In this document: positions 1 through 64,000 of the stretch, in pieces
Layout: each line of letters starts with the position of its first letter
Position numbering within the stretch: the first letter of the stretch is position 1
NCBI GenBank assembly: GCA_003223515.1
Contig: QHVI01000014.1
Span: 1 to 64,000 of the forward strand
Direction: 5' to 3'
Length of the DNA: 64,000 bases
DNA from: Candidatus Angelobacter sp. Gp1-AA117
Lineage (GTDB): Bacteria > Acidobacteriota > Terriglobia > Terriglobales > Acidobacteriaceae
The notes under the pieces: generated by a model
Seen by the model: only the letters and a program-made list of their open reading frames with translations
Told to the model about the DNA's origin: nothing
The model's database searches: none
Program-made: the position numbers and the translations under genes

Positions 1-308
1 ATCTTGGCATTCGCTCTCTTACCAGGCACGCAAACATGCCCCAGTTGAGGCAGCCGGGACTGTCACTGCTGCTCCTGCTGGTGGTGCAGCTTCTGCTCGG
101 CTTCTCCGCCTATGTTATGCGTGTGGTACAGGGCGTGAACGAAGCGCAACCCACGCTGGGCCTGGTGGCCACCACGGTTGCGCACATGGGAGTAGGAGCC
201 TTGATCCTAGCGGTGACAGTAATCTTCACGATCCAGACCTACCGCCATGCGGGAGAGCCGGCCCAGGTGCTGCCCTTTGATCGCAAGCGGGAGGTGGTAA
301 GCGCATGA
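1..308 (+). CDS. ctaA: Heme A synthase (COX15/CtaA family), C-terminal fragment
   Basis: This is the 3' end of a gene that begins left of the window; the frame is open to the edge, so the internal Met at base 36 is not the start. The visible part has two hydrophobic helices, one around LLLLLVVQLLLGFSAYVM and a second that begins with the conserved His of HMGVGALILA. That is the layout of the last two helices of CtaA/COX15, where such a His is a heme ligand. The family converts heme O to heme A for aa3-type oxidases in the cytoplasmic membrane. Its stop overlaps the next start (ATGA) and the next gene makes heme O, so the two are co-translated in one pathway. With only about 100 residues visible, the call leans on this context. 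Confidence 0.7.
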   Translation, partial: LGIRSLTRHANMPQLRQPGLSLLLLLVVQLLLGFSAYVMRVVQGVNEAQPTLGLVATTVAHMGVGALILAVTVIFTIQTYRHAGEPAQVLPFDRKREVVSA

Positions 309-1264
309 GCAGCGCCGTCCGCCACGTAGTTCCTGAAGAGACCACGGCCGCAACTCCGGCAATCGCGAAGAAACAGTCGGTCTTCAGCGATTACATGCAG
401 CTCTTCAAAGTGCGCGTGACCTCGCTGATTGTGATGACTGCCTGGACGGGTTACTACATGGGCTCGGCCAAGTCCGGCGTCTCTTCAGTTTCTGCGGGTC
501 TGTTCCACGCGCTGCTGGGCATCGGGCTTACCTCCGCAGGCGCGGCCGCGCTGAATGAAGCCTTCGAACACAACGTGGATGCCCGGATGAGGCGCACCAG
601 GAACCGTCCCATACCGGCGCACAGAATGCGTCTGGCGGAAGGTTTTGCCGCGGGCGCTCTGGCCACGATTGCAGGCCCGCTGTACCTTGCTTACACCACC
701 AACGTGTTGACTGCGGTGCTGGCATTTGCCACAGCCGTGACTTACCTGGCGCTGTACACGCCCCTCAAGAAGATTTCTCCGATCGCTACGCTGGTGGGAG
801 CATTTCCCGGCGCCATGCCTCCGCTGCTAGGCTGGACAGCGATTCGCGGCAAAGTTGAAATCGAGGCTCTGGTGCTCTTTACGATTGTCTTTATCTGGCA
901 GTTCCCGCATTTTCAGGCCATCGCGTGGATGTATCGCGACGATTATGAAGCAGGCGGGATCAAGATGCTGCCGGTGGTGGACAAAGAGGGACGCAGCGTG
1001 GTGCGCCAGATGCTCTCGTATTCTTCAGCGCTGATCCCGGTCAGCCTGCTTCCAGCAGGATTGCAGATGTCCGGCAAGGTTTATCTGATCGGCGCATTGC
1101 TTCTGGGCATCGCCTTTTTGTATTTCAGCTATCGGTTGGCGCGCACCAAACTACCCACTACAGCGCCTGAATCGAGGAAGTTTGCGCGCCGGCTTCTGCA
1201 GGCTTCAATCCTTTATTTACCTCTACTCTTCGCGTTGATGATGATCAACGTGCTCAGGTCGTAG
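305..1264 (+). CDS. ctaB: Protoheme IX farnesyltransferase (heme O synthase)
   Basis: A 319-residue polytopic membrane protein of the UbiA superfamily that transfers a farnesyl group to heme B to give heme O. The first Asp-rich motif is seen as NEAFEHNVDARMRRTRNRP near residues 92-110, with the NRP tail typical of CtaB. The second, YRDDYEAGGIKMLPV, lies near residue 210. About eight to nine hydrophobic segments follow. Length is normal for the family (about 300). The start overlaps the ctaA stop by four bases, indicating translational coupling, and the ABC exporter begins three bases after the stop. Together these form a cytochrome c oxidase assembly operon. Confidence 0.95.
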   Translation: MSSAVRHVVPEETTAATPAIAKKQSVFSDYMQLFKVRVTSLIVMTAWTGYYMGSAKSGVSSVSAGLFHALLGIGLTSAGAAALNEAFEHNVDARMRRTRNRPIPAHRMRLAEGFAAGALATIAGPLYLAYTTNVLTAVLAFATAVTYLALYTPLKKISPIATLVGAFPGAMPPLLGWTAIRGKVEIEALVLFTIVFIWQFPHFQAIAWMYRDDYEAGGIKMLPVVDKEGRSVVRQMLSYSSALIPVSLLPAGLQMSGKVYLIGALLLGIAFLYFSYRLARTKLPTTAPESRKFARRLLQASILYLPLLFALMMINVLRS

Positions 1265-1267
1265 CCA

Positions 1268-2263
1268 ATGGCAACCATGGTCGAAAACACGGCAGAATCC
1301 GGTGCCCAGCGTGACTCTGCTGCGGTGATTCAAATCCAGAACCTGCGCCACAGCTATGGCGAGCGCGCCGCGCTGAAGGGGATTTCCTTCGATGTCCGTC
1401 CCGCAGAAATCTTCGGCCTCTTGGGCCCCAACGGGAGCGGCAAGACCACGCTTTTCAGGGTTCTCTCCACACTCATGCTGCCCAGCGAAGGCCGCGCGCT
1501 GATTGCAGGCTTTGATGCCGGACGCCAGCCGGACGAGGTGCGCCGCCGCATCGGCGTGGTTTTCCAGTCGCAGAGTGTCGATATCAAGCTCACGGCAGCC
1601 GAGAATCTCTGGCACCAGGGACACCTCTATGGCCTGCGCGGCCCTCTGTTGCAGGAACGCATCAGCGAGATGCTGCAGCGCGTAGGGCTGGCAGAACGCG
1701 CCAAAGAAAAAGTTGAAACATTTTCCGGAGGCATGCAGCGCCGCGTCGAACTGGCGAAGGGGCTCATGCATCGTCCCAGCATTCTGCTGCTGGACGAGCC
1801 GACCACCGGACTCGATCCGGGCGCGCGCCGCGATCTCTGGCTCTACCTTCAGGAGCTGCGCAATCAGGAGCACGTTTCCATCATCGTGACCACACACCTG
1901 ATGGAAGAAGCCGAGCGCTGCGACCGGCTGGCTATTCTCAGCGAAGGCAATGTGGTCGCATTGGGTACACCAGGTGAACTGCGCAGCGAGATTGGCGGCG
2001 ATGTGATCCTGCTGGAAACCGATCAGCCGGAATCACTGGCTGCGCGCATCGAGCAGCGTTTTCAGGTCAGCGCGCAGGTGCTCGACCACAAAGTTCGCAT
2101 GCAGCGCAAAGAAGGCCACCGCTTTGTCACCGATCTGGCTGAAGCTTTTCCCGGCGAGATTCAATCTATTTCAGTAAGCAAGCCGACTCTGGAAGACATC
2201 TTCATCAGCCGCACCGGCCACCGTTTCTGGACGGAGCAGGAGAAAGAGCAGGAGCAGAAGTAA
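1268..2263 (+). CDS. ABC transporter ATP-binding protein (DrrA/CcmA-like)
   Basis: A 331-residue ATPase subunit. Walker A is GPNGSGKTT (about residue 54), the signature is FSGGMQRRVELAKG (about 150), and Walker B is ILLLDEPTTGLD (about 172), followed by the H-loop TTHLMEEAE. A C-terminal extension of about 90 residues is typical of DrrA-type exporters with ABC-2 permeases. The stop codon is immediately followed by the permease ATG, so the two are made together. Position between heme O synthase and a DUF420 protein suggests a part in oxidase or cytochrome assembly, but the substrate cannot be read from the sequence. A second ATG lies three codons in. Confidence 0.9.
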   Translation: MATMVENTAESGAQRDSAAVIQIQNLRHSYGERAALKGISFDVRPAEIFGLLGPNGSGKTTLFRVLSTLMLPSEGRALIAGFDAGRQPDEVRRRIGVVFQSQSVDIKLTAAENLWHQGHLYGLRGPLLQERISEMLQRVGLAERAKEKVETFSGGMQRRVELAKGLMHRPSILLLDEPTTGLDPGARRDLWLYLQELRNQEHVSIIVTTHLMEEAERCDRLAILSEGNVVALGTPGELRSEIGGDVILLETDQPESLAARIEQRFQVSAQVLDHKVRMQRKEGHRFVTDLAEAFPGEIQSISVSKPTLEDIFISRTGHRFWTEQEKEQEQK

Positions 2264-3091
2264 ATGGCGCAAGCAGCAGTCACCCCAAACCAGATGGTTC
2301 TTCCCCGCGTGAACCCGCTTCTTCCGGCTTTCACTCTCTGGTGGCGGGAGATCGTGCGCTTCTATCGCCAGCCCGCGCGCGTGGTCGGGGTGGTCATCTC
2401 ACCGCTGCTCTTCTGGCTGGTCATCGGCGCGGGCTTCGGCACCTCACTACAATCGCAGGCCACCGGGCAGGGAAATTACCTGAACTACTTCTTCCCCGGC
2501 GCGCTCATCATGATCGTCCTCTTTACCTCCATCTTCACCATGATGTCGGTGATCGAGGATCGCAACAAAGGGTTTCTGCTCTCGGTAATGGTGGCCCCGG
2601 TGCATCGCTCCGGCATCGTGCTGGGCAAAGTTCTGGGCGGCACCACGCTCTCTGCGATTCAAGGATTGCTCTTCCTGGTGTTCGCTCCTCTGATTGGCAT
2701 ACACATTGGGCTTGCGCAGTTTCTCGACGTGCTGCTGATCGTCTTTCTGGTCGCGTTCTCACTCACTGCCCTGGGATTTGCCATTGCCTGGAAGATGGAA
2801 TCGACACAGGGTTTTCATGCCATCATCAACCTGTTTCTGATTCCCTTGTGGCTGCTCTCGGGAGCGCTCTTCCCTATCGCCGGAGCCTCAGGCTGGATCA
2901 AGTGGCTCATGCAGATCAATCCGCTCACTTACGGTCTGGATGCTCTGCAACTGGTGTTATTTCCTGAAACGCACCCTGCAACTATTCTGAGCCTGTGGCC
3001 TTCAGTGGCCGTGCTTGCCGCCTTCACTGCTGTGGTCTTTCTGGCCGGGTTCATGGTTGCGAACCGCCGCACGACTCTTCCAGCAGCCTGA
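2264..3091 (+). CDS. ABC-2 type permease, partner of the preceding ATPase
   Basis: A 275-residue membrane protein with six predicted helices. It has the ABC-2 pattern: a cytoplasmic N-terminus, a first helix ending in FWLVIGAGFG, a central conserved stretch with EDRNKGFLLSVMVAPV, and a late PLWLLSGALFPIAGASGW segment followed by NPLTYGLDALQ, which matches the ABC-2 signature of DrrB/NodJ-like exporters. Start and stop abut the ATPase gene with no gap and the DUF420 gene begins two bases after the stop. Substrate unknown; the heme-synthesis neighbours make an oxidase-assembly role plausible. Confidence 0.88.
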   Translation: MAQAAVTPNQMVLPRVNPLLPAFTLWWREIVRFYRQPARVVGVVISPLLFWLVIGAGFGTSLQSQATGQGNYLNYFFPGALIMIVLFTSIFTMMSVIEDRNKGFLLSVMVAPVHRSGIVLGKVLGGTTLSAIQGLLFLVFAPLIGIHIGLAQFLDVLLIVFLVAFSLTALGFAIAWKMESTQGFHAIINLFLIPLWLLSGALFPIAGASGWIKWLMQINPLTYGLDALQLVLFPETHPATILSLWPSVAVLAAFTAVVFLAGFMVANRRTTLPAA

Positions 3092-3093
3092 AT

Positions 3094-3528
3094 ATGGCGC
3101 TTGATCTAAGCATCTTTCCCGCGCTCAATGCCGGCCTGAATGGCGCGAGCGCGGTGCTCATTACCAGCGGACGTCTGTTGATCCGCCGGCAGAAAGTCCG
3201 ACTGCATCGCGCCTGCATGATCGCCGCTGTGGTGACTTCCAGTTTGTTTCTGGCCTGCTATCTCTACTACCACGCTCACGTTCTTTCCGTGCACTTTCCC
3301 GGGCAGGGCTGGGTGCGCCCTGTGTATTTCACCATCCTGATTTCCCATACGATGCTGGCGGCTACCGTGCTGCCGCTGGTGTTGTTGTCACTCACTTCAG
3401 GCTTACGGGCCAGATTTGACCGCCACCGCCGCATCTCGCGCTGGACATTTCCGGTATGGCTCTACGTGTCGGTGACAGGGGTGGTGGTGTACATGATGCT
3501 GTATCAGATCTACGGGGCTCATCCGTGA
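3094..3528 (+). CDS. DUF420 membrane protein, oxidase-associated
   Basis: A 144-residue protein with four to five helices. Family members (YozB-like) are small membrane proteins found beside cytochrome c oxidase genes; no activity is established. I placed the start at ATG 3094, two bases after the permease stop, because longer upstream reading would overlap the permease extensively. Characteristic features are conserved His residues in the helices (YYHAHVLSVHF, ISHTML, HRRISRWTFPVWLYV), which resemble metal or heme ligands. It closes the ctaA-ctaB-ABC operon. The family assignment is solid; a function in heme or copper handling is inference. Confidence 0.82.
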   Translation: MALDLSIFPALNAGLNGASAVLITSGRLLIRRQKVRLHRACMIAAVVTSSLFLACYLYYHAHVLSVHFPGQGWVRPVYFTILISHTMLAATVLPLVLLSLTSGLRARFDRHRRISRWTFPVWLYVSVTGVVVYMMLYQIYGAHP

Positions 3529-3536
3529 GAGCAATT

Positions 3537-3564
3537 AGCATTCAGCACTCAGCATTCAGCACTC
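3537..3564. repeat. Two perfect tandem copies of a 14-bp unit
   Basis: The unit AGCATTCAGCACTC occurs twice back to back, with a third partial AGC start, just after the DUF420 stop codon. Comparable word-like repeats sit at other gene ends in this window. Confidence 0.8.
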
Positions 3565-3720
3565 AGCCCCTGAACAATATCGCGAGGGACAGATGCACGC
3601 GGAAACATCTCGGATGAACTGAGAAAAACATCATTCACCGCAATGGGCAATGGGTAAATGGGTAAGTAAATAATCCCGTTACCAAATTACTCAATTACCA
3701 ATTTCCTTCGCGTCCTTTGC

Positions 3721-3906
3721 ATTGCTAAACATCAAATTCATCTCAGGCTGCGAAGAATTTCTGGCTATTTTCTTCGCTCTACCCAATCTTCTGATTCGCG
3801 TAAATTCGCGCTATTCGCGTCATTCGCGGCTTATTTGCTTCCTCTGCGTCCTTTGCGTCCTCTGCGGTAAAAAGGTTTTTGGTTGTGGCTCGCCACGCTG
3901 CAGTAA
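3721..3906 (+). repeat. Dispersed ~180-bp repeat, copy 1
   Basis: This stretch matches 13588-13775 and 19702-19877. The best conserved core reads CTGATTCGCGTAAATTCGCG followed by CTATTCGCGTCATTCGCGGC; after it come CTCTGCGTCC-type words and then TTGTGGCTCGCCACGCTGC. It can be translated in one frame as a short peptide containing IRVNSRYSRHSR, but the copies differ by indels and frames, so it is not coding. Confidence 0.85.
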
Positions 3907-3973
3907 ATCATGGGAATGACGCTGTTCAAACGAAAATGTCACCACTGAACCGGCGCGGCCTGCGAAAAATATT

Positions 3974-4042
3974 TTTTGCACAAAAGTGCACAGGGCTGTG
4001 CAAAACCGGCCTGGATTTACGTTCCTTTCGGTGTGGTATAGT
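3974..4042 (+). promoter_or_regulatory. ssb upstream region: inverted repeat and possible promoter
   Basis: A perfect 9-bp inverted repeat (TTTTGCACA, 3974-3982; TGTGCAAAA, 3997-4005) surrounds an internal GTGCAC palindrome. A TATAGT hexamer at 4037-4042 is a plausible -10 for ssb, 30 bases before the ATG; the -35 is weak. The repeat could be an operator. No regulator is assigned. Confidence 0.4.
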
Positions 4043-4071
4043 GACCCCAACTTCTTTCACAAGCAGGTTCA

Positions 4072-4566
4072 ATGGCAAAAAGCGTAAACAAAGTGATTCT
4101 TGTAGGAAATCTGGGCAAAGACCCGGAAATCAAATACACCCCCAACGGCGTCCCTGTAGCGAAGTTCAGTCTGGCGACCAATGAGCGGTTTAAGGACAAA
4201 AGCGGCGAATGGCAGGATCGCACTGAATGGCACAACATTGTCGCATGGCAGCGGCTGGCTGAAATCGTAGGTGAGTATGTAAAGAAAGGCTCCAAGCTTT
4301 ACATTGAAGGCAAGCTGCAGACCTCGAGCTGGGAAGATAAGCAGAGCGGCGAGAAGAAGTACCGTACCGAAATTGTGGCCCAGGATCTCGTTCTGCTCGG
4401 CGGACGCGGTGAAGGCGACGCAGAAGGACGCTCCCGCAGCGCCGCCGCCCACAACTCTTCTTTCGATCAGCGCAATTCGCATAACTCTGACGATTCGCAG
4501 CATCAAGAGAGCAGCGGCAGTGGCGGCAGCAGCAGTACCATCACCGACGAAGATATTCCCTTCTAG
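4072..4566 (+). CDS. ssb: Single-stranded DNA-binding protein
   Basis: A 164-residue SSB that coats ssDNA in replication, repair and recombination. The OB-fold covers residues 1-110 and starts with [20 protein letters not shown]; it includes the aromatic and basic residues of the DNA path ([31 protein letters not shown]). A low-complexity Ser/His/Gln/Gly linker follows. The acidic C-terminal tip DEDIPF, which recruits partner proteins, is intact. The stop codon TAG is formed by the first bases of a MITE-like element that directly abuts the gene; the tail is unchanged, so insertion was neutral for the protein. Confidence 0.97.
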
Positions 4567-4750
4567 TGCTCTGACGTATGATTTTTGGGACATAGCCAGC
4601 AAAGCTGGCGGCATTCTTCTAGCCCACAGCGCAAGCTGTGGGTATAGAAATAGACAAGAACAGAGCTGGCGAAGCCAGCGCCATAGCTGTAATGCACCCT
4701 CATTCCATCGGAATGCCTCGATTCCTATTTCCATGCGGTCAGAGCACTAG
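4563..4750. mobile_element. MITE-like element with 13-bp terminal inverted repeats
   Basis: Perfect terminal inverted repeats CTAGTGCTCTGAC (4563-4575) and GTCAGAGCACTAG (4738-4750) bound 188 bp with no ORF. Inside are at least four short hairpins: GCCAGC-aaa-GCTGGC, CCCACAGC-gcaa-GCTGTGGG, GCTGGC-gaa-GCCAGC and CATTCC-atc-GGAATG. This is the build of a small non-autonomous transposable or REP-type element. Both ends carry CTAG, which could be a target duplication or part of the repeat. No transposase is seen in the window. Confidence 0.7.
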
Positions 4751-4848
4751 GAAAACCTGGCCGCGCTTGACCCGGCGCAAGCGCGGCTGATATGTCCTAC
4801 TCCCCTCTTACCGATAAATGTGCAGGGCCAATCACCTTCAGCTTCTTT

Positions 4849-4854
4849 TATAAT
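4849..4854 (+). promoter_or_regulatory. Consensus -10 hexamer of the frataxin-like gene
   Basis: TATAAT ends eight bases before the ATG at 4862. Transcription would start at or next to the start codon, so the mRNA would be leaderless; no Shine-Dalgarno sequence is present. The -35 is weak. Confidence 0.55.
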
Positions 4855-4861
4855 CAGTCTC

Positions 4862-5191
4862 ATGGACGAACTGGAATTTCGCCGGCGTGCAGATGCTGCC
4901 ATTGAAGACCTGAAAAAAAGCCTGATTCGCGCTGAAGAGGACGTTGCCATGGAAGTGGAGGAAAATGCCGGCGCACTTCACATCAGTTTCGATGATCCGC
5001 CGGGAAAGTTCGTGATCACCCCGAATGCTCCCGTCCAGCAGATCTGGATTTCCGCCCGGGTCAGCAGTTTCAAGCTCGACTGGTCGGAGCAGGCGCAGGA
5101 TTTCGTCCTGGCCAAAACAGGCGAACACCTGAAGAACCTGGTAGCCCGGCTGATCGGAGAGCAACTCGGCGAGACAATCCAGCTTGGATAG
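4862..5191 (+). CDS. cyaY: Frataxin/CyaY-like iron-binding protein
   Basis: A 109-residue small acidic protein. The N-terminal helix is rich in Glu/Asp (MDELEFRRRADAAIEDLKK). The central strand block KFVITPNAPVQQIWIS matches the family pattern (tyr/phe-V-I-N-x-Q-x-P-x-Q-I-W-L-S), followed by FKLDW and a C-terminal helix. CyaY/frataxin modulates iron supply and cysteine desulfurase activity in Fe-S assembly. Length agrees with bacterial CyaY (105-110). The ATG at 4862 is chosen because the family begins at this point and because a consensus -10 lies just upstream. The gene stands alone between ssb and a membrane transferase, with no isc/suf genes nearby. Confidence 0.75.
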   Translation: MDELEFRRRADAAIEDLKKSLIRAEEDVAMEVEENAGALHISFDDPPGKFVITPNAPVQQIWISARVSSFKLDWSEQAQDFVLAKTGEHLKNLVARLIGEQLGETIQLG

Positions 5192-5457
5192 CCCATTTCA
5201 TCGCAGATTCCGGCCACAGAGAAAACGCCAAACGCCTTATTCCCGCTGGGCCATCTCTCCATCAAACTTACGTAACGTGGTCCGCAGGCTTCACCTTGCA
5301 GAGGCGAGCCGCGAAAATGGTTAAGATAAGAAGCAGCGCAACCTTGATCGCGTGGATTGAATACCTCCGCGGTTCGAGACCCTTCATGATCTCATTCACT
5401 CCATCCACTGCTTTACAGTCGCAGGCGCGACCCGGGAGAATGGTTTCCGCCGGGACC

Positions 5458-7947
5458 ATGGCGCGCCTCAGGTTTGCAGCCCAGGCAATATTCGGCGCTG
5501 TCCTTATCCTTGATTCTCTCTTCCTGATCCTCTGCTATATCACTTTTAATTTTTTCGGCGCGCTCAACAGTCCTTTCTACGGATGGCTGCGTGGTTTGAT
5601 GCTGGTGGCCAGGCTGCTTTATTTCCCGTCATTTGCGGCAGCATTGGTTTTCATGGATCTGGGGCGGAAGAAGGAAACATTCCGCTGGGTAGTGGCAGCC
5701 CTGGTGATAACTCAGGTTGTGCTGGGAATAACGCTCCTATGGGGACCCGGCCTTACATTTTTCTATGGCTGGACCCTGCTGTATGGCCCCAACGTTCGAA
5801 CCCCTCTTGGCGATGAGCATACTTATGTTGAAGCGATTGCCTGCCTGGCGCCCATTGCCTGGGTTTCATTCGTTCAGATTGCAGCCCGTCTGGACAACAT
5901 CCAGAAAGATATCGGGAAAGGCCTGAAGCTGCGGGCATTTGTCATTGCTGGTGTGGCTGTCTCACTTCTTTATACACTCGCTGCCCTGCCTCGACTTAAA
6001 GTTGCAGGACAGCCTGTTCCCCCCGGAGCAATCGCCATCAGCATCGCGGCCCACCTGGCGATCTTTGTTACTGTCTTTGTGGTTCTTGAGTGGATCAGGA
6101 TGATTGCCGCGCGCTTCACCCATCCAGCGCCCATTCAGTTCGTCGCCCGCTCGATTGCAGCATGGCTCGTGCTGGCACTCATTATCAGGAAGATCATCTT
6201 TGCGCTCCTGGGATTCAACGGCACACAGGCGACATTTTATGCGCTGTTGTTTCCACTGGTCATCGTCCTGTTTGCGGCCAACCTGGCGCTTGCCGCTCAG
6301 GATCAGCGTACGTCAATGAATGAATCTCCCAACCGCATCAGCAGCCGGCTTCGGCAATGGGCTTTGCGTCCGCTTGCCTTTTTGGCAATCCTTATCTTCT
6401 TCTATATCTTCGCCATCCGCTTCGTAAAAATTGACTGGGAACATGTGCTGAGCAGCATAAGCGCGATCATCCTCTGGGCGTTGCTGTTGCGTTTCTTCGT
6501 TTCATTTGGCCATAACAGCCATAATCATTCCCTGAAATCCCTGATAGCGTTGTCGCTGTTGTGCATCGTCTCTCTTGCTGGTATCCGGCAAAGCGCAGAT
6601 TACGGAAAGCTGGGTAACCTGCTGGAACAGTATGCCATCTATGATGGTTCATTTTTTGCCATCCAGCAGACAGTCAAACCCGTACTGCAGGACGATCAAT
6701 ATGATCCCTGGTACAAATTCCTCAGCGCTCATGCCCCCATTCGCGGAGTCATAGCAGCGCCCGAGGTGCCACTCACCTCTGATTTGAAGCCGGCCAGGAT
6801 AGCCAAGCCGAATATCTTCATTCTGGTGATCGATGCCCTGCGCCGCGATTATGTGTCAGCCTATAACCCGGCAGTCAACTTTACCCCGGCCATGCAGGCG
6901 TTTGCGCAGGACAGCGTTATCTTTCAGCATGCCTACTCTCCTTATGCAGGGACAGCCCTGGCTGATCCTGCAATCTGGTCGGGGTTCCAGCAGATCAACA
7001 ATATTTTTCCCAGGCCGCTGCCACGGATGAATAACCTGCAGCGCATGCTGAACGTGGATAGCTACCATTCCTATATCAGCTATAACCCCATCGTAGCTGC
7101 GCTCATGAATGAATCGAATACCATCACCGGCCTGAATACCGATTTGTCTGACAAGCAGCAAAAGGAATTTGGCCTGGTCATCAGCGAACTCGAAGAGGAT
7201 CTGGCCAGAAGAAAAGATCCGGAGCACCCGATCTTTGCTTTTGCTCAGCCTGCCAATGTGCATACGCTCTCACTGGCGTGGCACAAAGGCGACTTGCAGA
7301 TCAGGTCGCATCCCGGCTTCGATGATGCCTATGCATCGGCGGTGGAGCGTGTGGACAGGATTTTCGGCGAATTCATGAGCTTTTTGAAGAAGCAGGGTTT
7401 GTATGACAACAGCATCATCATCGTGACTGCCGACCATGGCGAGAGCCTGGGAGAAATGGGCCGTGAAGGTCACGTTTCATTCGTGACGCCGGAAGTCATT
7501 GAAGTCCCATTCATCATTCATGTGCCCGAGCAGCAAAAAGCTGGAATGGTCTGGAATATGAATCGCGTGATGTCACTGCATGAGATTACACCCACGCTCT
7601 ACTACCTGCTCGGGCACAGCCCCATTCGCCGGGATGAAATGATTGGCTGTCCTCTCTTCACGCGTACGCAGGAAGAGCAAGCCTGCAAGCAGCCGGACCA
7701 CTACTTTTTTATGTCGAGCTATCTCCCGGTCTTCGGCATTCTTTCCAAGGATTTAAAAGAACTGTTTATTGTGGATGCCAGCTTGCGCCGCAACTACTAC
7801 TATGATTTAGAAGAGGATCCGCGAGCGCTCAAGAACAAAGTGACGATCCCGCTGCGCGACCGGTACGAACCGGTCCTTCGCCAGGACCTCGAAAAAATCG
7901 ATTCATTCTACGGCGTGAGTGAAGAACGTTTGCAAAGCAACCATTAA
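5458..7947 (+). CDS. Membrane alkaline-phosphatase-superfamily (sulfatase/LtaS/EptA-like) protein
   Basis: A large two-part protein of about 830 residues. The first ~430 residues form 10 or more membrane helices. The C-terminal part is a sulfatase-type domain beginning KPNIFILVIDALRRDYVSAY, whose first Asp is a metal ligand. The nucleophile position reads SPYAGTALADPA, with Thr where true sulfatases have Cys/Ser in CxPxR. Thr is the nucleophile of LtaS and EptA-type phospho-transferases, so transfer of a phospho-alcohol head group to an envelope glycan or lipid is more likely than sulfate hydrolysis. A second metal site is VTADHGESLGE followed by a conserved GHVSF. The start is uncertain: ATGs at 5317, 5386, 5440 and 5458 are in frame and none has a convincing ribosome site; I chose the one just before the first helix. 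Acts at the outer face of the membrane. Confidence 0.72.
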   Translation: MARLRFAAQAIFGAVLILDSLFLILCYITFNFFGALNSPFYGWLRGLMLVARLLYFPSFAAALVFMDLGRKKETFRWVVAALVITQVVLGITLLWGPGLTFFYGWTLLYGPNVRTPLGDEHTYVEAIACLAPIAWVSFVQIAARLDNIQKDIGKGLKLRAFVIAGVAVSLLYTLAALPRLKVAGQPVPPGAIAISIAAHLAIFVTVFVVLEWIRMIAARFTHPAPIQFVARSIAAWLVLALIIRKIIFALLGFNGTQATFYALLFPLVIVLFAANLALAAQDQRTSMNESPNRISSRLRQWALRPLAFLAILIFFYIFAIRFVKIDWEHVLSSISAIILWALLLRFFVSFGHNSHNHSLKSLIALSLLCIVSLAGIRQSADYGKLGNLLEQYAIYDGSFFAIQQTVKPVLQDDQYDPWYKFLSAHAPIRGVIAAPEVPLTSDLKPARIAKPNIFILVIDALRRDYVSAYNPAVNFTPAMQAFAQDSVIFQHAYSPYAGTALADPAIWSGFQQINNIFPRPLPRMNNLQRMLNVDSYHSYISYNPIVAALMNESNTITGLNTDLSDKQQKEFGLVISELEEDLARRKDPEHPIFAFAQPANVHTLSLAWHKGDLQIRSHPGFDDAYASAVERVDRIFGEFMSFLKKQGLYDNSIIIVTADHGESLGEMGREGHVSFVTPEVIEVPFIIHVPEQQKAGMVWNMNRVMSLHEITPTLYYLLGHSPIRRDEMIGCPLFTRTQEEQACKQPDHYFFMSSYLPVFGILSKDLKELFIVDASLRRNYYYDLEEDPRALKNKVTIPLRDRYEPVLRQDLEKIDSFYGVSEERLQSNH

Positions 7948-8139
7948 ATACCTTTCCAGCAGTCTGACCTCTCATGTCTCTCGATACCATGAGCCGATGG
8001 AATCTTAAACGCTTTACGTCCTCGATCTAACACCGGCAGCCAGTCCCTGGCAGCACGGAGATGAATAGGGTTCCTTTTTCTATACGTGCCCGATACCAAC
8101 AGGCTGTACTCCGATTGGCATTCTGCGTCACTCATTTCC

Positions 8140-8154
8140 TGACACTATTTGTCA
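8140..8154. promoter_or_regulatory. Inverted repeat TGACA-N5-TGTCA upstream of pilin 1
   Basis: TGACA-CTATT-TGTCA is a perfect 5-bp inverted repeat. Related repeats lie upstream of pilin 2 (9040-9054) and pilin 3 (10013-10035). The spacing to a candidate sigma54 box downstream (about 150 bp) would suit an enhancer; PilR in Pseudomonas is known to bind TGTC-containing sites. Regulation here is inference. Confidence 0.45.
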
Positions 8155-8286
8155 ATCGTGGTAAAGTAATTAGGTACCAACGCACCAATGAGCGAGCTTT
8201 TCTTCTGCATTAAAATTCGAATAAATCGTTTGCTTTCAACTACATAACAGTATTTTGCCTTTCCTTTGTAGACCCCGCCCGGAAGA

Positions 8287-8302
8287 TGGTTGGTGGCGTG
8301 CA
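8287..8302 (+). promoter_or_regulatory. Possible sigma54 promoter of pilin 1
   Basis: TGG (8287-8289) and TGCA (8299-8302) place GG and GC exactly 10 bases apart, as in -24/-12 promoters. The match outside these dinucleotides is partial. It would give a leader of about 85 bases. Confidence 0.35.
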
Positions 8303-8396
8303 CTATGGAACAGCGTTCAAACGAGTCCCCGTCGGCAGAGGGCAAAATTCAAAGACTTACCAAGATTTACCAAAGAAGAAATTAGAGGAGATCTCA

Positions 8397-8882
8397 ATGC
8401 GCAAACAGAAAGGTTTTTCGTTGATTGAATTGCTCATCGTGGTGGCCATCATCCTGATTATCGCGGCGATTGCAATTCCCAACCTGATGAAGGCGCGGAT
8501 TACCGCGAACGAGGCGGCGGCGGCTAGTACAGTTCGAACTCTGAACACCACCGAAGTCACCTATTCCACAACTTATCCGACCAGCGGTTTTGCAAAAGAC
8601 TTGACAACGCTCGGTCCTAACTCAACCTGCGACGCTACTCATGCCTGCCTGATTGATGCCACTCTGGCTTCGGGTACCAAAGATGCCTATAAGTACCAGA
8701 TTACAGGTATCGGCACGGCTGCACCCTTCACGGATTACGTGATCGGCGCTATCCCGGTGGGTGTGAGCTCAGGTAACAAGGATTTCTGCTCTACCGGCGA
8801 TGCCGTGGTTCGTTTCAAAGCGCCTGCCACAACGGCGTTCCAGTCCACGGTTACCAATTGCCAGGCATTCGGAGCACTGTAA
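8397..8882 (+). CDS. pilA: Type IV pilin (PilA-like), pilin 1
   Basis: A 161-residue prepilin. The leader MRKQKG ends at the peptidase site G|F, followed by FSLIELLIVVAIILIIAAIA, the methylated, hydrophobic N-terminal helix that packs the pilus core; Glu5 of the mature chain is present. The C-terminal globular part carries four Cys (CDATHAC, and FCSTGD with a later NCQAF), which suggests two disulfides. The ATG at 8397 is set by the ribosome site AGAGGAG and by the short leader. The mature protein differs from pilin 2 at only two residues. Substrate of PilD and assembled by PilB/PilC in the inner membrane; those genes are not in the window. Confidence 0.93.
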   Translation: MRKQKGFSLIELLIVVAIILIIAAIAIPNLMKARITANEAAAASTVRTLNTTEVTYSTTYPTSGFAKDLTTLGPNSTCDATHACLIDATLASGTKDAYKYQITGIGTAAPFTDYVIGAIPVGVSSGNKDFCSTGDAVVRFKAPATTAFQSTVTNCQAFGAL

Positions 8883-8889
8883 TAAGTTA

Positions 8890-8917
8890 GGCAAGTACCT
8901 GGGGGAGGGTACAAGCC
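8890..8917 (+). ncRNA. 28-nt hairpin module in the pilin 1 3'-UTR, copy 1
   Basis: The sequence folds as GGC-AA-GTACC-loop-GGTAC-AA-GCC with a purine-rich TGGGGGAG loop. It recurs at 10186-10213 with a single base change, and in both places a terminator hairpin follows. Conserved loop and stem suggest a structured RNA element; the function is unknown. Confidence 0.5.
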
Positions 8918-8924
8918 AAAAAAG

Positions 8925-8960
8925 GGGCACGGCATCAATCGCCGTGCCCGTTTTGTTTTA
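8925..8960 (+). terminator. Rho-independent terminator of pilin 1
   Basis: A perfect 9-bp stem GGGCACGGC / GCCGTGCCC with a 7-base loop is followed by GTTTTGTTTT. Confidence 0.9.
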
Positions 8961-9034
8961 GCAGGGGGAACTACGATGGTATGACCTTTCCGGATTACGC
9001 GCGAATCAGTTGGGAATACAAGGAAATGTCATTC

Positions 9035-9054
9035 TATAATGACAAAAACAGTCA
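9035..9054. promoter_or_regulatory. TATAAT plus TGAC-N7-GTCA element upstream of pilin 2
   Basis: The ATAATGAC...GTCA string resembles ATAATGATGACA...TGTCA at 10011-10031 in the next spacer. The half-sites are shorter than in the other two copies. Confidence 0.35.
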
Positions 9055-9226
9055 AAACTCTCGTTTTGGCAGGAGTTGGTTCTGCCCGGGATTTCAGGGG
9101 CGGGATTTAGGCCCTTGAAATCACGACATTTAGACAAACTATTTAGAATTGTTAACTTGCGAGTGAACGGCTACCGAAATGCATCTTGATACGACTGTTA
9201 TCGGTCGGCATTTGACGGAATTAGCC

Positions 9227-9242
9227 TGGGGAACAACAGGCA
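9227..9242 (+). promoter_or_regulatory. Possible sigma54 promoter of pilin 2
   Basis: TGG and GCA with GG and GC separated by 10 bases; predicted start about 43 bases before the ATG. Only the core dinucleotides agree with the consensus. Confidence 0.35.
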
Positions 9243-9294
9243 CAGAGTCACTCGGATACAGCAGAATCACTCTAAGAATATTTGGAGAAATTTG

Positions 9295-9780
9295 ATGAAG
9301 AAACAAAAAGGCTTTTCACTGATCGAGCTTCTTATTGTCGTGGCTATCATTCTGATCATCGCCGCGATCGCAATCCCCAACTTGATGAAGGCGCGCATCA
9401 CTGCGAATGAGGCTGCTGCTGCCAGCACCGTACGTACCCTGAACACCACTGAGGTTACGTATTCAACCACCTATCCAGCCAGTGGCTTTGCTAAAGACCT
9501 GACCACTCTGGGTCCTAATTCGACCTGTGACGCGACCCATGCCTGCCTGATTGATGCCACTCTGGCTTCGGGTACCAAAGATGCCTATAAGTACCAGATT
9601 ACAGGTATCGGCACGGCTGCACCCTTCACGGATTACGTGATCGGCGCTATCCCGGTGGGTGTGAGCTCCGGTAACAAGGATTTCTGCTCTACTGGCGACG
9701 CCGTGGTTCGCTTCCAAGCGCCTGCGACGACTGCATTCCAGAGCACGGTTACCAATTGCCAGGCATTCGGCGCATTGTAA
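9295..9780 (+). CDS. pilA: Type IV pilin (PilA-like), pilin 2
   Basis: A 161-residue prepilin with leader MKKQKG, cleavage before FSLIELLIVVAI, and the same Cys pattern as pilin 1. I use ATG 9295; a TTG one codon earlier is also possible with the GGAGA site at 9284. At the protein level it is nearly identical to pilin 1, yet the first ~240 bp differ at many synonymous sites, while a 131-bp block (9538-9668) is identical to pilin 1 (8640-8770). That pattern points to an old duplication under strong purifying selection with a recent gene conversion in the middle. It has its own terminator, so it is transcribed separately. Confidence 0.93.
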   Translation: MKKQKGFSLIELLIVVAIILIIAAIAIPNLMKARITANEAAAASTVRTLNTTEVTYSTTYPASGFAKDLTTLGPNSTCDATHACLIDATLASGTKDAYKYQITGIGTAAPFTDYVIGAIPVGVSSGNKDFCSTGDAVVRFQAPATTAFQSTVTNCQAFGAL

Positions 9781-9805
9781 TAAAATTTTACTTACCGACG
9801 GAGAC

Positions 9806-9835
9806 AGGGCATGGGTAACCATGCCCTCTTTCTTT
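9806..9835 (+). terminator. Rho-independent terminator of pilin 2
   Basis: A perfect 9-bp stem AGGGCATGG / CCATGCCCT with a GTAA tetraloop is followed by CTTTCTTTT. Confidence 0.9.
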
Positions 9836-10012
9836 TGGGGTGACATGTTGGTTATGAGGCCGCCCACTGCCTGGATTTATTCCAAATTGCAATCTGGACT
9901 GGGAAAACGTACGCCGAGACCGGCCATCTGCTTCAAAAGCATGATCTATCAATTCGGATTAAGGATGTTTCCCGTCTTGGACATTGCCCATTGGCGACAA
10001 AAACTGGGACAT

Positions 10013-10035
10013 AATGATGACAAAAATTGTCATCA
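10013..10035. promoter_or_regulatory. Perfect 9-bp inverted repeat upstream of pilin 3
   Basis: ATGATGACA-AAAAT-TGTCATCAT. It contains TGACA-N5-TGTCA, the same core as upstream of pilin 1, and lies about 125 bp before the sigma54-like box, a distance that fits an activator site. Confidence 0.5.
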
Positions 10036-10138
10036 TCAGCACATACTAGTGTTCCTATTCCTCTTCACCCCCATGGGCTATTGACTAACTCATTGACCCC
10101 AAAGGAAATCTAGCGCAATGGCGAATGGCCATTCGCAG

Positions 10139-10155
10139 TGGCGAGCCAAGTGCAT
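10139..10155 (+). promoter_or_regulatory. sigma54-like -24/-12 promoter
   Basis: TGGC-N8-TGCAT with GG and GC 10 bases apart is the best sigma54 match in the pilin region. The predicted start (about 10164) lies just before the first of three hairpins. Confidence 0.45.
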
Positions 10156-10163
10156 ATACGTAT

Positions 10164-10245
10164 GGACAGAGCACAGAAGGTGCTCGGCAAGTACCTGGGG
10201 GAGGGTACGAGCCAAGGGGAGCAGGGCCAACCTGCTCCCCATTTA
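10164..10245 (+). ncRNA. Candidate small RNA or attenuator leader: three consecutive hairpins
   Basis: Downstream of the sigma54-like box are hairpin 1 (GAGCAC-agaag-GTGCTC, 10169-10185), hairpin 2 (the 28-nt module repeated from 8890, 10186-10213) and hairpin 3 (GGGGAGCAGG-gccaa-CCTGCTCCCC, 10216-10240) followed by ATTT, a weak terminator tail. This could be a short independent RNA, or the leader of pilin 3 with a conditional terminator 84 bases before its start. Confidence 0.4.
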
Positions 10246-10324
10246 AAAAGATTTAGATTTTTATCAGTAGCAATCGGCTTCATGAAGTTTGCAGTGCAGT
10301 CAATGTTGAAAGCAGATGAAGAAT

Positions 10325-10846
10325 ATGGCACACAAACAAAAAGGTTTCTCACTGATAGAACTCTTAATCGTTGTCGCCATCATTCTTATCATCGCCTCCA
10401 TCGCCATTCCCAATCTGATGCGCTCCCGGCTGCGGGCCAATGAGGCAGCCGCTATAAGTACGCTGCGAACGCTTCATACTTCACAGGCTGCTTACAATAC
10501 GTCATACGGTGAGCTCGCTGGTTTTGCTCCTACCCTGCAATCGCTGGGGCCGGGTACACCTTGCGACCTGAATCACGCCTGCCTGGTAGACGCCAACCTG
10601 GGATGCGCATCGGAACCCTGCGTCCGGGGCGGCTATGAATTCTTTCTCACCAGCGATTCAAGCTCCAGTCCCTATACGGATTATGCGTTTACCGCTACCC
10701 CGGTGATTTGGAAAAGCAGCGGCAACCAGAATTTCTGCACAGCGGAAGATGGGATGATTCGCTATGAAACGTCGCCCAGCGGCCCGCTTTCTGCGGCTGT
10801 TCCTCACAATAACTGCATGAATTTTGCGCTCTATAATGGAATCTAG
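10325..10846 (+). CDS. Type IV pilin-like protein, pilin 3
   Basis: A 173-residue prepilin with leader MAHKQKG and the FSLIELLIVVAIILIIASIA helix. The N-terminal ~60 residues are like pilins 1 and 2, but the globular domain is divergent and longer (Cys at CDLNHAC, CASEPC, FCTAED and NCMNF), so it could be a minor pilin or an alternative major pilin. An ATG three codons upstream (10316) is also in frame; I chose the shorter leader. The ABC ATPase gene starts 64 bases after the stop. Confidence 0.88.
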   Translation: MAHKQKGFSLIELLIVVAIILIIASIAIPNLMRSRLRANEAAAISTLRTLHTSQAAYNTSYGELAGFAPTLQSLGPGTPCDLNHACLVDANLGCASEPCVRGGYEFFLTSDSSSSPYTDYAFTATPVIWKSSGNQNFCTAEDGMIRYETSPSGPLSAAVPHNNCMNFALYNGI

Positions 10847-10910
10847 CCGAGAGTAACTGGTTCGGCATTGAAACTGTCTAGTCTTCCAGCTTAATGTATT
10901 TCTGAAACGC

Positions 10911-11843
10911 ATGTGGGCTCTGGAAATTAACGGCTTAGCCAAGAGCTATCCAGTAGGGTTTTTGCGCAAAACGCTCAAGCCCGCTTTGCAACCTTTACAC
11001 CTTACTGTTGAAGAAGGCGAGACCTTCGGCTTCCTTGGGCCGAATGGCGCCGGCAAGACGACCACCTTGAAACTCCTCATGGGAATCATCTTTCCCACGG
11101 CAGGAACAGCGCAGATCCTGGGCCGCCACTTTCATGATCCTGAAGTCAAGAAGCAGATTGGGTTTCTTCCCGAACAGCCTTATTTTTACGATTATCTGAG
11201 CGCAACCGAGCTGCTCGATTATTACGCCCAGCTCTCAGGAGTGCCTGCCGATGAGCGCCGCAAGCGTATACCTGCCCTGCTGGAGCGGGTTGGACTTGCA
11301 GACGCCGGTAAAAAACAGTTGCGCAAATTTTCCAAAGGCATGCTTCAGCGCGTAGGCATTGCGCAGGCTATTGTTCACGATCCTAAGCTGGTGTTTCTCG
11401 ATGAGCCCATGTCCGGGCTCGATCCGATCGGCCGCCGTGAGATTCGTGAGCTGATCCAAGGACTAAAAGATGAAGGCAAGACGGTCTTCTTCTCGACCCA
11501 TATACTCTCTGACGCTGAAGCTTTATGCGACCGCGTGGCAGTCATCCACAAAGGCGAGTTGCGCGGCATTGGCGTGGTGGAAGCCCTGAAATCAGCCACT
11601 GCCGATCAGGTTGAGGTCATCTGGCACGGCGCCGGCGCCCTGCCCGCAGTATCAAGCCTGCTGAAAGAATCACGCGTCACCGGCGATATGGTGCGCGCCA
11701 TCGTTTCCACCGGCAGCGCTGACCTGCTGCTGGAGAAGTTGCGCCAGCAGCATGCGCAACTGATCTCTTTCACGCCGCTGCACGGCGCGCTTGAGGATTA
11801 CTTCCTGGCCCACACTTCGGACCGTGAGGAGGTCAAAGCATGA
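10911..11843 (+). CDS. ABC transporter ATP-binding protein, PilH-like context
   Basis: A 310-residue ATPase. Walker A is GPNGAGKTT (about residue 45), the signature is FSKGMLQRVGIAQAI (about 140), and Walker B is LVFLDEPMSGLDP (about 162), followed by the STHIL H-loop and a C-terminal extension of about 90 residues. It overlaps the permease start by four bases (ATGA), so the pair is coupled. In Myxococcus xanthus an ABC ATPase (PilH) and a membrane partner (PilI) lie next to pilA and are needed for pili; the same neighbourhood here suggests a pilus-related exporter, but sequence alone does not prove it. Confidence 0.9.
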   Translation: MWALEINGLAKSYPVGFLRKTLKPALQPLHLTVEEGETFGFLGPNGAGKTTTLKLLMGIIFPTAGTAQILGRHFHDPEVKKQIGFLPEQPYFYDYLSATELLDYYAQLSGVPADERRKRIPALLERVGLADAGKKQLRKFSKGMLQRVGIAQAIVHDPKLVFLDEPMSGLDPIGRREIRELIQGLKDEGKTVFFSTHILSDAEALCDRVAVIHKGELRGIGVVEALKSATADQVEVIWHGAGALPAVSSLLKESRVTGDMVRAIVSTGSADLLLEKLRQQHAQLISFTPLHGALEDYFLAHTSDREEVKA

Positions 11844-12616
11844 TCTCCCGCCTGTCTGCGATCAGCTTCAACACCTTTCGCGAAGCCGTGCGTGACCGCG
11901 TGCTTTATAACCTGATTCTGTTTGCGCTGCTGCTGGTAGCCAGTGCGCCTTTGTTCGGCGAGATTTCCATCGGCCTGGAAAAGATCATCCTGGTCAATGT
12001 AGGGCTGAGCGCGATTTCGCTGTTTGGCATCATCATCGCCATCTTCATCGGCATCGGGCTAGTTGCGAAGGAAATTGAGAAGAAGACGCTTTACACCATC
12101 CTCTCGCGCCCGGTGAGAAGATGGGAATTCATCGCCGGGAAATACATCGGGCTGGTGATGACCCTGGTAGTCAACGCCGCGTTTATGGCGGTGGGGTTCT
12201 ACCTGGCACTGCTGATGGTCTCGCGCGGCCTGGGCAAAGATGATGCTGCGCTGCTGGTGGGAATCTACTTCATCATTCTGGAATTCCTGGTTGTCACCTC
12301 CATCACGCTATTGTTCTCATCTTTCTCGACTCCTATTTTTTCTGCCATCTTCGCATTCGCCTTGTTTGTGATCGGTACATTTGCCGATGACTTGCGCAAC
12401 TTTGCCTGGGCTGCTACCGGCCTTACCCGATGGTTTTCTACTGCGGTTGTCTACCTGGTGCCCAACTTCGCATCACTCAACGTGATTTCCCAGGTGGCCC
12501 ATGGTCAGCCGGTAAGCGGACGCCTCATACTCTTCAATACCATTTACGCGCTCTTGTACTCGGCAGCAGCGATTGCGGGGGCGGTGCTCATTTTCGAGCG
12601 CCGTAACTTGAAGTGA
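11840..12616 (+). CDS. ABC-2 family (NosY-like) permease subunit
   Basis: A 258-residue protein with six predicted helices. The N-terminus (MISRLSAISFNTFREAVRDR) and the VAKEIEKKTLYTILSRPVRR loop after helix 2 are typical of NosY/ABC-2 permeases that pair with CcmA-like ATPases. Start and stop overlap both neighbours (ATGA and GTGA), so the three genes form one tightly coupled unit downstream of the pilins. Substrate unknown. Confidence 0.88.
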   Translation: MISRLSAISFNTFREAVRDRVLYNLILFALLLVASAPLFGEISIGLEKIILVNVGLSAISLFGIIIAIFIGIGLVAKEIEKKTLYTILSRPVRRWEFIAGKYIGLVMTLVVNAAFMAVGFYLALLMVSRGLGKDDAALLVGIYFIILEFLVVTSITLLFSSFSTPIFSAIFAFALFVIGTFADDLRNFAWAATGLTRWFSTAVVYLVPNFASLNVISQVAHGQPVSGRLILFNTIYALLYSAAAIAGAVLIFERRNLK

Positions 12617-13530
12617 GAAGTCTTCGCAGCACCATGATCGCGGCCATTGTTCTGGCTGCAACCTTCACCGGTTCGGTACTGGCGCTGCAGCAGGTGGAGA
12701 ATTCCCGCGGAGAACAGGCCACCCTGGAAGAAGTGCTCTATATTCCTTCAGCCAGGGTCTTGAAGCGCTTGAGTCTCGGTTATTCCGGGCTGCTCGCTGA
12801 CATCTACTGGACCCGTGCAGTTCAATACTATGGCGAGAAACACCATGAAGATGCCATGCGTTATGACGTACTGGCACCGCTGCTGGATATCACCACCGAT
12901 CTTGATCCACACCTGCTCGTCGCCTATCAGCACGGCTCTATTTTCCTCTCGCAACCGCCTCCTGTGGGCGCCGGTCAGCCGGATAAGGCGGTAGCGCTGC
13001 TGGAAAAGGGAATTCGCGCGAACCCCGATTACTGGCGCCTGTACTTCACTCTTGGATTCGTTCACTACTTCGATCGCAAAGACTACACGGCCGCGGAGCA
13101 GGCATTTGAAAAAGGATCGGAAAACCCCAACGCCCTGCCCTGGATGAAGGTGATGGCAGCAGCCATGGCGCAGCACGCTGGAGAACCGGCCACCGCCATG
13201 GAGATCTGGCAACGTCTGTATGAGAACAGTGAAGACAAGATGATCCGCGAAAACGCCGCGCAGCATATAGCCGCGATTCGCGTTGACCAGTCCATTCCGG
13301 ACCTCGAGCGCAGGGTTGAGATGTACCGCCAGGCAACCGGACATCTTCCCGCAAGTTGGGTTGAACTGGCCCGCGCCCGCATTTTGCCGGGCATTCCGGT
13401 GGATCCCACCGGCACGGCCTACAAGCTGATGCCCGATGGAACCGTGCAGGTAGAAGATCCTGACAAACTTCCCTACATCACTCACGGCCTGCCTCCAGGC
13501 TGGAAGCGATCACCCGGAAAACAGCGGTGA
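12613..13530 (+). CDS. TPR-like exported or membrane-anchored protein in the pilin/ABC operon
   Basis: A 305-residue protein with a GTG start overlapping the permease stop (GTGA). The N-terminal hydrophobic segment (MIAAIVLAATFTGSVLAL) is a signal peptide or anchor. Residues 50-210 form helical repeat pairs resembling TPRs (DPHLLVAYQHGSIFL, NPDYWRLYFTLGFVHYF, AEQAFEKG). The C-terminal region, with LPASWVELARARILPGIPVDPTG and a KLMPDGTVQVEDP stretch, resembles the processing-like tails seen in pseudopilin-type proteins. By position it could play the PilG role in a pilA-pilGHI-like locus; this is inference. The exact family name is not certain. Confidence 0.72.
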   Translation: MRSLRSTMIAAIVLAATFTGSVLALQQVENSRGEQATLEEVLYIPSARVLKRLSLGYSGLLADIYWTRAVQYYGEKHHEDAMRYDVLAPLLDITTDLDPHLLVAYQHGSIFLSQPPPVGAGQPDKAVALLEKGIRANPDYWRLYFTLGFVHYFDRKDYTAAEQAFEKGSENPNALPWMKVMAAAMAQHAGEPATAMEIWQRLYENSEDKMIRENAAQHIAAIRVDQSIPDLERRVEMYRQATGHLPASWVELARARILPGIPVDPTGTAYKLMPDGTVQVEDPDKLPYITHGLPPGWKRSPGKQR

Positions 13531-13587
13531 CCACCAAGCGAGAGTCGAAGGAACTGGCACGCAACGCCCGGCTTGATCGCGCTCTAT

Positions 13588-13775
13588 ATTGCTAACAATC
13601 AAGTTCATCCCAAGCCGCGAAGAATTTCTGGGCTCTTTTCTGCGCTTTACCCAGTCTTCTGATTCGCGTAAATTCACGCGATTCGCGTCATTCGCGGCTT
13701 ACTTGCCTTCCTCTGCGCCCTCTGCGTTCTCTGCGGTTAAAGCCGTTTGGTTGTGGCTCGCCACGCTGCGGTTAA
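13588..13775 (+). repeat. Dispersed ~180-bp repeat, copy 2
   Basis: It matches copies at 3721-3906 and 19702-19877 over the ATTCGCG core and shares the TTGTGGCTCGCCACGCTGC end with copy 1. It runs up to, and overlaps, the stop codon of the beta-propeller pseudogene on the other strand, so the repeat end may supply that stop. Confidence 0.85.
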
Positions 13776-14787
13776 CGTGTCGGATCGAGGGCGATGCCTC
13801 TGAGGTTTCCAAAGCCGGAAACCACCTGTATCCCGGTATTGTCGCCCGAGATGAAACGAATGGGAGAAGCATTGCCAATGGCGGAACCATTGAAGACCAG
13901 GATGCCTCCCGTACCTTGATTGCCCACAAAAAGCTCTCCCGTAGGCGACAAGGCGATGTCCGTGCACGCTGAAAGCTGTGTGGCAGGGCCGGTAATAACT
14001 GCTGTGGGAGCAAGATTTCCGTTGGCTGAACCGGCGTTGGCATAAACAGTAATCCCATTGAAAGACACGCTGCAGTTCGAAACCAAGAGACGTCCAGCGG
14101 AGTCCAGCACCATACCGGAAGGAAAAAGCAGTTGAGTGGCAGGGCCGGAGATGGACCGGTTCGCCGCGACCCTCCATTGAGGGTGCTGGCGTTGTCATAA
14201 ATCTGGATCCCATTGCTTGCGTCCACAACAAAGAGACGATTGTTTGCGGAATCAAGAGTGATGCGTCCTGGCAGGAATCCGGGACTCAGAACGCGTGTGG
14301 GGGCCACGTTGCCGTTCACGGTGGAGGCAGGGGCAAAGACCAGGATCATGCTGCCGAAACCTGCGGAGATGTATAGCTGGTCGCGCACGGTATCCAATGC
14401 CATCGCGCCGGGGCCCACAAGCTGGGTTGCAGCGCCGGCAATTGTACGATCGGGCGCCACATTTCCGTTTTTAGTCCTGGCGCGCTCAAAGATCAGCACG
14501 GAGGAGCCGGCGTCGGATACGAACAATCGGTCATTTGCGCCATGGGCCAGCGCAAAGTCCGGAGAGCTGAGCTGAGTGGCGGGGCCGTGAATGCTAGCTG
14601 CCGGTGCAATGTTTCCGGAACCCCCAGCGCTGAAATGAAGAACAGTTCCGGTAACGCCGTTCAGCGCGTACAACTGTCCATTAGTGACCGGAGGAGGTGT
14701 ACTTCCACTGGACGAGTTGCCACTGCAGCCGAAAAGGCCGGCAACCAGGAACAGAAAGAGCGCCAGGAGAAGTCGAGCCGGTTTCAT
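13772..14787 (-). pseudogene. Frameshifted NHL/beta-propeller lipoprotein
   Basis: The N-terminus has a lipoprotein signal with lipobox LFGC (MKPARLLLALFLFLVAGLFGC). It is followed by ~50-residue repeats with the pattern NGNVAPxRxIxGxxTxLxxP, each a blade of a beta-propeller. The first part reads from 14787 to about 14175. There the repeat NG-N-V-A-A is broken: a GGAGGGTCG stretch is one base short of the expected GGAAACGTCG, and the true frame continues one phase over (from about 14172 to 13772: ANRSISGPATQLLFPSG...LDPTR). Left uncorrected, the frame runs on as nonsense into the adjacent repeat. Either a genuine disabling mutation or a sequencing error. If intact it would be a surface lipoprotein of about 340 residues, function unknown. 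Confidence 0.7.
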
Positions 14788-15100
14788 ACGCGGGAGCTCC
14801 TGAATTTGGCTGGCGGAAGCGTGTCGGAGTCGAAGCGACCCGAGCCGGGTTTAACAACTCTCGCTGGTTTTGAAGACCAGAAGGGTCACCGGACCCCAAA
14901 TGCGCTTCCCGCGTAATTTCAGCTTACATGAGAGCATTCACTGCCAACAAGCAGCAGTCAGTCCCACGGCTTTCTGAACCGGAACAGGAACAGCGGCGCG
15001 AGCAGCCTCAAGCGGCGAGCTGCGGCAGCCGGAGATTTGCCGCTGAATGTCTTCTCTGTGGTTGAAAGGTGAGGAACGGAGCGATAGAATCACGGCTTTG
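14788..15100. other. 313-bp divergent intergenic region
   Basis: It lies between the lipoprotein pseudogene (-) and the HTH-TPR gene (+). The only clear signal is the promoter at 15062-15090. I see no other gene or repeat. Confidence 0.6.
15062..15090 (+). promoter_or_regulatory. sigma70-type promoter of the HTH-TPR gene
   Basis: TTGAAA, 17 bases, TAGAAT. The start of transcription falls a few bases before ATG 15101, giving a near-leaderless mRNA and arguing against the in-frame ATG at 15047. Confidence 0.65.
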
Positions 15101-16759
15101 ATGCCCAGTAACACTCCTGCACCCGCAAATTCCGCCGACCGGCTGGACTCATGGAAAGAGATTGCCTCCTACCTGCGCCGCGATGTCCGCACCGTCCAGC
15201 GCTGGGAGAAGAAGGAAGGACTGCCGGTTCACCGCCACCAGCATGACAAGCTGGGATCGGTCTATGCTTCCAGAATGGAACTTGATTCCTGGCTGAGTAC
15301 CCGGCAAATCGCAGAGGTGCGTCCGGGCGCCAATGGCTACAAGATCAGGCTGGCCGTCTTGCCTCTGGGAAACCTTGCCGGTGATCCTGAGCAGGACTAC
15401 TTCAGTGACGGCCTGACCGAGGAGATGATTACCCAGATTACCCGCCTGCAACCTGAACGGCTGGCGGTGATTGCGCTCTCCACGGCCATGAATTACAAGG
15501 CCAGCAACAAGCCCCTGGAGCAGATCAAGTCTGAGCTGGGCGTTGATTACATCCTGCAGGGAAAGGTGCGCCGCGCCGCCGATCGCATACGCATCACCAC
15601 GCAACTGGTTGAGGTGGAAGATCAGACGCAACTGTGGGCGGAGACCTACGAGCGCGACCTGCGCGACATTCTTTCTGTGCAGGCCGAAATTGCCCAGGCG
15701 ATTGCCCGCGAGATTCAGGTGCTGGTGAGCCGCTCAGAGCAGACGCGGCTTTCGGCCATGGAACAGGGCAAGAAGAAAGTTAATCCGTCTGCCTATGAAA
15801 GCTATCTGAAGGGCCGCTTCCATCTGCACGGGCTTACGGCTGCTCCTATCCAGAAGAGCATTCAATTCTTTGAAAGCGCCATACAGCAGGAACCCACATA
15901 CGCTCCGGCACACGCCGGACTGGCTACCGCCTATGCGCTGCTGGCTATTGCTCCCTTTGATCTGCTGCTTCCGCACCAGGCCATGCCCAAAGCGGAAGGA
16001 GCGGCCAGGCGTTCGCTGGAACTCGATGAATCGTTGGCTGAAGCACATATTGCGCTGGCGCTGGTTCGCCATCATTATCATTGGGATTGGGAGAGCGCGG
16101 AATCGAACTACCGCCGCGCCATCGAACTCAATCCGGACGATGCCTCGGCCCACCTGTGGTACTCGTGGATGCTGCTGGCGCTCAGCAGACACCAGGAAGC
16201 GCTGGAAGAGATTGAGCGCACCATGGAGATTGTGCAGGCCACCGATCCTCACCGCATGGTGGGTGTCCGCTCTACCCGCGCCGCTGCCTATTATTTCAGC
16301 CGCGACTATGATCGTGCCGCGGCGGAATGCCAGAAAGGGCTGGAACTCGATCCCAGCTATTTCATGCTGCATTACATTCTGGCCCGTTCATTTGCGCGTA
16401 TGGGAAGAAACACTGAAGCTTTGGCTCATCTGCAACCCAAGGGCAAATCTATAGGAGAAGTTCCCCTGATGGATGCCGCCCTGGGACTCGCCTACGCCGT
16501 AGGCGGACAAAAGACGCATACGAAAAAGATTGTCGAAGCTTTCAATATTCACGCTGCTAAACGCTATATTCCCGCAACCTATTTCGGGATGCTCTTCGCC
16601 GGCCTGGGTGAGAAAGAACAGGCGTTAACGTGGCTGGAGAAAGCCTATGAAGAACGCGCCGATGGGCTCACATGGCTCAACGTCGATCCCATGCTCGACA
16701 ATCTAAGGCCGGAGCCACGATTTCAGGATCTGGTGAAGAAGATTGGATTGGTGAAGTAA
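15101..16759 (+). CDS. HTH - FlgO/TolB-like - TPR protein (putative regulator)
   Basis: A 552-residue protein with three parts: an N-terminal DNA-binding helix-turn-helix (RLDSWKEIASYLRRDVRTVQ, then RWEKKEGLPVHRH); a FlgO/adenylate-cyclase-associated domain (KIRLAVLPLGNLAGDPEQDY, then FSDGLTEEMITQ, VDYILQGKVRR and TQLWAETYERDL); and a C-terminal array of about six TPRs (for example YAPAHAGLATAYALLAIAPF, then NPDDASAHLWYSWMLLALSR). This architecture is very abundant in Acidobacteria. No transmembrane helix is obvious. The start at 15101 fits both the family and the promoter position. It probably senses through the TPR part and binds DNA; the target genes cannot be told. Confidence 0.8.
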   Translation: MPSNTPAPANSADRLDSWKEIASYLRRDVRTVQRWEKKEGLPVHRHQHDKLGSVYASRMELDSWLSTRQIAEVRPGANGYKIRLAVLPLGNLAGDPEQDYFSDGLTEEMITQITRLQPERLAVIALSTAMNYKASNKPLEQIKSELGVDYILQGKVRRAADRIRITTQLVEVEDQTQLWAETYERDLRDILSVQAEIAQAIAREIQVLVSRSEQTRLSAMEQGKKKVNPSAYESYLKGRFHLHGLTAAPIQKSIQFFESAIQQEPTYAPAHAGLATAYALLAIAPFDLLLPHQAMPKAEGAARRSLELDESLAEAHIALALVRHHYHWDWESAESNYRRAIELNPDDASAHLWYSWMLLALSRHQEALEEIERTMEIVQATDPHRMVGVRSTRAAAYYFSRDYDRAAAECQKGLELDPSYFMLHYILARSFARMGRNTEALAHLQPKGKSIGEVPLMDAALGLAYAVGGQKTHTKKIVEAFNIHAAKRYIPATYFGMLFAGLGEKEQALTWLEKAYEERADGLTWLNVDPMLDNLRPEPRFQDLVKKIGLVK

Positions 16760-16780
16760 AAGCTCGCGAGAAACGGGTGG

Positions 16781-17860
16781 CTAAAAAGAACCTTGTGGCA
16801 CAGCCGCCCTCGGCTGTGCTGAAGAATGCCGGCAAATGCACTCATAGATTCTCAAATGCTCTTCCGCCATTCTCCCGCTGCTGAAACTCTTCTGTGCATG
16901 CTGCGCGCAGGCTTCAGGTTTGATTTTGCCGATCTGGCCAAGTGCTTCGACGGCCTCTTCCATTTCATCAACCACCAATCCAGTCACACCATCTTTCACT
17001 ACTTCCGGCAAGGCACCACGACTAAAGGCCACCACCGGAGTGCCGCTCGCGGCTGCTTCCATGGCCACCAGTGAACTGGTTTCGTCCGCCAAGGCGGGAA
17101 TCAGCAGGGCCTGGGCTTCGCGCAACAGCTTGCGTTTTTCTTCCATGCTCGGCGATGAGATGAAGCTCGCTTTTGGCATCTGCCGCAACCGAGAAGCAAT
17201 TTCTTTTTCGAAATACTGCTGGTGATAGCTGAAGGGATAGACCTGACCGGCCAGCGTAATCGGCGAATCAAGCCGGGCAGCAATATCGAGGGCCAGGTGA
17301 GTTCCCTTTTCTTCACAGATGCGTCCCAGCCATAACAGCCCGGCCCGCGCGCCATAGTTCGGTTCAAACTGGCTCAGCAGAATGCCGTTGGAAACAACTT
17401 CCATCAAATTGTTTAAGTCAACGAAGCTCGCGGCCTGCGAGGCAGAAACACAGGTGAAGCTTACATTTGCCGGAATGTCTTCAAAATAGTGTTGTGGGTA
17501 AAAATGGCGTGGTAGATGCAATGTGGCCAGCACCGGAATGTCGATTTCAGCGGCCCGCGGCCAGAAACTGCCGGACTTGTCGTGGATCAGGTCAAAGCTT
17601 TGACGCCCGGAATGGAGCCATTGCAGAATCCTGTCCTGATGTTCACGGTTGCGGCGCTCATAGTCATCCGCCTGGCTGGAAGGCTCTCCGGTTATAAGAA
17701 GTTCGCCTGATACCTGTGAGCCTGAGGAAGCGGCAACGGTAGTGGAAATGCCGCGTACCGCCATCTCATGCTCCAGCGTCCACAGCATCTGCTCCGCGCC
17801 GCCGGCGCTCTGCTGAGAGACAGTAAGCAAGGGATACGCAATATAGAGAATTCGGAGCAT
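16781..17860 (-). CDS. Glycosyltransferase family 4 (GT-B fold)
   Basis: A 359-residue retaining glycosyltransferase. The N-terminal half starts MLRILYIAYP and has the glycine-rich loop SAGGAEQML that faces the nucleotide-sugar cleft. The C-terminal half shows GLLWLGRICEEKG (start of the second Rossmann domain) and the E-x7-E motif in ETSSLVAMEAAASGTPVVAF. The start is ATG 17860, chosen over an upstream in-frame TTG. The last ~12 residues (AQPRAAVPQGSF) are encoded by the palindromic repeat, so the natural C-terminus has been replaced or extended by it. It lies 79 bp downstream of a PIG-L deacetylase on the same strand; the two may act in sequence on one glycan or sugar conjugate. Acceptor and donor are not identifiable. 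Confidence 0.87.
   Translation of the reverse strand: MLRILYIAYPLLTVSQQSAGGAEQMLWTLEHEMAVRGISTTVAASSGSQVSGELLITGEPSSQADDYERRNREHQDRILQWLHSGRQSFDLIHDKSGSFWPRAAEIDIPVLATLHLPRHFYPQHYFEDIPANVSFTCVSASQAASFVDLNNLMEVVSNGILLSQFEPNYGARAGLLWLGRICEEKGTHLALDIAARLDSPITLAGQVYPFSYHQQYFEKEIASRLRQMPKASFISSPSMEEKRKLLREAQALLIPALADETSSLVAMEAAASGTPVVAFSRGALPEVVKDGVTGLVVDEMEEAVEALGQIGKIKPEACAQHAQKSFSSGRMAEEHLRIYECICRHSSAQPRAAVPQGSF
16798..16819. repeat. Palindromic repeat GCACAGCCG-N4-CGGCTGTGC, copy 1
   Basis: A perfect 9-bp inverted repeat with a CCCT loop between two convergent genes. The same palindrome recurs at 41247 and 46619 (and in degenerate form at 26937 and 33826). Here it forms codons near the C-terminus of the glycosyltransferase. 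It could also act as a transcript-end hairpin, but no T-run follows. Confidence 0.85.
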
Positions 17861-17878
17861 CGAAGCTGTCGCCAATTG

Positions 17879-17925
17879 GGGTAAATGGGTGAGTTGCTAA
17901 TTGGGTAAATTAAACCCCGCCACCG
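17879..17925. repeat. GGGTAAAT/AATTGGG word repeat
   Basis: A tract of GGGTAAATGGGT and AATTGGGTAAATT words between the two genes resembles the tract near 3648-3700. It is low-complexity and has no coding sense. Confidence 0.5.
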
Positions 17926-17939
17926 GGCACTTTCAGCCT

Positions 17940-18707
17940 TCAGCCCTGTGACTTTAGGTAAGATGCAAAAGCGGCAGAGACTTCTTCCCCGGTCATTGGC
18001 CATTGCCACAGCTCGTAATTCAGCTTCCAGGGAAAGGGCCGCCGGGTAAAGTCATAGTCCGCTATGGGGCGCAACTGCTCGCTTTCCGGACGGAAGTTAT
18101 CCAGCGTCAGCTTCTGTGATTTGTAGGTATGGAACATCCGGAGTTTGCGTTCCAGCGGCTCGCCTTCCACCTTGATTTCAATTTCTTTGCCATCGGTCCG
18201 GGGAAAGCGCTGCACCCGCCCGGAGCCATCCGGATTGCGGTGATAGAGCGGACTTTCCCACACCGGGAGTCCCCGGCGTTTGCCTATGATGGAAGCGACA
18301 AAGCAGACCGCATCGTGATCCGGATGTCCGCCCTCATAAGCCAGGGTGGCCAGGCAGTTGGGCCTGACCTGTTCCACAATCTGGTCAAAGGCGCTTATCG
18401 CTTTGGGCAGGCGTCTGAACAGCTCCTGATCGGCAATGCCGCCTTCCACATGATCCGAAAGAAACACCGGCTCGGCTCCCACCACCGCCAGGGCTTCGCG
18501 GGCCTCCTGCTGCCGGATTTTGGCATATTCCTCACGGGAACCGTAGGCCTTCCAGAAGTAATCATCGCGGGGCGCGCCGTCCGTGGCGAATACCACAATG
18601 CCGCGCTTCATTTTCTGCAGAAGGGCGCCGAACCCGATCACCTCATCATCAGGATGGGCCACCAGAACGACCGTGGTCCCGAGTAGTTGCTCCAACGAAT
18701 CCTCCAT
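17940..18707 (-). CDS. PIG-L family zinc deacetylase (GlcNAc deacetylase-like)
   Basis: A 255-residue LmbE/PIG-L protein. The zinc motif is [12 protein letters not shown] (about residue 17) and the second metal-ligand motif is GGHPDHDAV (about residue 134). Members remove an N-acetyl group from GlcNAc-type conjugates (PIG-L, MshB, BshB) or related amides. The start is set at ATG 18707, directly before the conserved N-terminal strand; longer readings upstream have no family support and would cross the divergent dapD promoter. It is followed by a GT4 glycosyltransferase, a pairing seen in thiol and glycolipid pathways, but this GT does not look like BshA or MshA, so the pathway is open. Confidence 0.87.
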
Positions 18708-18740
18708 CACGATTAAAAATAATAGACGCGGGACAGCCTG

Positions 18741-18770
18741 CTGACAATCACCGCTTCCTCTATATATACT
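18741..18770 (+). promoter_or_regulatory. dapD promoter
   Basis: CTGACA, 18 bases, TATACT, ending eight bases before the ATG at 18779. No Shine-Dalgarno sequence is present, so the mRNA would be nearly leaderless. Confidence 0.55.
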
Positions 18771-18778
18771 CCGCAACA

Positions 18779-19615
18779 ATGCATCCACTGCAATCACTGG
18801 TTGAACAGCTCTACTCTGCCGGAACGCTGAGCGGCGAAGCTGCTGCACAGGCCCGGCAAATTTTTCAGCAATTCCTTCAAGCCTTAACCCGGGGCGAGGT
18901 CAGGTCGGCGGAGAAATCCAATGGGCGCTGGCAGGTGAATACCTGGGTAAAACAGGGCATCCTGCTGGGATTCAGGCTGGGCGATCTGGTCGAGATGGAC
19001 TCCGGCGCTCTTTCGTTCGTGGATAAAAGCACCTACCCAGCACGACATTTCAGCGTTGCCGACAAGATCCGCGTAGTTCCCGGAGGATCGTCAGTGCGCA
19101 CCGGCTCCTATCTTGCGCCCGGCGTGATCTGCATGCCTCCTATGTATGTGAACGTGGGCGCGTACGTGGATGAAGGCACCATGATCGACTCTCACGCCCT
19201 GGTGGGCTCCTGCGCCCAGGTGGGTAAACGCGTCCACCTGAGCGCTGCCTCGCAAATCGGTGGAGTACTGGAACCGGTGAACGCCTCTCCGGTGATCGTG
19301 GAAGATGACGTGCTCGTAGGCGGCAATTGCGGCATTTATGAAGGCACCCAGGTGCGGCAGGGCGCGGTGTTGGGTGCAGGGGTGATCCTGACGCGAGCCA
19401 CGCCGGTGTATGACCTGGTGCGCGAGCAGGTCTACCGGGCCACGCCGAATGAGCCGCTGGTGATTCCGGAGAACGCCGTCGCAGTACCGGGATCAAGGGC
19501 CATTACCAAAGGAAAAGCAGCAGAGTGGGGGCTTTCCCTCTATACTCCTGTGATCGTGAAATACCGCGACGAAAAGACGCAAAGCTCGATTGAGTTGGAA
19601 GATTGGCTGCGATAA
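18779..19615 (+). CDS. dapD: Tetrahydrodipicolinate N-succinyltransferase
   Basis: A 278-residue DapD of the succinylase branch of lysine/diaminopimelate synthesis; it transfers succinyl from succinyl-CoA to tetrahydrodipicolinate. The N-terminal helical domain is followed by a left-handed beta-helix with hexapeptide repeats ([60 protein letters not shown]). Length agrees with the family (about 275). It is divergent from the PIG-L gene across a 71-bp region and has no other dap genes beside it. Soluble cytoplasmic enzyme, usually a trimer. Confidence 0.96.
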
Positions 19616-19960
19616 TACCGAACATCAACCACGGAGACACCGAGGCCCAGAGAAACACGGAGAATATTACTTGAGGAGCACTTATTCTGTTCTTGATCTG
19701 TATTACTGACAACCAAATTCGTCTCAAGCCACAAAGAATTCCGAGGTATTTCTTCGCTTTGCCCAATCTTCTGATTCGCGTAAATTCGCGCTATTCGCGT
19801 CATTCGCGGCTTACTTGCTTTTCTCCGTGCCTCCGTGTCTCCGTGGTAGGTTTTTTGGTTGCGGCTCTGCTGCTCGGTGTCATCAGTCCAATCTGTGTTA
19901 TCTGTGGTGGAGGTTTTTGGTTTTTCAGCGTTGATCAGCGGCTAAAACGAATTGTGGCTC
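19616..19960. other. 345-bp gap filled by a repeat
   Basis: It is almost entirely occupied by the third copy of the dispersed repeat and its flanks. No gene is present; the symporter ATG follows without an obvious promoter of its own. Confidence 0.6.
19627..19877 (+). repeat. Dispersed repeat, copy 3, with inverted outer arms
   Basis: The core (19702-19877) matches copies 1 and 2. Here the left flank carries ACCACGGAGACACCGAGG (from 19629) and the right part carries CTCCGTGTCTCCGTGGT, its imperfect reverse complement, so this copy looks like an element with inverted arms. A second right-hand tail (ATCTGTGTTATCTGTGG) extends to about 19910. Confidence 0.8.
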
Positions 19961-21352
19961 ATGAAACGAACTCAAACTAAGTTCCTGTTTGCCTTTCTCC
20001 TGATCGCAGGATTATGTGCGGTGCTGTGGGCGGTGGAGCACTATGGCGGGGTTCCCTTCTCACCGCAGTTGATGACGATTTGCCGGTGGGCCGCCGTACT
20101 GGCCTTTTGCGGATACACCTTTGTATGCCGGTCGCTTACCGCATGGATCATGGCGGGCATCCTCATTGGCGCCGAGATTGGTTACGACTGGCCCAACCAG
20201 GCCGCCAACCTGCAAGTGCTGAGCCGGGTTTTTCTGCGGCTGATCAAGACCATCATTGCACCGCTGATCTTTTCTACACTCGTGGTGGGCATTGCCGGGC
20301 ATTCCAACCTGAAACAGGTTGGGCGCATGGGCGTGAAAGCCCTGATTTATTTCGAACTGGTCACCACCATAGCGCTGTTCATCGGCTTGGGCGCAATCAA
20401 TTTTTCCAGGGCAGGGGTGGGAGTCACGCCACCGGCCAACACGCCGCAATTGCCGGCAACTCAAAAGCAGACGGCATCTGACCTTATCGAACACATCTTT
20501 CCGGAAAATATTGCCAAATCCATTGCTGAAGGCCAGGTGCTGCAGGTGGTGGTGTTCAGCATTATCTTCGGCATTGCGCTGGCCCTGGTCGTCGAAAAAA
20601 AGCGCAGGCCATTGCTGGAAGTCTTTGAGAGCCTCTCGGAAACAATGTTTAAGTTCACCAACATTGTCATGCTGTTTGCGCCCATTGGGGTGGCCGGGGC
20701 TATTGCTTACACCGTTGGAACCATGGGACTCGGCATTGTGGTGAACCTGCTGAAGCTGGTAGCTACGCTGTATGCCGCGCTGGTTATTTTTATTCTGTGT
20801 GTCTTCCTGCCTGTGGCATTGATCGCACGGCTTCCCATCAAGCGTTTTCTCAAGGCAGTTACGGAACCTGCCTCCATCGCCTTCGCAACCGCCAGCTCTG
20901 AGGCCGCGCTGCCCCGCGCCATGGAAGCCATGGAGGCTTTCGGCGTTCCCCGGCAGGTAGTCGCCTTTGTAATGCCCACCGGCTACAGCTTCAACCTGGA
21001 TGGCAGCACGCTTTATCTCGCGCTGGCATCCATTTTCGTGGCACAGGCCGCCGGAATTCACTTCAGCTTCAGCCAGCAGCTCTTGATGGTCTTCACCCTG
21101 ATGCTCACCAGCAAAGGCGTGGCGGGCGTACCGCGGGCAACGCTGGTGATCCTGATGGGCACGGCGGATTCGTTCCACCTGCCAGTCTGGCCCATTTTCA
21201 TTATTCTAGGCGTAGATCAGCTTATGGACATGGCGCGGACCTCAATCAATGTTGTTGGCAACTGCCTGGCTACTGCGGTAATCGCCCGCTGGGAAGGAGA
21301 GCTTGGAAAAGAAGCTCCGTCACCGGCAGTTATGGATGCAATGGCGCAATGA
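19961..21352 (+). CDS. Dicarboxylate/amino acid:cation symporter (SDF/DAACS family)
   Basis: A 463-residue inner-membrane transporter of the GltP/DctA family that imports glutamate, aspartate or C4-dicarboxylates with Na+ or H+. Hallmarks are the re-entrant loop ATASSEAALPRAMEAME (about 310), the ligand and cation motif MPTGYSFNLDGSTLYLALA (about 340), and the last substrate segment DMARTSINVVGNCLATAV (about 425), where Arg and Asn contact the substrate. Eight helices and two hairpins are consistent with the fold. ATG 19961 is preferred over an upstream TTG. Its stop overlaps a short TMEM175-like remnant (ATGA). The precise substrate is not assignable. Confidence 0.93.
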   Translation: MKRTQTKFLFAFLLIAGLCAVLWAVEHYGGVPFSPQLMTICRWAAVLAFCGYTFVCRSLTAWIMAGILIGAEIGYDWPNQAANLQVLSRVFLRLIKTIIAPLIFSTLVVGIAGHSNLKQVGRMGVKALIYFELVTTIALFIGLGAINFSRAGVGVTPPANTPQLPATQKQTASDLIEHIFPENIAKSIAEGQVLQVVVFSIIFGIALALVVEKKRRPLLEVFESLSETMFKFTNIVMLFAPIGVAGAIAYTVGTMGLGIVVNLLKLVATLYAALVIFILCVFLPVALIARLPIKRFLKAVTEPASIAFATASSEAALPRAMEAMEAFGVPRQVVAFVMPTGYSFNLDGSTLYLALASIFVAQAAGIHFSFSQQLLMVFTLMLTSKGVAGVPRATLVILMGTADSFHLPVWPIFIILGVDQLMDMARTSINVVGNCLATAVIARWEGELGKEAPSPAVMDAMAQ

Positions 21353-21516
21353 ACCTCACTGCAGGACACGACCTGATTCCGGGTGAAAAGCACTTCCGCT
21401 GGCGTGCCGGCGAGATCACACGGCTGGAAGCCTTTACCGACGCGGTCTTCGGCTTCGCCGTCACCTTGGCTTTGGATTGCATCAAGGCGAAGGAAAGTGC
21501 GGCGGCAAGCACTTAG
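21349..21516 (+). pseudogene. Truncated TMEM175-family channel remnant
   Basis: A 55-codon reading frame that starts in the stop of the symporter (ATGA). It contains ITRLEAFTDAVFGFAVTLAL, very close to the RxEAFSDAVFAFAxTLL first-helix signature of bacterial TMEM175 potassium channels (usually 180-220 residues). After that it ends within about 14 residues in an unrelated tail (KAKESAAAST). The rest of the channel is absent, so this is a truncated gene, probably cut by a deletion joining it to the RNase J upstream region. Confidence 0.6.
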
Positions 21517-21592
21517 ATTTCTGCCCTTTTTTCGTTCTTTGGCCTCTCCCCAATGCTTCGCCCTATTCTTTGATAGCATCAGTAGTTCACTT

Positions 21593-23263
21593 ATGCCTGC
21601 TGGAAAACTCCATTTAATACCCCTGGGCGGCCTGGGCGAGTTCGGAATGAACTGCATGGCCCTGCGCTGGGGGGATGACATCATCGTAATAGACGCCGGT
21701 CTGATGTTCCCGGAATCTGAGCTGTTGGGGGTGGATATCGTTGTCCCCGACATCACCTACTTATTGCAAAACCGTGATAAGGTGCGCGGCATTGTCCTTA
21801 CTCACGGCCATGAAGACCATATCGGCGGGCTGCCCTGGGTACTTTCCGAACTGCGCGTTCCTGTGTTTGGGACGGAATTCACCTTGGCCCTGGTGGAAAA
21901 CAAGCTGGAAGAGCACCAGTTGCTGGATGACACTGAACTGCGGGAGATTCGTCCCGGCACGCGCTTCACCCTGGGGCCGTTCACGATCAATCCTATTCAG
22001 GTAACTCACAGCCTGGTGGATTGCGTTGCCCTGGCCATCCACACGCCTCTCGGAGTGGTCATTCACACCGGGGATTTCAAGGTCGATCCTACGCCCACGG
22101 ATAACCGGCTCTTCGACCTGCATACCTTTGCGGAATACGGCAAAGACCGCAGCGTGCTCGCCCTGTTGCAGGATTCCACCAACGTGGAGCGCCGGGGCTA
22201 CACTCCCAGCGAACGCGCCGTGCGCGGCAAGTTTGACGAGATCTTTGCCCGCGCCGAAGGCCGGCTTTTTATCTCCTGCTTTTCGTCGTCCATCCATCGC
22301 ATCAAGCTGGCTATAGACATGGCTTGGGAATACAAGCGCAAGGTCGCCCTGATTGGGCGCTCCATGACCGAATCTACCGAGATAGCCCTTGATCTCGGCT
22401 ATGTGGATATTCCCGAAGGCACGCTCATTCATCCCGGACAGATCAAGGAATTTCCGCCCGAGCAGATATGCATTCTGATCAGTGGGACACAGGGCGAACC
22501 GATGTCCGCGCTTTCGCGGGCGGCCGTGGATAATCACAAACACGCCAGGATCGAGCGCGGCGACACGGTAGTGCTCTCATCGCGCATCATTCCCGGCAAT
22601 GAGAAGGCCATCTACCGGATGATCGACCACCTCTTCCGGCGCGAAGCCAATGTCCTTTATGAGGACGGCTCTTCACCGCCAGTCCACGTGAGCGGACACG
22701 CCAGCCAGGAAGAGCTCAAGCTCATCATGAACCTGGTAAAGCCCCGGTACTTTATACCCATTCACGGTGAATACCGGCAGATGCGGCTGCATGCGGAGAT
22801 GGCGCGCTCCATGCACGGAGCGGTGGGCCAGGTGTTGATGATGGAAAGCGGCGATGTGATGGAGTTCGACGAGCTTGGCGCCCGAAAAGTGGAGAAGATT
22901 CCAGTGGGGCGCATCTGCATCGACTCCGGCTCGCGCGGTGACGTGGTGGAAGACCTGATCATCAAGGATCGCCGCCATCTCAGCGAAGACGGCTTTGTTC
23001 TGCCGATTATCGCCATCAACAAGCTCACCGGATCGGTAGAGTCCATTCCAGAGATCGTGATGCGCGGCTTTGCCGGAGTCACAGAAGACGGTTTCATGCA
23101 GGAGGCCCGCCGTGTCATCTCCAAAACGCTGGATGAATCCACTCCCGAAGAGAAGGCCGACTACGGCGTGATCAAAGAAAAAATCCGTGCCGACCTCAAA
23201 CGCTTTATCGGCAAGACCACATCACGGCGTCCGCTGATCATGCCGGTGATTCTGGAGATTTAA
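21593..23263 (+). CDS. rnj: Ribonuclease J
   Basis: A 556-residue metallo-beta-lactamase/beta-CASP RNase with endo- and 5'-3' exonuclease activity in mRNA decay and rRNA maturation. The zinc-binding motif is LTHGHEDHIGGLPW (about residue 66); other landmarks are THSLVDCVALAIHTPLGVV, HTGDFKVDPTP, the beta-CASP segment with ISGTQGEPMSALSR, and VSGHASQEELK with FIPIHGEYRQ. The start ATG 21593 precedes the conserved first strand LHLIPLGGLGEFGMNC; longer upstream reading is rejected because it runs through the TMEM175 remnant. The C-terminal domain is present. The hydrolase gene starts three bases after the stop. Confidence 0.96.
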   Translation: MPAGKLHLIPLGGLGEFGMNCMALRWGDDIIVIDAGLMFPESELLGVDIVVPDITYLLQNRDKVRGIVLTHGHEDHIGGLPWVLSELRVPVFGTEFTLALVENKLEEHQLLDDTELREIRPGTRFTLGPFTINPIQVTHSLVDCVALAIHTPLGVVIHTGDFKVDPTPTDNRLFDLHTFAEYGKDRSVLALLQDSTNVERRGYTPSERAVRGKFDEIFARAEGRLFISCFSSSIHRIKLAIDMAWEYKRKVALIGRSMTESTEIALDLGYVDIPEGTLIHPGQIKEFPPEQICILISGTQGEPMSALSRAAVDNHKHARIERGDTVVLSSRIIPGNEKAIYRMIDHLFRREANVLYEDGSSPPVHVSGHASQEELKLIMNLVKPRYFIPIHGEYRQMRLHAEMARSMHGAVGQVLMMESGDVMEFDELGARKVEKIPVGRICIDSGSRGDVVEDLIIKDRRHLSEDGFVLPIIAINKLTGSVESIPEIVMRGFAGVTEDGFMQEARRVISKTLDESTPEEKADYGVIKEKIRADLKRFIGKTTSRRPLIMPVILEI

Positions 23264-23266
23264 GGC

Positions 23267-24511
23267 GTGGCAGCAAACGCCTCATCGGCACCCGTGATCA
23301 ATTCCCGCAAACGGCGGAGATGGCTGGTCTTCCTGATCGTGGTTGCTATGCTCGCGCTCTGCGGGGCTATCTTTCACGAGGCCATCAGCTCTCATCTCCG
23401 TGCCATGTCGGTGCTGCTGCGCTTTTCTGACGCAAAGGCCACCGGATTTGGCGTTCATTTTGCCCAGCACCCATTCAGCGAGCAAACGGCCTCTGCCCAG
23501 ACACCTTTTGGCCTTCTCAAGTACCGCATCTACAGGCCTCTGGATGTGAGCAATCCCGGCGGCATGGTGCTGCTGCATGGTGTCCATCACCTGGGACTGG
23601 AAGAGCCTCGTCTCGTGAGCTTTGCCCGCGCATTGGCCGGGGCGGGCGTGGAAGTCATGACGCCCGAGCTTCATGACCTGGCCGATTATCATGTCGTGCC
23701 TGAATCGGTGGAGCAGATCGGGATTTCTGCGGTCATTCTCAGCACCCAATTGCACCAGTTCAAAGTGGGCATTATGGGGCTGAGCTTTGCCGGAGGCATG
23801 GCGCTGCTGGCGGCTGCCAAACCTGAATATGCCGACCAGATCGGCTTTGTGGTAGCCATTGGCGCACATGACGATCTGTCGCGGGTATCGCGATTCTTTG
23901 CCACCAACAAGATTGAAAAGCCGGATGGCAGCACTGCTCCGTTTGCTGCGCACGAGTATGGCGTGCTGGTGCTGGCCTATTCGCACCTGGAAGATTTTTT
24001 CTCTCCCGCCGATATGCCTGCAGCCCGAGAGGCGCTGCGCCTGTGGCTCTGGGAGCAGCCGGATGCCGCAGTGAAAGAGGCCAAGGCCATGAATCCCGCA
24101 GGACAGACAGAATTTGACCTGCTTGTGCATCATCGCGACCAGCTTCAGCGGCAGTTGCTTCACGAAATCGATGCCCACCGCGCCGAGATGGATGCGGTCT
24201 CTCCGCACGGCCATCTATCCGCTTTAAATGTGCCGGTCTTCCTGCTGCATGGAACCGGTGACAGCGTGATTCCGGCCTCCGAGACTCTATGGCTGGAACA
24301 GGACGTTCCCCATGCCGAGCTAAAAGGTGCGCTGATCAGCCCCGCGCTGGTGCACGTGAGCATGGAGCAGACAGTGAGCTTTCACGACAAATGGGCCCTG
24401 GTCGATTTCCTGGCGCACGTCCTGAACATGACAGACAGTGCCAGGCACCGCCAATTTTCAAGAGGACTCCCCATAGGACAGGCAGGCCAGGACGTAACAA
24501 TTCACCCCTGA
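23267..24511 (+). CDS. Membrane-anchored alpha/beta hydrolase
   Basis: A 414-residue protein that starts with GTG, three bases after the RNase J stop. A single N-terminal helix (WLVFLIVVAMLALCGAIF) anchors it, with the catalytic part outside the cytoplasm. The fold is seen in GGMVLLHGVHHLG (oxyanion region), the nucleophile elbow MGLSFAGGMALLAA (Ser in GxSxGG), and a late strand VPVFLLHGTGDSVIPASE with the Asp, followed by a His near LVHVSMEQ. Substrate unknown. No other gene supports a pathway, though coupling to RNase J is clear from spacing. Confidence 0.8.
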   Translation: MAANASSAPVINSRKRRRWLVFLIVVAMLALCGAIFHEAISSHLRAMSVLLRFSDAKATGFGVHFAQHPFSEQTASAQTPFGLLKYRIYRPLDVSNPGGMVLLHGVHHLGLEEPRLVSFARALAGAGVEVMTPELHDLADYHVVPESVEQIGISAVILSTQLHQFKVGIMGLSFAGGMALLAAAKPEYADQIGFVVAIGAHDDLSRVSRFFATNKIEKPDGSTAPFAAHEYGVLVLAYSHLEDFFSPADMPAAREALRLWLWEQPDAAVKEAKAMNPAGQTEFDLLVHHRDQLQRQLLHEIDAHRAEMDAVSPHGHLSALNVPVFLLHGTGDSVIPASETLWLEQDVPHAELKGALISPALVHVSMEQTVSFHDKWALVDFLAHVLNMTDSARHRQFSRGLPIGQAGQDVTIHP

Positions 24512-24525
24512 ATTTCGGAATCCTC

Positions 24526-24554
24526 TTGACGTTGTAATATTTCTATTATATTAC
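24526..24554 (+). promoter_or_regulatory. Strong sigma70-type promoter overlapped by an inverted repeat
   Basis: TTGACG, 17 bases, TATTAC. The perfect inverted repeat GTAATAT-N7-ATATTAC (24534-24554) covers the spacer and the -10, where a repressor would act. The next recognised gene starts 389 bases downstream. Confidence 0.55.
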
Positions 24555-24683
24555 TGTCTATGTTGCATCGCGCGGCTGAAATCATGACGCAAGCTCCGGC
24601 TATAACCGGAATCTGTCTCAACTCCGGGCATTCGTCCGCCCGGATGTGCTTTCCCGGCTCGCTGCTGCCGGAACGCAAAATTA

Positions 24684-24716
24684 GCCCTGACAGCCCTGAC
24701 GCCCTGACGCCCTGAC
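24684..24716. repeat. Tandem GCCCTGAC repeat (four units)
   Basis: Four copies of GCCCTGAC(A) in 33 bp. The same word forms the arms of the inverted repeat TGTCAGGGCA / TGCCCTGACA at 24753-24781. Confidence 0.8.
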
Positions 24717-24903
24717 AACTCGCATGTTTATTGGGCTGTTCGCAAACAATCATGTCAGGGCAGATGGTCTTTGCCCTGACAAAAAGACTCCGGAGTGCCA
24801 GCCGTGGGCCACAGTCGGCCGAGCCCGCTCGGCGCTCACACCATGTAAACGGAGTGGACATGGTGGGCGGTTTGGACGGTCGGTCAGACACCATGGTTTA
24901 TTT

Positions 24904-24930
24904 TTGCTTACAGGCGTCTTTCGTTAGAAT
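24904..24930 (+). promoter_or_regulatory. Possible promoter of threonine dehydratase gene
   Basis: TTGCTT, 15 bases, TAGAAT. The -10 ends 12 bases before the ATG, so the mRNA would be short-leadered. The spacer is shorter than ideal. Confidence 0.4.
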
Positions 24931-24942
24931 CTATCTTTCACA

Positions 24943-25905
24943 ATGGTCACGCTCAAAGACATCCAACAGGCCCAGGCTCTCTTACGCAAAGTTGCCGTGC
25001 GAACGCCGCTGGTAATATGCAAGCTACCCGACGGACGGCAGATCTTCCTCAAGCCGGAAAACCTGCAACCCATCGGCTCTTTCAAGCTGCGCGGCGCTTA
25101 CAACAAGATTGCTTCTCTCACTCCGGAGCAGCGCAGCCGGGGCGTGGTTTCTCACTCCAGCGGCAATCATGCCCAGGGAGTAGCTTTTGCCGCGAGGGCG
25201 CTTCAGGTAAAGGCCACAATCGTAATGCCCAACACCGCGCCAAAGGTGAAGATGGAGGCAACACGCGCGCTGGGAGCTGAAATTGTCCTGGTGGGCCCGG
25301 CCAGCGATGACCGCATCCAGAAGGCGGAAGAGCTGGAACGGGAAAAGAAGCTCATTCCCGTCCCCCCCTACAACGATGAAAAAATCATTGCCGGTCAGGG
25401 CACTATGGGGCTGGAGATTCTGGAAGACCTGTTGAACCCTGAAGTGGTGCTGGTTCCCATCGGTGGCGGAGGGCTGATCAGCGGAGTTGCCACCGCCATC
25501 AAAGAATCCAGGATCAAGGCGAAAATTATCGGCGTAGAGCCGGAGTTTGCCGCCGATGCGCAGGCCAGCTTCCGCAGCGGGAAAATTCAATCAGTGTCTG
25601 CCGAAAGCACGGCCAAAACGCTTGCCGACGGCCTGCGTTCCCAGAGCGTTGGTCCCATCAACTTTGAGCACATCCGCAAATACGTGGACGACATTATCAC
25701 GGTAAAGGAACACGAAATACGGCAGGCGATGCGGCACCTGCTGTACTCCGGACGCATCCTGGCGGAACCCAGCGGAGCAGTTACAACCGCCGCCGTGCTG
25801 TTCCATGCCTCCGAACTTCCGCCATCTGATAAAACTGTGGCAGTGGTGAGTGGTGGTAATGTTGAACCGCAACTCTTCTCCGAGATCGTGATGGGAATTG
25901 TGTGA
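24943..25905 (+). CDS. ilvA: Threonine (serine) dehydratase, PLP-dependent
   Basis: A 320-residue fold-type II PLP enzyme that deaminates threonine to 2-oxobutanoate (and serine to pyruvate). The PLP lysine lies in GSFKLRGAYNK (about residue 49), followed by SHSSGNHAQGVAFAA, and the phosphate-binding glycine loop is VPIGGGGLISGVA (about 170). The chain ends without an ACT regulatory domain, so this is the short catabolic/TdcB-like form or a feedback-insensitive IlvA; serine racemase activity is also possible in this family. The SH3-domain gene starts seven bases after the stop. Confidence 0.88.
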   Translation: MVTLKDIQQAQALLRKVAVRTPLVICKLPDGRQIFLKPENLQPIGSFKLRGAYNKIASLTPEQRSRGVVSHSSGNHAQGVAFAARALQVKATIVMPNTAPKVKMEATRALGAEIVLVGPASDDRIQKAEELEREKKLIPVPPYNDEKIIAGQGTMGLEILEDLLNPEVVLVPIGGGGLISGVATAIKESRIKAKIIGVEPEFAADAQASFRSGKIQSVSAESTAKTLADGLRSQSVGPINFEHIRKYVDDIITVKEHEIRQAMRHLLYSGRILAEPSGAVTTAAVLFHASELPPSDKTVAVVSGGNVEPQLFSEIVMGIV

Positions 25906-25912
25906 GGCAACC

Positions 25913-26863
25913 ATGCGGAAATTGAAACTTGTTGTTTTTATTCTTATAATGGCCAGCTTTGCGGCGGCGGAAACCAAGGGGCACGGCACCAATGTCCGCG
26001 ACGCCACGCTGCGCGTTTCTCCCGGCATGAATGCCGAGAAACTGATCAGGCTGGAGCGTGGCCGCGACCTCGTCATCCTGGAGCAATCGAATCTGGACAA
26101 CCAGCCGTGGGTGAAGGTTTATGCCACCATTCCCCAGGAAGAGAGAGCGCCCCGCGAAATCACCGGATGGACCACTGCCAATGGCATTGTGACCGCTTCC
26201 GTACCCAATGGTGACCAGATCATCTTTGGGGAAGCCGTGGATTCGGAGAATCAGGCAGAGCAGCGTGGCGGCCGCAAAGGCGCGGCCCAGGATGCCATGC
26301 GCCTCTATTATCGCCTCACCGAAATCTTTCCCAACTCATCCCTTGCGGGAGAGTCACTGTGGCGCTCTGCCGATATCCGCTGGCAGCTGGAAAAGCAGGA
26401 TGTGCTTTCGCGACCCTCGGCGCGTGAGATGGATCCCGATCTCCGCAACCCCATGGACGATCGCCTGATGAAGGAAATTTCGAAGAAGTATCCACACACC
26501 AGGTGGTCTGACCTTGCCAGCTACGACCTGATTGATAACAAGCTGTGCGGTGAATGGAAAGGGCTGTCAAAGTGTCCGGAAAAAGAAAGTGATATCTACG
26601 AGCATTACGCCCATGAGCATCCGCAATCCCCCAAGGCTGCCGAGGCTCTTTACAATGCAGCATGGCGGCAGGCGGCTCTGGTCGATATCTACCGGATCAA
26701 CAATGAAAATGACAAAGTCGGCAATGCCCGCAAAAAGGCCTCTGCGCTGGCTCAGGAAATTGCCAGCCAGTACGGTTCCCAGGGAGACTGGAAACCGCGC
26801 GCGCTCGACCTGATTTATAAGCTGGAACAGAACGTGCCGGTGTACGGGCCACAGCCGGAGTGA
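25913..26863 (+). CDS. Exported SH3-domain protein with helical repeats
   Basis: A 316-residue protein. A signal peptide (MRKLKLVVFILIMASFAAAE) is followed by a bacterial SH3-like domain (residues 20-100: NVRDATLRVSPGMNAEKLIR, then GRDLVILE and PWVKVYAT). The remainder is alpha-helical and resembles the TPR/BamD-like periplasmic folds (YYRLTEIFPNSSLAGESLWR, EISKKYPHTRWSDLASYDL, HEHPQSPKAAEALYNAAWRQ). Probably periplasmic and cell-wall or outer-membrane associated. ATG 25913 was chosen because it gives a clean signal peptide. No specific function can be given. Confidence 0.7.
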   Translation: MRKLKLVVFILIMASFAAAETKGHGTNVRDATLRVSPGMNAEKLIRLERGRDLVILEQSNLDNQPWVKVYATIPQEERAPREITGWTTANGIVTASVPNGDQIIFGEAVDSENQAEQRGGRKGAAQDAMRLYYRLTEIFPNSSLAGESLWRSADIRWQLEKQDVLSRPSAREMDPDLRNPMDDRLMKEISKKYPHTRWSDLASYDLIDNKLCGEWKGLSKCPEKESDIYEHYAHEHPQSPKAAEALYNAAWRQAALVDIYRINNENDKVGNARKKASALAQEIASQYGSQGDWKPRALDLIYKLEQNVPVYGPQPE

Positions 26864-26870
26864 TGAAATC

Positions 26871-26955
26871 GGATGATCGGTAGATCTGGTGATCGGGTGA
26901 TCGGAAGCGCAAAAACAAAAAGTATCTTCATGGACCGTAGCCGCCCTTGGCTGCG
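26871..26955. repeat. GGTGATCGG word repeat and degenerate palindrome
   Basis: Just after the SH3-protein stop, the tract GGATGATCGG...GGTGATCGGGTGATCGG is followed by GTAGCCG-N5-GGCTGCG (26937-26955), a degenerate relative of the GCACAGCCG palindrome found elsewhere in the window. Confidence 0.6.
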
Positions 26956-27022
26956 CGGATTACTCTCAAGTGGGAAAACTTTGCTCGCAACCAAGCCTTG
27001 AGCAACTCAACCCGGAGGAAGA

Positions 27023-27904
27023 TTGCACGATTATCTATTATCTATTCTGCTTGGGATTGTCGAAGGGCTCACCGAATTCCTGCCTGTCAGTTCCACCGCA
27101 CACCTGCGCATAACACAAGAATTAATGCATATCCCCCTGAATAATGGCTTCTGGAAAATGTATTCCATTGTTATTCAGCTTGGCGCAATTCTGTCGCTCT
27201 TGATCTATTTCTGGCCGCGCCTTGTGAGATTCCTTCGCACTTTCCCTCACGGAGAACGCGGCAACCGCACTGTCTTCAATCACCCCCTCAGCTTAGTTCT
27301 AATTGCCTTTGTGGTGACCGGAGTGCCCTCTTTTTTATTGACCAAAAAAATAGGTGAACACCTAGAAAATTTCCGTATCTTTGGTTATTCATTACTCATC
27401 GGCGGCATCATCATGTGGGTTGTAGACGCTTTGTTCGGAACTCCACGCAGTGGAAGCCGCTTCAAGACTGAGCACATGGAAGAGATGACTTTGTTCCAAT
27501 CCATCTGGATTGGGTTTTGCCAGATCTTTTCAGCAGTTTTCCCCGGTACCTCGCGTTCCATGTCCACAATCGCCGCAGGTCAGCTTGCAGGGATGTCGCG
27601 GGCCTCAGCATTGGAATTTTCCTTCTTCCTTTCGATCCCAACCATGGGCGCGGCCACTCTTTATACCTTTTACCGCACAGTTCATCCCAAAGGTGGCGGA
27701 GAACCTATGGGGGCCATGCCTTCCAGTTCTCATGAATGGGTGGTGCTGGTCATAGGTTTTGTGGTTTCCTTCATTGTGGCGCTGGGCGTGGTGGCCTGGT
27801 TTATGAATTGGGTGCGGCGCAGGGGGTTCATGCCCTTTGCCATCTACCGCATTATTGTGGGAATTGCGGTGCTGGTCTGGGTCATGCGGGGGAACCTGGT
27901 TTGA
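27023..27904 (+). CDS. uppP: Undecaprenyl-diphosphatase
   Basis: A 293-residue polytopic membrane enzyme (BacA/UppP) that dephosphorylates undecaprenyl diphosphate, recycling the lipid carrier for peptidoglycan and glycan synthesis; it also gives bacitracin resistance. Signature motifs are GIVEGLTEFLPVSSTAHL (about residue 11) and PGTSRSMSTIAAG (about 174), which hold the catalytic Glu, Ser and Arg. No ATG is available; TTG 27023 is supported by GGAGGA at 27014-27019, although spacing is short. Seven to eight helices. It is followed 128 bases later by ftsK. Confidence 0.95.
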   Translation: MHDYLLSILLGIVEGLTEFLPVSSTAHLRITQELMHIPLNNGFWKMYSIVIQLGAILSLLIYFWPRLVRFLRTFPHGERGNRTVFNHPLSLVLIAFVVTGVPSFLLTKKIGEHLENFRIFGYSLLIGGIIMWVVDALFGTPRSGSRFKTEHMEEMTLFQSIWIGFCQIFSAVFPGTSRSMSTIAAGQLAGMSRASALEFSFFLSIPTMGAATLYTFYRTVHPKGGGEPMGAMPSSSHEWVVLVIGFVVSFIVALGVVAWFMNWVRRRGFMPFAIYRIIVGIAVLVWVMRGNLV

Positions 27905-28032
27905 TACCCTTTGGGGCCTGCATCCGGCTTTTACCTCACTCTCATCCATCTTTTTTGGCATAATCGTTCTGCTCTGGTTACTCTGCCACCTCTGTGGAGG
28001 CATTGGTCTCTGCACAGGTGAAGCATGCCTTC

Positions 28033-30423
28033 ATGAAGTATTTTTCACGGGTGTTTACGCCCACTAAGAACCGCCGGCTCAATGAGTTGGTTGGCTTCCT
28101 TCTGTTCGTCTGCGCGATCCTCCTTTTCCTCGCCCTGGTCAGCTATTCACCCCAGGATCCCTCCATCAACACCGCCGCCTCGCCGCTGCCATCACGGCCA
28201 GCCGGAAACTGGATTGGATTGTTCGGCGCACTGGTGAGTGACCTCCTGCTTCAGTACACGGGCATCGCCATCTTCTTTGTTCCGCTCGCTATTGGTCTGC
28301 TGGCGGCACGCTGGTTCAAGTCGCGCGAAGTAGCCTCGCCCGGAGCAAAAACTGTCGGCGCATTTACCCTGCTGGTCTTCTTCCCTGCTCTGCTGGCGCT
28401 GCTGCCATGGAGCCTGCGCTGGAGACATGCCGTTCCCATTGAAGGACTCATGGGGCGCATTGTGGGCGACGTGCTTCTGCATTATTTCAATTTGATTGGC
28501 GCTTACATCGTGTGTGCCACCATCATCGCCGTGGCCCTGTACCTTTGCACCGCGTTCTCCTTTGGCGCTCTGCGCCTCTGGACGGAGACCCGCTTCGCCT
28601 TTGCTTTTGCCGCGTGGCAGCGCGTGGAAGACTGGCGGGCAGCACGGGCCAAAAAGAAATCACAAAAAGATCTGGAGAAACGCCGCGCAGCCAAGCCCGA
28701 GATTACGACTCAGCTTGTGCCTGCAAGACGTACTCCTCCGCCCGCTCCTGCCCCGGTCAAGAGCGGAATCGAGAAGATTGCAGAAGAAGAAGTTGTTGCT
28801 CCGGTCGCAGCCCAGCCCGCTGCGGCCCTGAAGATCGCCAACGAACCGGTCGAAGAGGTTCCTGGGGTGGAACCTTCCATCGCAATGCGCGCCGATACCG
28901 GAACCAAGGCCAAGACGCTAATGCCGAAGATCGCCGGGGGCTTCAAGCTGCCGCCTAGTTCTCTGCTGCACCGTCCTGAAGGCCAGCAGGACGTGAATAC
29001 CGAAGAACTCAGGATACAGGCACAGGTGCTTACGGAAAAATGCGCAGAGTTCGATGTGACCGGGACCATTACCCAGATCAATCCCGGCCCGGTGGTCACG
29101 ACGTTCGAATTCAAGCCTGAAGCCGGCGTGAAATACAGCCGTGTTACCAGCCTTGCCGATGATCTCTGCCTGGCGATGCGCGCCGAGAGCATCCTGATTG
29201 AGCGCATGGCCGGCAAATCCACCGTAGGCCTCCAGGTGCCGAACCATGAGCGCGAGACCATCTGGCTGCGGGAAATGGTGGAGTCGAGCGAGTTCCTGGG
29301 ACATAAATCGAAGCTCACGCTGGCCATGGGCAAAGATATCAATGGACGCATCGTGACCGCCGACCTGGCCTCTATGCCTCACCTGCTGATTGCCGGATCG
29401 ACCGGCGCAGGCAAGAGCGTGGCCATCAATGCCATGATCATGTCCATTCTCTACAAGGCCACGCCGGAGCAGGTGCGCCTCATTCTGGTCGATCCCAAGC
29501 GGCTGGAGTTGGGCGTGTATGAAGGCGTGCCGCATCTTTACGTACCTATCATTACCGAACCAAAGCTGGCCTCGAACGCGTTGCGCAACGCGGTGCGCGA
29601 GATGGAGCGGCGACTCAAGGTGCTGGCCGAGAAAGGCGTGCGCAACATCGAGCAGTACAACAAGCTCTTCGATGAAAACGGCACGCCCAGCCTGTTTGAA
29701 AGCCGGGATGAACACGAGCACCGTCCACTGCCCTCCATCGTAATCATTATTGATGAATTGGCTGACCTGATGATGCTCGATCAGTCGAACGTGGAAGAGT
29801 CGATTACGCGGCTGGCGCAGATGGCGCGTGCCGTAGGCATCCACCTGATTCTGGCAACACAGCGGCCGTCGGTGGACGTGATCACCGGATTGATTAAGGC
29901 CAACTTCCCGTCGCGCATCTCGTTCCGCGTGGCCACCAAGATCGACTCGCGCACCATCCTTGATTGCAACGGCGCAGAGTCACTGCTGGGCAAGGGCGAC
30001 ATGCTCTATCTGCCCTCAGGCTCGGCGCGCGTGCATCGCCTGCATGCGCCCTTTGTCACTGAGAAAGAAACCCATGCGGTGGTCGAGTTCTGGCGGCAGC
30101 AGGCCCAGGCCGAATACGAGCAGAAGTTCCTTGAGGCGCCCAAAGAAGAAAAGCACATTGCGGGCGATGGTGAAGCCGGGGCGGAAGGTGGCGATAATGA
30201 AAATGACGAACTGTACCAGGATGCCGTACGCCTGGTCATCGAGTTCGGCAAAGCGTCTACATCTTTGCTCCAGAGACGGCTGCGTATCGGCTATGGGCGT
30301 GCCGCGCACCTGATCGACCTGATGGAGCAGGACGGCATCGTCGGCGCGGCGGACGGGCCTAAACCGCGTGAAGTACTCAAGCGTCCCGACTGGCTGAACG
30401 AAGTGGAAGAGGCGCTGCGGTAA
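28033..30423 (+). CDS. ftsK: DNA translocase FtsK/SpoIIIE
   Basis: A 796-residue FtsK. The N-terminal domain has four helices (residues 15-190), then a Pro/Ala/Glu-rich linker (about 200-300). The motor has Walker A AGSTGAGKSVAINAM (about 455), Walker B IVIIIDELADLM (about 570), and FPSRISFRVATKIDSRTILD. The C-terminal gamma winged helix (LVIEFGKASTSLLQRRLRIG) reads the KOPS-type DNA polarity signals. It pumps chromosome DNA through the septum and activates XerCD. Start: ATG 28033 is preferred; in-frame GTG codons at 27994 and 28018 would add 5-13 residues. The length matches compact FtsKs with short linkers. Confidence 0.96.
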   Translation: MKYFSRVFTPTKNRRLNELVGFLLFVCAILLFLALVSYSPQDPSINTAASPLPSRPAGNWIGLFGALVSDLLLQYTGIAIFFVPLAIGLLAARWFKSREVASPGAKTVGAFTLLVFFPALLALLPWSLRWRHAVPIEGLMGRIVGDVLLHYFNLIGAYIVCATIIAVALYLCTAFSFGALRLWTETRFAFAFAAWQRVEDWRAARAKKKSQKDLEKRRAAKPEITTQLVPARRTPPPAPAPVKSGIEKIAEEEVVAPVAAQPAAALKIANEPVEEVPGVEPSIAMRADTGTKAKTLMPKIAGGFKLPPSSLLHRPEGQQDVNTEELRIQAQVLTEKCAEFDVTGTITQINPGPVVTTFEFKPEAGVKYSRVTSLADDLCLAMRAESILIERMAGKSTVGLQVPNHERETIWLREMVESSEFLGHKSKLTLAMGKDINGRIVTADLASMPHLLIAGSTGAGKSVAINAMIMSILYKATPEQVRLILVDPKRLELGVYEGVPHLYVPIITEPKLASNALRNAVREMERRLKVLAEKGVRNIEQYNKLFDENGTPSLFESRDEHEHRPLPSIVIIIDELADLMMLDQSNVEESITRLAQMARAVGIHLILATQRPSVDVITGLIKANFPSRISFRVATKIDSRTILDCNGAESLLGKGDMLYLPSGSARVHRLHAPFVTEKETHAVVEFWRQQAQAEYEQKFLEAPKEEKHIAGDGEAGAEGGDNENDELYQDAVRLVIEFGKASTSLLQRRLRIGYGRAAHLIDLMEQDGIVGAADGPKPREVLKRPDWLNEVEEALR

Positions 30424-30432
30424 TTTCATTAT

Positions 30433-30460
30433 TAACCGCAAAGGACGCTAAGGTGGCAAG
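30433..30460 (-). repeat. Fragment of the dispersed repeat, reversed
   Basis: ACCGCAAAGGACGCTAAGG is the reverse complement of the TCCTTTGCGGT-type words at the right end of the dispersed repeat (compare 3845-3870). It is only a fragment, without the ATTCGCG core. Confidence 0.5.
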
Positions 30461-30468
30461 AAATAGAA

Positions 30469-30493
30469 AAAGCCCGGCACATGGCCGGGCTTT
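30469..30493. terminator. Bidirectional terminator between ftsK and trxA
   Basis: A 10-bp stem AAAGCCCGGC / GCCGGGCTTT with a 5-base loop, A-rich on the left and T-rich on the right, between convergent genes. Confidence 0.9.
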
Positions 30494-30510
30494 CTTATAC
30501 TTCAGACGAT

Positions 30511-30846
30511 TTATTGGGTGAGATGTTTGTTGAGCGCTTTTTCAATCACCTCACGGCCTACGTTGCCGACGATCTGCTCCTGCACCTGGCCGTTCTTGAA
30601 GATCAGCAGTGTGGGAATACCGCGAATGCCGTAACGCTGCGGTGTAACAGGGCTGCTGTCCACGTCCATCTTGCCGACCTTTACTTTGCCGTTGTAGGCG
30701 GCCGCCACTTCATCCACAACGGGAGCAAGGGCCTTGCACGGGCCGCACCATGCTGCCCAGAAATCGATCATGACCGGCTGCTCGCTCTTGAGCACAGCCT
30801 GGTCGAAATTAGCGTCGGTTACTTCCATAATCGCGTCGCTTGCCAT
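30511..30846 (-). CDS. trxA: Thioredoxin
   Basis: A 111-residue thioredoxin with the redox motif WAAWCGPCKALAPV (about residue 32), the cis-Pro strand GIRGIPTLLIFKNGQ (about 72) and the usual C-terminal helix. A cytoplasmic disulfide reductase for ribonucleotide reductase, peroxiredoxins and others. ATG 30846 gives the normal length; the longer reading upstream has no family support. It is convergent with ftsK and shares its terminator. There is no sign that it belongs to the biosynthetic operon. Confidence 0.96.
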   Translation of the reverse strand: MASDAIMEVTDANFDQAVLKSEQPVMIDFWAAWCGPCKALAPVVDEVAAAYNGKVKVGKMDVDSSPVTPQRYGIRGIPTLLIFKNGQVQEQIVGNVGREVIEKALNKHLTQ

Positions 30847-31326
30847 GAGTTTGCCCGTCCCTCCGGAATGCCTGAATATTATAAGCCTCAATCATCCTAA
30901 CAAAAGATTAGATGTGCCTGCGCGGTTTTGGATTCTTGCTCTGGGACAGTACCGCAAAGTATTGGCCTTCATAAAGTTATCGCCATTCGCCCTTCGAGAC
31001 TTAACGATCACTCTAACGCTTGAGGGTGGCTTCCATCAGGCCGCTGGGCTCTTCGGCGGGCATGAAAATCTCGTTCGGATTTTCCATGTGGAATGCGCGG
31101 TGCTTTAGGAGTTCTTATTTCCATCCGTCCCAAACAACGGCTCCTGGTTTCGATCAGCATGATGATGCGGACGGTCATTGCTGAAGTTGATCCGGAATGG
31201 GTTTCCGCAGCCAGTCCAGCACCGCCGCGAAAATCGCCTGGGTCTGTAAATCAGCCCTATGTCGTTGGTTATACCGCGTAACCGGCAAGAGTCCAGGAAT
31301 CACATCTGCGCCATCACTGGAAGTGC
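30847..31326. other. 480-bp region between trxA and the PKS end
   Basis: No supported gene. On the - strand there are short disconnected frames (for example one with ADLQTQAIFAAVLDWLRKPI, and one of 24 codons beginning MENPNEIFMP) that could be decayed coding sequence, but I cannot assign either. No clear terminator follows the PKS stop. Confidence 0.5.
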
Positions 31327-34300
31327 TTACAATTGGCTCTTATCCGTTTCTTCCAGGAACTTTTCGAGTTCTTCGAGTTCCTGCTCATTCAAGCCAGACA
31401 GAGGGAATTCCGGGGAAGATGAAACGGATATGACCTCGGCAGGCGGCTGCGAAACTCGCTGGACGCCGGTTGCAACCTGGGCGAGTTCGGATACGGTCTG
31501 GTGCTGGAAAAGCTGTTGCGGAGTCAGATGGAAGCCCTGCTGATTCATCTGGGCAATAATCTGAATAGCCTGCACGGAGTCGCCGCCAAGATCAAAATAG
31601 TTATCGTGAACGCCAACTTCAGCGACGCCTAATACTCTTCCCCAGGCTTCAGCAATCTTGCCTTCAAACTCACTCCGTGGGGCAGTGAACGCAGTTTCCA
31701 TATTAGGGCGAGGATGTAAAATGTGTGTGGGCAGCGGGCCCGCAGCTTGTTCCACCAGCGCCTTCAAGTCTGAATTGTTGCGAGCTTCGACAATGGATGT
31801 CTGCAGGTCTTTGGTGAAGACAATGATCTGCGGCAGTTCCGTTGCGCCAAGAATGTACTGGAAAGCTTCCTGGCCTTCGCTGGTGGTAATACCGTGCTCA
31901 AGGCGCGCAGCATATACGCTGGCAACCACTCCATTGGAGTGCCGCCCGTTTTCTGTCACAAAGCTATCTTTATTCGATTGCTGATGTGGGTGGTCACCAA
32001 ACACCCGGCTGGGCAGTGCGCTGCTGATCTTCTTCTCTGAGAATTCTTCAGCGGCCACAAGTTCCCGGCCCTGCTCATTCATCAACACAATATCAAAGGT
32101 GATCGTCTCCTGCTGGTTTTCCGGCTGTGGCCGAAGCCGGATATGGACAAGAATTCTTTTTTCCAGTGGGCCATGGATACGAAGCCGGCTATAGATCATC
32201 GGGACATATGCGCCTCCGCGGACAAGCAGGCGCTTACCCAGGGCCGCAGCGCGATCCAGAAGAGTGGGATACAGTTTCAGTTGTTGAAGCTCAGGAACAA
32301 ATTCTTCAGGCAACTCCAGCCAGGCCAGCAATTCAGTGGCGCCAACCATGACAGTTCGATAGACATGCCATCTTGGGCCCATGGTTTCATCCACCCAGTC
32401 GTCTTCAGGCGTGACCGGCTGATTGCATCTTTGAGCGATCTTATCGGGCTGGTGTGTGATCGGCGTGGATTTCAGGGAGGCAACTGTTGCAATGGCATGT
32501 TCGCGCCATGCTGAATTTTCGCCCCGCCTCCTGCTGGCGATTTTGACCAGATAACTTTCCGGACCACCCTCCAGGGTGATCCTCACTTCGCGCTGCTCCT
32601 CCTGCTGGAAGTGAAGAGGCTCGATGAAGAATGCATCGGTTATTTCCACCTGGTTGATTCCCTGTGTCTCTGCCGCAGCTCGCGCCATCTCCAGGTAAGC
32701 GACACCGGGCATGACCGCCTGGCCCAGAATCCGGTGTTCATTCAGCACCCAATGTGAATCGGCGCTCATAACCGAGGTAAAAACAGCACGGCCAGAAGAC
32801 TCCACTTCGTGCCTGCCCAATAACGAATGAGCTGTTTCCCGGGCTGCAGCATATTCAGCGGCCTTATCCACCAGCATGCCCACTTCCTGCCATGCGTCCC
32901 AGTTGATGGAGGTCATTGGAACCGTTGCTGCTGTACGGCAATACTGGGCGAAAACATCAATGAACGCAGAGGCTGCACAGTAGTCCACCTGGCCGAAGCC
33001 GCCCAGGATGGAAGCGCCTGACGAACAGACCATAAAGAAATCAAGCGGGGTGCCCTGAAAGGTAGAGGCCAGCAGCATGGTGCCCTTCACCTTGGGAGCC
33101 AGCACAGCAAGCGCCGCTTCCCTGCTTTTCAACTGGATCACGCCGCCGCCCGCCACTCCTGCACAATGCAGCACTCCATGGATTGAATCAAAGTGCTTCC
33201 GGGCATTGTTGATTGCGGCGTTCAGTTCCGACTGGTTGCTCACGTCAGCGGACAGCACCAGAACCTCCGCTCCCATTTGTTCGAACGAGAGCAGCTTGCG
33301 AATCTTTATGCTGACTGAGTCATCTTGCTTGTGGGTCTCTAGCCAGCGTTCCCACAAATCACGCGACGGAAAGCTGGACCTGGCTATCAGAACGAGCCTT
33401 GCATGCACAGATCGGGCCAGTTGCTCCGCAAGCACTAATCCAATGCCGCCCAGACCGCCGGTGATCAGGTATGTGCCCTGGTCTCTCAGTGCTGACGTCC
33501 CTTTGGCAGAACGCAGAGACAGTGGCTCGAAGGTCTGCACCCAGCGGTGCCCGCGACGGTAGGCGATGATTTTCTCTTCAGCCTCGAAAACACAATCAGC
33601 CACAAAATGAGACCAGAAAACAGGATCGTCTTTTTGGCCGGGGAGAACATCCAGATCGATATGCCGGCATGAAATTCCCGGATACTCCTGAGGCACAACC
33701 CGGCACGGCCCCAACAGTATTGATCTCTCAGGACGAACTACCTTGTCTCCCGTCACGTCGTAAAGGTGATTGGAAACGAAAAGTAATTCTGTGTTCTTCC
33801 CCTCCGCTGGCGAAGATTCTCCCGTCACAGCCGAGGACGGCTGCGCTCTATCTTGATTTTCTTTTGCATCGGGATGGGGTTGCGTTGCAGGGGATGGGTT
33901 GTCCCAGGCGCCGATAGCCCGCGCCAGCAACAATGGATTCCAGAAGCTCAAATCAACATCGTCGTGCGCGCCAGAAATGTCACCTGCAGGATCAACAAGG
34001 TTCCACAAATGGACCACCTTTTCTGGAACCCGGCCGCTCTCATGCAAGCTCTTGAACATGCGCTGGTAATCTTCTTCAACTTCAGGGCGAACAGTAAAAG
34101 CCTTATCGTTGAACGAAAATTCCTGTCCCTGCTGGACGGTAAAAACCTTCGCGCCATGATGTTGGAGCTGTTCCACCAATTGCAGCCCGCAGCCATACGA
34201 ATCAAGAAGAATCAGCCAGGTCTGTCGGGTGAGTGCAGAATCATTTTTTATTACCGGAACTCTCTTCCATGATGGAACATAAAACCATTCAGCAATTTCC

Positions 34301-37008
34301 TGCTTCTTCTCCAGAGATCCGGCAGGTTGCTTTGGTTCCTTTTTCGGTTCAATCCAGTAGCGCTGTGGCTCAAAGGGATACAGTGGCAGCGGAACACGCT
34401 TGCGTCGCTCATGCTGGTAAAAGCCTGTCCAGTCAACTCGCGCGCCCGCAATCCAGAGTTTCCCCAGTGTGGCCAGCAGAAACGCATCATCTGCCGTGGA
34501 GTCTTCGTGATGGCGCAGAGAGTTGAGCACCGGCTGCTGCGGAGCACGATGTGGATGGCGACGCGCAAGTGTGCCAAGGGTCTGCCCCGGCCCAACTTCG
34601 AGGAGGATGGTGTTCTGGTTCTGAAGCAGCTCCTGTAATCCATCTCCAAAGCGAACGGTCTCACGCAGATGCCGCACCCAATACTCAGGATTGGTAGCTT
34701 GTTCGCTGGTAATCCAGGCGCCGGAGAGATTGGAAATGAAAGGAATGCGCAGCGCATGAAATGAAATCTGGCTGCATACGTCACGAAACTCGCCAAGGAT
34801 CGGTTCCATCATGGCAGAATGGAAGGCATGAGAAGTGCTGAGCCGGCGGCTTGAGATACCGGCTTTTGCAAGTTGCTGCTCAAACTCTTCCACTGCCTGG
34901 AAGTCACCAGCCACCACACAGGACTCCGGCCCGTTGATCGCTGCCAAATCCAGGCCGGGCAACAGCCGGCGGCTGAGTTCCTTTTCTGGTGTTTGAACGG
35001 ACAGCATCGCCCCAGCGGGTTGTGATTGCATGAGGCGGCCACGCACTGCCACCAGACGCAGGGCATCTTCCAGAGTCAAGACTCCGGCCAGACAAGCGGC
35101 CACGTATTCGCCAATGCTGTGGCCGATCATTGCTTCAGGCTGAATGCCCCATTGCATCCACAGGCGCGCCAGTGAATACTCGATAGCAAACAAAGCAGGC
35201 TGGGCCACCGCAGTCTGCATCAGCGCTGCAGCGGCATCGGCATCATGATTTGCTTTTTCAGGATACAACCGCTGCAACAGGTCAAAACCTAAATGTGGAC
35301 CAAGGATCCTTGCACAATTCTCCAACTCCTGGCGAAACAGCGGCTCGTTTTCATAGAGACCTTTGCCCATCTCCGGATACTGGGCACCCTGACCGGGAAA
35401 CATGAAGATGATCGATCGGTCTTTGGAGTCATACAGACCGCTGATGGTTTGCGAGGAATGCGACGACTTCAATGCAAGGACGGCATCATCATGATCGCGG
35501 CAAACCACCGCACGGCGATGGTTGAACCCGCGACGGCCGACCTGCAATGTATAGGCGACATCCGCAAGACTCAGGTCTGATTTGTCCGTCTCCAGAAAAT
35601 CAGCCAGATTTGCGGCAGCAGTCTCAAGTGCACTGGTGGTCTTCGCAGATAAAAGCAGAAGTTGATGCCGCCGCGTCTCTTTACCCGAAGTTGCAGCAGG
35701 CGGCTCTTCAAGGATGATATGAGCATTAGTGCCGCCAATCCCAAAGGAACTGACTCCAGCGCGCCTGGGACCGGGCACATTCCACGGCCGGAGCTTTGTA
35801 TTTACAAAGAAGGGACTCTCGGGGAAATTGATTTCCGGATTCGACCGTTCAAAGTGGAGGCTGGGCGGGAGCATCTTGTGCTTGAGGCTGAGCGCCGCTT
35901 TGATCAACCCCGCCACTCCAGCGGCTGCATCAAGATGACCGATGTTGGTCTTGAGCGAACCGATGGCACAGTAACCTCGCTGATTGGTATGTTGCTGAAA
36001 GACCTGGTTGAGCGCGGCAATCTCTATAGGGTCTCCCAATGTCGTGCCGGTGCCGTGGGCTTCAATGCAGGTGATGGTCTCAGGCTCTACACCTGCAACC
36101 ATCTGCGCTTCAGCAATGACCCGGGCCTGCCCCTCAACACTGGGAGCGGCATAACCTGCTTTGACCGATCCATCGTTTCCAATCGCAGAACCAAGGATGA
36201 CGGCTTCAATAGGGTCGTGGTCGCGCACGGCATCTTCCAGCCTCTTGAGGACAATGACGGCTGCACCATTACCCGGCACAGTTCCTTGGGCAGCAGCATC
36301 AAAGGCGCGGCAATGGCCGTCTGGAGAAAGAATTCCGCCCTCACGGTAAAGATATCCGGCCTTCTGCGGCAATATGGACACTCCGCCCGCAAGCGCCATA
36401 TCGCATTCAAAGCTGATCAGGCTCTGGCAGGCCAGATGCACTGCAACCAGAGAGGTGGAACATGCCGTCTGCACAGTTACGGCAGGACCTTTCAAATTCA
36501 ACTTGTAGGCAACAGTGGTAGCGAGGTGGTCAGCACCGTTCCGGATCGCAGTCTGGAAGAACCCGATGGAATCCAGCAGTTCGCGATTGGAGAGAAGGTT
36601 GGCAATGAGATAGTAATTGAAGCCGCTTCCGCCGAAAACGCCGATTGATCCTTCGAAACGTTCAGGATCATAACCCGCGGATTCCAGCGCCTCATAGGCA
36701 CACTGCAGAAAGAAACGCTGCTGCGGGTCTGACAGCTCGGCTTCACGCGCTGTGTATCCGAAAAATGCCGCATCAAAGAGTTCAACTCCGTCCAGAATCG
36801 CCTGACGTTTCACATAACGCGGATCATCCAGCAATGCACGTCCGTCCTCAGGAAGCTCCAGCTCCGAATCGGCAAAGGTCGAGATAGACTCGATGCCGTT
36901 ACAAAGATTTCGCCAGAACTCGCCGGTATTGTTGGCGCCGGGAAACCGGCCAGCCATGCCGATGATGGCAATCGGCGGCAGCGAGTTGCTGTTGTTTGCA
37001 TTACTCAT
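31327..37008 (-). CDS. Type I polyketide synthase, one module: KS-AT-KR-DH-ACP
   Basis: 1893 residues. KS (11-435) has its active Cys in TACSTS (about 183), and HGTGT and NIGH. AT (about 530-830) has GHSIGEY and HAFHS, which indicates malonyl-CoA. KR has TGGLGGIG (about 1185), VCSSGA and the catalytic Tyr in VDYCAAS (about 1342); the LDD of B-type KRs is replaced by AGG. DH has the His motif EHRILGQAVMPG (about 1425) and the Asp in YPTLLDRAAALG (about 1582). ACP has LGGDSVQA (about 1808). DH after KR is not the usual modular order. The chain ends in an acidic helix (EQELEELEKFLEETD), likely a docking segment, and has no thioesterase. The start overlaps the NRPS-A stop by eight bases, with AAGGAG at 37017-37022. 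It probably adds a C2 unit to the peptide from NRPS-A. A degenerate palindromic repeat lies in-frame in the pre-KR loop. Confidence 0.95.
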   Translation of the reverse strand: MSNANNSNSLPPIAIIGMAGRFPGANNTGEFWRNLCNGIESISTFADSELELPEDGRALLDDPRYVKRQAILDGVELFDAAFFGYTAREAELSDPQQRFFLQCAYEALESAGYDPERFEGSIGVFGGSGFNYYLIANLLSNRELLDSIGFFQTAIRNGADHLATTVAYKLNLKGPAVTVQTACSTSLVAVHLACQSLISFECDMALAGGVSILPQKAGYLYREGGILSPDGHCRAFDAAAQGTVPGNGAAVIVLKRLEDAVRDHDPIEAVILGSAIGNDGSVKAGYAAPSVEGQARVIAEAQMVAGVEPETITCIEAHGTGTTLGDPIEIAALNQVFQQHTNQRGYCAIGSLKTNIGHLDAAAGVAGLIKAALSLKHKMLPPSLHFERSNPEINFPESPFFVNTKLRPWNVPGPRRAGVSSFGIGGTNAHIILEEPPAATSGKETRRHQLLLLSAKTTSALETAAANLADFLETDKSDLSLADVAYTLQVGRRGFNHRRAVVCRDHDDAVLALKSSHSSQTISGLYDSKDRSIIFMFPGQGAQYPEMGKGLYENEPLFRQELENCARILGPHLGFDLLQRLYPEKANHDADAAAALMQTAVAQPALFAIEYSLARLWMQWGIQPEAMIGHSIGEYVAACLAGVLTLEDALRLVAVRGRLMQSQPAGAMLSVQTPEKELSRRLLPGLDLAAINGPESCVVAGDFQAVEEFEQQLAKAGISSRRLSTSHAFHSAMMEPILGEFRDVCSQISFHALRIPFISNLSGAWITSEQATNPEYWVRHLRETVRFGDGLQELLQNQNTILLEVGPGQTLGTLARRHPHRAPQQPVLNSLRHHEDSTADDAFLLATLGKLWIAGARVDWTGFYQHERRKRVPLPLYPFEPQRYWIEPKKEPKQPAGSLEKKQEIAEWFYVPSWKRVPVIKNDSALTRQTWLILLDSYGCGLQLVEQLQHHGAKVFTVQQGQEFSFNDKAFTVRPEVEEDYQRMFKSLHESGRVPEKVVHLWNLVDPAGDISGAHDDVDLSFWNPLLLARAIGAWDNPSPATQPHPDAKENQDRAQPSSAVTGESSPAEGKNTELLFVSNHLYDVTGDKVVRPERSILLGPCRVVPQEYPGISCRHIDLDVLPGQKDDPVFWSHFVADCVFEAEEKIIAYRRGHRWVQTFEPLSLRSAKGTSALRDQGTYLITGGLGGIGLVLAEQLARSVHARLVLIARSSFPSRDLWERWLETHKQDDSVSIKIRKLLSFEQMGAEVLVLSADVSNQSELNAAINNARKHFDSIHGVLHCAGVAGGGVIQLKSREAALAVLAPKVKGTMLLASTFQGTPLDFFMVCSSGASILGGFGQVDYCAASAFIDVFAQYCRTAATVPMTSINWDAWQEVGMLVDKAAEYAAARETAHSLLGRHEVESSGRAVFTSVMSADSHWVLNEHRILGQAVMPGVAYLEMARAAAETQGINQVEITDAFFIEPLHFQQEEQREVRITLEGGPESYLVKIASRRRGENSAWREHAIATVASLKSTPITHQPDKIAQRCNQPVTPEDDWVDETMGPRWHVYRTVMVGATELLAWLELPEEFVPELQQLKLYPTLLDRAAALGKRLLVRGGAYVPMIYSRLRIHGPLEKRILVHIRLRPQPENQQETITFDIVLMNEQGRELVAAEEFSEKKISSALPSRVFGDHPHQQSNKDSFVTENGRHSNGVVASVYAARLEHGITTSEGQEAFQYILGATELPQIIVFTKDLQTSIVEARNNSDLKALVEQAAGPLPTHILHPRPNMETAFTAPRSEFEGKIAEAWGRVLGVAEVGVHDNYFDLGGDSVQAIQIIAQMNQQGFHLTPQQLFQHQTVSELAQVATGVQRVSQPPAEVISVSSSPEFPLSGLNEQELEELEKFLEETDKSQL
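33826..33845. repeat. Degenerate palindromic repeat inside the PKS gene
   Basis: CACAGCCG-N4-CGGCTGCG, read on the - strand as RAQPSSAV in a Pro/Glu/Asp-rich loop of the KR structural subdomain. Same reading frame as the copy at 46619. Confidence 0.65.
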
Positions 37009-40000
37009 TCGGAGAACTCCTTACCGGTTCAGCACCGCGCCTTGCGGCAGCAATGCGCCTGCCGGCGCGGGTCTGGGCAATCTGCAGGGAGGGTGTCCGG
37101 GCCTCGCCTTGTGCCAGATATTGAGCCAGCAAAGCGATGGTTGGATTGCGAAACAGTTCGACCATTGGAACCTCTTTTTGCAGAGCTTCACGCAGGCGGG
37201 AACGCACTTGCACCATAGAGAGCGAATGTCCACCCAGGTCAAAAAAATTATCGTGTATACCGAACTGCTGAAAACCCAAAACTTCCTGCCAGATCCCACT
37301 CACAGTTTCTTCCATGCGGTTACGGGCCGGAGCGTGAGCCGATGAGGCAACACGCTGTCCTTCAGACGCGCGAAGCAAAGCCTGGCGATCAGTCTTGCCG
37401 TTTACTGTAAGAGGCAAAGCCTCCATGAAAATAAAACTCGAAGGGACCATGTACTCAGGCACGTATTGGCGCAAATGGTCGCGCAGCCGCTCAGTATCCA
37501 GAGTCGCGCCGGGGCCAGGCGCAACAAAAGCCAGCAATCGCGTATCACTGGCGATTACCACGGCATCCTGAACGCCTTCAATCCTGCGCAGGACGGAAAT
37601 TATCTCTTCCAGCTCCACGCGGTAGCCGCGGATTTTCACCTGATCATCGCTGCGCCCGCAAAATTCAAACTGTCCCGATGGGAGAACACGGGCCAGATCG
37701 CCGGTGCGATAGAGGCGCGAGTCTGCAATTCCGCTGAAGTCATCAGGAATAAAGTGTTCGGCGGTGAGATCAGGGCGGTGGTAGTAGCCACGCGCCAGAC
37801 CAGCGCCGGCCACATACAGCTCACCCATCTCTCCCTGGGGCACAAGATGCAAATTGCGGTTCAGAATATATGCATCCACATTGTTGAGTGGCAGGCCGAT
37901 AGAAGGCTGAGTAGAGTCAGAGACGTTGCAGGCCGTAACGTCCACTGTACATTCCGTGGGGCCATAGACATTCACGAACCAAGTCTGGCGACGCTCTCTC
38001 AATTGTCCCCACGTTGGCGCATCAATCGCTTCGCCGCCAACCAGCATTGCTTTGCAGTACATGTCTACACTTTCAGCCAAAAGCAGCCGCAGCAGCGATG
38101 GCGTGCAATCCAGCACGTCTATCTTGTTCTCGTTCATGTACGAGATCAGAGCTTCCGGATCGAACCGCTTTTCTTCAGGAAGAATGCAAACTGTGTCTCC
38201 TTTGAGAAGACGTATCCATTGCTGCACCGAGGCGTCAAAGACCACAGGAGCATTCATGCTCACACACACAGGACTCGGAAGCCTGCAAAAGAGAACCTGC
38301 TCCAGTCCTTCCAGCAGGTTGAGCACCGAACCATGCTGCACCATCACACCCTTGGGCTCACCGGTAGAGCCGGATGTATAGATCACGTAGGCGAGATTGG
38401 CGGGATGAATGACAACCGCTGGATTCAGGCTGCTGGATTCTGTAACCCCACCGTCTTCGAGGCAAATCACATTGCAGGGCGCCGACGCGAACAGCGAAAC
38501 CAGTGAATTCTGGGTCAGTATGGCAGCGGCTGCCGTCTCTTTGAGGATGTACCTGACACGCTGTGGCGGGTAAGTGCGGTCCAATGGAACGTAAGCTGCG
38601 CCTGCTTTCAGAATTCCCAGAATGGCAACCAGCAGTTCAACCGATCTCTCCATGCACAGCGCAACGGAGTCTTCGTTTTTGATGCCGAGGCTCAACAAGT
38701 AATTGGCAACCCTGTTGGCCCCTTCATTCAGCTCAGCAAAGGTCAGGCTGGTTTGCTCATAGCTGACGGCCATCTGTTCAGGAGAGGCGGCAACCTGCTG
38801 CTCAAAAAGCTGAGGAACACTATCGGCGACAGGAACGAATCCAGCCCATGAGCGCTGACCAGCTAAGGCAATCGCAGGTTCGGAACGCAATGATTTACGA
38901 AGCTGGCTGAGATGCGCCTCGGGCGTTGCCACCATACGATTCAAGAGAACAGTCACGTCCTGAAGCAGACGCTCCATTCTTTCAGCTTTGAAACGTGTGG
39001 AGTGACGCAGCGCTACATGAATCTCATCTTTGCTGCCGATCGTAAACTCGAGGCTTGCATCGAAGACCGTGCTCTCAATATCCAATTCAATTGGATCAAG
39101 GTCGAGACTGCCGAATTTCATCTGCGGCAGTGGATCCTGGTGAAGCAGCACAGTCGTCTGGAAGAAGGGGTTGCGGCTGAAATCCCGATCCGGACGCAGC
39201 GCCTCGACCAGCTTTCCGAACGGGATGTCCTGATGGGCATAGGCCGAAAGCGTTGTTTCACGCACGCGGGCCAGCAATTCACGAAAACTCGGATCGCCAT
39301 GCAGGCGCGTCCGCAACACTACTTCATTGGTGAATAGGCCGATGAGATGTTCCGTCCCGGAGACGTTACGGTTCGCAATCGAGATGCCAACCACAACGTC
39401 TTCTTCGCCTGTATATTGCGACAAGAGCACCTGATACGTAGCCAGCAGAAGCATGAACAAGGTCACATTTTCGCTGCGCGCCAGATGATGCATCTTGCGG
39501 CCTAACTCCGCGTCAAGCGTGGCTCTTAAAGTTCGTCCCTGATACGTGGGTGTTGCTTCGCGCGGAAAATCAGCAGGCAGTTCCAGAATCGGCGCATCTG
39601 CCAGTTGCTTCTTCCAGTATTCGAGACCCGCGCTGAATTCTCCTTTTGTCCACCGCTCCTCTTCCCAAGCCGCATAATCGGCATATTGGAAGGGCAACTC
39701 CGGCAGGCTATATTTCTCGCTCGCAGTGTAGAAGTTATAAAGCTGCACCAGTTCTCGGATAAGAAGATCAATCGACCATGCATCGGCGATGATGTGATGC
39801 ATCGATACCAGCAGAACGTGCTCCTGATCGTTGAGGCGAAAGAGGACGGCACGCAACAGTGACGGCTGACTCAATACGAAGGGGCGTGTGGACTCGCGCT
39901 GGAGTTCCTGCATAAACTTCGGCCCCAGCACATCTCTATCCAGGTATCCGGTCAGATCTGTTGTTTCAATGTTGAACTGCACTTCCTGCAGGACTTGCTG

Positions 40001-43000
40001 GGGCCGTCCTTGGTATTCGACAAAACTGGTGCGCAGGATTTCGTGACGCAGGATCATTGCCTGGAAGCTCTGCTTCAGTGCCTCAACGTTCAATTCTCCT
40101 GTAAGTCTGGCTGCTCCGGCTATGTTGTAGGCGCTGCTGCTGCCTGTGAATTGATCGAGGAACCACAGCCGCTGCTGCCCGGAACTAAGAGAGAGTCTGC
40201 CAGTCCCGGTTCTGCTGTGAATCGATGTTATCCCCGCAGCAGAAGGAGTGCCGGTAAGCGTCCTGATGTGGTGGGCTAAATCTTTGAGTACAGGGAACTC
40301 AAAAATGAAACGCAGCGGTACCTCACATCCAAATACGTTGCGCAGTTGCAAAACCATCTGGGTAGCAAGCAGTGAATGGCCACCCAGATCGAAGAAGTTT
40401 GATTCCGGGGAAAATTCCGGCACTCCCAGCAGACTTGACCAGATGCCCGCAATCAGTTCTTCGGTGGGGCTAAGAGCAACGCTGCTTGTACTCTCCGCGG
40501 TTTCATTGCTTTCCAATTGCAGCAGCCGTTTACGGTCAATTTTGCCATTGGGAGTGAGAGGCAGATGTTCTAGTGCGATGAATTGCGCCGGAACCATGTA
40601 GTCCGGTAACTCTGATCTCATGTACGCGCGCAAATTCGCGTAGTTCACCGCGCCTGCTTCAGCCGGAACAATGCAGGCAAACATCCGCTGATCTTTCACC
40701 AGCACCGCGCAATCGAGGACTGCCGAATGGCGCTTCAATGTTGACTCAATTTCGCCCAGCTCAATTCTGTATCCACGAATCTTTACCTGGTGATCAAGCC
40801 TGCCGAGGTACTCGATGGTTCCGTCAGCGAGGTACCGTGCACGGTCTCCAGTACGGTAGAGCCGCGCTCCTCGTTCATGCGCAAATAGGTTAGGCACAAA
40901 CCTTTCTGCTGTAAGGTCAGGGCGATTGAGGTATCCGCGTGCCACGCCGATGCCACCCACATAGAGTTCTCCCGGTATTCCCGGGGGAACCAGCATCTGG
41001 CGCTCGTCCAGCAGATAAACCCGATAGCCCTTCAAAGGCGAACCGATCACGCTGCGGCCTGCTTCTATGTCGGCTGCTTCCAACTGTTTGTAAGTTACAT
41101 GGATGGTAGTTTCGGTAATTCCATACATGTTGACCAGCAGTGGAGCGTGCTCCTGCTTGCGTTGAGTCCATGAATCCAGCCTTTTCACATCAAGGGCTTC
41201 GCCGCCGAAGACGATGGCGCGCAGGTTAAGCAGCTTGCTGTCTTCCGCACAGCCGGGGGCGGCTGTGCCACACGTTTCCTCCAGCAACTGATAAAACGAT
41301 GACGGCACCTGGCTCAAAATTGAAATCTGCTCTTCCCGCAGCAACTTGTAGAATTCGCGCGGCGACCGACGGGCTTCTGCGGAAACAATGACCAGCGTGC
41401 CTCCGTAGGCCAGAGCGCCCCATATCTCCCATACAGAAAAATCAAAGGAATAAAGATGGAACATGGTCCAGCGGTCATCCGGCCGGAAAGAGAAATATGT
41501 ATCGGCAGTGCTGAGCAGGCCGCTCAGGTTGCCGTGCTGCACCATTACCCCTTTGGGCTGCCCGGTTGAGCCGGAAGTATAGATGATGTAGGCGAGGTTG
41601 GATTCGTAGACCCGAATTGCCGGATCTTTGGTGCTCTGCACCTCCCATTCCCTGCGTTCACGGTCAACGAACATCATGGGAACAGCCTGGTTCAACAATT
41701 TTTCTGCCGTCGCTTCTTCGGTCAAAATGAAAGCGGCCCCGGCATCTGCCAGCATGTACGCCAGCCGTTCTGATGGATACTCATGATTGAGCGGCAGGTA
41801 GGCGGCTCCGGCTTTGAGTGTTGCCAGAATCGCCATAATCATCCATTTATTCCGCTCCACGCAAATGCCTACCACCATCTCTTGGCCAATGCCGCGCGCG
41901 AGCAGTGCATGAGCCACCTGATTGGCCATGGCATTCAGCGTGCCGTAGTTCAGGCTTCTGCCTTCCACCCGGAGGGCAGTTGCTTCCGGAGACTGCCGGA
42001 CATGCTGCTCGAACCATGCATGTACACAGCCGGTTGCTGGCTGCAGAGGCATCCCGTTCCATTGCTGAAGAACCTGCTTTTTCTCTTCCGGGCTGAACAG
42101 CGATATGTCACCGATGCGCTGCGCAGGATTGCTCATAATCTGTTCGAGGAACCTGACATAACGATTGGCTATCTGCCGGATAGTTCCTGCGGCAAAGATT
42201 TCGGTGCTGTATTCGATCCAGCCGAAAAGGCCGGTATCTTTGTCTTCTTCGATGGTGAGCGTCAGGTCAAACTTCGAAGTGCCTGTATGCACCGTTTGCG
42301 GCTGGGCTACGATCTCTCCCAGGCGCACCATGCCCATGAGGCCCACCTGCCAGGCAAACACGACCTGCACCAGAGGCATGCGTGAGAATTCACGATGCGC
42401 TTCCACTTGTTCCACGATTTTCTCGAAAGGAATGTGCTGCCAGGTCTGAGCCTCCGCGACCGTCATTTTGCTTTGATTCAAAAGTGACAGAAAACTTCCT
42501 TCAGGATCAATCTGAGTTCGCAAAGGAAGCAAGTTAGCAAACAGACCAACCAATTCCTGGCTTTCAACTTGCAGCCGGTCCGCGACTGGGCTGCCGACGA
42601 CGATATCTGTCTCTCCGGAATAACGCGACAGCAGAACCTGAAATGCAGTGAGCAGCAGCACGTAAGGCGTGAGTGCCTCGCGATGTGATAGATCTGTGAC
42701 ATTCCTCTGCAATTGTTTGTTCAAAGCAAACCTGATTAGGCTGCCGCCATACTCCGGCTGCAATGGACGCGGAGTGTCTACAGGTAAATCCAGCACAGGC
42801 GGCGCTCCGGATAATTGGCTTTTCCAGTACGCCAATCCTTCATCCAGCTTGCCGCTTTCCAGCAAATCTCTCTGCCACACCGCATAATCGGTAAATTGGA
42901 ATTCAAGAGGCGGAAGCGATGCGGGCTTGCCATCCCGATATGCCGGATACAAGTTTTCTATTTCGCTGAGCAGTACTCCAATCGACCATCCATCGGCGAT

Positions 43001-46000
43001 GATGTGGTGCAGCACCAGCATCAACGTACAATCGCAGTCAGCAGTCCTGAATAAACGTGCCCTGATAAGTCCAGGATGTTCCAGAGAAAAAATGCCGGTT
43101 GCTTCCTGGCGCAGCTCCCGGTTGCGTTGTTGTTCCATCTGAACGGCAGGAGTGCCACGCAAATCTGTTTCTTCGAGTGCAAAATCTGTGGTCTCATGTA
43201 CCTGTTGCAGTGGCTTTCCTTCGTTGAGGGTGAATGCTGTTCTCAGGATGGCGTGCCGCTGAATTACATGGCGCAAGCTCTGATCCAGAGCCCGCATGTC
43301 CAGTTCTCCCGGCAAACGGACGGCACCCGCGATGTTATAAACCGGCAGGCCCGAATGCATCTGCTCCAGAAACCATATCCGCTCCTGGGCAAATGAGAGT
43401 TCAATGGGGCCATTGCCGGCGTGCTTTACAGGTGGAAAAGGATGCGTTGCACTGACCGGCTCAAGGGTGCTCGCCATTCCGGCAACCGTGGCAGACTGCA
43501 AAAGCCGGGCTAGAGGAACTGTCCGATGAAGCCGGACTTCCAGCTTCGCCCGGAGTTGCATCATGAGCAGCGAGTGTCCGCCTAAAAGAAAGAAATCGTC
43601 TTCAGCACCAACCTTCTCCATGCCCAGAACTTCCTGCCAGATTTCGGCAACTTCTCGCTCCATAGTGCTGGCCGGCATTCTGCTCTGGGTGTGCGGCCGC
43701 TGCGGATGCGGCAGAGCCTTGCGGTCAACCTTTCCACTGGATGTTTTTGGCAACTCCGGCAGCAGAATAATATGGTTGGGCACCATGTATTCCGGCAGGC
43801 GATGCTGCAGGTATTCCCTTATTCTTTCAGGCGTGAGATCAAGATTTGCGCGAGGCGATACATAGGCGGCCAGATACTTACTGCCGCGGTCATCAACCAC
43901 AATGACCGCGCTTTCGCGTACCGCATCCCATTTGCCCAGTACCGCGGAGATTTCTCCCAATTCAATTCTGAATCCGCGTACTTTTACCTGCTGGTCGGCC
44001 CGGCCCAGATAAAGAAGCTGCCCATCCGGCCGCCAGCGGACCAGATCACCGGTGCGAAACATTCGTGCTCCGGGAGTTCTGCTGAAAGAATCGGGCAGAA
44101 AGCGTTCCGCGGTCCAGTCAGGGTGCTGCCAATATCCCCGCGCCAGCCCTGCTCCGGCAATGCAGAGTTCTCCGGTCACACCCATCGGGACCGTTTGTAA
44201 TTGCCGATCGATCACATAAAGCTGCGTGTTGGCAACAGGGCCTCCGATGGTTACCAGGCCTTGAGCATCAACGGTTGTCCACGATGAGTAAGTTGTCGTT
44301 TCAGTAGGGCCATACAGATTATTCACGCGTTTTACATGACCCGCTTCATAAATCTTCTGGACGAGCGCTTGCTGAAGGGCTTCCCCGGCGAGATTCACCG
44401 CAGAGACGCTTGCCGGCAAGCGGCGTTGCAGCAGTTGCTCCATGGCCGAAGGAACGGTGTTGATCAGTTTGACCTGTGGTTGCTCCTTTCGGCTGTCATA
44501 GCTATCGCACCATTGGAGAATGTTCTCGGCCAGTATCACCGTTCCGCCGCAACTCAAGGTCGCCCACAGCTCAAAGATGGAGAGGTCGAAACAAATTGAT
44601 GTTGTGGCCAGCACTCCGCTGAATTCTTCTTCGCTAAATGTGTTTCTCGCCCACTCGATAAATGAGGCAATGCTGCGATGGGTGAGCATCACTCCTTTGG
44701 GAGTTCCGGTAGAGCCCGAGGTATAAATCAGATATGCGAGCTGCTCACTGAATGATGGCTTGGGAATTATCGATGAATACTCTTTTCCAGTGCTGGCTAG
44801 TTCCTCCACATCAATCACCAGAGCGCTGGTCCCTTCCACGCGCTCCCTTAGTGTCTTTTCAGTGATCACGATCTTGGCGCGTGAGTCTTCCAGCATGAAG
44901 CGCACGCGTTGGTGCGGATACTGCGGATCAAGCGGCACATACGCGGCTCCGGCCTTCCATATGCCCAACATGGCAATCACCATCTCGGGCGAGCGATGGA
45001 TACAGACTCCTGCAAAATCTTCGCTGCCTATTCCATGATGGTGAAGGTGGCGGGCCATCTGATCGGCGCGGCGATCCAAGTCTCCATAGTTGAGGTGTAC
45101 ATCGCCCCACGCTACTGCTGTACGCTCCGGGTGCCGCTTTGCCCGGTGCTCAATCTGCTGGTGCAATAATCGCTGCCGGTCATACGGTAACTCGGTTTGG
45201 TTGAAATCCAACAGCAGTCTTGCCTGCTCTTTCTCAGGAATAATTGGAAGGTCCGTTACCCGGCATTGCAGATGTTCCACGATTCCCTGCAACAACCACT
45301 GGAAGCTCTGGTTCCACCGCTCGATCGTGGTAGCGTCGAAAAGGTCGGTGCTGTATTGCCATGTTCCAATGAATCCGTCCTGGCTCTCGCCCATGTTCAG
45401 CACCAGGTCGAATTCGGCGGTTTGCTCCTGCATGGCAAAAGCCTCAATCTTCAATCCGCCAATTTCCAGCCGGGCGCCGGATTGGTTCATGGCTAACGCA
45501 ACAGAGTCGGAAGATTGTCCTGCCCAGGCTTTCTGGAAGACAAACATCGTTTGAAAGATGGGAGAAGAATTGAAGCTGCGCGGAATGCCCAGCTTTTCTA
45601 CCATCAGCGGAAATGGATATTGGTCATGCGCAAAGGATGCGATGGATCTCTGTTTCAGACCGCTCAAAAATTCCGGGAAAGTTTTCGCCCCACTGAAGTC
45701 CGCAACCAACGGGAGCACATTCACAAAGTAACCAACCAGCCCGGAGAACTCGGCGCGTGATCTCCCCGAAGTCGGCACGCCTATGGCAAACCGCTCCTGT
45801 GCAGTAAGCCGGTGGAGCAGTGCCTGAAAAGCAGCCAGCAACACCGTGAATAATGTTGTCAGCTGCCCTGCCGCCATCTGCCTGAGTGGCACAGCGAATT
45901 TCGGCTTAATGACAAAGTCGAGGGAAGAGCCAGGAAAGCTGGAAACAGCAGGCCGGGAATGATCAGCAGGCAGATTCAAAGCTGCCAGTTCGCCGGAGAG

Positions 46001-48646
46001 TTCCTGCTGCCAGAAGCTCCAGAGGCGCTCGCCCTCTGGGCCGGAGATCAGTCGCTCCTGCCATGAGACAAAGTCTGCATAGCTATAGGTCAACAATGGA
46101 AGAGCGGCTGATGTTTTTCCCAGAGGAGAGCGGTAAAGCTGGCCCAGTTCACCCAGCAGCACCATCAGTGACCAGAAATCTGCGACAAGGTGATGCACCA
46201 CGAATTGCAGGACATGATCGGTTTCGGAACGGCTGTACAGGTGAACACGAAACAGCGGTCCATTCACCAGATCAAATGCCTTACGGCTTTCTTCTGCCAG
46301 GACTTCAGCAAAGCGGGCATCGCCCCATCCTGTTGCTTCTACCCGTTCAAAGCAAACTCCGGTTCCCTGCTGCACCTGCTGAAATGGTTCGCCCTCGACA
46401 GCAGCAAAGGTTGTGCGCAACGCTGGATGACGATCAAGAAGATGCTGAAATGCACCGCGGAGCAGATCAACTTCAACCCTGGATGTAATTCGTACCGCCC
46501 TGGCAATGTTATAGACGGTGCTTTCAGGAGCCATCTGCTGCAAAAACCAGAGTGCACGCTGGCCGTGTGACAGCGGGTATGTTTGCGGCGGCGCACTCTT
46601 CTCATAAAGATCTCTCTCCACAGCCGGGGGCGGCTGTGCCACACGTGTCTGCTCTGCCTGATGCAGAAGTCCCGCGAGAGTCATCCCCTCGAAGAGATCG
46701 GATATTTTGAGATCGAGACCGAAGTCGGTCTGAAGCCGGTGCACGAGTTCAATGGCGACAAGCGAATCAAGCCCATAAGCTGTGAGCGGCTGATGAAGAT
46801 CGATTTTGTCCGGAGCAATCCCCAATTTGGCGGCGATCTCAGAAAGCAACTGCGAGGGGAGAGCGCTTGGCGCAGTCGCTCGATTCAACGAAACATCACC
46901 AGGTTCTGAGGTTTCGTTTTCATGCCATTCCCCCAGCACATGCAGTTCGCCTTTGATGAATGCTTCCTTTGAGGCCCGCCGCTGAATCTTGCCGCTGGAG
47001 GTTTTGGGGATTGTGCCTGTTCGTACCAGGACAATGGCATAAGGCGAGAGTTCGTGGTGTTCTGCGATTGCCTGCCGGATCGAGGCGAAGATTTTCTCCC
47101 AATCAGTGCCTGCGCGATTGGCCGCCTCATGCACTACAACCAGCCGTTCCTCGCTACCGGCCTCAACGGAGAACGCGGCGCCAGAACCCGGTTGCAGGGC
47201 CGCATGGCTGCGTTCGACGGTAAGCTCGATATCCTGCGGGTAATGGTTCTGCCCGCGAATGATCAGCAGATCTTTAATGCGTCCGGTTACAAATAACTGC
47301 CCATCGCGCAAAAATCCTAGATCGCTAGTGCGCAGGAATGGGAGCCCGGTTCCGCCAATACGCGCATGAAATGTCTCCTGAGACTGCTGCGGATTATTCC
47401 AATAACCGGCGGCAATGCTCGGGCCGTTGACCCAGATTTCCCCAACCCGGTCAGGAGAGCAGCGTTGCAGTGAATCAGGATCAACAATTGCAATCTCCTG
47501 CCCGGCAAGGCTGCGCCCGCACCCCACAAGGATTTGCGTTCGTTCGCTGACGTGTGGCTGGCTTACACAATGGTTCTCGAGTTCCCGTTTATCGAATTCA
47601 CTTACGATTGCCGGAAGCCCTTTACTGCCGCCTGAAACCATTAACGTGGCTTCCGCAAGGCCGTAGCACGGATAAAAAGCTGTGGGGCGAAATCCGCACC
47701 GGGAGAAGGCAGCCGCAAAACGCTCCATAACATCGGCGCGCACCGGCTCTGCGCCGTTGAACGCGATGCTCCAACTGCTGAGATCCATTCCCTGCCGGTC
47801 AGCTTCCGGAATCCTGCGCGCGCACAAGTCATAAGCAAAGCTGGGGCCACCGCTGGCTGTGGCCCGATAGCGGGAAATTGCGCGAAGCCAGCGCCCCGGC
47901 TGTTCGAGGAAAGCTGCAGGCGCCATCAGTACCGCAGGCAAGCCACGATAGAGCGGCTGCAGAATGCCGGCCATGAATCCCATGTCATGAAACACGGGCA
48001 GCCACGAAACGTATGAATCATCGGGTGCAGCGCCTACGGCCTGATTCACCAGCTCAGCATTGTGCAGCAGGTTGCCATGCGTGAGCATCACGCCCTTAGG
48101 ATTTGCGGTTGAACCGGAGGTGTACTGGAGAAAGGCAACTGTATCCTGCGAAATCTGCGGACGGATGTACTTGAGATCTGCGGCAGGCGGCAACTCATCG
48201 GTAGCAATGATGCTGATATGTGCACCAGCACCCAATGCCGAAATGGCATTCCTGATCCTGGGCAGCAGGGCCGAAGTTGTGAGCACCAGCTTCGGTTGAG
48301 CATCGTGGAAAACAGTTTGCAGGCGAAGCAGGTTGCGATTGCGATGCGGCGGGTAGGCCGGGACCGCGATCACCGATGCGTATAAGCAGCCAAAAAACGC
48401 AGGGAAAAACGCAAGTCCCGGAGGATAGAGCAACAATGCCCGGTCGCCGGGTTTCGCCTCTTCCATGATCCGCGCAGCCACGTGCCGAGCCTGCTCATCG
48501 AGTTCTCTATAGGACGTTTCCTTTTCGACCGTTCCTTCATCCGCAAGGAAAGTGTAGGCAGACGTGCCCCGGTCATGCCGGGCTCTCAACTCCAGAAGAT
48601 CGACAAGCGAATGAATGGCGGCCTCTGCCTGCGGAATATTGAACAT
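37001..48646 (-). CDS. NRPS-A: FAAL-ACP-C-A-PCP-C-A-PCP-C-A-PCP lipopeptide synthetase
   Basis: 3881 residues. FAAL (1-585; YTSGSTANPKGVMLTH) activates a fatty acid as acyl-AMP and loads the ACP (GLDSL, about 626). C1 (about 685-1120) has HHLVADFWS, the form of condensation domains that accept acyl-ACP. A1 (about 1160-1640) reads DLFNNALTYK, the code I know for Ala. PCP1 Ser is about 1691. C2 has HHIIADGWS. A2 (about 2205-2707) reads DFWSVGMIHK, near the Thr code. PCP2 Ser is about 2757. C3 has HHIIADAWS. A3 (about 3277-3752) reads DAQDLGVVDK, the Gln code. PCP3 Ser is about 3805, then a basic tail (TRAGRRIAAARRG). No epimerase domain, so residues should be L. It starts the product: acyl-Ala-Thr-Gln, handed to the PKS. 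Two palindromic repeats are in-frame, in the ACP-C1 linker and in a loop of A2. Specificities are memory-based predictions. Confidence 0.95.
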   Translation of the reverse strand: MFNIPQAEAAIHSLVDLLELRARHDRGTSAYTFLADEGTVEKETSYRELDEQARHVAARIMEEAKPGDRALLLYPPGLAFFPAFFGCLYASVIAVPAYPPHRNRNLLRLQTVFHDAQPKLVLTTSALLPRIRNAISALGAGAHISIIATDELPPAADLKYIRPQISQDTVAFLQYTSGSTANPKGVMLTHGNLLHNAELVNQAVGAAPDDSYVSWLPVFHDMGFMAGILQPLYRGLPAVLMAPAAFLEQPGRWLRAISRYRATASGGPSFAYDLCARRIPEADRQGMDLSSWSIAFNGAEPVRADVMERFAAAFSRCGFRPTAFYPCYGLAEATLMVSGGSKGLPAIVSEFDKRELENHCVSQPHVSERTQILVGCGRSLAGQEIAIVDPDSLQRCSPDRVGEIWVNGPSIAAGYWNNPQQSQETFHARIGGTGLPFLRTSDLGFLRDGQLFVTGRIKDLLIIRGQNHYPQDIELTVERSHAALQPGSGAAFSVEAGSEERLVVVHEAANRAGTDWEKIFASIRQAIAEHHELSPYAIVLVRTGTIPKTSSGKIQRRASKEAFIKGELHVLGEWHENETSEPGDVSLNRATAPSALPSQLLSEIAAKLGIAPDKIDLHQPLTAYGLDSLVAIELVHRLQTDFGLDLKISDLFEGMTLAGLLHQAEQTRVAQPPPAVERDLYEKSAPPQTYPLSHGQRALWFLQQMAPESTVYNIARAVRITSRVEVDLLRGAFQHLLDRHPALRTTFAAVEGEPFQQVQQGTGVCFERVEATGWGDARFAEVLAEESRKAFDLVNGPLFRVHLYSRSETDHVLQFVVHHLVADFWSLMVLLGELGQLYRSPLGKTSAALPLLTYSYADFVSWQERLISGPEGERLWSFWQQELSGELAALNLPADHSRPAVSSFPGSSLDFVIKPKFAVPLRQMAAGQLTTLFTVLLAAFQALLHRLTAQERFAIGVPTSGRSRAEFSGLVGYFVNVLPLVADFSGAKTFPEFLSGLKQRSIASFAHDQYPFPLMVEKLGIPRSFNSSPIFQTMFVFQKAWAGQSSDSVALAMNQSGARLEIGGLKIEAFAMQEQTAEFDLVLNMGESQDGFIGTWQYSTDLFDATTIERWNQSFQWLLQGIVEHLQCRVTDLPIIPEKEQARLLLDFNQTELPYDRQRLLHQQIEHRAKRHPERTAVAWGDVHLNYGDLDRRADQMARHLHHHGIGSEDFAGVCIHRSPEMVIAMLGIWKAGAAYVPLDPQYPHQRVRFMLEDSRAKIVITEKTLRERVEGTSALVIDVEELASTGKEYSSIIPKPSFSEQLAYLIYTSGSTGTPKGVMLTHRSIASFIEWARNTFSEEEFSGVLATTSICFDLSIFELWATLSCGGTVILAENILQWCDSYDSRKEQPQVKLINTVPSAMEQLLQRRLPASVSAVNLAGEALQQALVQKIYEAGHVKRVNNLYGPTETTTYSSWTTVDAQGLVTIGGPVANTQLYVIDRQLQTVPMGVTGELCIAGAGLARGYWQHPDWTAERFLPDSFSRTPGARMFRTGDLVRWRPDGQLLYLGRADQQVKVRGFRIELGEISAVLGKWDAVRESAVIVVDDRGSKYLAAYVSPRANLDLTPERIREYLQHRLPEYMVPNHIILLPELPKTSSGKVDRKALPHPQRPHTQSRMPASTMEREVAEIWQEVLGMEKVGAEDDFFLLGGHSLLMMQLRAKLEVRLHRTVPLARLLQSATVAGMASTLEPVSATHPFPPVKHAGNGPIELSFAQERIWFLEQMHSGLPVYNIAGAVRLPGELDMRALDQSLRHVIQRHAILRTAFTLNEGKPLQQVHETTDFALEETDLRGTPAVQMEQQRNRELRQEATGIFSLEHPGLIRARLFRTADCDCTLMLVLHHIIADGWSIGVLLSEIENLYPAYRDGKPASLPPLEFQFTDYAVWQRDLLESGKLDEGLAYWKSQLSGAPPVLDLPVDTPRPLQPEYGGSLIRFALNKQLQRNVTDLSHREALTPYVLLLTAFQVLLSRYSGETDIVVGSPVADRLQVESQELVGLFANLLPLRTQIDPEGSFLSLLNQSKMTVAEAQTWQHIPFEKIVEQVEAHREFSRMPLVQVVFAWQVGLMGMVRLGEIVAQPQTVHTGTSKFDLTLTIEEDKDTGLFGWIEYSTEIFAAGTIRQIANRYVRFLEQIMSNPAQRIGDISLFSPEEKKQVLQQWNGMPLQPATGCVHAWFEQHVRQSPEATALRVEGRSLNYGTLNAMANQVAHALLARGIGQEMVVGICVERNKWMIMAILATLKAGAAYLPLNHEYPSERLAYMLADAGAAFILTEEATAEKLLNQAVPMMFVDRERREWEVQSTKDPAIRVYESNLAYIIYTSGSTGQPKGVMVQHGNLSGLLSTADTYFSFRPDDRWTMFHLYSFDFSVWEIWGALAYGGTLVIVSAEARRSPREFYKLLREEQISILSQVPSSFYQLLEETCGTAAPGCAEDSKLLNLRAIVFGGEALDVKRLDSWTQRKQEHAPLLVNMYGITETTIHVTYKQLEAADIEAGRSVIGSPLKGYRVYLLDERQMLVPPGIPGELYVGGIGVARGYLNRPDLTAERFVPNLFAHERGARLYRTGDRARYLADGTIEYLGRLDHQVKIRGYRIELGEIESTLKRHSAVLDCAVLVKDQRMFACIVPAEAGAVNYANLRAYMRSELPDYMVPAQFIALEHLPLTPNGKIDRKRLLQLESNETAESTSSVALSPTEELIAGIWSSLLGVPEFSPESNFFDLGGHSLLATQMVLQLRNVFGCEVPLRFIFEFPVLKDLAHHIRTLTGTPSAAGITSIHSRTGTGRLSLSSGQQRLWFLDQFTGSSSAYNIAGAARLTGELNVEALKQSFQAMILRHEILRTSFVEYQGRPQQVLQEVQFNIETTDLTGYLDRDVLGPKFMQELQRESTRPFVLSQPSLLRAVLFRLNDQEHVLLVSMHHIIADAWSIDLLIRELVQLYNFYTASEKYSLPELPFQYADYAAWEEERWTKGEFSAGLEYWKKQLADAPILELPADFPREATPTYQGRTLRATLDAELGRKMHHLARSENVTLFMLLLATYQVLLSQYTGEEDVVVGISIANRNVSGTEHLIGLFTNEVVLRTRLHGDPSFRELLARVRETTLSAYAHQDIPFGKLVEALRPDRDFSRNPFFQTTVLLHQDPLPQMKFGSLDLDPIELDIESTVFDASLEFTIGSKDEIHVALRHSTRFKAERMERLLQDVTVLLNRMVATPEAHLSQLRKSLRSEPAIALAGQRSWAGFVPVADSVPQLFEQQVAASPEQMAVSYEQTSLTFAELNEGANRVANYLLSLGIKNEDSVALCMERSVELLVAILGILKAGAAYVPLDRTYPPQRVRYILKETAAAAILTQNSLVSLFASAPCNVICLEDGGVTESSSLNPAVVIHPANLAYVIYTSGSTGEPKGVMVQHGSVLNLLEGLEQVLFCRLPSPVCVSMNAPVVFDASVQQWIRLLKGDTVCILPEEKRFDPEALISYMNENKIDVLDCTPSLLRLLLAESVDMYCKAMLVGGEAIDAPTWGQLRERRQTWFVNVYGPTECTVDVTACNVSDSTQPSIGLPLNNVDAYILNRNLHLVPQGEMGELYVAGAGLARGYYHRPDLTAEHFIPDDFSGIADSRLYRTGDLARVLPSGQFEFCGRSDDQVKIRGYRVELEEIISVLRRIEGVQDAVVIASDTRLLAFVAPGPGATLDTERLRDHLRQYVPEYMVPSSFIFMEALPLTVNGKTDRQALLRASEGQRVASSAHAPARNRMEETVSGIWQEVLGFQQFGIHDNFFDLGGHSLSMVQVRSRLREALQKEVPMVELFRNPTIALLAQYLAQGEARTPSLQIAQTRAGRRIAAARRGAEPVRSSPNE
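41247..41268. repeat. Palindromic repeat in the A2 domain of NRPS-A
   Basis: GCACAGCCG-N4-CGGCTGTGC, followed by CACACGT. 28 bases (41248-41275) are identical to 46619-46646. Read on the - strand as CGTAAPGCAED, a different frame from the other two coding copies. It sits in the variable loop before the FGGEAL motif. Confidence 0.85.
46619..46638. repeat. Palindromic repeat in the ACP-C1 linker of NRPS-A
   Basis: CACAGCCG-N4-CGGCTGTG, read on the - strand as RVAQPPPAVERD between the FAAL-associated ACP and C1. Confidence 0.85.
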
Positions 48647-48655
48647 GGAGAAAAT

Positions 48656-50314
48656 CTATGTGCGGGCCGTAGCGGACAACAGACCAGGCGTTCCGGCACT
48701 CACTTGTCCCGCTTCCAGGTGTACGATCCGGTCGGCTACCGCGTAATAACGATCATCATGACTGATAACAATCACGGTTTTGCCCTGAGCTTTTAACTCG
48801 GGAAGTATGCTGAAATAGAAAATCTCTTTGAACACCGGGTCCTGGTCGGCAGCCCATTCATCAAAAAACAGGATAGGACGGTTCTCCAGACAGCAAATCA
48901 GCAATGCAAGGCGCTTGCGTTGTCCCTGCGAAAGCTCCACGGTGGAGAATGCGCCGTTCTGAACACGCACCTTGTGCTCCAGGCGCAGCCGTGTGAGGTG
49001 CTTACGCGCCTCGTCCTCCAGATTTGCGCCTTCCTCAAATCCCAAAAGAGATTCGAACAGAAAGAAATCGGAAAATATGGCGGAAAAGAGCTGGCGATAA
49101 CTGTCGCAGTTCTTCTCTGTGATCAGTTCTCCGTTGCAGCGTATTTCGCCACTCTCAGAGGTATACAGGCCCACAAGCACCTTGGCCAGGGTGGTCTTGC
49201 CACTGCCATTGCCGCCGGTAATGAACAACAACTCGCCATTTTCAACAGTGAGATCCAGAGGACCGAGTGTGAATGAATCTGCGGAATCTTCATGGCGATA
49301 GGTATAGGTCACACCTTTGAGTTCCACGCGCACCGGGGCAATGCCGGATTCTCCAACTGCTGCGCTGCCGGTCTCTTCCACCACAGCAGATTGCGTCAGC
49401 TTCAGGCCGAGGTCTTCAATATTTTTGAGTGCGGTCCGGGCACGCGCCAGGGCGGGCGCGGCGTTCATGATCACCTGCAGTGGAGTCATGAGAAACAGCA
49501 GGGCCAGGATAAAGCCGGTAAGAACGCCCTCTCCGGCCGCCAGCGTACCGCGCAACCCGAAGACTGAGACGCCGATGACCACAAATACCAGGAGTTGTCC
49601 CCAGCTTGCCGCGATGGAGTAAATCCTGAATCCGGAGATGACTTCAGTACGGAAGAGACTGGCGGCGGCACTCAGAACTTTTGCCAGAAAATCCTCACGG
49701 CGGCGCTGGTGGAGCTTGAGTTCTTTCACCCCGTGAATGAGTCCCTGAAAATGCTTCTGCAGGTCGTTTTCACTGGCGCGGGCGCGCTTGAAATACGGTG
49801 TGGCCCGCAATACCGCAAGCTGGTATGTAGCAATCCCCAGAACAATGACGCCCAGCAAGGCCAGCAGAAGCTTCCATTTCAGCCAGCCCATGTAGACGAG
49901 ACAACTGGTCACAACCCCGATGTTGATGAACAGCACCGGCACGCTGGAGATCATTCCCGTGAGGATTGGAATATCATCGGTAAGCACCGAGAGAATGCGG
50001 TGGGTTCCAGCTTCCTCAATTTTCTGGAGTGGAACTCTTAAGACCTGGCGCGCCAGCTCTGTACGCAGCGCAAAGATCGCGTTCTGGCCGAGACGGGTCA
50101 ACAGCAACTCGGAGATTACGCGGGTCAGCGGAGCCAGCACACACAAAGCAATAAACACAAACAGCAGAGCGCGCGGATCAGCGTGCCGGCGGAAAAGCGC
50201 GGCATTCACGATTGCCAGCATTCCGGCATTGGTAATTCCGCTCAGGCAGCCGAATATCACTGTGAAGATGAATACACGGCGAGAGCGGGCAAAAAGAAAA
50301 CGGATCAATTCCAT
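48656..50314 (-). CDS. Cyclic peptide/lipopeptide ABC exporter (SyrD/PvdE type)
   Basis: A 552-residue half transporter: six-helix membrane domain (1-320), then an ATPase. Walker A is ITGGNGSGKTTLAKV (about 385), the signature is ELSQGQRKRLALL (about 472, the SQGQ form of this family), and Walker B is PILFFDEWAADQDP (about 495), which deviates from DEPT as in SyrD and PvdE. Such proteins move lipopeptides or siderophore precursors across the inner membrane. It begins four bases after the radical SAM stop and ends nine bases before NRPS-A, so it is part of the operon and very likely exports the product or its precursor. Confidence 0.92.
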   Translation of the reverse strand: MELIRFLFARSRRVFIFTVIFGCLSGITNAGMLAIVNAALFRRHADPRALLFVFIALCVLAPLTRVISELLLTRLGQNAIFALRTELARQVLRVPLQKIEEAGTHRILSVLTDDIPILTGMISSVPVLFINIGVVTSCLVYMGWLKWKLLLALLGVIVLGIATYQLAVLRATPYFKRARASENDLQKHFQGLIHGVKELKLHQRRREDFLAKVLSAAASLFRTEVISGFRIYSIAASWGQLLVFVVIGVSVFGLRGTLAAGEGVLTGFILALLFLMTPLQVIMNAAPALARARTALKNIEDLGLKLTQSAVVEETGSAAVGESGIAPVRVELKGVTYTYRHEDSADSFTLGPLDLTVENGELLFITGGNGSGKTTLAKVLVGLYTSESGEIRCNGELITEKNCDSYRQLFSAIFSDFFLFESLLGFEEGANLEDEARKHLTRLRLEHKVRVQNGAFSTVELSQGQRKRLALLICCLENRPILFFDEWAADQDPVFKEIFYFSILPELKAQGKTVIVISHDDRYYAVADRIVHLEAGQVSAGTPGLLSATART

Positions 50315-50318
50315 CTGA

Positions 50319-52226
50319 TCACCATTGAACAGCCGGGGCGCCGGGCTGCTGGGCCGCTACAAGCTGAGGTATTGAGATGGCAGCGCGGCTTCCGTGCTCA
50401 TCCTCGAGCACAAGGCTGAAGATGCGGTCATCTTCCTGGAACAGAAGGCCGCTCTCCTGCAGTTTCGCAATCTTCTCCGGAACGGTATTGTCAGGAAAGA
50501 CCCGCAGCAACTCCTCCATACCGGTGGGCTTAACCAGATATTTCAGGATTGCTTCACCCAATTCTCCAACATGGTGTTCAACCACTGATCCCGAGCGGGA
50601 GTCGTAGATGATTTGCGGGTCTTCTTTGACACGCAGGCGTGGCGGCGCCTGTCCCGGATCGTTCCAGCGCTTCTGCCACTGCGTGACTTTGGCGCGAACT
50701 TTGCCAATCCATTTCGCCATGGTCAGAAAATAGTCAGCGCGCAAGTTCTGGTCCGCAAAATAGTAGGCGAACCGCTTCAGGTCTGCCAAATCAAAGGGAT
50801 AAATCAGCGAGTAGAAGTCCAGCGGCAACAGGTCGAGCCCGTATTTTTCAGCCTGGTCATGATAAGGGCTGAAACGGTCAAAGCGCACCGGATACGCTCC
50901 GGAAGGCGGATACAGATGGAACAGCCGCGAAATTGAATCTACATAGATACGATATGACTCATCACCTTCTCCGGGAAAACCCACCAGCAGGTTCCAGTGA
51001 GGCTGTACGTCATAGAGAGCGCACAGCTTCAGCAGCTTGAGATTCTGGAATACGGTGGTCCCTTTCTTCATGAGCTTCAGCGTGGGAGTAGCGAGGGCTT
51101 CAATGCCCGGCTGAATCTGCTTTACTCCTGCCCTGGAGAGGACGGCCATGTCCTGCTCGCTCAAATCGGCCTTGACTTCATAGAAGATCTCCATGTCTGC
51201 GGGAGTATTCAGGAACGGCAGCACCTGCTGGATATAACTTTTGGGCAGAATATTATCTACAGCCATGATGCGTGAAACTTTGCCGGAATATTGGAAGAGT
51301 GAATTAAATAATGAGATCGCCAGTTCCGGCTTGGCGGCGCGATATCCCATGGATACGCCATTCAAGCCGCAAAACGTGCAGTGCGCTCGCTCGCCCCACC
51401 AGCAGCCGCGCGATGTTTCTAACGTCAGCACAGGTTTGACTTCATGGTTGGGAAAATACTCTTCGAGCCTGCGCATGAAAGGCGCATAGTTCAATTCCAC
51501 GGGAGTATCAATGTCCAGATCTTCGCCTATGGTTGCCGGGCCGGACTGCGGGCGCGGCGCTTGCTTGCCAAACACACCGCGAATCTCAACAGATTTCGGC
51601 GATTCTCCTGCCAGGCAGCGGCTCACAAACTCAGGAAAGCTCTTGAGTGCCGGGCCGGAAAACACATAATCGATCTCCCTGCATCTCTCGGCAATCACCG
51701 CGCCCATTGGAAATTCGCAATTGGCGCCCCCCATCACTGTAATCAGAGAAGGATTGCGCTGCTTGAGTTTGCGGGCGAGCGCAAAATTGGCGGTGTTCTG
51801 CATGAACATGGAGGTAAAGCCCGCGAGGTTGGTTTTCTCCAGATCGTATGTTGCGATCAACTCATCGAGCAGAGCATCGAGGCCCGGCCTTTTTTGCCGG
51901 ATCAGTTTTTTGAGCAGTTCCATCTCCGGCGTCTGCGCCGGAAAATAGCGCTGGAGATATTTCTCCGTGTTATCGGGCAGCTCCGGAAAAGCTGACTGCC
52001 GGAAAAGCCAGTCTCCCAGGCCGGTGTTGAGGGAATCCATGGAGGTGGCCAGAAAACCATAGAAGTCAGTACCCAGATATTTGGCAATATCATGGCTCAG
52101 GTACAGCACCTCGACGGAAACCTGGTCTTCAAATCTCGACTCAACCACTGACTTGATCTGGGTGAGCGCAATCGAAGGCAGAGCCAGATTGGAAAACGGC
52201 ATATTGACGAGAGAAATCCTGAACAT
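50319..52226 (-). CDS. B12-binding radical SAM protein of the RiPP-maturase (ocin_1) type
   Basis: 635 residues. The N-terminal ~230 residues resemble a cobalamin-binding domain preceded by a family-specific region (FTSMFMQNTANFALARKLK, then VMGGANCEFPMGAVIAERC). The radical SAM core has the unusual cluster motif C-x7-C-x2-C in ETSRGCWWGERAHCTFCGLN (about 275), then GIEALATPTLKLMKKGTT and NLLVGFPGEGDESY. The CWWGE...CTFCGLNG string is the hallmark of bacteriocin/RiPP maturation radical SAM protein 1. The last ~150 residues are helical. It has its own possible promoter and leader upstream and is translated just before the exporter. In this operon it could C-methylate or otherwise modify the lipopeptide or an intermediate, or serve an unrecognised peptide substrate; no precursor peptide is visible next to it. 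Confidence 0.88.
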   Translation of the reverse strand: MFRISLVNMPFSNLALPSIALTQIKSVVESRFEDQVSVEVLYLSHDIAKYLGTDFYGFLATSMDSLNTGLGDWLFRQSAFPELPDNTEKYLQRYFPAQTPEMELLKKLIRQKRPGLDALLDELIATYDLEKTNLAGFTSMFMQNTANFALARKLKQRNPSLITVMGGANCEFPMGAVIAERCREIDYVFSGPALKSFPEFVSRCLAGESPKSVEIRGVFGKQAPRPQSGPATIGEDLDIDTPVELNYAPFMRRLEEYFPNHEVKPVLTLETSRGCWWGERAHCTFCGLNGVSMGYRAAKPELAISLFNSLFQYSGKVSRIMAVDNILPKSYIQQVLPFLNTPADMEIFYEVKADLSEQDMAVLSRAGVKQIQPGIEALATPTLKLMKKGTTVFQNLKLLKLCALYDVQPHWNLLVGFPGEGDESYRIYVDSISRLFHLYPPSGAYPVRFDRFSPYHDQAEKYGLDLLPLDFYSLIYPFDLADLKRFAYYFADQNLRADYFLTMAKWIGKVRAKVTQWQKRWNDPGQAPPRLRVKEDPQIIYDSRSGSVVEHHVGELGEAILKYLVKPTGMEELLRVFPDNTVPEKIAKLQESGLLFQEDDRIFSLVLEDEHGSRAAISIPQLVAAQQPGAPAVQW

Positions 52227-52360
52227 TGCTCCTGCCCTCCCGGAGTTTGTTTTTGCCTGATGGGAACTTTGAGTTTATGCGTTATCTGGACAAGAATAAG
52301 TCGCAAGCATCTGCGCTTTCGCAGATAAAAGCTGCTTTATTGGCGGCTTGGCCTGTCACG

Positions 52361-52410
52361 ATTATATCCGAGTAAACCCTGCGCGTTTGACGGATCAAAC
52401 CCGCAAGGGG
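52361..52410 (-). promoter_or_regulatory. Possible promoter and hairpin upstream of the radical SAM gene
   Basis: On the - strand a TATAAT hexamer (52361-52366) lies 135 bases before the radical SAM ATG; the -35 is poor. Directly upstream is a strong imperfect hairpin (52378-52410; arms TGCG-GTTTGA and TCAAAC-CGCA), which could terminate or process the transcript from the permease gene. A ribosome site AGGAG precedes the ATG. Confidence 0.4.
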
Positions 52411-52455
52411 TTAAGCAAAAAACCTCAAGCCATGCAGGCGTGCAACCCGCATGCA

Positions 52456-54882
52456 TTAATCCTGCCTCAATGCCGACACCGGATCGATCCGGGTGGCACG
52501 CCTGGCGGGAATGTAGCAGGCCAAAGTCGAGACTGCCAGAATCACCGCCGCCATGCCCGTTAAAGTAACCGGGTCATAGCTGGAGACGTGGAACAAAAAC
52601 GTCGATACATATCTGGTGAGCGCCAATGCGCCTAACATGCCGGCCACCAGGCCTATTAAAGTAAGCTTTAGCGCATATCCCAGAATCAGTTGGAATACCT
52701 GGCTGCGTGAGGCTCCAATTGCGACACGCACTCCTATCTCACGGGTGCGCTGGGCCACCGAGTAAGCCATCACGCTGAAAATTCCGATAGCAGCCAGAAC
52801 CAGCGCAATAGCGGCAAAGATTGTGAGCAACAGAGTACGGAAGCGCGGCTGCGCAATCGAGTCCGCAATCGTGTCTTCCATGCTGCGGATTTTGACTACA
52901 GGCTGGTTAGGGTCGATATTGTGGATTACGGTGCGCAGCGAATGCGTCAGGATGTTCGGGTCACCGGCTGTGCGTATTGCCAATGACATGGAGAGAACCG
53001 GACGGATTTTATCGGACTGCCTGTATGGAATGTAAAGTTCGGTTGGCGCTTCGCTGGCTAATGCCTGTTTCACGTCACCCACCACACCCACAACTTCCAT
53101 CCAGGGATTCACGTCATTCGGCAACCCGCCGATCTGAAGGTAATGTCCAAGTGGCGACTCATTGGGGAAAAAGGTGTGGGCCAGCGTGGAGTTGATAATG
53201 ACCACTGTAGGTGCGGTTTCACGATCAGACGGCTGAAAGAGACGCCCCTGGACCAGAGGAATCTGGAGCGTTGAGAAATAACCCGTACTGATCGCGCGAT
53301 AATTCGTAATCGAGTATTCATTCTTCTTGGGCGGCCGGTCCTTGATATTGAAGTAGAGGGCCATGCCCGCGCCGCTTACCGGAAGGAAAGAAGCGCCGGA
53401 AGCGCTGCGCACGCCGGGCAGGGCGGCAGCTTGTTGCAATACCTGCTCCCAGAAATCGAGTCTCTCTACGGGAGTACGGCGGGAGTTGGTCGAAAGCGGA
53501 ATGTCGGCCACGAGAATGTGGTCGGGCGAGAAACCCGGCGAGACATTCGCCAGCCGGTCAAAGCTGCGGATCAGCAATCCTGCCCCAACCAGCAGAAGCA
53601 CAGCTACTGCAACTTCAGCCACGACCAGAATTGCCCGCAAAGCAGAGATGCCACGGGTAACGCCCCCGCGCTCTGTTTCATTCAGCGCCTCACGCACATC
53701 CATTCGCCAGATGTGCCGCACCGGCGCAAGGCCAAACAGGATGCCGGAGAGCATAGCGATGGCGATGGTGAAGATGAGCACCCTGACATCGATGGAAACA
53801 CGATTGCCGAATGGAAGAGTAGAACCAGCCAGCCGCAGCAACGTCGGTATTGCAACCCAGGCCATCACCAGTCCAAGCGTGGCACTCAGCACGGAGAGCA
53901 GAACATTCTCTGTCAGAAGCTGCCGGACAATGCGCGAGCGGCTCGCTCCTATGGCGCTGCGCACCGCGATCTCACGCTGCCGTCCGGTAGAGCGGGCGAG
54001 CAACAGGTTGGCAACATTGGTGCAGGCAATGAGAAGCACAAAGCCCACTGCGCGCATCAAGACCAGCAATGCCGGGCGAACATTTTCGACCATCTGATCC
54101 TGAATGGGATTTACGAATGCCCCGGTTCCGGTGTTATAAATCGGATATTCTTTTTCGAGCCTTTGCGCGATCCCGGTCATCTCGGTGCGCGCCTGCTCCA
54201 GGGTCACACCGGGTTTCAAACGTGCGACTGGAACGATACCGGGATGCCAGGCACGATCATTGGGCAGAGTCTTGGCCCAGGGTTCGAGCGGCAGGACAAC
54301 ATCCGGGACCTGAAGCAGCACCTGATAATTCGCCGGCAACACTCCAATGATGGTGTAACGTTTGTCATCCAGTGTGAGCGATTGACTGATAACGTCCGGC
54401 GAACCGTTGAAACGCCGTTTCCATAAGCCCTGGCTGATCAGCGCTACACCAGCGCCCGCCGCGCTATCTTCCTGCTGGGTGAAGGCTCGGCCCATCGGAA
54501 TATCGATTCCCAGCGTGCTGAATAAATTGGCGGTAGCCATCTGCGTGGGAAGCCGCTCTGGTTCGCCCGAACCGCTCAGGGTCACAACCGTGTTGCGCAC
54601 CGCACCTACTGATTCAAAGGAATGGCTTTGATCGCGCCAGTCAATGTAGTTCAGATAAGAGACGGTATAGCGGGGAAATTGTCTGGTTTGCTCCATGAGC
54701 AAGACCACCCGGCCGGAATCTTTATAGGGAAGAGGCCGGAGCAAGACCCCATCCACGATGCTGAAGATGGCGCTGGTCGCCCCGATACCCAGGGCCAGGG
54801 TAAGCACCATGATGGCCATGAAGGCAGGATCACTCTTGAACCTGCGGATTCCATATCGAATGTCTTGCAAAAGGGTCTGCAT
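52456..54882 (-). CDS. ADOP-family duplicated orphan permease (MacB/FtsX-like)
   Basis: 808 residues with eight helices in two FtsX-type halves. The N-terminal helix (MVLTLALGIGATSAIFSIVD) is followed by a large periplasmic MacB-type domain (about 55-270), then three helices with SIGASRSRIVRQLL-like GASR loops, a second periplasmic domain and three more helices (QRTREIGVRVAIGASRSQVF). This is the acidobacterial duplicated orphan permease family, which lacks its own ATPase gene. The operon position, between MbtH and the radical SAM enzyme, suggests a part in export or envelope handling of the product, but no ATPase of the MacB kind is nearby. The 88 bases between it and MbtH hold nothing I recognise. 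Confidence 0.88.
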   Translation of the reverse strand: MQTLLQDIRYGIRRFKSDPAFMAIMVLTLALGIGATSAIFSIVDGVLLRPLPYKDSGRVVLLMEQTRQFPRYTVSYLNYIDWRDQSHSFESVGAVRNTVVTLSGSGEPERLPTQMATANLFSTLGIDIPMGRAFTQQEDSAAGAGVALISQGLWKRRFNGSPDVISQSLTLDDKRYTIIGVLPANYQVLLQVPDVVLPLEPWAKTLPNDRAWHPGIVPVARLKPGVTLEQARTEMTGIAQRLEKEYPIYNTGTGAFVNPIQDQMVENVRPALLVLMRAVGFVLLIACTNVANLLLARSTGRQREIAVRSAIGASRSRIVRQLLTENVLLSVLSATLGLVMAWVAIPTLLRLAGSTLPFGNRVSIDVRVLIFTIAIAMLSGILFGLAPVRHIWRMDVREALNETERGGVTRGISALRAILVVAEVAVAVLLLVGAGLLIRSFDRLANVSPGFSPDHILVADIPLSTNSRRTPVERLDFWEQVLQQAAALPGVRSASGASFLPVSGAGMALYFNIKDRPPKKNEYSITNYRAISTGYFSTLQIPLVQGRLFQPSDRETAPTVVIINSTLAHTFFPNESPLGHYLQIGGLPNDVNPWMEVVGVVGDVKQALASEAPTELYIPYRQSDKIRPVLSMSLAIRTAGDPNILTHSLRTVIHNIDPNQPVVKIRSMEDTIADSIAQPRFRTLLLTIFAAIALVLAAIGIFSVMAYSVAQRTREIGVRVAIGASRSQVFQLILGYALKLTLIGLVAGMLGALALTRYVSTFLFHVSSYDPVTLTGMAAVILAVSTLACYIPARRATRIDPVSALRQD

Positions 54883-54970
54883 TCATTTGCTCCTGATTCA
54901 TCGGATATCGCTGGCCCGGTCTTCAGTACGATGAAGAGCCATGACCGTATCGCGCTGCTGGCGATTTACA

Positions 54971-55213
54971 TTAACTTGCCGGCCTGGAAGCTCTCTCCTG
55001 TGCGGCTTTTTCCATGGCATCCTTCAGGCTTTTCGGGCGCATGTCGGTCCAGTTTCTCTCAATCCAATCGAGGCATTCACGATGTTTTCCCCGGGGGCCG
55101 GTAGCTCGCCAGCCTGCGGGTATGTCACGGAATGCCGGCCACAATGAATATTGCTCTTCATCATTGACCAGCACCAGGTATTCAGCATTTTCATCTTCAA
55201 ATGGGTTCGTCAT
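54971..55213 (-). CDS. mbtH: MbtH-like NRPS accessory protein
   Basis: An 80-residue MbtH protein. Motifs are NPFEDENAEYLVLVNDEEQY, SLWPAFRDIPAGW and the tail CLDWIERNWTDMRP. MbtH proteins bind A domains and support their folding or activity, so it probably assists one or several A domains of NRPS-A and NRPS-B. The start overlaps the NRPS-B stop (ATGA). The C-terminal extension (SLKDAMEKAAQERASRPAS) is slightly longer than usual. Confidence 0.96.
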   Translation of the reverse strand: MTNPFEDENAEYLVLVNDEEQYSLWPAFRDIPAGWRATGPRGKHRECLDWIERNWTDMRPKSLKDAMEKAAQERASRPAS

Positions 55214-58200
55214 AATCTTCTCTCAGAGGATGGTTCATTATAGAAGGCCTGCACAGCGGCTGCGGGCTTTGAAGGTCTTTCCGCCAGGTAGTTCCGCAAC
55301 ACCTTGCCAACCATCGCGATTTGGTCTGGATCGGTAATGCGGGGATGGCGGCAATGGAGTTCGTGTATCTTGATCTCTCCGGTTACGTGATCGCGCCACT
55401 GCGCCGGTGAGAAGAAATCAGGCCGGTCTTGGGTGGCGGCAAAGAACAGGATGTTGCCCCGGAACTTGCCTGGCCGGAAGGCCAGGCGCAGCGTAGTTGC
55501 ATGTTTGAGGAAGTGCAGCATCCTCTCGATCTGCTCAACCTCCAGCAGGCCGATCACATGGCCCACCTGCCGGGCCACTTCAACTACCGTCGGGATGCTG
55601 ACGCGCCTGCCTTTCAGGTGCTCCGTATCGAACTGCACCAACTCAAAGAGTTCGGTGATGTCAGGTTCCAGAGCGATTTCACCCGGCACGGCAAGATAGG
55701 AATCCATGATGGCAAGGCACCCAAGTTCCTCGCCCTCGCGTTGCAGTTGGCAGGCAATTGCATGGGCTACCAGGCCTCCCATGGACATACCAACCATATA
55801 ATAAGGACCGTGCGGCTGAATCTTACGAATGGTTCTGGCGTAGTTCCCGGCCATTTCTTCAATGTTCGCTGGAAACGCGCATTTCGTATCGATTCCCACC
55901 GCCTGGATACCATAGATTGGCCGGTTGGGTCCGAGTTCGCGAACCAGTCCAGCATATCCCCAACTCAAACCGGACCCGCCATGCAGACAGAAGAGCGGTG
56001 GTAGATTTCCTTGAGCATTCAGAGTAAGGACCTGATCCAGAGCGCTCTTGCCGGAAACACCTGAGTGGATGCGCAGACTCAGCTCAGCTACCGTGGGGGC
56101 TTCGAATAAAGCTCTCAGGCTCAGGGAAACGCCCAGGGTGTCACGAATGCGGCTGACAAGCCGGGGAGCGACCAGCGAGTGTCCTCCCAGAGCGAAGAAA
56201 TTGTCGTCAACACCAACCTGCTCGACCCCCAGTACCTCCGCAAATAATTCACAGAGTTTCTGTTCCTGCGGATTTCCGGGAGCGCGATACTGTCCCCGCT
56301 GGCGTTCGGGCGCGGGCAAAGCTCGCCGGTCCAACTTTCCATTGATGGTAATGGGTATTTTTTCAAGCAGGACCAAAGCCGCAGGCACCATGTAGTCGGG
56401 GAGTACACGGCCCATCTCTTGGCGCGCATCCTCAAGATCCATCGTCAAATCTTGCGCTGGTTCAATGTAAGCGACAAGCTGCGGGCCCACGCCGCCATCT
56501 TCACGCACCACCACGGCGCATTGTTTCACGCCAGCATGCCGGCCCAGTACTGCTTCAATCTCGCCCAGTTCGATCCGGTGTCCCCTGATCTTGACCTGGT
56601 GATCGATGCGGCCGAGATATTCAAGTTGTCCGTTTTTACGATAACGAACCAGGTCACCGGAACGGTACAGGCGCTCTCCCGGTTCTTTACTGAATGGATG
56701 CGGCACGAACTGCTGCGCCGATAACTCCGGCCGGTTGAGATAGCCGCGCGCCAGACCTGCCCCGCCCACATACAGCTCCCCTGCAATTCCAATGCCCGTG
56801 GGCTGCATGAATTCATCAAGGATGTACGTCTGCAAATCAGGAATACGTTCTCCGATCAGGCTGGCGCTTTCATTCGCGGTTCCGGCAGTCAACCGTTGAT
56901 AGGTCACATGCACCGTGGTCTCGGTGATGCCGTACATGTTGACCATCTGCGGGCGCGCATCTCCATGACCGGCAAACCATGAACGCAGGCTGCTCATCTC
57001 CAGCGCTTCCCCGCCAAAGATCACCAGCCGCAGGCTTAAATCGCCGCCACTCAAAGCGGATGACTGCTCAAATTCGCTCAATTGCCGGAAGGCCGAGGGC
57101 GTCTGGTTGAGCACAGTGACTTTTTCCGTCTTCAGCAGCCCATAAAAAGATTCAGGAGAGCGTGTTACCCAGTAGGGCACAATCACCAACCGGCCGCCAT
57201 AGAGCAGAGCGCCCCAGATTTCCCACACAGAGAAATCAAAGGCATAAGAGTGGAACAGAGTCCAGACATCTGCCGCGCTGAAGTTGAACCAGTGCCGCGT
57301 GGCGGAAAGCAGGCGCGCAACGTTCTCGTGTGTGACCATTACACCTTTGGGCTTGCCCGTGGAACCCGAGGTGTAAATCACATAGGCTGTATTCGCAGGA
57401 CTTGCATGGGACTGCGGGTTCGTTCCATCTTCGGTTCCGATCCGTTCCCAGTCACGGTCGAGAAACACCAGCTTCGCCTGCTCCCGCGGTAATCTCCCTT
57501 CCATTTCTGCAGAGGTGAGAATCACCTCTGCCCCGGCATCCTGAATGATGTAAGCCAGGCGCTCAGCCGGAGCCTGCGGATCGAGCGGCAGGTAAGCGCC
57601 ACCGGCTTTCAGCACTCCCAGCACCGCTAAGACAGTTTCCATGGAGCGTTCCAGGCAGATGCCTACACGCCGCTCCGGCCCGGCTTGCTGCTTCAGCAGA
57701 TAATGTGCCAACTGGTTGGCCCTGCGATTCAGTTCGGCATACGTCCATGATTGATGCTCATAGCTCAGCGCGATGGCCTGCGCGGTACGTTCCGCCTGTT
57801 GCGCGAACATGAGATGCAGCAGATCGTCTGCTGCGAACCCTCTGCGTTCATTCCATTCCGTGATGACCTGATCGCGTTCCGCCGGATCGAGAAGATCGAT
57901 GGTTCCAACCGCCTGATCCGGCGCGTTGGCGATCTGCTCCAGAAGGCGAGCATACTGGTTGGCCATGCGCGCCATACGCCATTGATCAAACAGGTCACGG
58001 TTGTACATCCAATAGAACTCTGTCTGTTGCTCGCTCTCAAAAGCATGTAGCTCCACATCAAACCGCACCCACTGATCAGGAATCGCCACCGGCTCAACTT
58101 CAATTCCCTTCAGCCGCTGCACGCGCAGAGGCGCATGATGTAACCCGAACAACACCTGGAAGATTGGCGTGGTGCTCAGGCTTCGCTGCGCTGCCACCTC

Positions 58201-61200
58201 TTCCACCAGCCGTTCGAATGGAAGGTCCTGGTGCTGGAAGGCCTCAAGTGCGGTGTCCCGGGTACTGCGCAGCAATTTCTGAAAGCTTTGCAGTGGATTC
58301 ACCCGTACACGCATCACCAGCGTATTCACCAGGAAGCCAATCATCTGCTCCAGTTGTGGGCCGCTGCGGTTGGCAACCGGAGAGCCAATGACGATGTCTG
58401 TCTCTCCGCTGTGGCGTTGCAGCAGCAGAGCGAAAGCCGCAAGCAACGTCATGTAGAGCGTGGCGTCATTGCTTTTACTTACATGCTTCACCAGCTTCAT
58501 CCTGGCAGAAGGCACAATCAAACTGTAAACATCGGCCACAAAGGTCTGAAAGGCCGGACGGGGCCGGTCACGCGGCAGGTCCAGTTGTTCAGGAATACCT
58601 GCCAGTTGCTTCCGCCAGTAATCGAGTTCCTGCGCCACAGCGCGGTCGTCGAGCCAGGAGCGCTGCCACAGCGCAAAATCCGCGTATTGCAGTTGTAAGG
58701 CCTGAAGAGGATTCTCTTCCCCGGCACGGAAGGCATCGTAAAGCACCATGAATTCCTGTTTGAAGACGTTTTGCGACCACGCGTCAGAGATAATGTGGTG
58801 CAAAGTACGCAGGAGGATATGGTCCTGCTCGCCCAGCTTCAACAGCTTCAATCGCAACAATGGGCCATGCGCCAGATCAAAGGCCTCAGTTGCTTCCTGC
58901 CGCACTGCTGAAGTCACCCGCTCCCATTTTTCTGCTTCTGCCAGACTGCTGAAATGTTTGTAAGGAACTTCAATAGGAAGATGCGGAACAATGATCTGTC
59001 CCGGCTCGCCCTCGATCTCCGCAAAGTGAGTTCGCAGGACTTCATGGCGCTCGACAATGGCATTGATGGCGCGCTCCAGAGCTCGGCGATCCAGTTCTCC
59101 GCGCAGCCGCAGCGCTTCTGTCAGATTGTATTCAGAAGTGGTCTCCTGCAGTTGATGGATGAACCACAATCTGCGCTGCGCGTGCGAGAGAGGCAGACGC
59201 TCAGGACGCGGCTGGCGTACCAAGGCAGGCCGCGTTTCAGTGCTCCGCACATGACTGAGGAACTGCGCCAGACGCGCCACCGTGGAATGCTCGAAGATCG
59301 CGCGAACCGGTATTTCAGCCCCCATTCTCTCCTGAATGCGGCTGACCAGCAGCATGGCCAAAAGCGAATGGCCGCCTAAGGTAAAGAAATTGTCGTCAAC
59401 TCCTGCCTGTTCGATCTCCAATACTTCTGCAAAGAGCTCACACAGAATCGTTTCCTGGGCAGTTCGAGGAGACCTGCGGCTCTCATTCTGCACTCCAGGC
59501 TGAGGCAAGGCATGCCGATTGAGCTTGCCGCTGGCGGTCAGCGGCAACTGGTCGAGCACCACAAAAAGCGATGGCAGCATGTGCTCCGGCAGCCGATTTT
59601 GCAGCCTCTGGCGAAGGGCGGCTGGATCCAAAACGGATTCCGCAACGGGTGAGAGATAGGCGACGATCTGCCGTCCTAGTTTCCCATCTTCGCGCAGCGC
59701 CACTGCACATTGCTTTATTTCCGGCAGACTGCGCAGTGCCGCTTCAATTTCGCCCAACTCTATACGATAACCGCGCACTTTTACCTGCTGGTCAGAACGC
59801 CCCAGGTATTCGAGATCGCCATTGTTGCGCCGGCGCACCAGGTCCCCGGTGCGATACATGCGGGCTCCGGGTTCGGTCGAATAAGGATCAGCAACAAAGC
59901 GCTCTGCCGTAAGGCTGGGCCGGTTCAGATATCCACGCGCCAGGCCCGCCCCAGTCACATACAATTCACCGGCCACGCCGGTTGGAACCGGCTGCAGACG
60001 GCTGTCGAGGACATAGGCGCGTGTATTCCAGATGGGCTGCCCGATCGATGCCTCGGCGCCCGTCTCACTGTCAGAATGCCAGGCCGTGGCGTACACAGTA
60101 GTCTCTGTTGGGCCGTAGAAATCGGCAATTCGGGCCTGCGGCAAAACTGCGCGGGTGTCCTCCACCAACTTTGCCGGCAAAGCCTCACCGGCAAACACTA
60201 CCGTGGTCACCTCCTGCAACATCACACCACGCTCCAGCAGCATGGAGAAGACCGAAGGCACCGCGCTGATGAGGCTGGCCTTCCAGGTTTTGCGCGGAGA
60301 CTCCACCAGGGCCAGCAGGTCGCGCACCATCTCAATAGAGCCGCCTGCCAATAGAGGCGCAAATAGTTCAAATACCGAAACATCGAAATTCAGCGAGGTT
60401 GTGAACAGCACGCGGGAAAGGCGCTGCGGGCCGAGAGCAGAGATGGCCCAATGCAGCAGCGCTGATATATTGCTGTGGCAAACGGCCACGCCTTTAGGAT
60501 TCCCGGTCGAACCAGAGGTATAGATGATGTAGGCCGTGTTGGATGGCAACAGGGCTGCCCGGCGGTCTGTATTGGCAGGATTGTGATCAGAAGCAGCCTG
60601 CAGGTCCGGCGCATCGCAGGTAAGCACATGAATGGTATCCGGAAGACGCGCAGCCAGGCCCTCTGTGCTGAGCACCAGCAGAGGCTTGGAATCGGCCAGC
60701 ATCTGGGAAAGCCGCGCTTCCGGATATTCCGGATCGAGCGGCAGATAGCATCCACCGGCCTTGAATACGCCCAGCAGCGCTACCGGCATCTCAAGAGAAC
60801 GCTCCATGAATATGCCAACCGGAACTTCAGGCCCCACACCCAGGCTGATAAGATGATGGGCCATCCTGTTGGCTCGTGCGTTCAGTTCGCCATAGGTCAA
60901 TGAACCGGTTCCGGAAATCGCGGCGACTGCGTTAGGTGTGCGTTTCGCCTGTTCTTCAAAGAGTTCATGCACACATTTATGGCGTGGCCATTCATGGCGG
61001 GACTGATTCTGTTCATGGAGCAACCGGTTTCTCTCCCGCTCCGGCGTTATTTCCAGTTGCCATATTGGAATTGAAGGCCTGGCTGTGACATCTTCCAGCA
61101 GGTGCGCGAAATGGGCGGCCATCTGCTCCATGCGCCAGCGGTCAAACAGATCGCGGTTGTAGATCCAGTAAAAGGTGATCTGCCCCTGGTGCTCCCACGC

Positions 61201-64000
61201 ATGGACCTCAAGATCAAAGCGGACGCGAAGCTCGCCGCCGGTGATGGGTTCAACCTGCACGCCGTCAAATTGCGGCAGATCTGACGGCGCATTCTGAACG
61301 GCAAACAACACCTGGTATATGGGCGTGATGTTCAGGCTGCGTGGCAGTGCAAGCTCCTCCACCAGGCGTTCAAAAGGAAGATTCTGGTGCTGGTAAGCTT
61401 CGAGGGTGATTGCGCGTACCGCCGCCAGCAGATCCAGAAAGTTCTGGTGAGGGTATAAACGCAGACGCATCACCAGCGTGTTCACAAAGAACCCGATCAA
61501 CTGTTCCAGTTGTGCTTCCTGGCGGTTGGCGATCGGTGATCCTATGACGATGTCCTGTTGCCCGCTGTAACGCTCCAGCAGCACAGCGAAGGCCGCCAGC
61601 AAAGTCATATAGAGGGTTGCGTGCCCGGAGCGTCCCAGTTCTTTTACCGCATTCACCTGCGTGGCCGGCAGCGTGACACTGCACATCTCGGCAACAAAAG
61701 TTTGCATGGATGGGCGTGGGCGGTCCAGCGGCAACTGCAGTTGCATGGGAATATCAGCCAACTGTTTCTTCCAGTAATCCAGTTCGCGCTGGAGTGCCTC
61801 TTCATTCAGGGCAGCGCGCTGCCACAAGGCAAAATCGGCATACTGCACCGGAAGCGGAGACAGCGGATCAGAGCGCCTGCCGTGGAATGCTTCATACAGT
61901 GCCATCAATTCACTGTGAAATATCCCTTGTGACCAGCCATCAAAAATAATGTGGTGAAAGCTGTAGAGGAAAACATGATCATCCTCGCCAACCTTGAAGA
62001 GCTTCATCCGCAGCAAAGGGCCGCTGGTAAGATCAAACGGAGTTTCCAGTTCATCGCGCAGGGCCACACCGATATGCTGCCGCTTGGCAGCATCATTCAG
62101 CCCTGTCAAGTCTTCCAGCAGCAGCGGTACCGCCATATCTGGCAGAATGACCTGCACCGGCTCACCCTCAACTTTGATGAAACGGGTCCGCAGAGTTTCA
62201 TGCCGCTCGACCATCGCAGCCACTGCGCGTTCCAGCATCTTCGCATCAAGTTTGCCCCGCAGGCGGAAGGCCATGGGCAGGTTGTATTCCGTGCTGGATT
62301 TCTGCAACTGATCAATAAACCAAAGGCGCTGCTGCGCAAATGACAACGGCAGGCGCTCAGGCCGCTGCTGGCGCTCCAGAGGATGAACGGTCTTCTTTGC
62401 CTGATGCAGATGCGGGGCCAGATCAGCAACCGCAGGATTCTCGAACAGGGTGCGCAGTGGAATTTCAACCCCGGCAACCGCTCGTATGCGACTGACCAGG
62501 CGCGTGGCAGCCAGCGAATGTCCGCCCAGCGCGAAGAAGTTGCTCTCGATGCCGACGCGCTCCATGCCCAGCACTCCGGCAAAGAGTTCGCACAGCAGCT
62601 CTTCCATCGGTGTGCGTGGCGCGCGGTAGCTCGTCTCATTACCGGTACGCGCAGGCCGGGGCAGCGCCGCGCGATCTAATTTGCCATTGGCCGTCAGCGG
62701 CAGGTGCTCAAGCAGCATGAAATCGGAGGGCACCATGTAATCCGGCAGGCGCTGGCTCATGATCTCCTGCAGTTGTGTCACACTCAGGGCCGTACCTGGC
62801 TCAGGAACTACATAAGCTACAAGATACTTCTCGCCGTGCTGCTGGTATGCGAGCACGGCGCATTGCCCGATTCCTTCAATATCACGCAGCGCGCCTTCAA
62901 TTTCGCCGGGCTCGACCCGAAAGCCGCGGATTTTTACCTGCTGGTCGGTGCGTCCCTGGAATTCGAGTGCGCCCTGTGCATTGCGACGCACCAGGTCGCC
63001 GGTACGGTACATGCGCGCACCCGGACGCCCGTGAGGATCGGCAACGAAACGTTCTGCGGTGAAAGCTGCGCGATTCAGATACCCACGCGCCAGCCCCGCT
63101 CCTGCTACATAAAGTTCTCCGGTCACTCCCTGCGGTACTGGCTCAAGCCATTCATCAAGCACATAGGCGCGGGAATTGGAGATGGGATAACCAATGGGCA
63201 CACTCTGCTGCAACCCTGCTTTCGGCGGCACTCTGTAACAGCAACTGAACGTAGTATTCTCCGTCGGGCCATAGCCGTTGATCACTTCGCAGTGCGGATA
63301 AGCATGCAACATACGCTGCACATGATCCACAGAGAGCACGTCTCCACCGGCAATCAGGTACTTCAGGCCGGAAAGAGCAGCCAGCCCCGCGGGACTATCT
63401 ACCAGGGCATGAAAAAGACCGGCCGTAAGCCATGCCGTGTTAATTTGAAAATGCGAGATGGTGCCGGCAATCTCCTCCACCGATGCCGGCCCGGCAGGCA
63501 TTACCACCAGCGTACCGCCATTCAGCAACGCTCCCCAGATTTCGAAAGTTGCCGCGTCAAAGTTCAGGGGCGCAAATTGCAACAGGCGCGACGACCTGTC
63601 AAGATCAACATAATTGGGCTCGCGTACCAGCCGGATAACGCTGGCATGGGAAACCAGAATGGCCTTGGGCTCACCGGTAGAGCCCGAAGTGAAGTTCACA
63701 TAAGCCGCTGCGGTCTGCGGAATGATAAGAGAAGGATTCTCATCTAAACCTGCTTCATCATCTGCCTGCACCAGGATGCAGTGCTCCACAACTCCAGCAT
63801 AGATTGCGTGATTCTCGCGATGAGTGATCAGGTATCGCAATCCCGCTGCTTCAATTAAATTCTTACGCCGCGACTCGGGAATATCCTCAGCAATGGGCAC
63901 ATAGGCTGCGCCCGCCTTCAGAACCGCCAGCAGCGCGACGATCATCTCCGGCGCGCGCTCCAGGGATATGCCGACCAAAGTCTCCAGACCTGCCCCAAGT
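55210..64000 (-). CDS. NRPS-B, 3' part: A-PCP-C-A-PCP-C-A-PCP-TE (start outside window)
   Basis: About 2930 visible residues; the frame is open at the right edge and begins inside an A domain. A(a) (64000 to about 62660) reads DAFWIGGTFK, the Val code; its A3 motif is FTSGSTGEPKAI. PCP Ser is near 62517. C has HHIIFDGWS (62360-61050). A(b) (60990-59500) reads DVFSVAFVYK, which I cannot assign. PCP Ser near 59368. C has HHIISDAWS (59210-57930). A(c) (57850-56320) reads DFWNIGMVHK, the Thr code. PCP Ser near 56180. TE (56040-55213) has CLHGGSG, the nucleophile in GMSMGG, and a late His in HCRHPRIT. The TE releases the product, so this gene acts last although it is transcribed first. No epimerase seen. 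Overlaps MbtH by four bases. Confidence 0.95.
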   Translation of the reverse strand, partial: LGAGLETLVGISLERAPEMIVALLAVLKAGAAYVPIAEDIPESRRKNLIEAAGLRYLITHRENHAIYAGVVEHCILVQADDEAGLDENPSLIIPQTAAAYVNFTSGSTGEPKAILVSHASVIRLVREPNYVDLDRSSRLLQFAPLNFDAATFEIWGALLNGGTLVVMPAGPASVEEIAGTISHFQINTAWLTAGLFHALVDSPAGLAALSGLKYLIAGGDVLSVDHVQRMLHAYPHCEVINGYGPTENTTFSCCYRVPPKAGLQQSVPIGYPISNSRAYVLDEWLEPVPQGVTGELYVAGAGLARGYLNRAAFTAERFVADPHGRPGARMYRTGDLVRRNAQGALEFQGRTDQQVKIRGFRVEPGEIEGALRDIEGIGQCAVLAYQQHGEKYLVAYVVPEPGTALSVTQLQEIMSQRLPDYMVPSDFMLLEHLPLTANGKLDRAALPRPARTGNETSYRAPRTPMEELLCELFAGVLGMERVGIESNFFALGGHSLAATRLVSRIRAVAGVEIPLRTLFENPAVADLAPHLHQAKKTVHPLERQQRPERLPLSFAQQRLWFIDQLQKSSTEYNLPMAFRLRGKLDAKMLERAVAAMVERHETLRTRFIKVEGEPVQVILPDMAVPLLLEDLTGLNDAAKRQHIGVALRDELETPFDLTSGPLLRMKLFKVGEDDHVFLYSFHHIIFDGWSQGIFHSELMALYEAFHGRRSDPLSPLPVQYADFALWQRAALNEEALQRELDYWKKQLADIPMQLQLPLDRPRPSMQTFVAEMCSVTLPATQVNAVKELGRSGHATLYMTLLAAFAVLLERYSGQQDIVIGSPIANRQEAQLEQLIGFFVNTLVMRLRLYPHQNFLDLLAAVRAITLEAYQHQNLPFERLVEELALPRSLNITPIYQVLFAVQNAPSDLPQFDGVQVEPITGGELRVRFDLEVHAWEHQGQITFYWIYNRDLFDRWRMEQMAAHFAHLLEDVTARPSIPIWQLEITPERERNRLLHEQNQSRHEWPRHKCVHELFEEQAKRTPNAVAAISGTGSLTYGELNARANRMAHHLISLGVGPEVPVGIFMERSLEMPVALLGVFKAGGCYLPLDPEYPEARLSQMLADSKPLLVLSTEGLAARLPDTIHVLTCDAPDLQAASDHNPANTDRRAALLPSNTAYIIYTSGSTGNPKGVAVCHSNISALLHWAISALGPQRLSRVLFTTSLNFDVSVFELFAPLLAGGSIEMVRDLLALVESPRKTWKASLISAVPSVFSMLLERGVMLQEVTTVVFAGEALPAKLVEDTRAVLPQARIADFYGPTETTVYATAWHSDSETGAEASIGQPIWNTRAYVLDSRLQPVPTGVAGELYVTGAGLARGYLNRPSLTAERFVADPYSTEPGARMYRTGDLVRRRNNGDLEYLGRSDQQVKVRGYRIELGEIEAALRSLPEIKQCAVALREDGKLGRQIVAYLSPVAESVLDPAALRQRLQNRLPEHMLPSLFVVLDQLPLTASGKLNRHALPQPGVQNESRRSPRTAQETILCELFAEVLEIEQAGVDDNFFTLGGHSLLAMLLVSRIQERMGAEIPVRAIFEHSTVARLAQFLSHVRSTETRPALVRQPRPERLPLSHAQRRLWFIHQLQETTSEYNLTEALRLRGELDRRALERAINAIVERHEVLRTHFAEIEGEPGQIIVPHLPIEVPYKHFSSLAEAEKWERVTSAVRQEATEAFDLAHGPLLRLKLLKLGEQDHILLRTLHHIISDAWSQNVFKQEFMVLYDAFRAGEENPLQALQLQYADFALWQRSWLDDRAVAQELDYWRKQLAGIPEQLDLPRDRPRPAFQTFVADVYSLIVPSARMKLVKHVSKSNDATLYMTLLAAFALLLQRHSGETDIVIGSPVANRSGPQLEQMIGFLVNTLVMRVRVNPLQSFQKLLRSTRDTALEAFQHQDLPFERLVEEVAAQRSLSTTPIFQVLFGLHHAPLRVQRLKGIEVEPVAIPDQWVRFDVELHAFESEQQTEFYWMYNRDLFDQWRMARMANQYARLLEQIANAPDQAVGTIDLLDPAERDQVITEWNERRGFAADDLLHLMFAQQAERTAQAIALSYEHQSWTYAELNRRANQLAHYLLKQQAGPERRVGICLERSMETVLAVLGVLKAGGAYLPLDPQAPAERLAYIIQDAGAEVILTSAEMEGRLPREQAKLVFLDRDWERIGTEDGTNPQSHASPANTAYVIYTSGSTGKPKGVMVTHENVARLLSATRHWFNFSAADVWTLFHSYAFDFSVWEIWGALLYGGRLVIVPYWVTRSPESFYGLLKTEKVTVLNQTPSAFRQLSEFEQSSALSGGDLSLRLVIFGGEALEMSSLRSWFAGHGDARPQMVNMYGITETTVHVTYQRLTAGTANESASLIGERIPDLQTYILDEFMQPTGIGIAGELYVGGAGLARGYLNRPELSAQQFVPHPFSKEPGERLYRSGDLVRYRKNGQLEYLGRIDHQVKIRGHRIELGEIEAVLGRHAGVKQCAVVVREDGGVGPQLVAYIEPAQDLTMDLEDARQEMGRVLPDYMVPAALVLLEKIPITINGKLDRRALPAPERQRGQYRAPGNPQEQKLCELFAEVLGVEQVGVDDNFFALGGHSLVAPRLVSRIRDTLGVSLSLRALFEAPTVAELSLRIHSGVSGKSALDQVLTLNAQGNLPPLFCLHGGSGLSWGYAGLVRELGPNRPIYGIQAVGIDTKCAFPANIEEMAGNYARTIRKIQPHGPYYMVGMSMGGLVAHAIACQLQREGEELGCLAIMDSYLAVPGEIALEPDITELFELVQFDTEHLKGRRVSIPTVVEVARQVGHVIGLLEVEQIERMLHFLKHATTLRLAFRPGKFRGNILFFAATQDRPDFFSPAQWRDHVTGEIKIHELHCRHPRITDPDQIAMVGKVLRNYLAERPSKPAAAVQAFYNEPSSERRL

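Follow-up and report, generated by a model that had tools for sequence, protein, structure and literature searches.

A radical SAM enzyme of a RiPP-maturation family as a probable C-methyltransferase in nonribosomal lipopeptide biosynthesis

Why does a radical SAM enzyme from a family named for RiPP maturation lie inside an NRPS/PKS locus, and on what does it act? The gene in question occupies positions 50319-52226 (minus strand) of the window, by which we mean the whole stretch of 64,000 nucleotides analysed from Candidatus Angelobacter sp. Gp1-AA117. A sequence-only reading of this DNA had offered two answers: the enzyme may modify an NRPS product, for example by C-methylation at an unactivated carbon, or it may serve an unseen ribosomal peptide made by the same locus. 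In this study we examined the enzyme, its locus and its relatives, and the results favour the first answer and give no support to the second.

The enzyme and its locus

The gene encodes, from an ATG start, a radical SAM protein of 635 amino acids that is, by its sequence, a member of TIGR03975 (rSAM_ocin_1). Indeed, it matches this profile with 487.9 bits (cut-off 281.85, E 4.2e-146) over its full length, from profile position 1 to 606 of 606 and from protein residue 4 to 607, and the next-best family, HpnJ, scores far below at 36 bits. The presumed [4Fe-4S] binding motif, a C-x7-C-x2-C in an RGCWWG context (RGCWWGERAHCTFCGLNG, positions 51369-51404, minus strand), consists of C275, C283 and C286. 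These cysteines are invariant across the 22 rows of alignment A1, and the Cx7Cx2C pattern was found in 68 of 69 family rows. The coordinates and the cysteine motif given by the sequence-only reading were therefore right, as judged from the open reading frame and alignment A1.

The Pfam Radical_SAM profile also matches above its cut-off. The B12-binding profile PF02310 gives a weak, sub-threshold match to residues 89-200 (19.8 bits, E 7.1e-4, cut-off 32.1), and several B12 radical SAM families match weakly, all below their own cut-offs. The closest solved structures by profile, 5ul2 (49.1 bits) and 7kdx (46.4 bits), are those of OxsB and TokK, the nearest solved cobalamin radical SAM enzymes, both remote. 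A single-sequence structure prediction of the enzyme, with a mean pLDDT of 34.5, was too poor to place the signature residues discussed below. A C-terminal RRE (PqqD-like) domain had been suspected by eye and was rejected, since nine C-terminal pieces gave no PqqD match.

Five TIGR03975 members score above cut-off in the window's genome, the other four being encoded on contig C153 (L012:7075-17203 and L011:7025-8935). Three of these four genes adjoin a gene for a protein of 766 aa, in which PyrE-like and AMMECR1-like matches stay below cut-off, and two proteins that matched nothing in Pfam or NCBIfam at the limits applied are also encoded beside them. No NRPS genes were found in the stretches read around these C153 loci, and close counterparts of all four genes are present in genome G170.

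The enzyme gene is part of an NRPS/PKS locus of ~61 kb that lies on a single strand, as a minus-strand run from 92793 to 31327 on contig C190 (the window's contig, 150,890 bases, which was read beyond the window end). In the order of the run, it begins with an NRPS of 3175 aa with three C-A-PCP modules (C190:83266-92793), a 1049-aa protein with a PKS ketosynthase-like start recognised by eye, and an NRPS of 4769 aa (C190:65687-79996) comprising four A domains and an extra C-type domain, read as epimerisation from its place. An NRPS of 3489 aa follows, with three C-A-PCP modules and a C-terminal, thioesterase-like GxSMGG motif (window positions 55210-64000, on to C190:65679). Next come an MbtH-like protein, a partner of NRPSs (54971-55213; PF03621, 98.5 bits), and an ADOP family duplicated permease (52456-54882; TIGR03434, 953.6 bits), a type of protein that points to Acidobacteriota. 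The enzyme gene lies downstream of this permease and is followed after 4 bp by the gene of an ABC transporter for cyclic peptide export (48656-50314; TIGR01194, 487.3 bits, cut-off 286.2), which we take to be of the SyrD/PvdE type. The run ends with an NRPS of 3881 aa (37001-48646), in which a FAAL-like AMP-ligase, recognised by eye, and an ACP precede three C-A-PCP modules, and with a type I PKS module containing KS, AT, KR, DH and ACP according to domain profiles (31327-37008). All these genes are on the minus strand.

The profiles and the gene order thus bear out that the enzyme sits between an ADOP permease and a TIGR01194 exporter inside an NRPS/PKS operon, as had been read from the letters, and the MbtH gene, absent from that reading, is a new addition to the locus; NCBIfam gave no match for it. 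Gaps across the whole run are -8 to 9 bp, except for three of 88, 123 and 229 bp: the exporter and the following NRPS gene are separated by 9 bp, and the ADOP gene and the enzyme gene by 229 bp. A promoter and terminator scan returned counts near the shuffled expectation. A further NRPS gene group lies on the same contig (C190:104056-117182, minus strand).

Thirteen A domains, leaving out the FAAL-like one, were coded and compared with 25 reference codes, each substrate call naming the nearest of these. In module order, the 3175-aa NRPS yielded one code without assignment, Val (8/9) and Ala; the 4769-aa NRPS yielded Ala, one without assignment, Gly (8/9) and another without assignment; the 3489-aa NRPS yielded Val (9/9), one without assignment and Thr (9/9); and the 3881-aa protein yielded Ala (9/9), Thr (6/9) and Gln (9/9). 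Within C190:65687-79996, two A domains carry an unusual FYGSSE motif and their substrate code was not readable. From this domain content and these codes, we infer a lipopeptide product that carries one or two polyketide extensions and in which Val and Ala residues are plausible methylation targets.

Nearest relatives and their genomic setting

Relatives were sought with the window protein in its genus (9 genomes), in samples of its phylum (396), class (399) and order (397), and in the families of G454 (2 genomes) and G808 (160). A further search, run after the pattern described below had been seen, used the relative from G646 in the class of that genome (148 genomes). These samples overlap, and genome counts are not summed; in the phylum, class and order samples three candidates were scored per genome, so that copy numbers are lower bounds. 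The first family search found at least 7 of 300 genomes above cut-off, a lower bound because only four candidates were scored per genome, and the window's own gene was not in its listing. The relatives closest to the window protein came from G106 (57% identity), G368 (56%), G454 (three copies, 47-50%), G646 (48%) and G808 (four copies, 43-45%), and the other matches listed in the genus and phylum searches are at most 38% identical to it. A scan of viral contigs with alignment A1 found no relative, and a scan of genome contigs with a single protein gave one partial match, L026, which was left unused.

For the tree, we left out open reading frames below 400 aa, L148, which duplicates L100 in truncated form, L142 (G327:C81), which runs off the end of its contig, and duplicate rows of L115, L130 and L025. 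Three rows were trimmed, L105_6323, a long open reading frame, to its last 650 residues, and L169 and L177 to their last 660. In the first tree the nearest relatives of the enzyme form one clade of 11 of the 69 rows with support 100/100. This clade was kept in all 200 bootstrap trees looked at, the bootstrap being not quite settled, and none of 500 label shuffles did as well. With an outgroup of six distant radical SAM proteins, whose branches are long, the clade stays together at 100 and is nested within the family. The search with the G646 protein supplied a second set of seven more members from five further genomes, 46-55% identical to that protein, as well as two members at 36-40% identity, L177 and L178, which fall outside the clade. 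In the enlarged tree the clade holds 18 of 78 rows from 11 genomes (SH-aLRT 100), one change setting it against the 60 others.

A first context scan used profiles of C and A domains made from the NRPSs of the window's own genome. It found these domains for 9 of the 69 tree rows, in 6 loci, and none for 58 rows in 50 loci; the remaining 2 rows (G454 C692 and C74) lie on contigs of ~3 kb, where the context is uninformative. With the second set included, NRPS or PKS assembly-line genes are present in 12 of the 13 clade loci whose flanks are informative. Of the 52 other loci, 0 have such genes within the stretches read, whose median is ~8 kb a side, so that distant NRPS genes would escape there. 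No match to C, A, KS, AT, MbtH, SbnA or SbnB at E 1e-10 was found in these 52 loci (the 50 plus L177 and L178), and weak exporter matches in 4 of them, at 23-30% identity, are such as any ABC exporter would give. As the nearest NRPS domains are more than 10 kb off at two clade loci, G368 (nearest A domain 13 kb away) and G1191:C19, the contrast may be partly due to flank length.

The arrangements within the clade differ from genome to genome. In G646 the order is NRPS, TIGR01194 exporter (485.4 bits), NRPS, enzyme. In G454:C834 the enzyme gene lies among NRPS genes and overlaps the next by 4 bp, with a PKS-like start after it, recognised by eye. The G106 locus runs from an NRPS end through two genes recognised by eye, one for an ADOP-like permease and one for an MbtH-like protein without an NCBIfam match, to the enzyme, and a PCP-only protein (PF00550) is encoded 48 bp downstream. 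Near a TIGR03975 gene on G106:C33, L071:11360-12793 encodes a radical SAM protein of the SPASM type whose N-terminus is a PqqD domain.

In G368 the enzyme is flanked by SbnA (430.6 bits) on one side and SbnB (412.5 bits) on the other, and an NRPS run upstream of it carries codes close to those for Val, Asn, Glu and Dab, plus one without assignment. An NRPS cluster on G368:C24 encodes two tandem proteins of 870 and 891 aa (L098:9091-14335), the first matching Lant_dehydr_N with 136.5 bits and the second having a start that looks alike, with a DUF6875 protein near. In G808, four tandem enzyme copies directly follow two large NRPS genes (L154:8199-16055, G808:C1), the first of which has several domains read as epimerisation and one exact Val code; Val codes are thus found at the window locus, in G368 and in G808.

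Among the second set, NRPS domains are encoded beside the enzyme gene at L169, L171 and L175 (G1147), the last with an exporter 44% identical to that of the window, and L176 (G1187) has PKS KS and AT domains, SbnA and SbnB near the enzyme. A KS lies ~6 kb away at L172, with NRPS genes farther along the contig, and also ~6 kb away at L173 (G1193:C33), with no NRPS domain before the contig end. The sole exception among the 13 clade loci is L174 (G1148), where no NRPS or PKS gene was found within ~29 kb on either side, which rules out a perfect NRPS link within the clade.

The NRPS-linked members of this sample thus form one clade in both trees, and since this clade recurs with NRPS genes in other genomes, a co-occurrence peculiar to the window's genome is excluded.

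Proposed reaction and its alternatives

We propose, with a probability that we put at roughly 0.72, that the enzyme is a radical SAM C-methyltransferase dependent on methylcobalamin and that its substrate is the nonribosomal lipopeptide of the locus, still bound to the carrier protein or already released. Methyl addition to hard-to-reach carbons is probable because nearly all nearest relatives that could be checked lie in NRPS/PKS clusters. The [4Fe-4S] cluster would cleave SAM, the resulting 5'-deoxyadenosyl radical would take a hydrogen from an unactivated carbon, methylcobalamin would donate a methyl group to that carbon, and the neighbouring exporter would ship the product.

Radical SAM C-methylation of a nonribosomal peptide is already in print. 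According to PMC12858407 (Nat Chem Biol 2025), DscE belongs to the NRPS cluster for discodermin in 'Ca. Entotheonella monilis' (MIBiG BGC0003182; four NRPS proteins, 14 modules); it was reconstituted in vitro and converts discodermin D to B by methylation of V5 (+14 Da), with small amounts of discodermin A formed from B. The authors also refer to a homolog of the rSAM C-methyltransferase in another NRPS system, the product of which is unknown. The earlier remark that NRPS tailoring by such an enzyme would be unusual is tempered by this 2025 result. Like the predicted window enzyme, DscE is a C-methyltransferase of the cobalamin radical SAM type with its gene in an NRPS cluster; it comes from another organism and acts on another product, and we liken the two by setting and reaction, not by sequence. 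Most likely the window enzyme resembles DscE in action. The two modules with Val codes, one exact and one off at 1 of 9 sites, hint that the likeliest target might be valine, to be converted to tert-leucine as by DscE at V5 of discodermin.

In titles and abstracts of the literature, mostly non-subscription, we found no TIGR03975-type enzyme described with NRPS beyond PMC12858407, and passages of PMC8692599 describe none either; TIGR03975 is named once each in PMC12350317 and PMC9426513.

The enzyme could instead act earlier and methylate either a free amino acid or a building block bound to its carrier, with assembly of the peptide following. SbnA and SbnB, whose genes serve the making of the building block 2,3-diaminopropionate, accompany the enzyme in G368 and G1187 as described above, and cystobactamid CysS is a cobalamin-dependent radical SAM methylase of an NRPS pathway, according to titles and abstracts (PMC12846815, PMC7966384). 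The same description is predicted to hold for the window enzyme, the comparison being by description and not by sequence. The reported target of CysS is a methoxy group on an aminobenzoate unit rather than a side chain of a peptide. The Val codes at 9/9 and 8/9 argue weakly against the loading of pre-methylated tert-leucine, and DscE acts on the released peptide (PMC12858407). We consider methylation before assembly unlikely.

Maturation of a ribosomal peptide with an unrecognised precursor, by an enzyme placed in an NRPS locus by chance, would agree with the family name and with the four paralogues on C153 that stand without NRPS genes in the stretches read. It would also agree with relatives on plasmids: 57 plasmid records carry a match, and 5 of the 12 members read have an annotated precursor near, namely a Nif11 precursor in Sinorhizobium and Acaryochloris, an NHLP-type precursor in Ruegeria, a CefA precursor in Methylomagnum and a pheganomycin-type precursor in Streptomyces globosus. 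Of the other members read, 3 of 12 are annotated without a precursor and 4 of 12 lie in stretches that bear no annotation.

Against this, the leader models run on the whole window genome, the Nif11 profiles PF07862 (best E 0.15) and TIGR03798 (best E 0.81), gave nothing above cut-off. Furthermore, a tblastn comparison of five sister loci with 29 open reading frames of 20-300 aa, mainly intergenic, from C190:30.9-93.5 kb showed none to be convincingly conserved, the best (E 0.007) being an opposite-strand frame matching one sister locus. Gaps of 13 bp in G454 and 17 bp in G646 separate the enzyme gene from the gene before it, and therefore there is no room for a precursor upstream of it there. 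Moreover, membership of the clade goes together with NRPS/PKS genes. By the Nif11 profiles and the comparison of intergenic frames, the alternative of an unseen ribosomal precursor at this locus is thus without support, and we regard this explanation as very improbable.

Residue signature and meaning for the family

The clade is also set apart by three residues. The window protein has P192-A193-L194 (51645-51653, minus strand), where other members have GE-x-D/E, and A298 (51333-51335, minus strand), where members outside the clade have K or R and the 17 remaining rows of the clade have M or L. In the first tree, site 192 is P in 11/11 clade rows and E or D in 58/58 others, site 194 is L in 11/11 and D or E in 58/58 others, and site 298 is M in 10/11, with A in the window protein, and K or R in 58/58 others. 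The second-set clade rows read P-L-M (4), P-L-L (2) and A-L-M (1) at sites 192-194-298, and both second-set rows outside the clade read E-D-K. Two acidic residues and one basic residue are thus absent in 18/18 clade rows and kept in the 60 other rows, this charged trio being a conserved feature of our family sample, not a stated TIGR03975 criterion.

The acidic motif lies at the end of, or just after, the weak B12-binding match (residues 89-200). At this motif 4 of 6 outgroup rows have GEAE, and TokK keeps GEGE where the clade has GP-x-L. TsrM, itself a very weak match, has GPGE, so that P at the first site is not unique to the clade. We found no paper on the GEGE motif in the literature searched. 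Absence of the trio may reflect altered handling of the cofactor, such as cobalamin, or of the substrate, or other chemistry. That the clade has abandoned methyl transfer for another radical reaction on the NRPS product, such as epimerisation or cross-linking, would fit the joint lack of counterparts to E192, D194 and K298 in 18/18 clade rows, but the cluster motif and the A1-invariant residues remain and DscE, compared by setting and not at these sites, methylates in the same setting (PMC12858407), which leaves this explanation barely credible.

C-methylation of the nonribosomal product thus remains the preferred reading, and beyond the published case of DscE, our work brings the recurrent NRPS/PKS-linked clade, its residue signature and the four-copy tandem array of G808. 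The window enzyme resembles the RiPP-maturation enzymes of TIGR03975 in its full-length match and its cysteine motif, but differs from them in that no ribosomal precursor was found, in its NRPS setting and in the absence of the charged trio. Because the clade recurs with NRPS/PKS genes and has its own residue signature, 'RiPP maturation', as the NCBI model is named, would be misleading for its members, and the label should not be transferred to this enzyme.

Tentatively, and at somewhat less than even odds, RiPP-type radical methylases left ribosomal substrates once for dedicated nonribosomal tailoring and lost the charged trio. Since the four tandem copies of G808 stand after two NRPS genes with many epimerisation-type domains, the product made there might, as part of the same tentative view, be a nonribosomal equivalent of the polytheonamides, which are C-methylated at many places and alternate between D and L residues.

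If the proposed function is right, radical C-methylation of peptides, best known from RiPPs, would be recurrent in the nonribosomal biosynthesis of one bacterial phylum, and the three sites would provide a sequence signature for finding such clusters. It would also give a pointer to the genetic source of tert-leucine residues in natural products such as plocabulin and hemiasterlin, both described as of unknown biosynthetic origin in PMC12858407.
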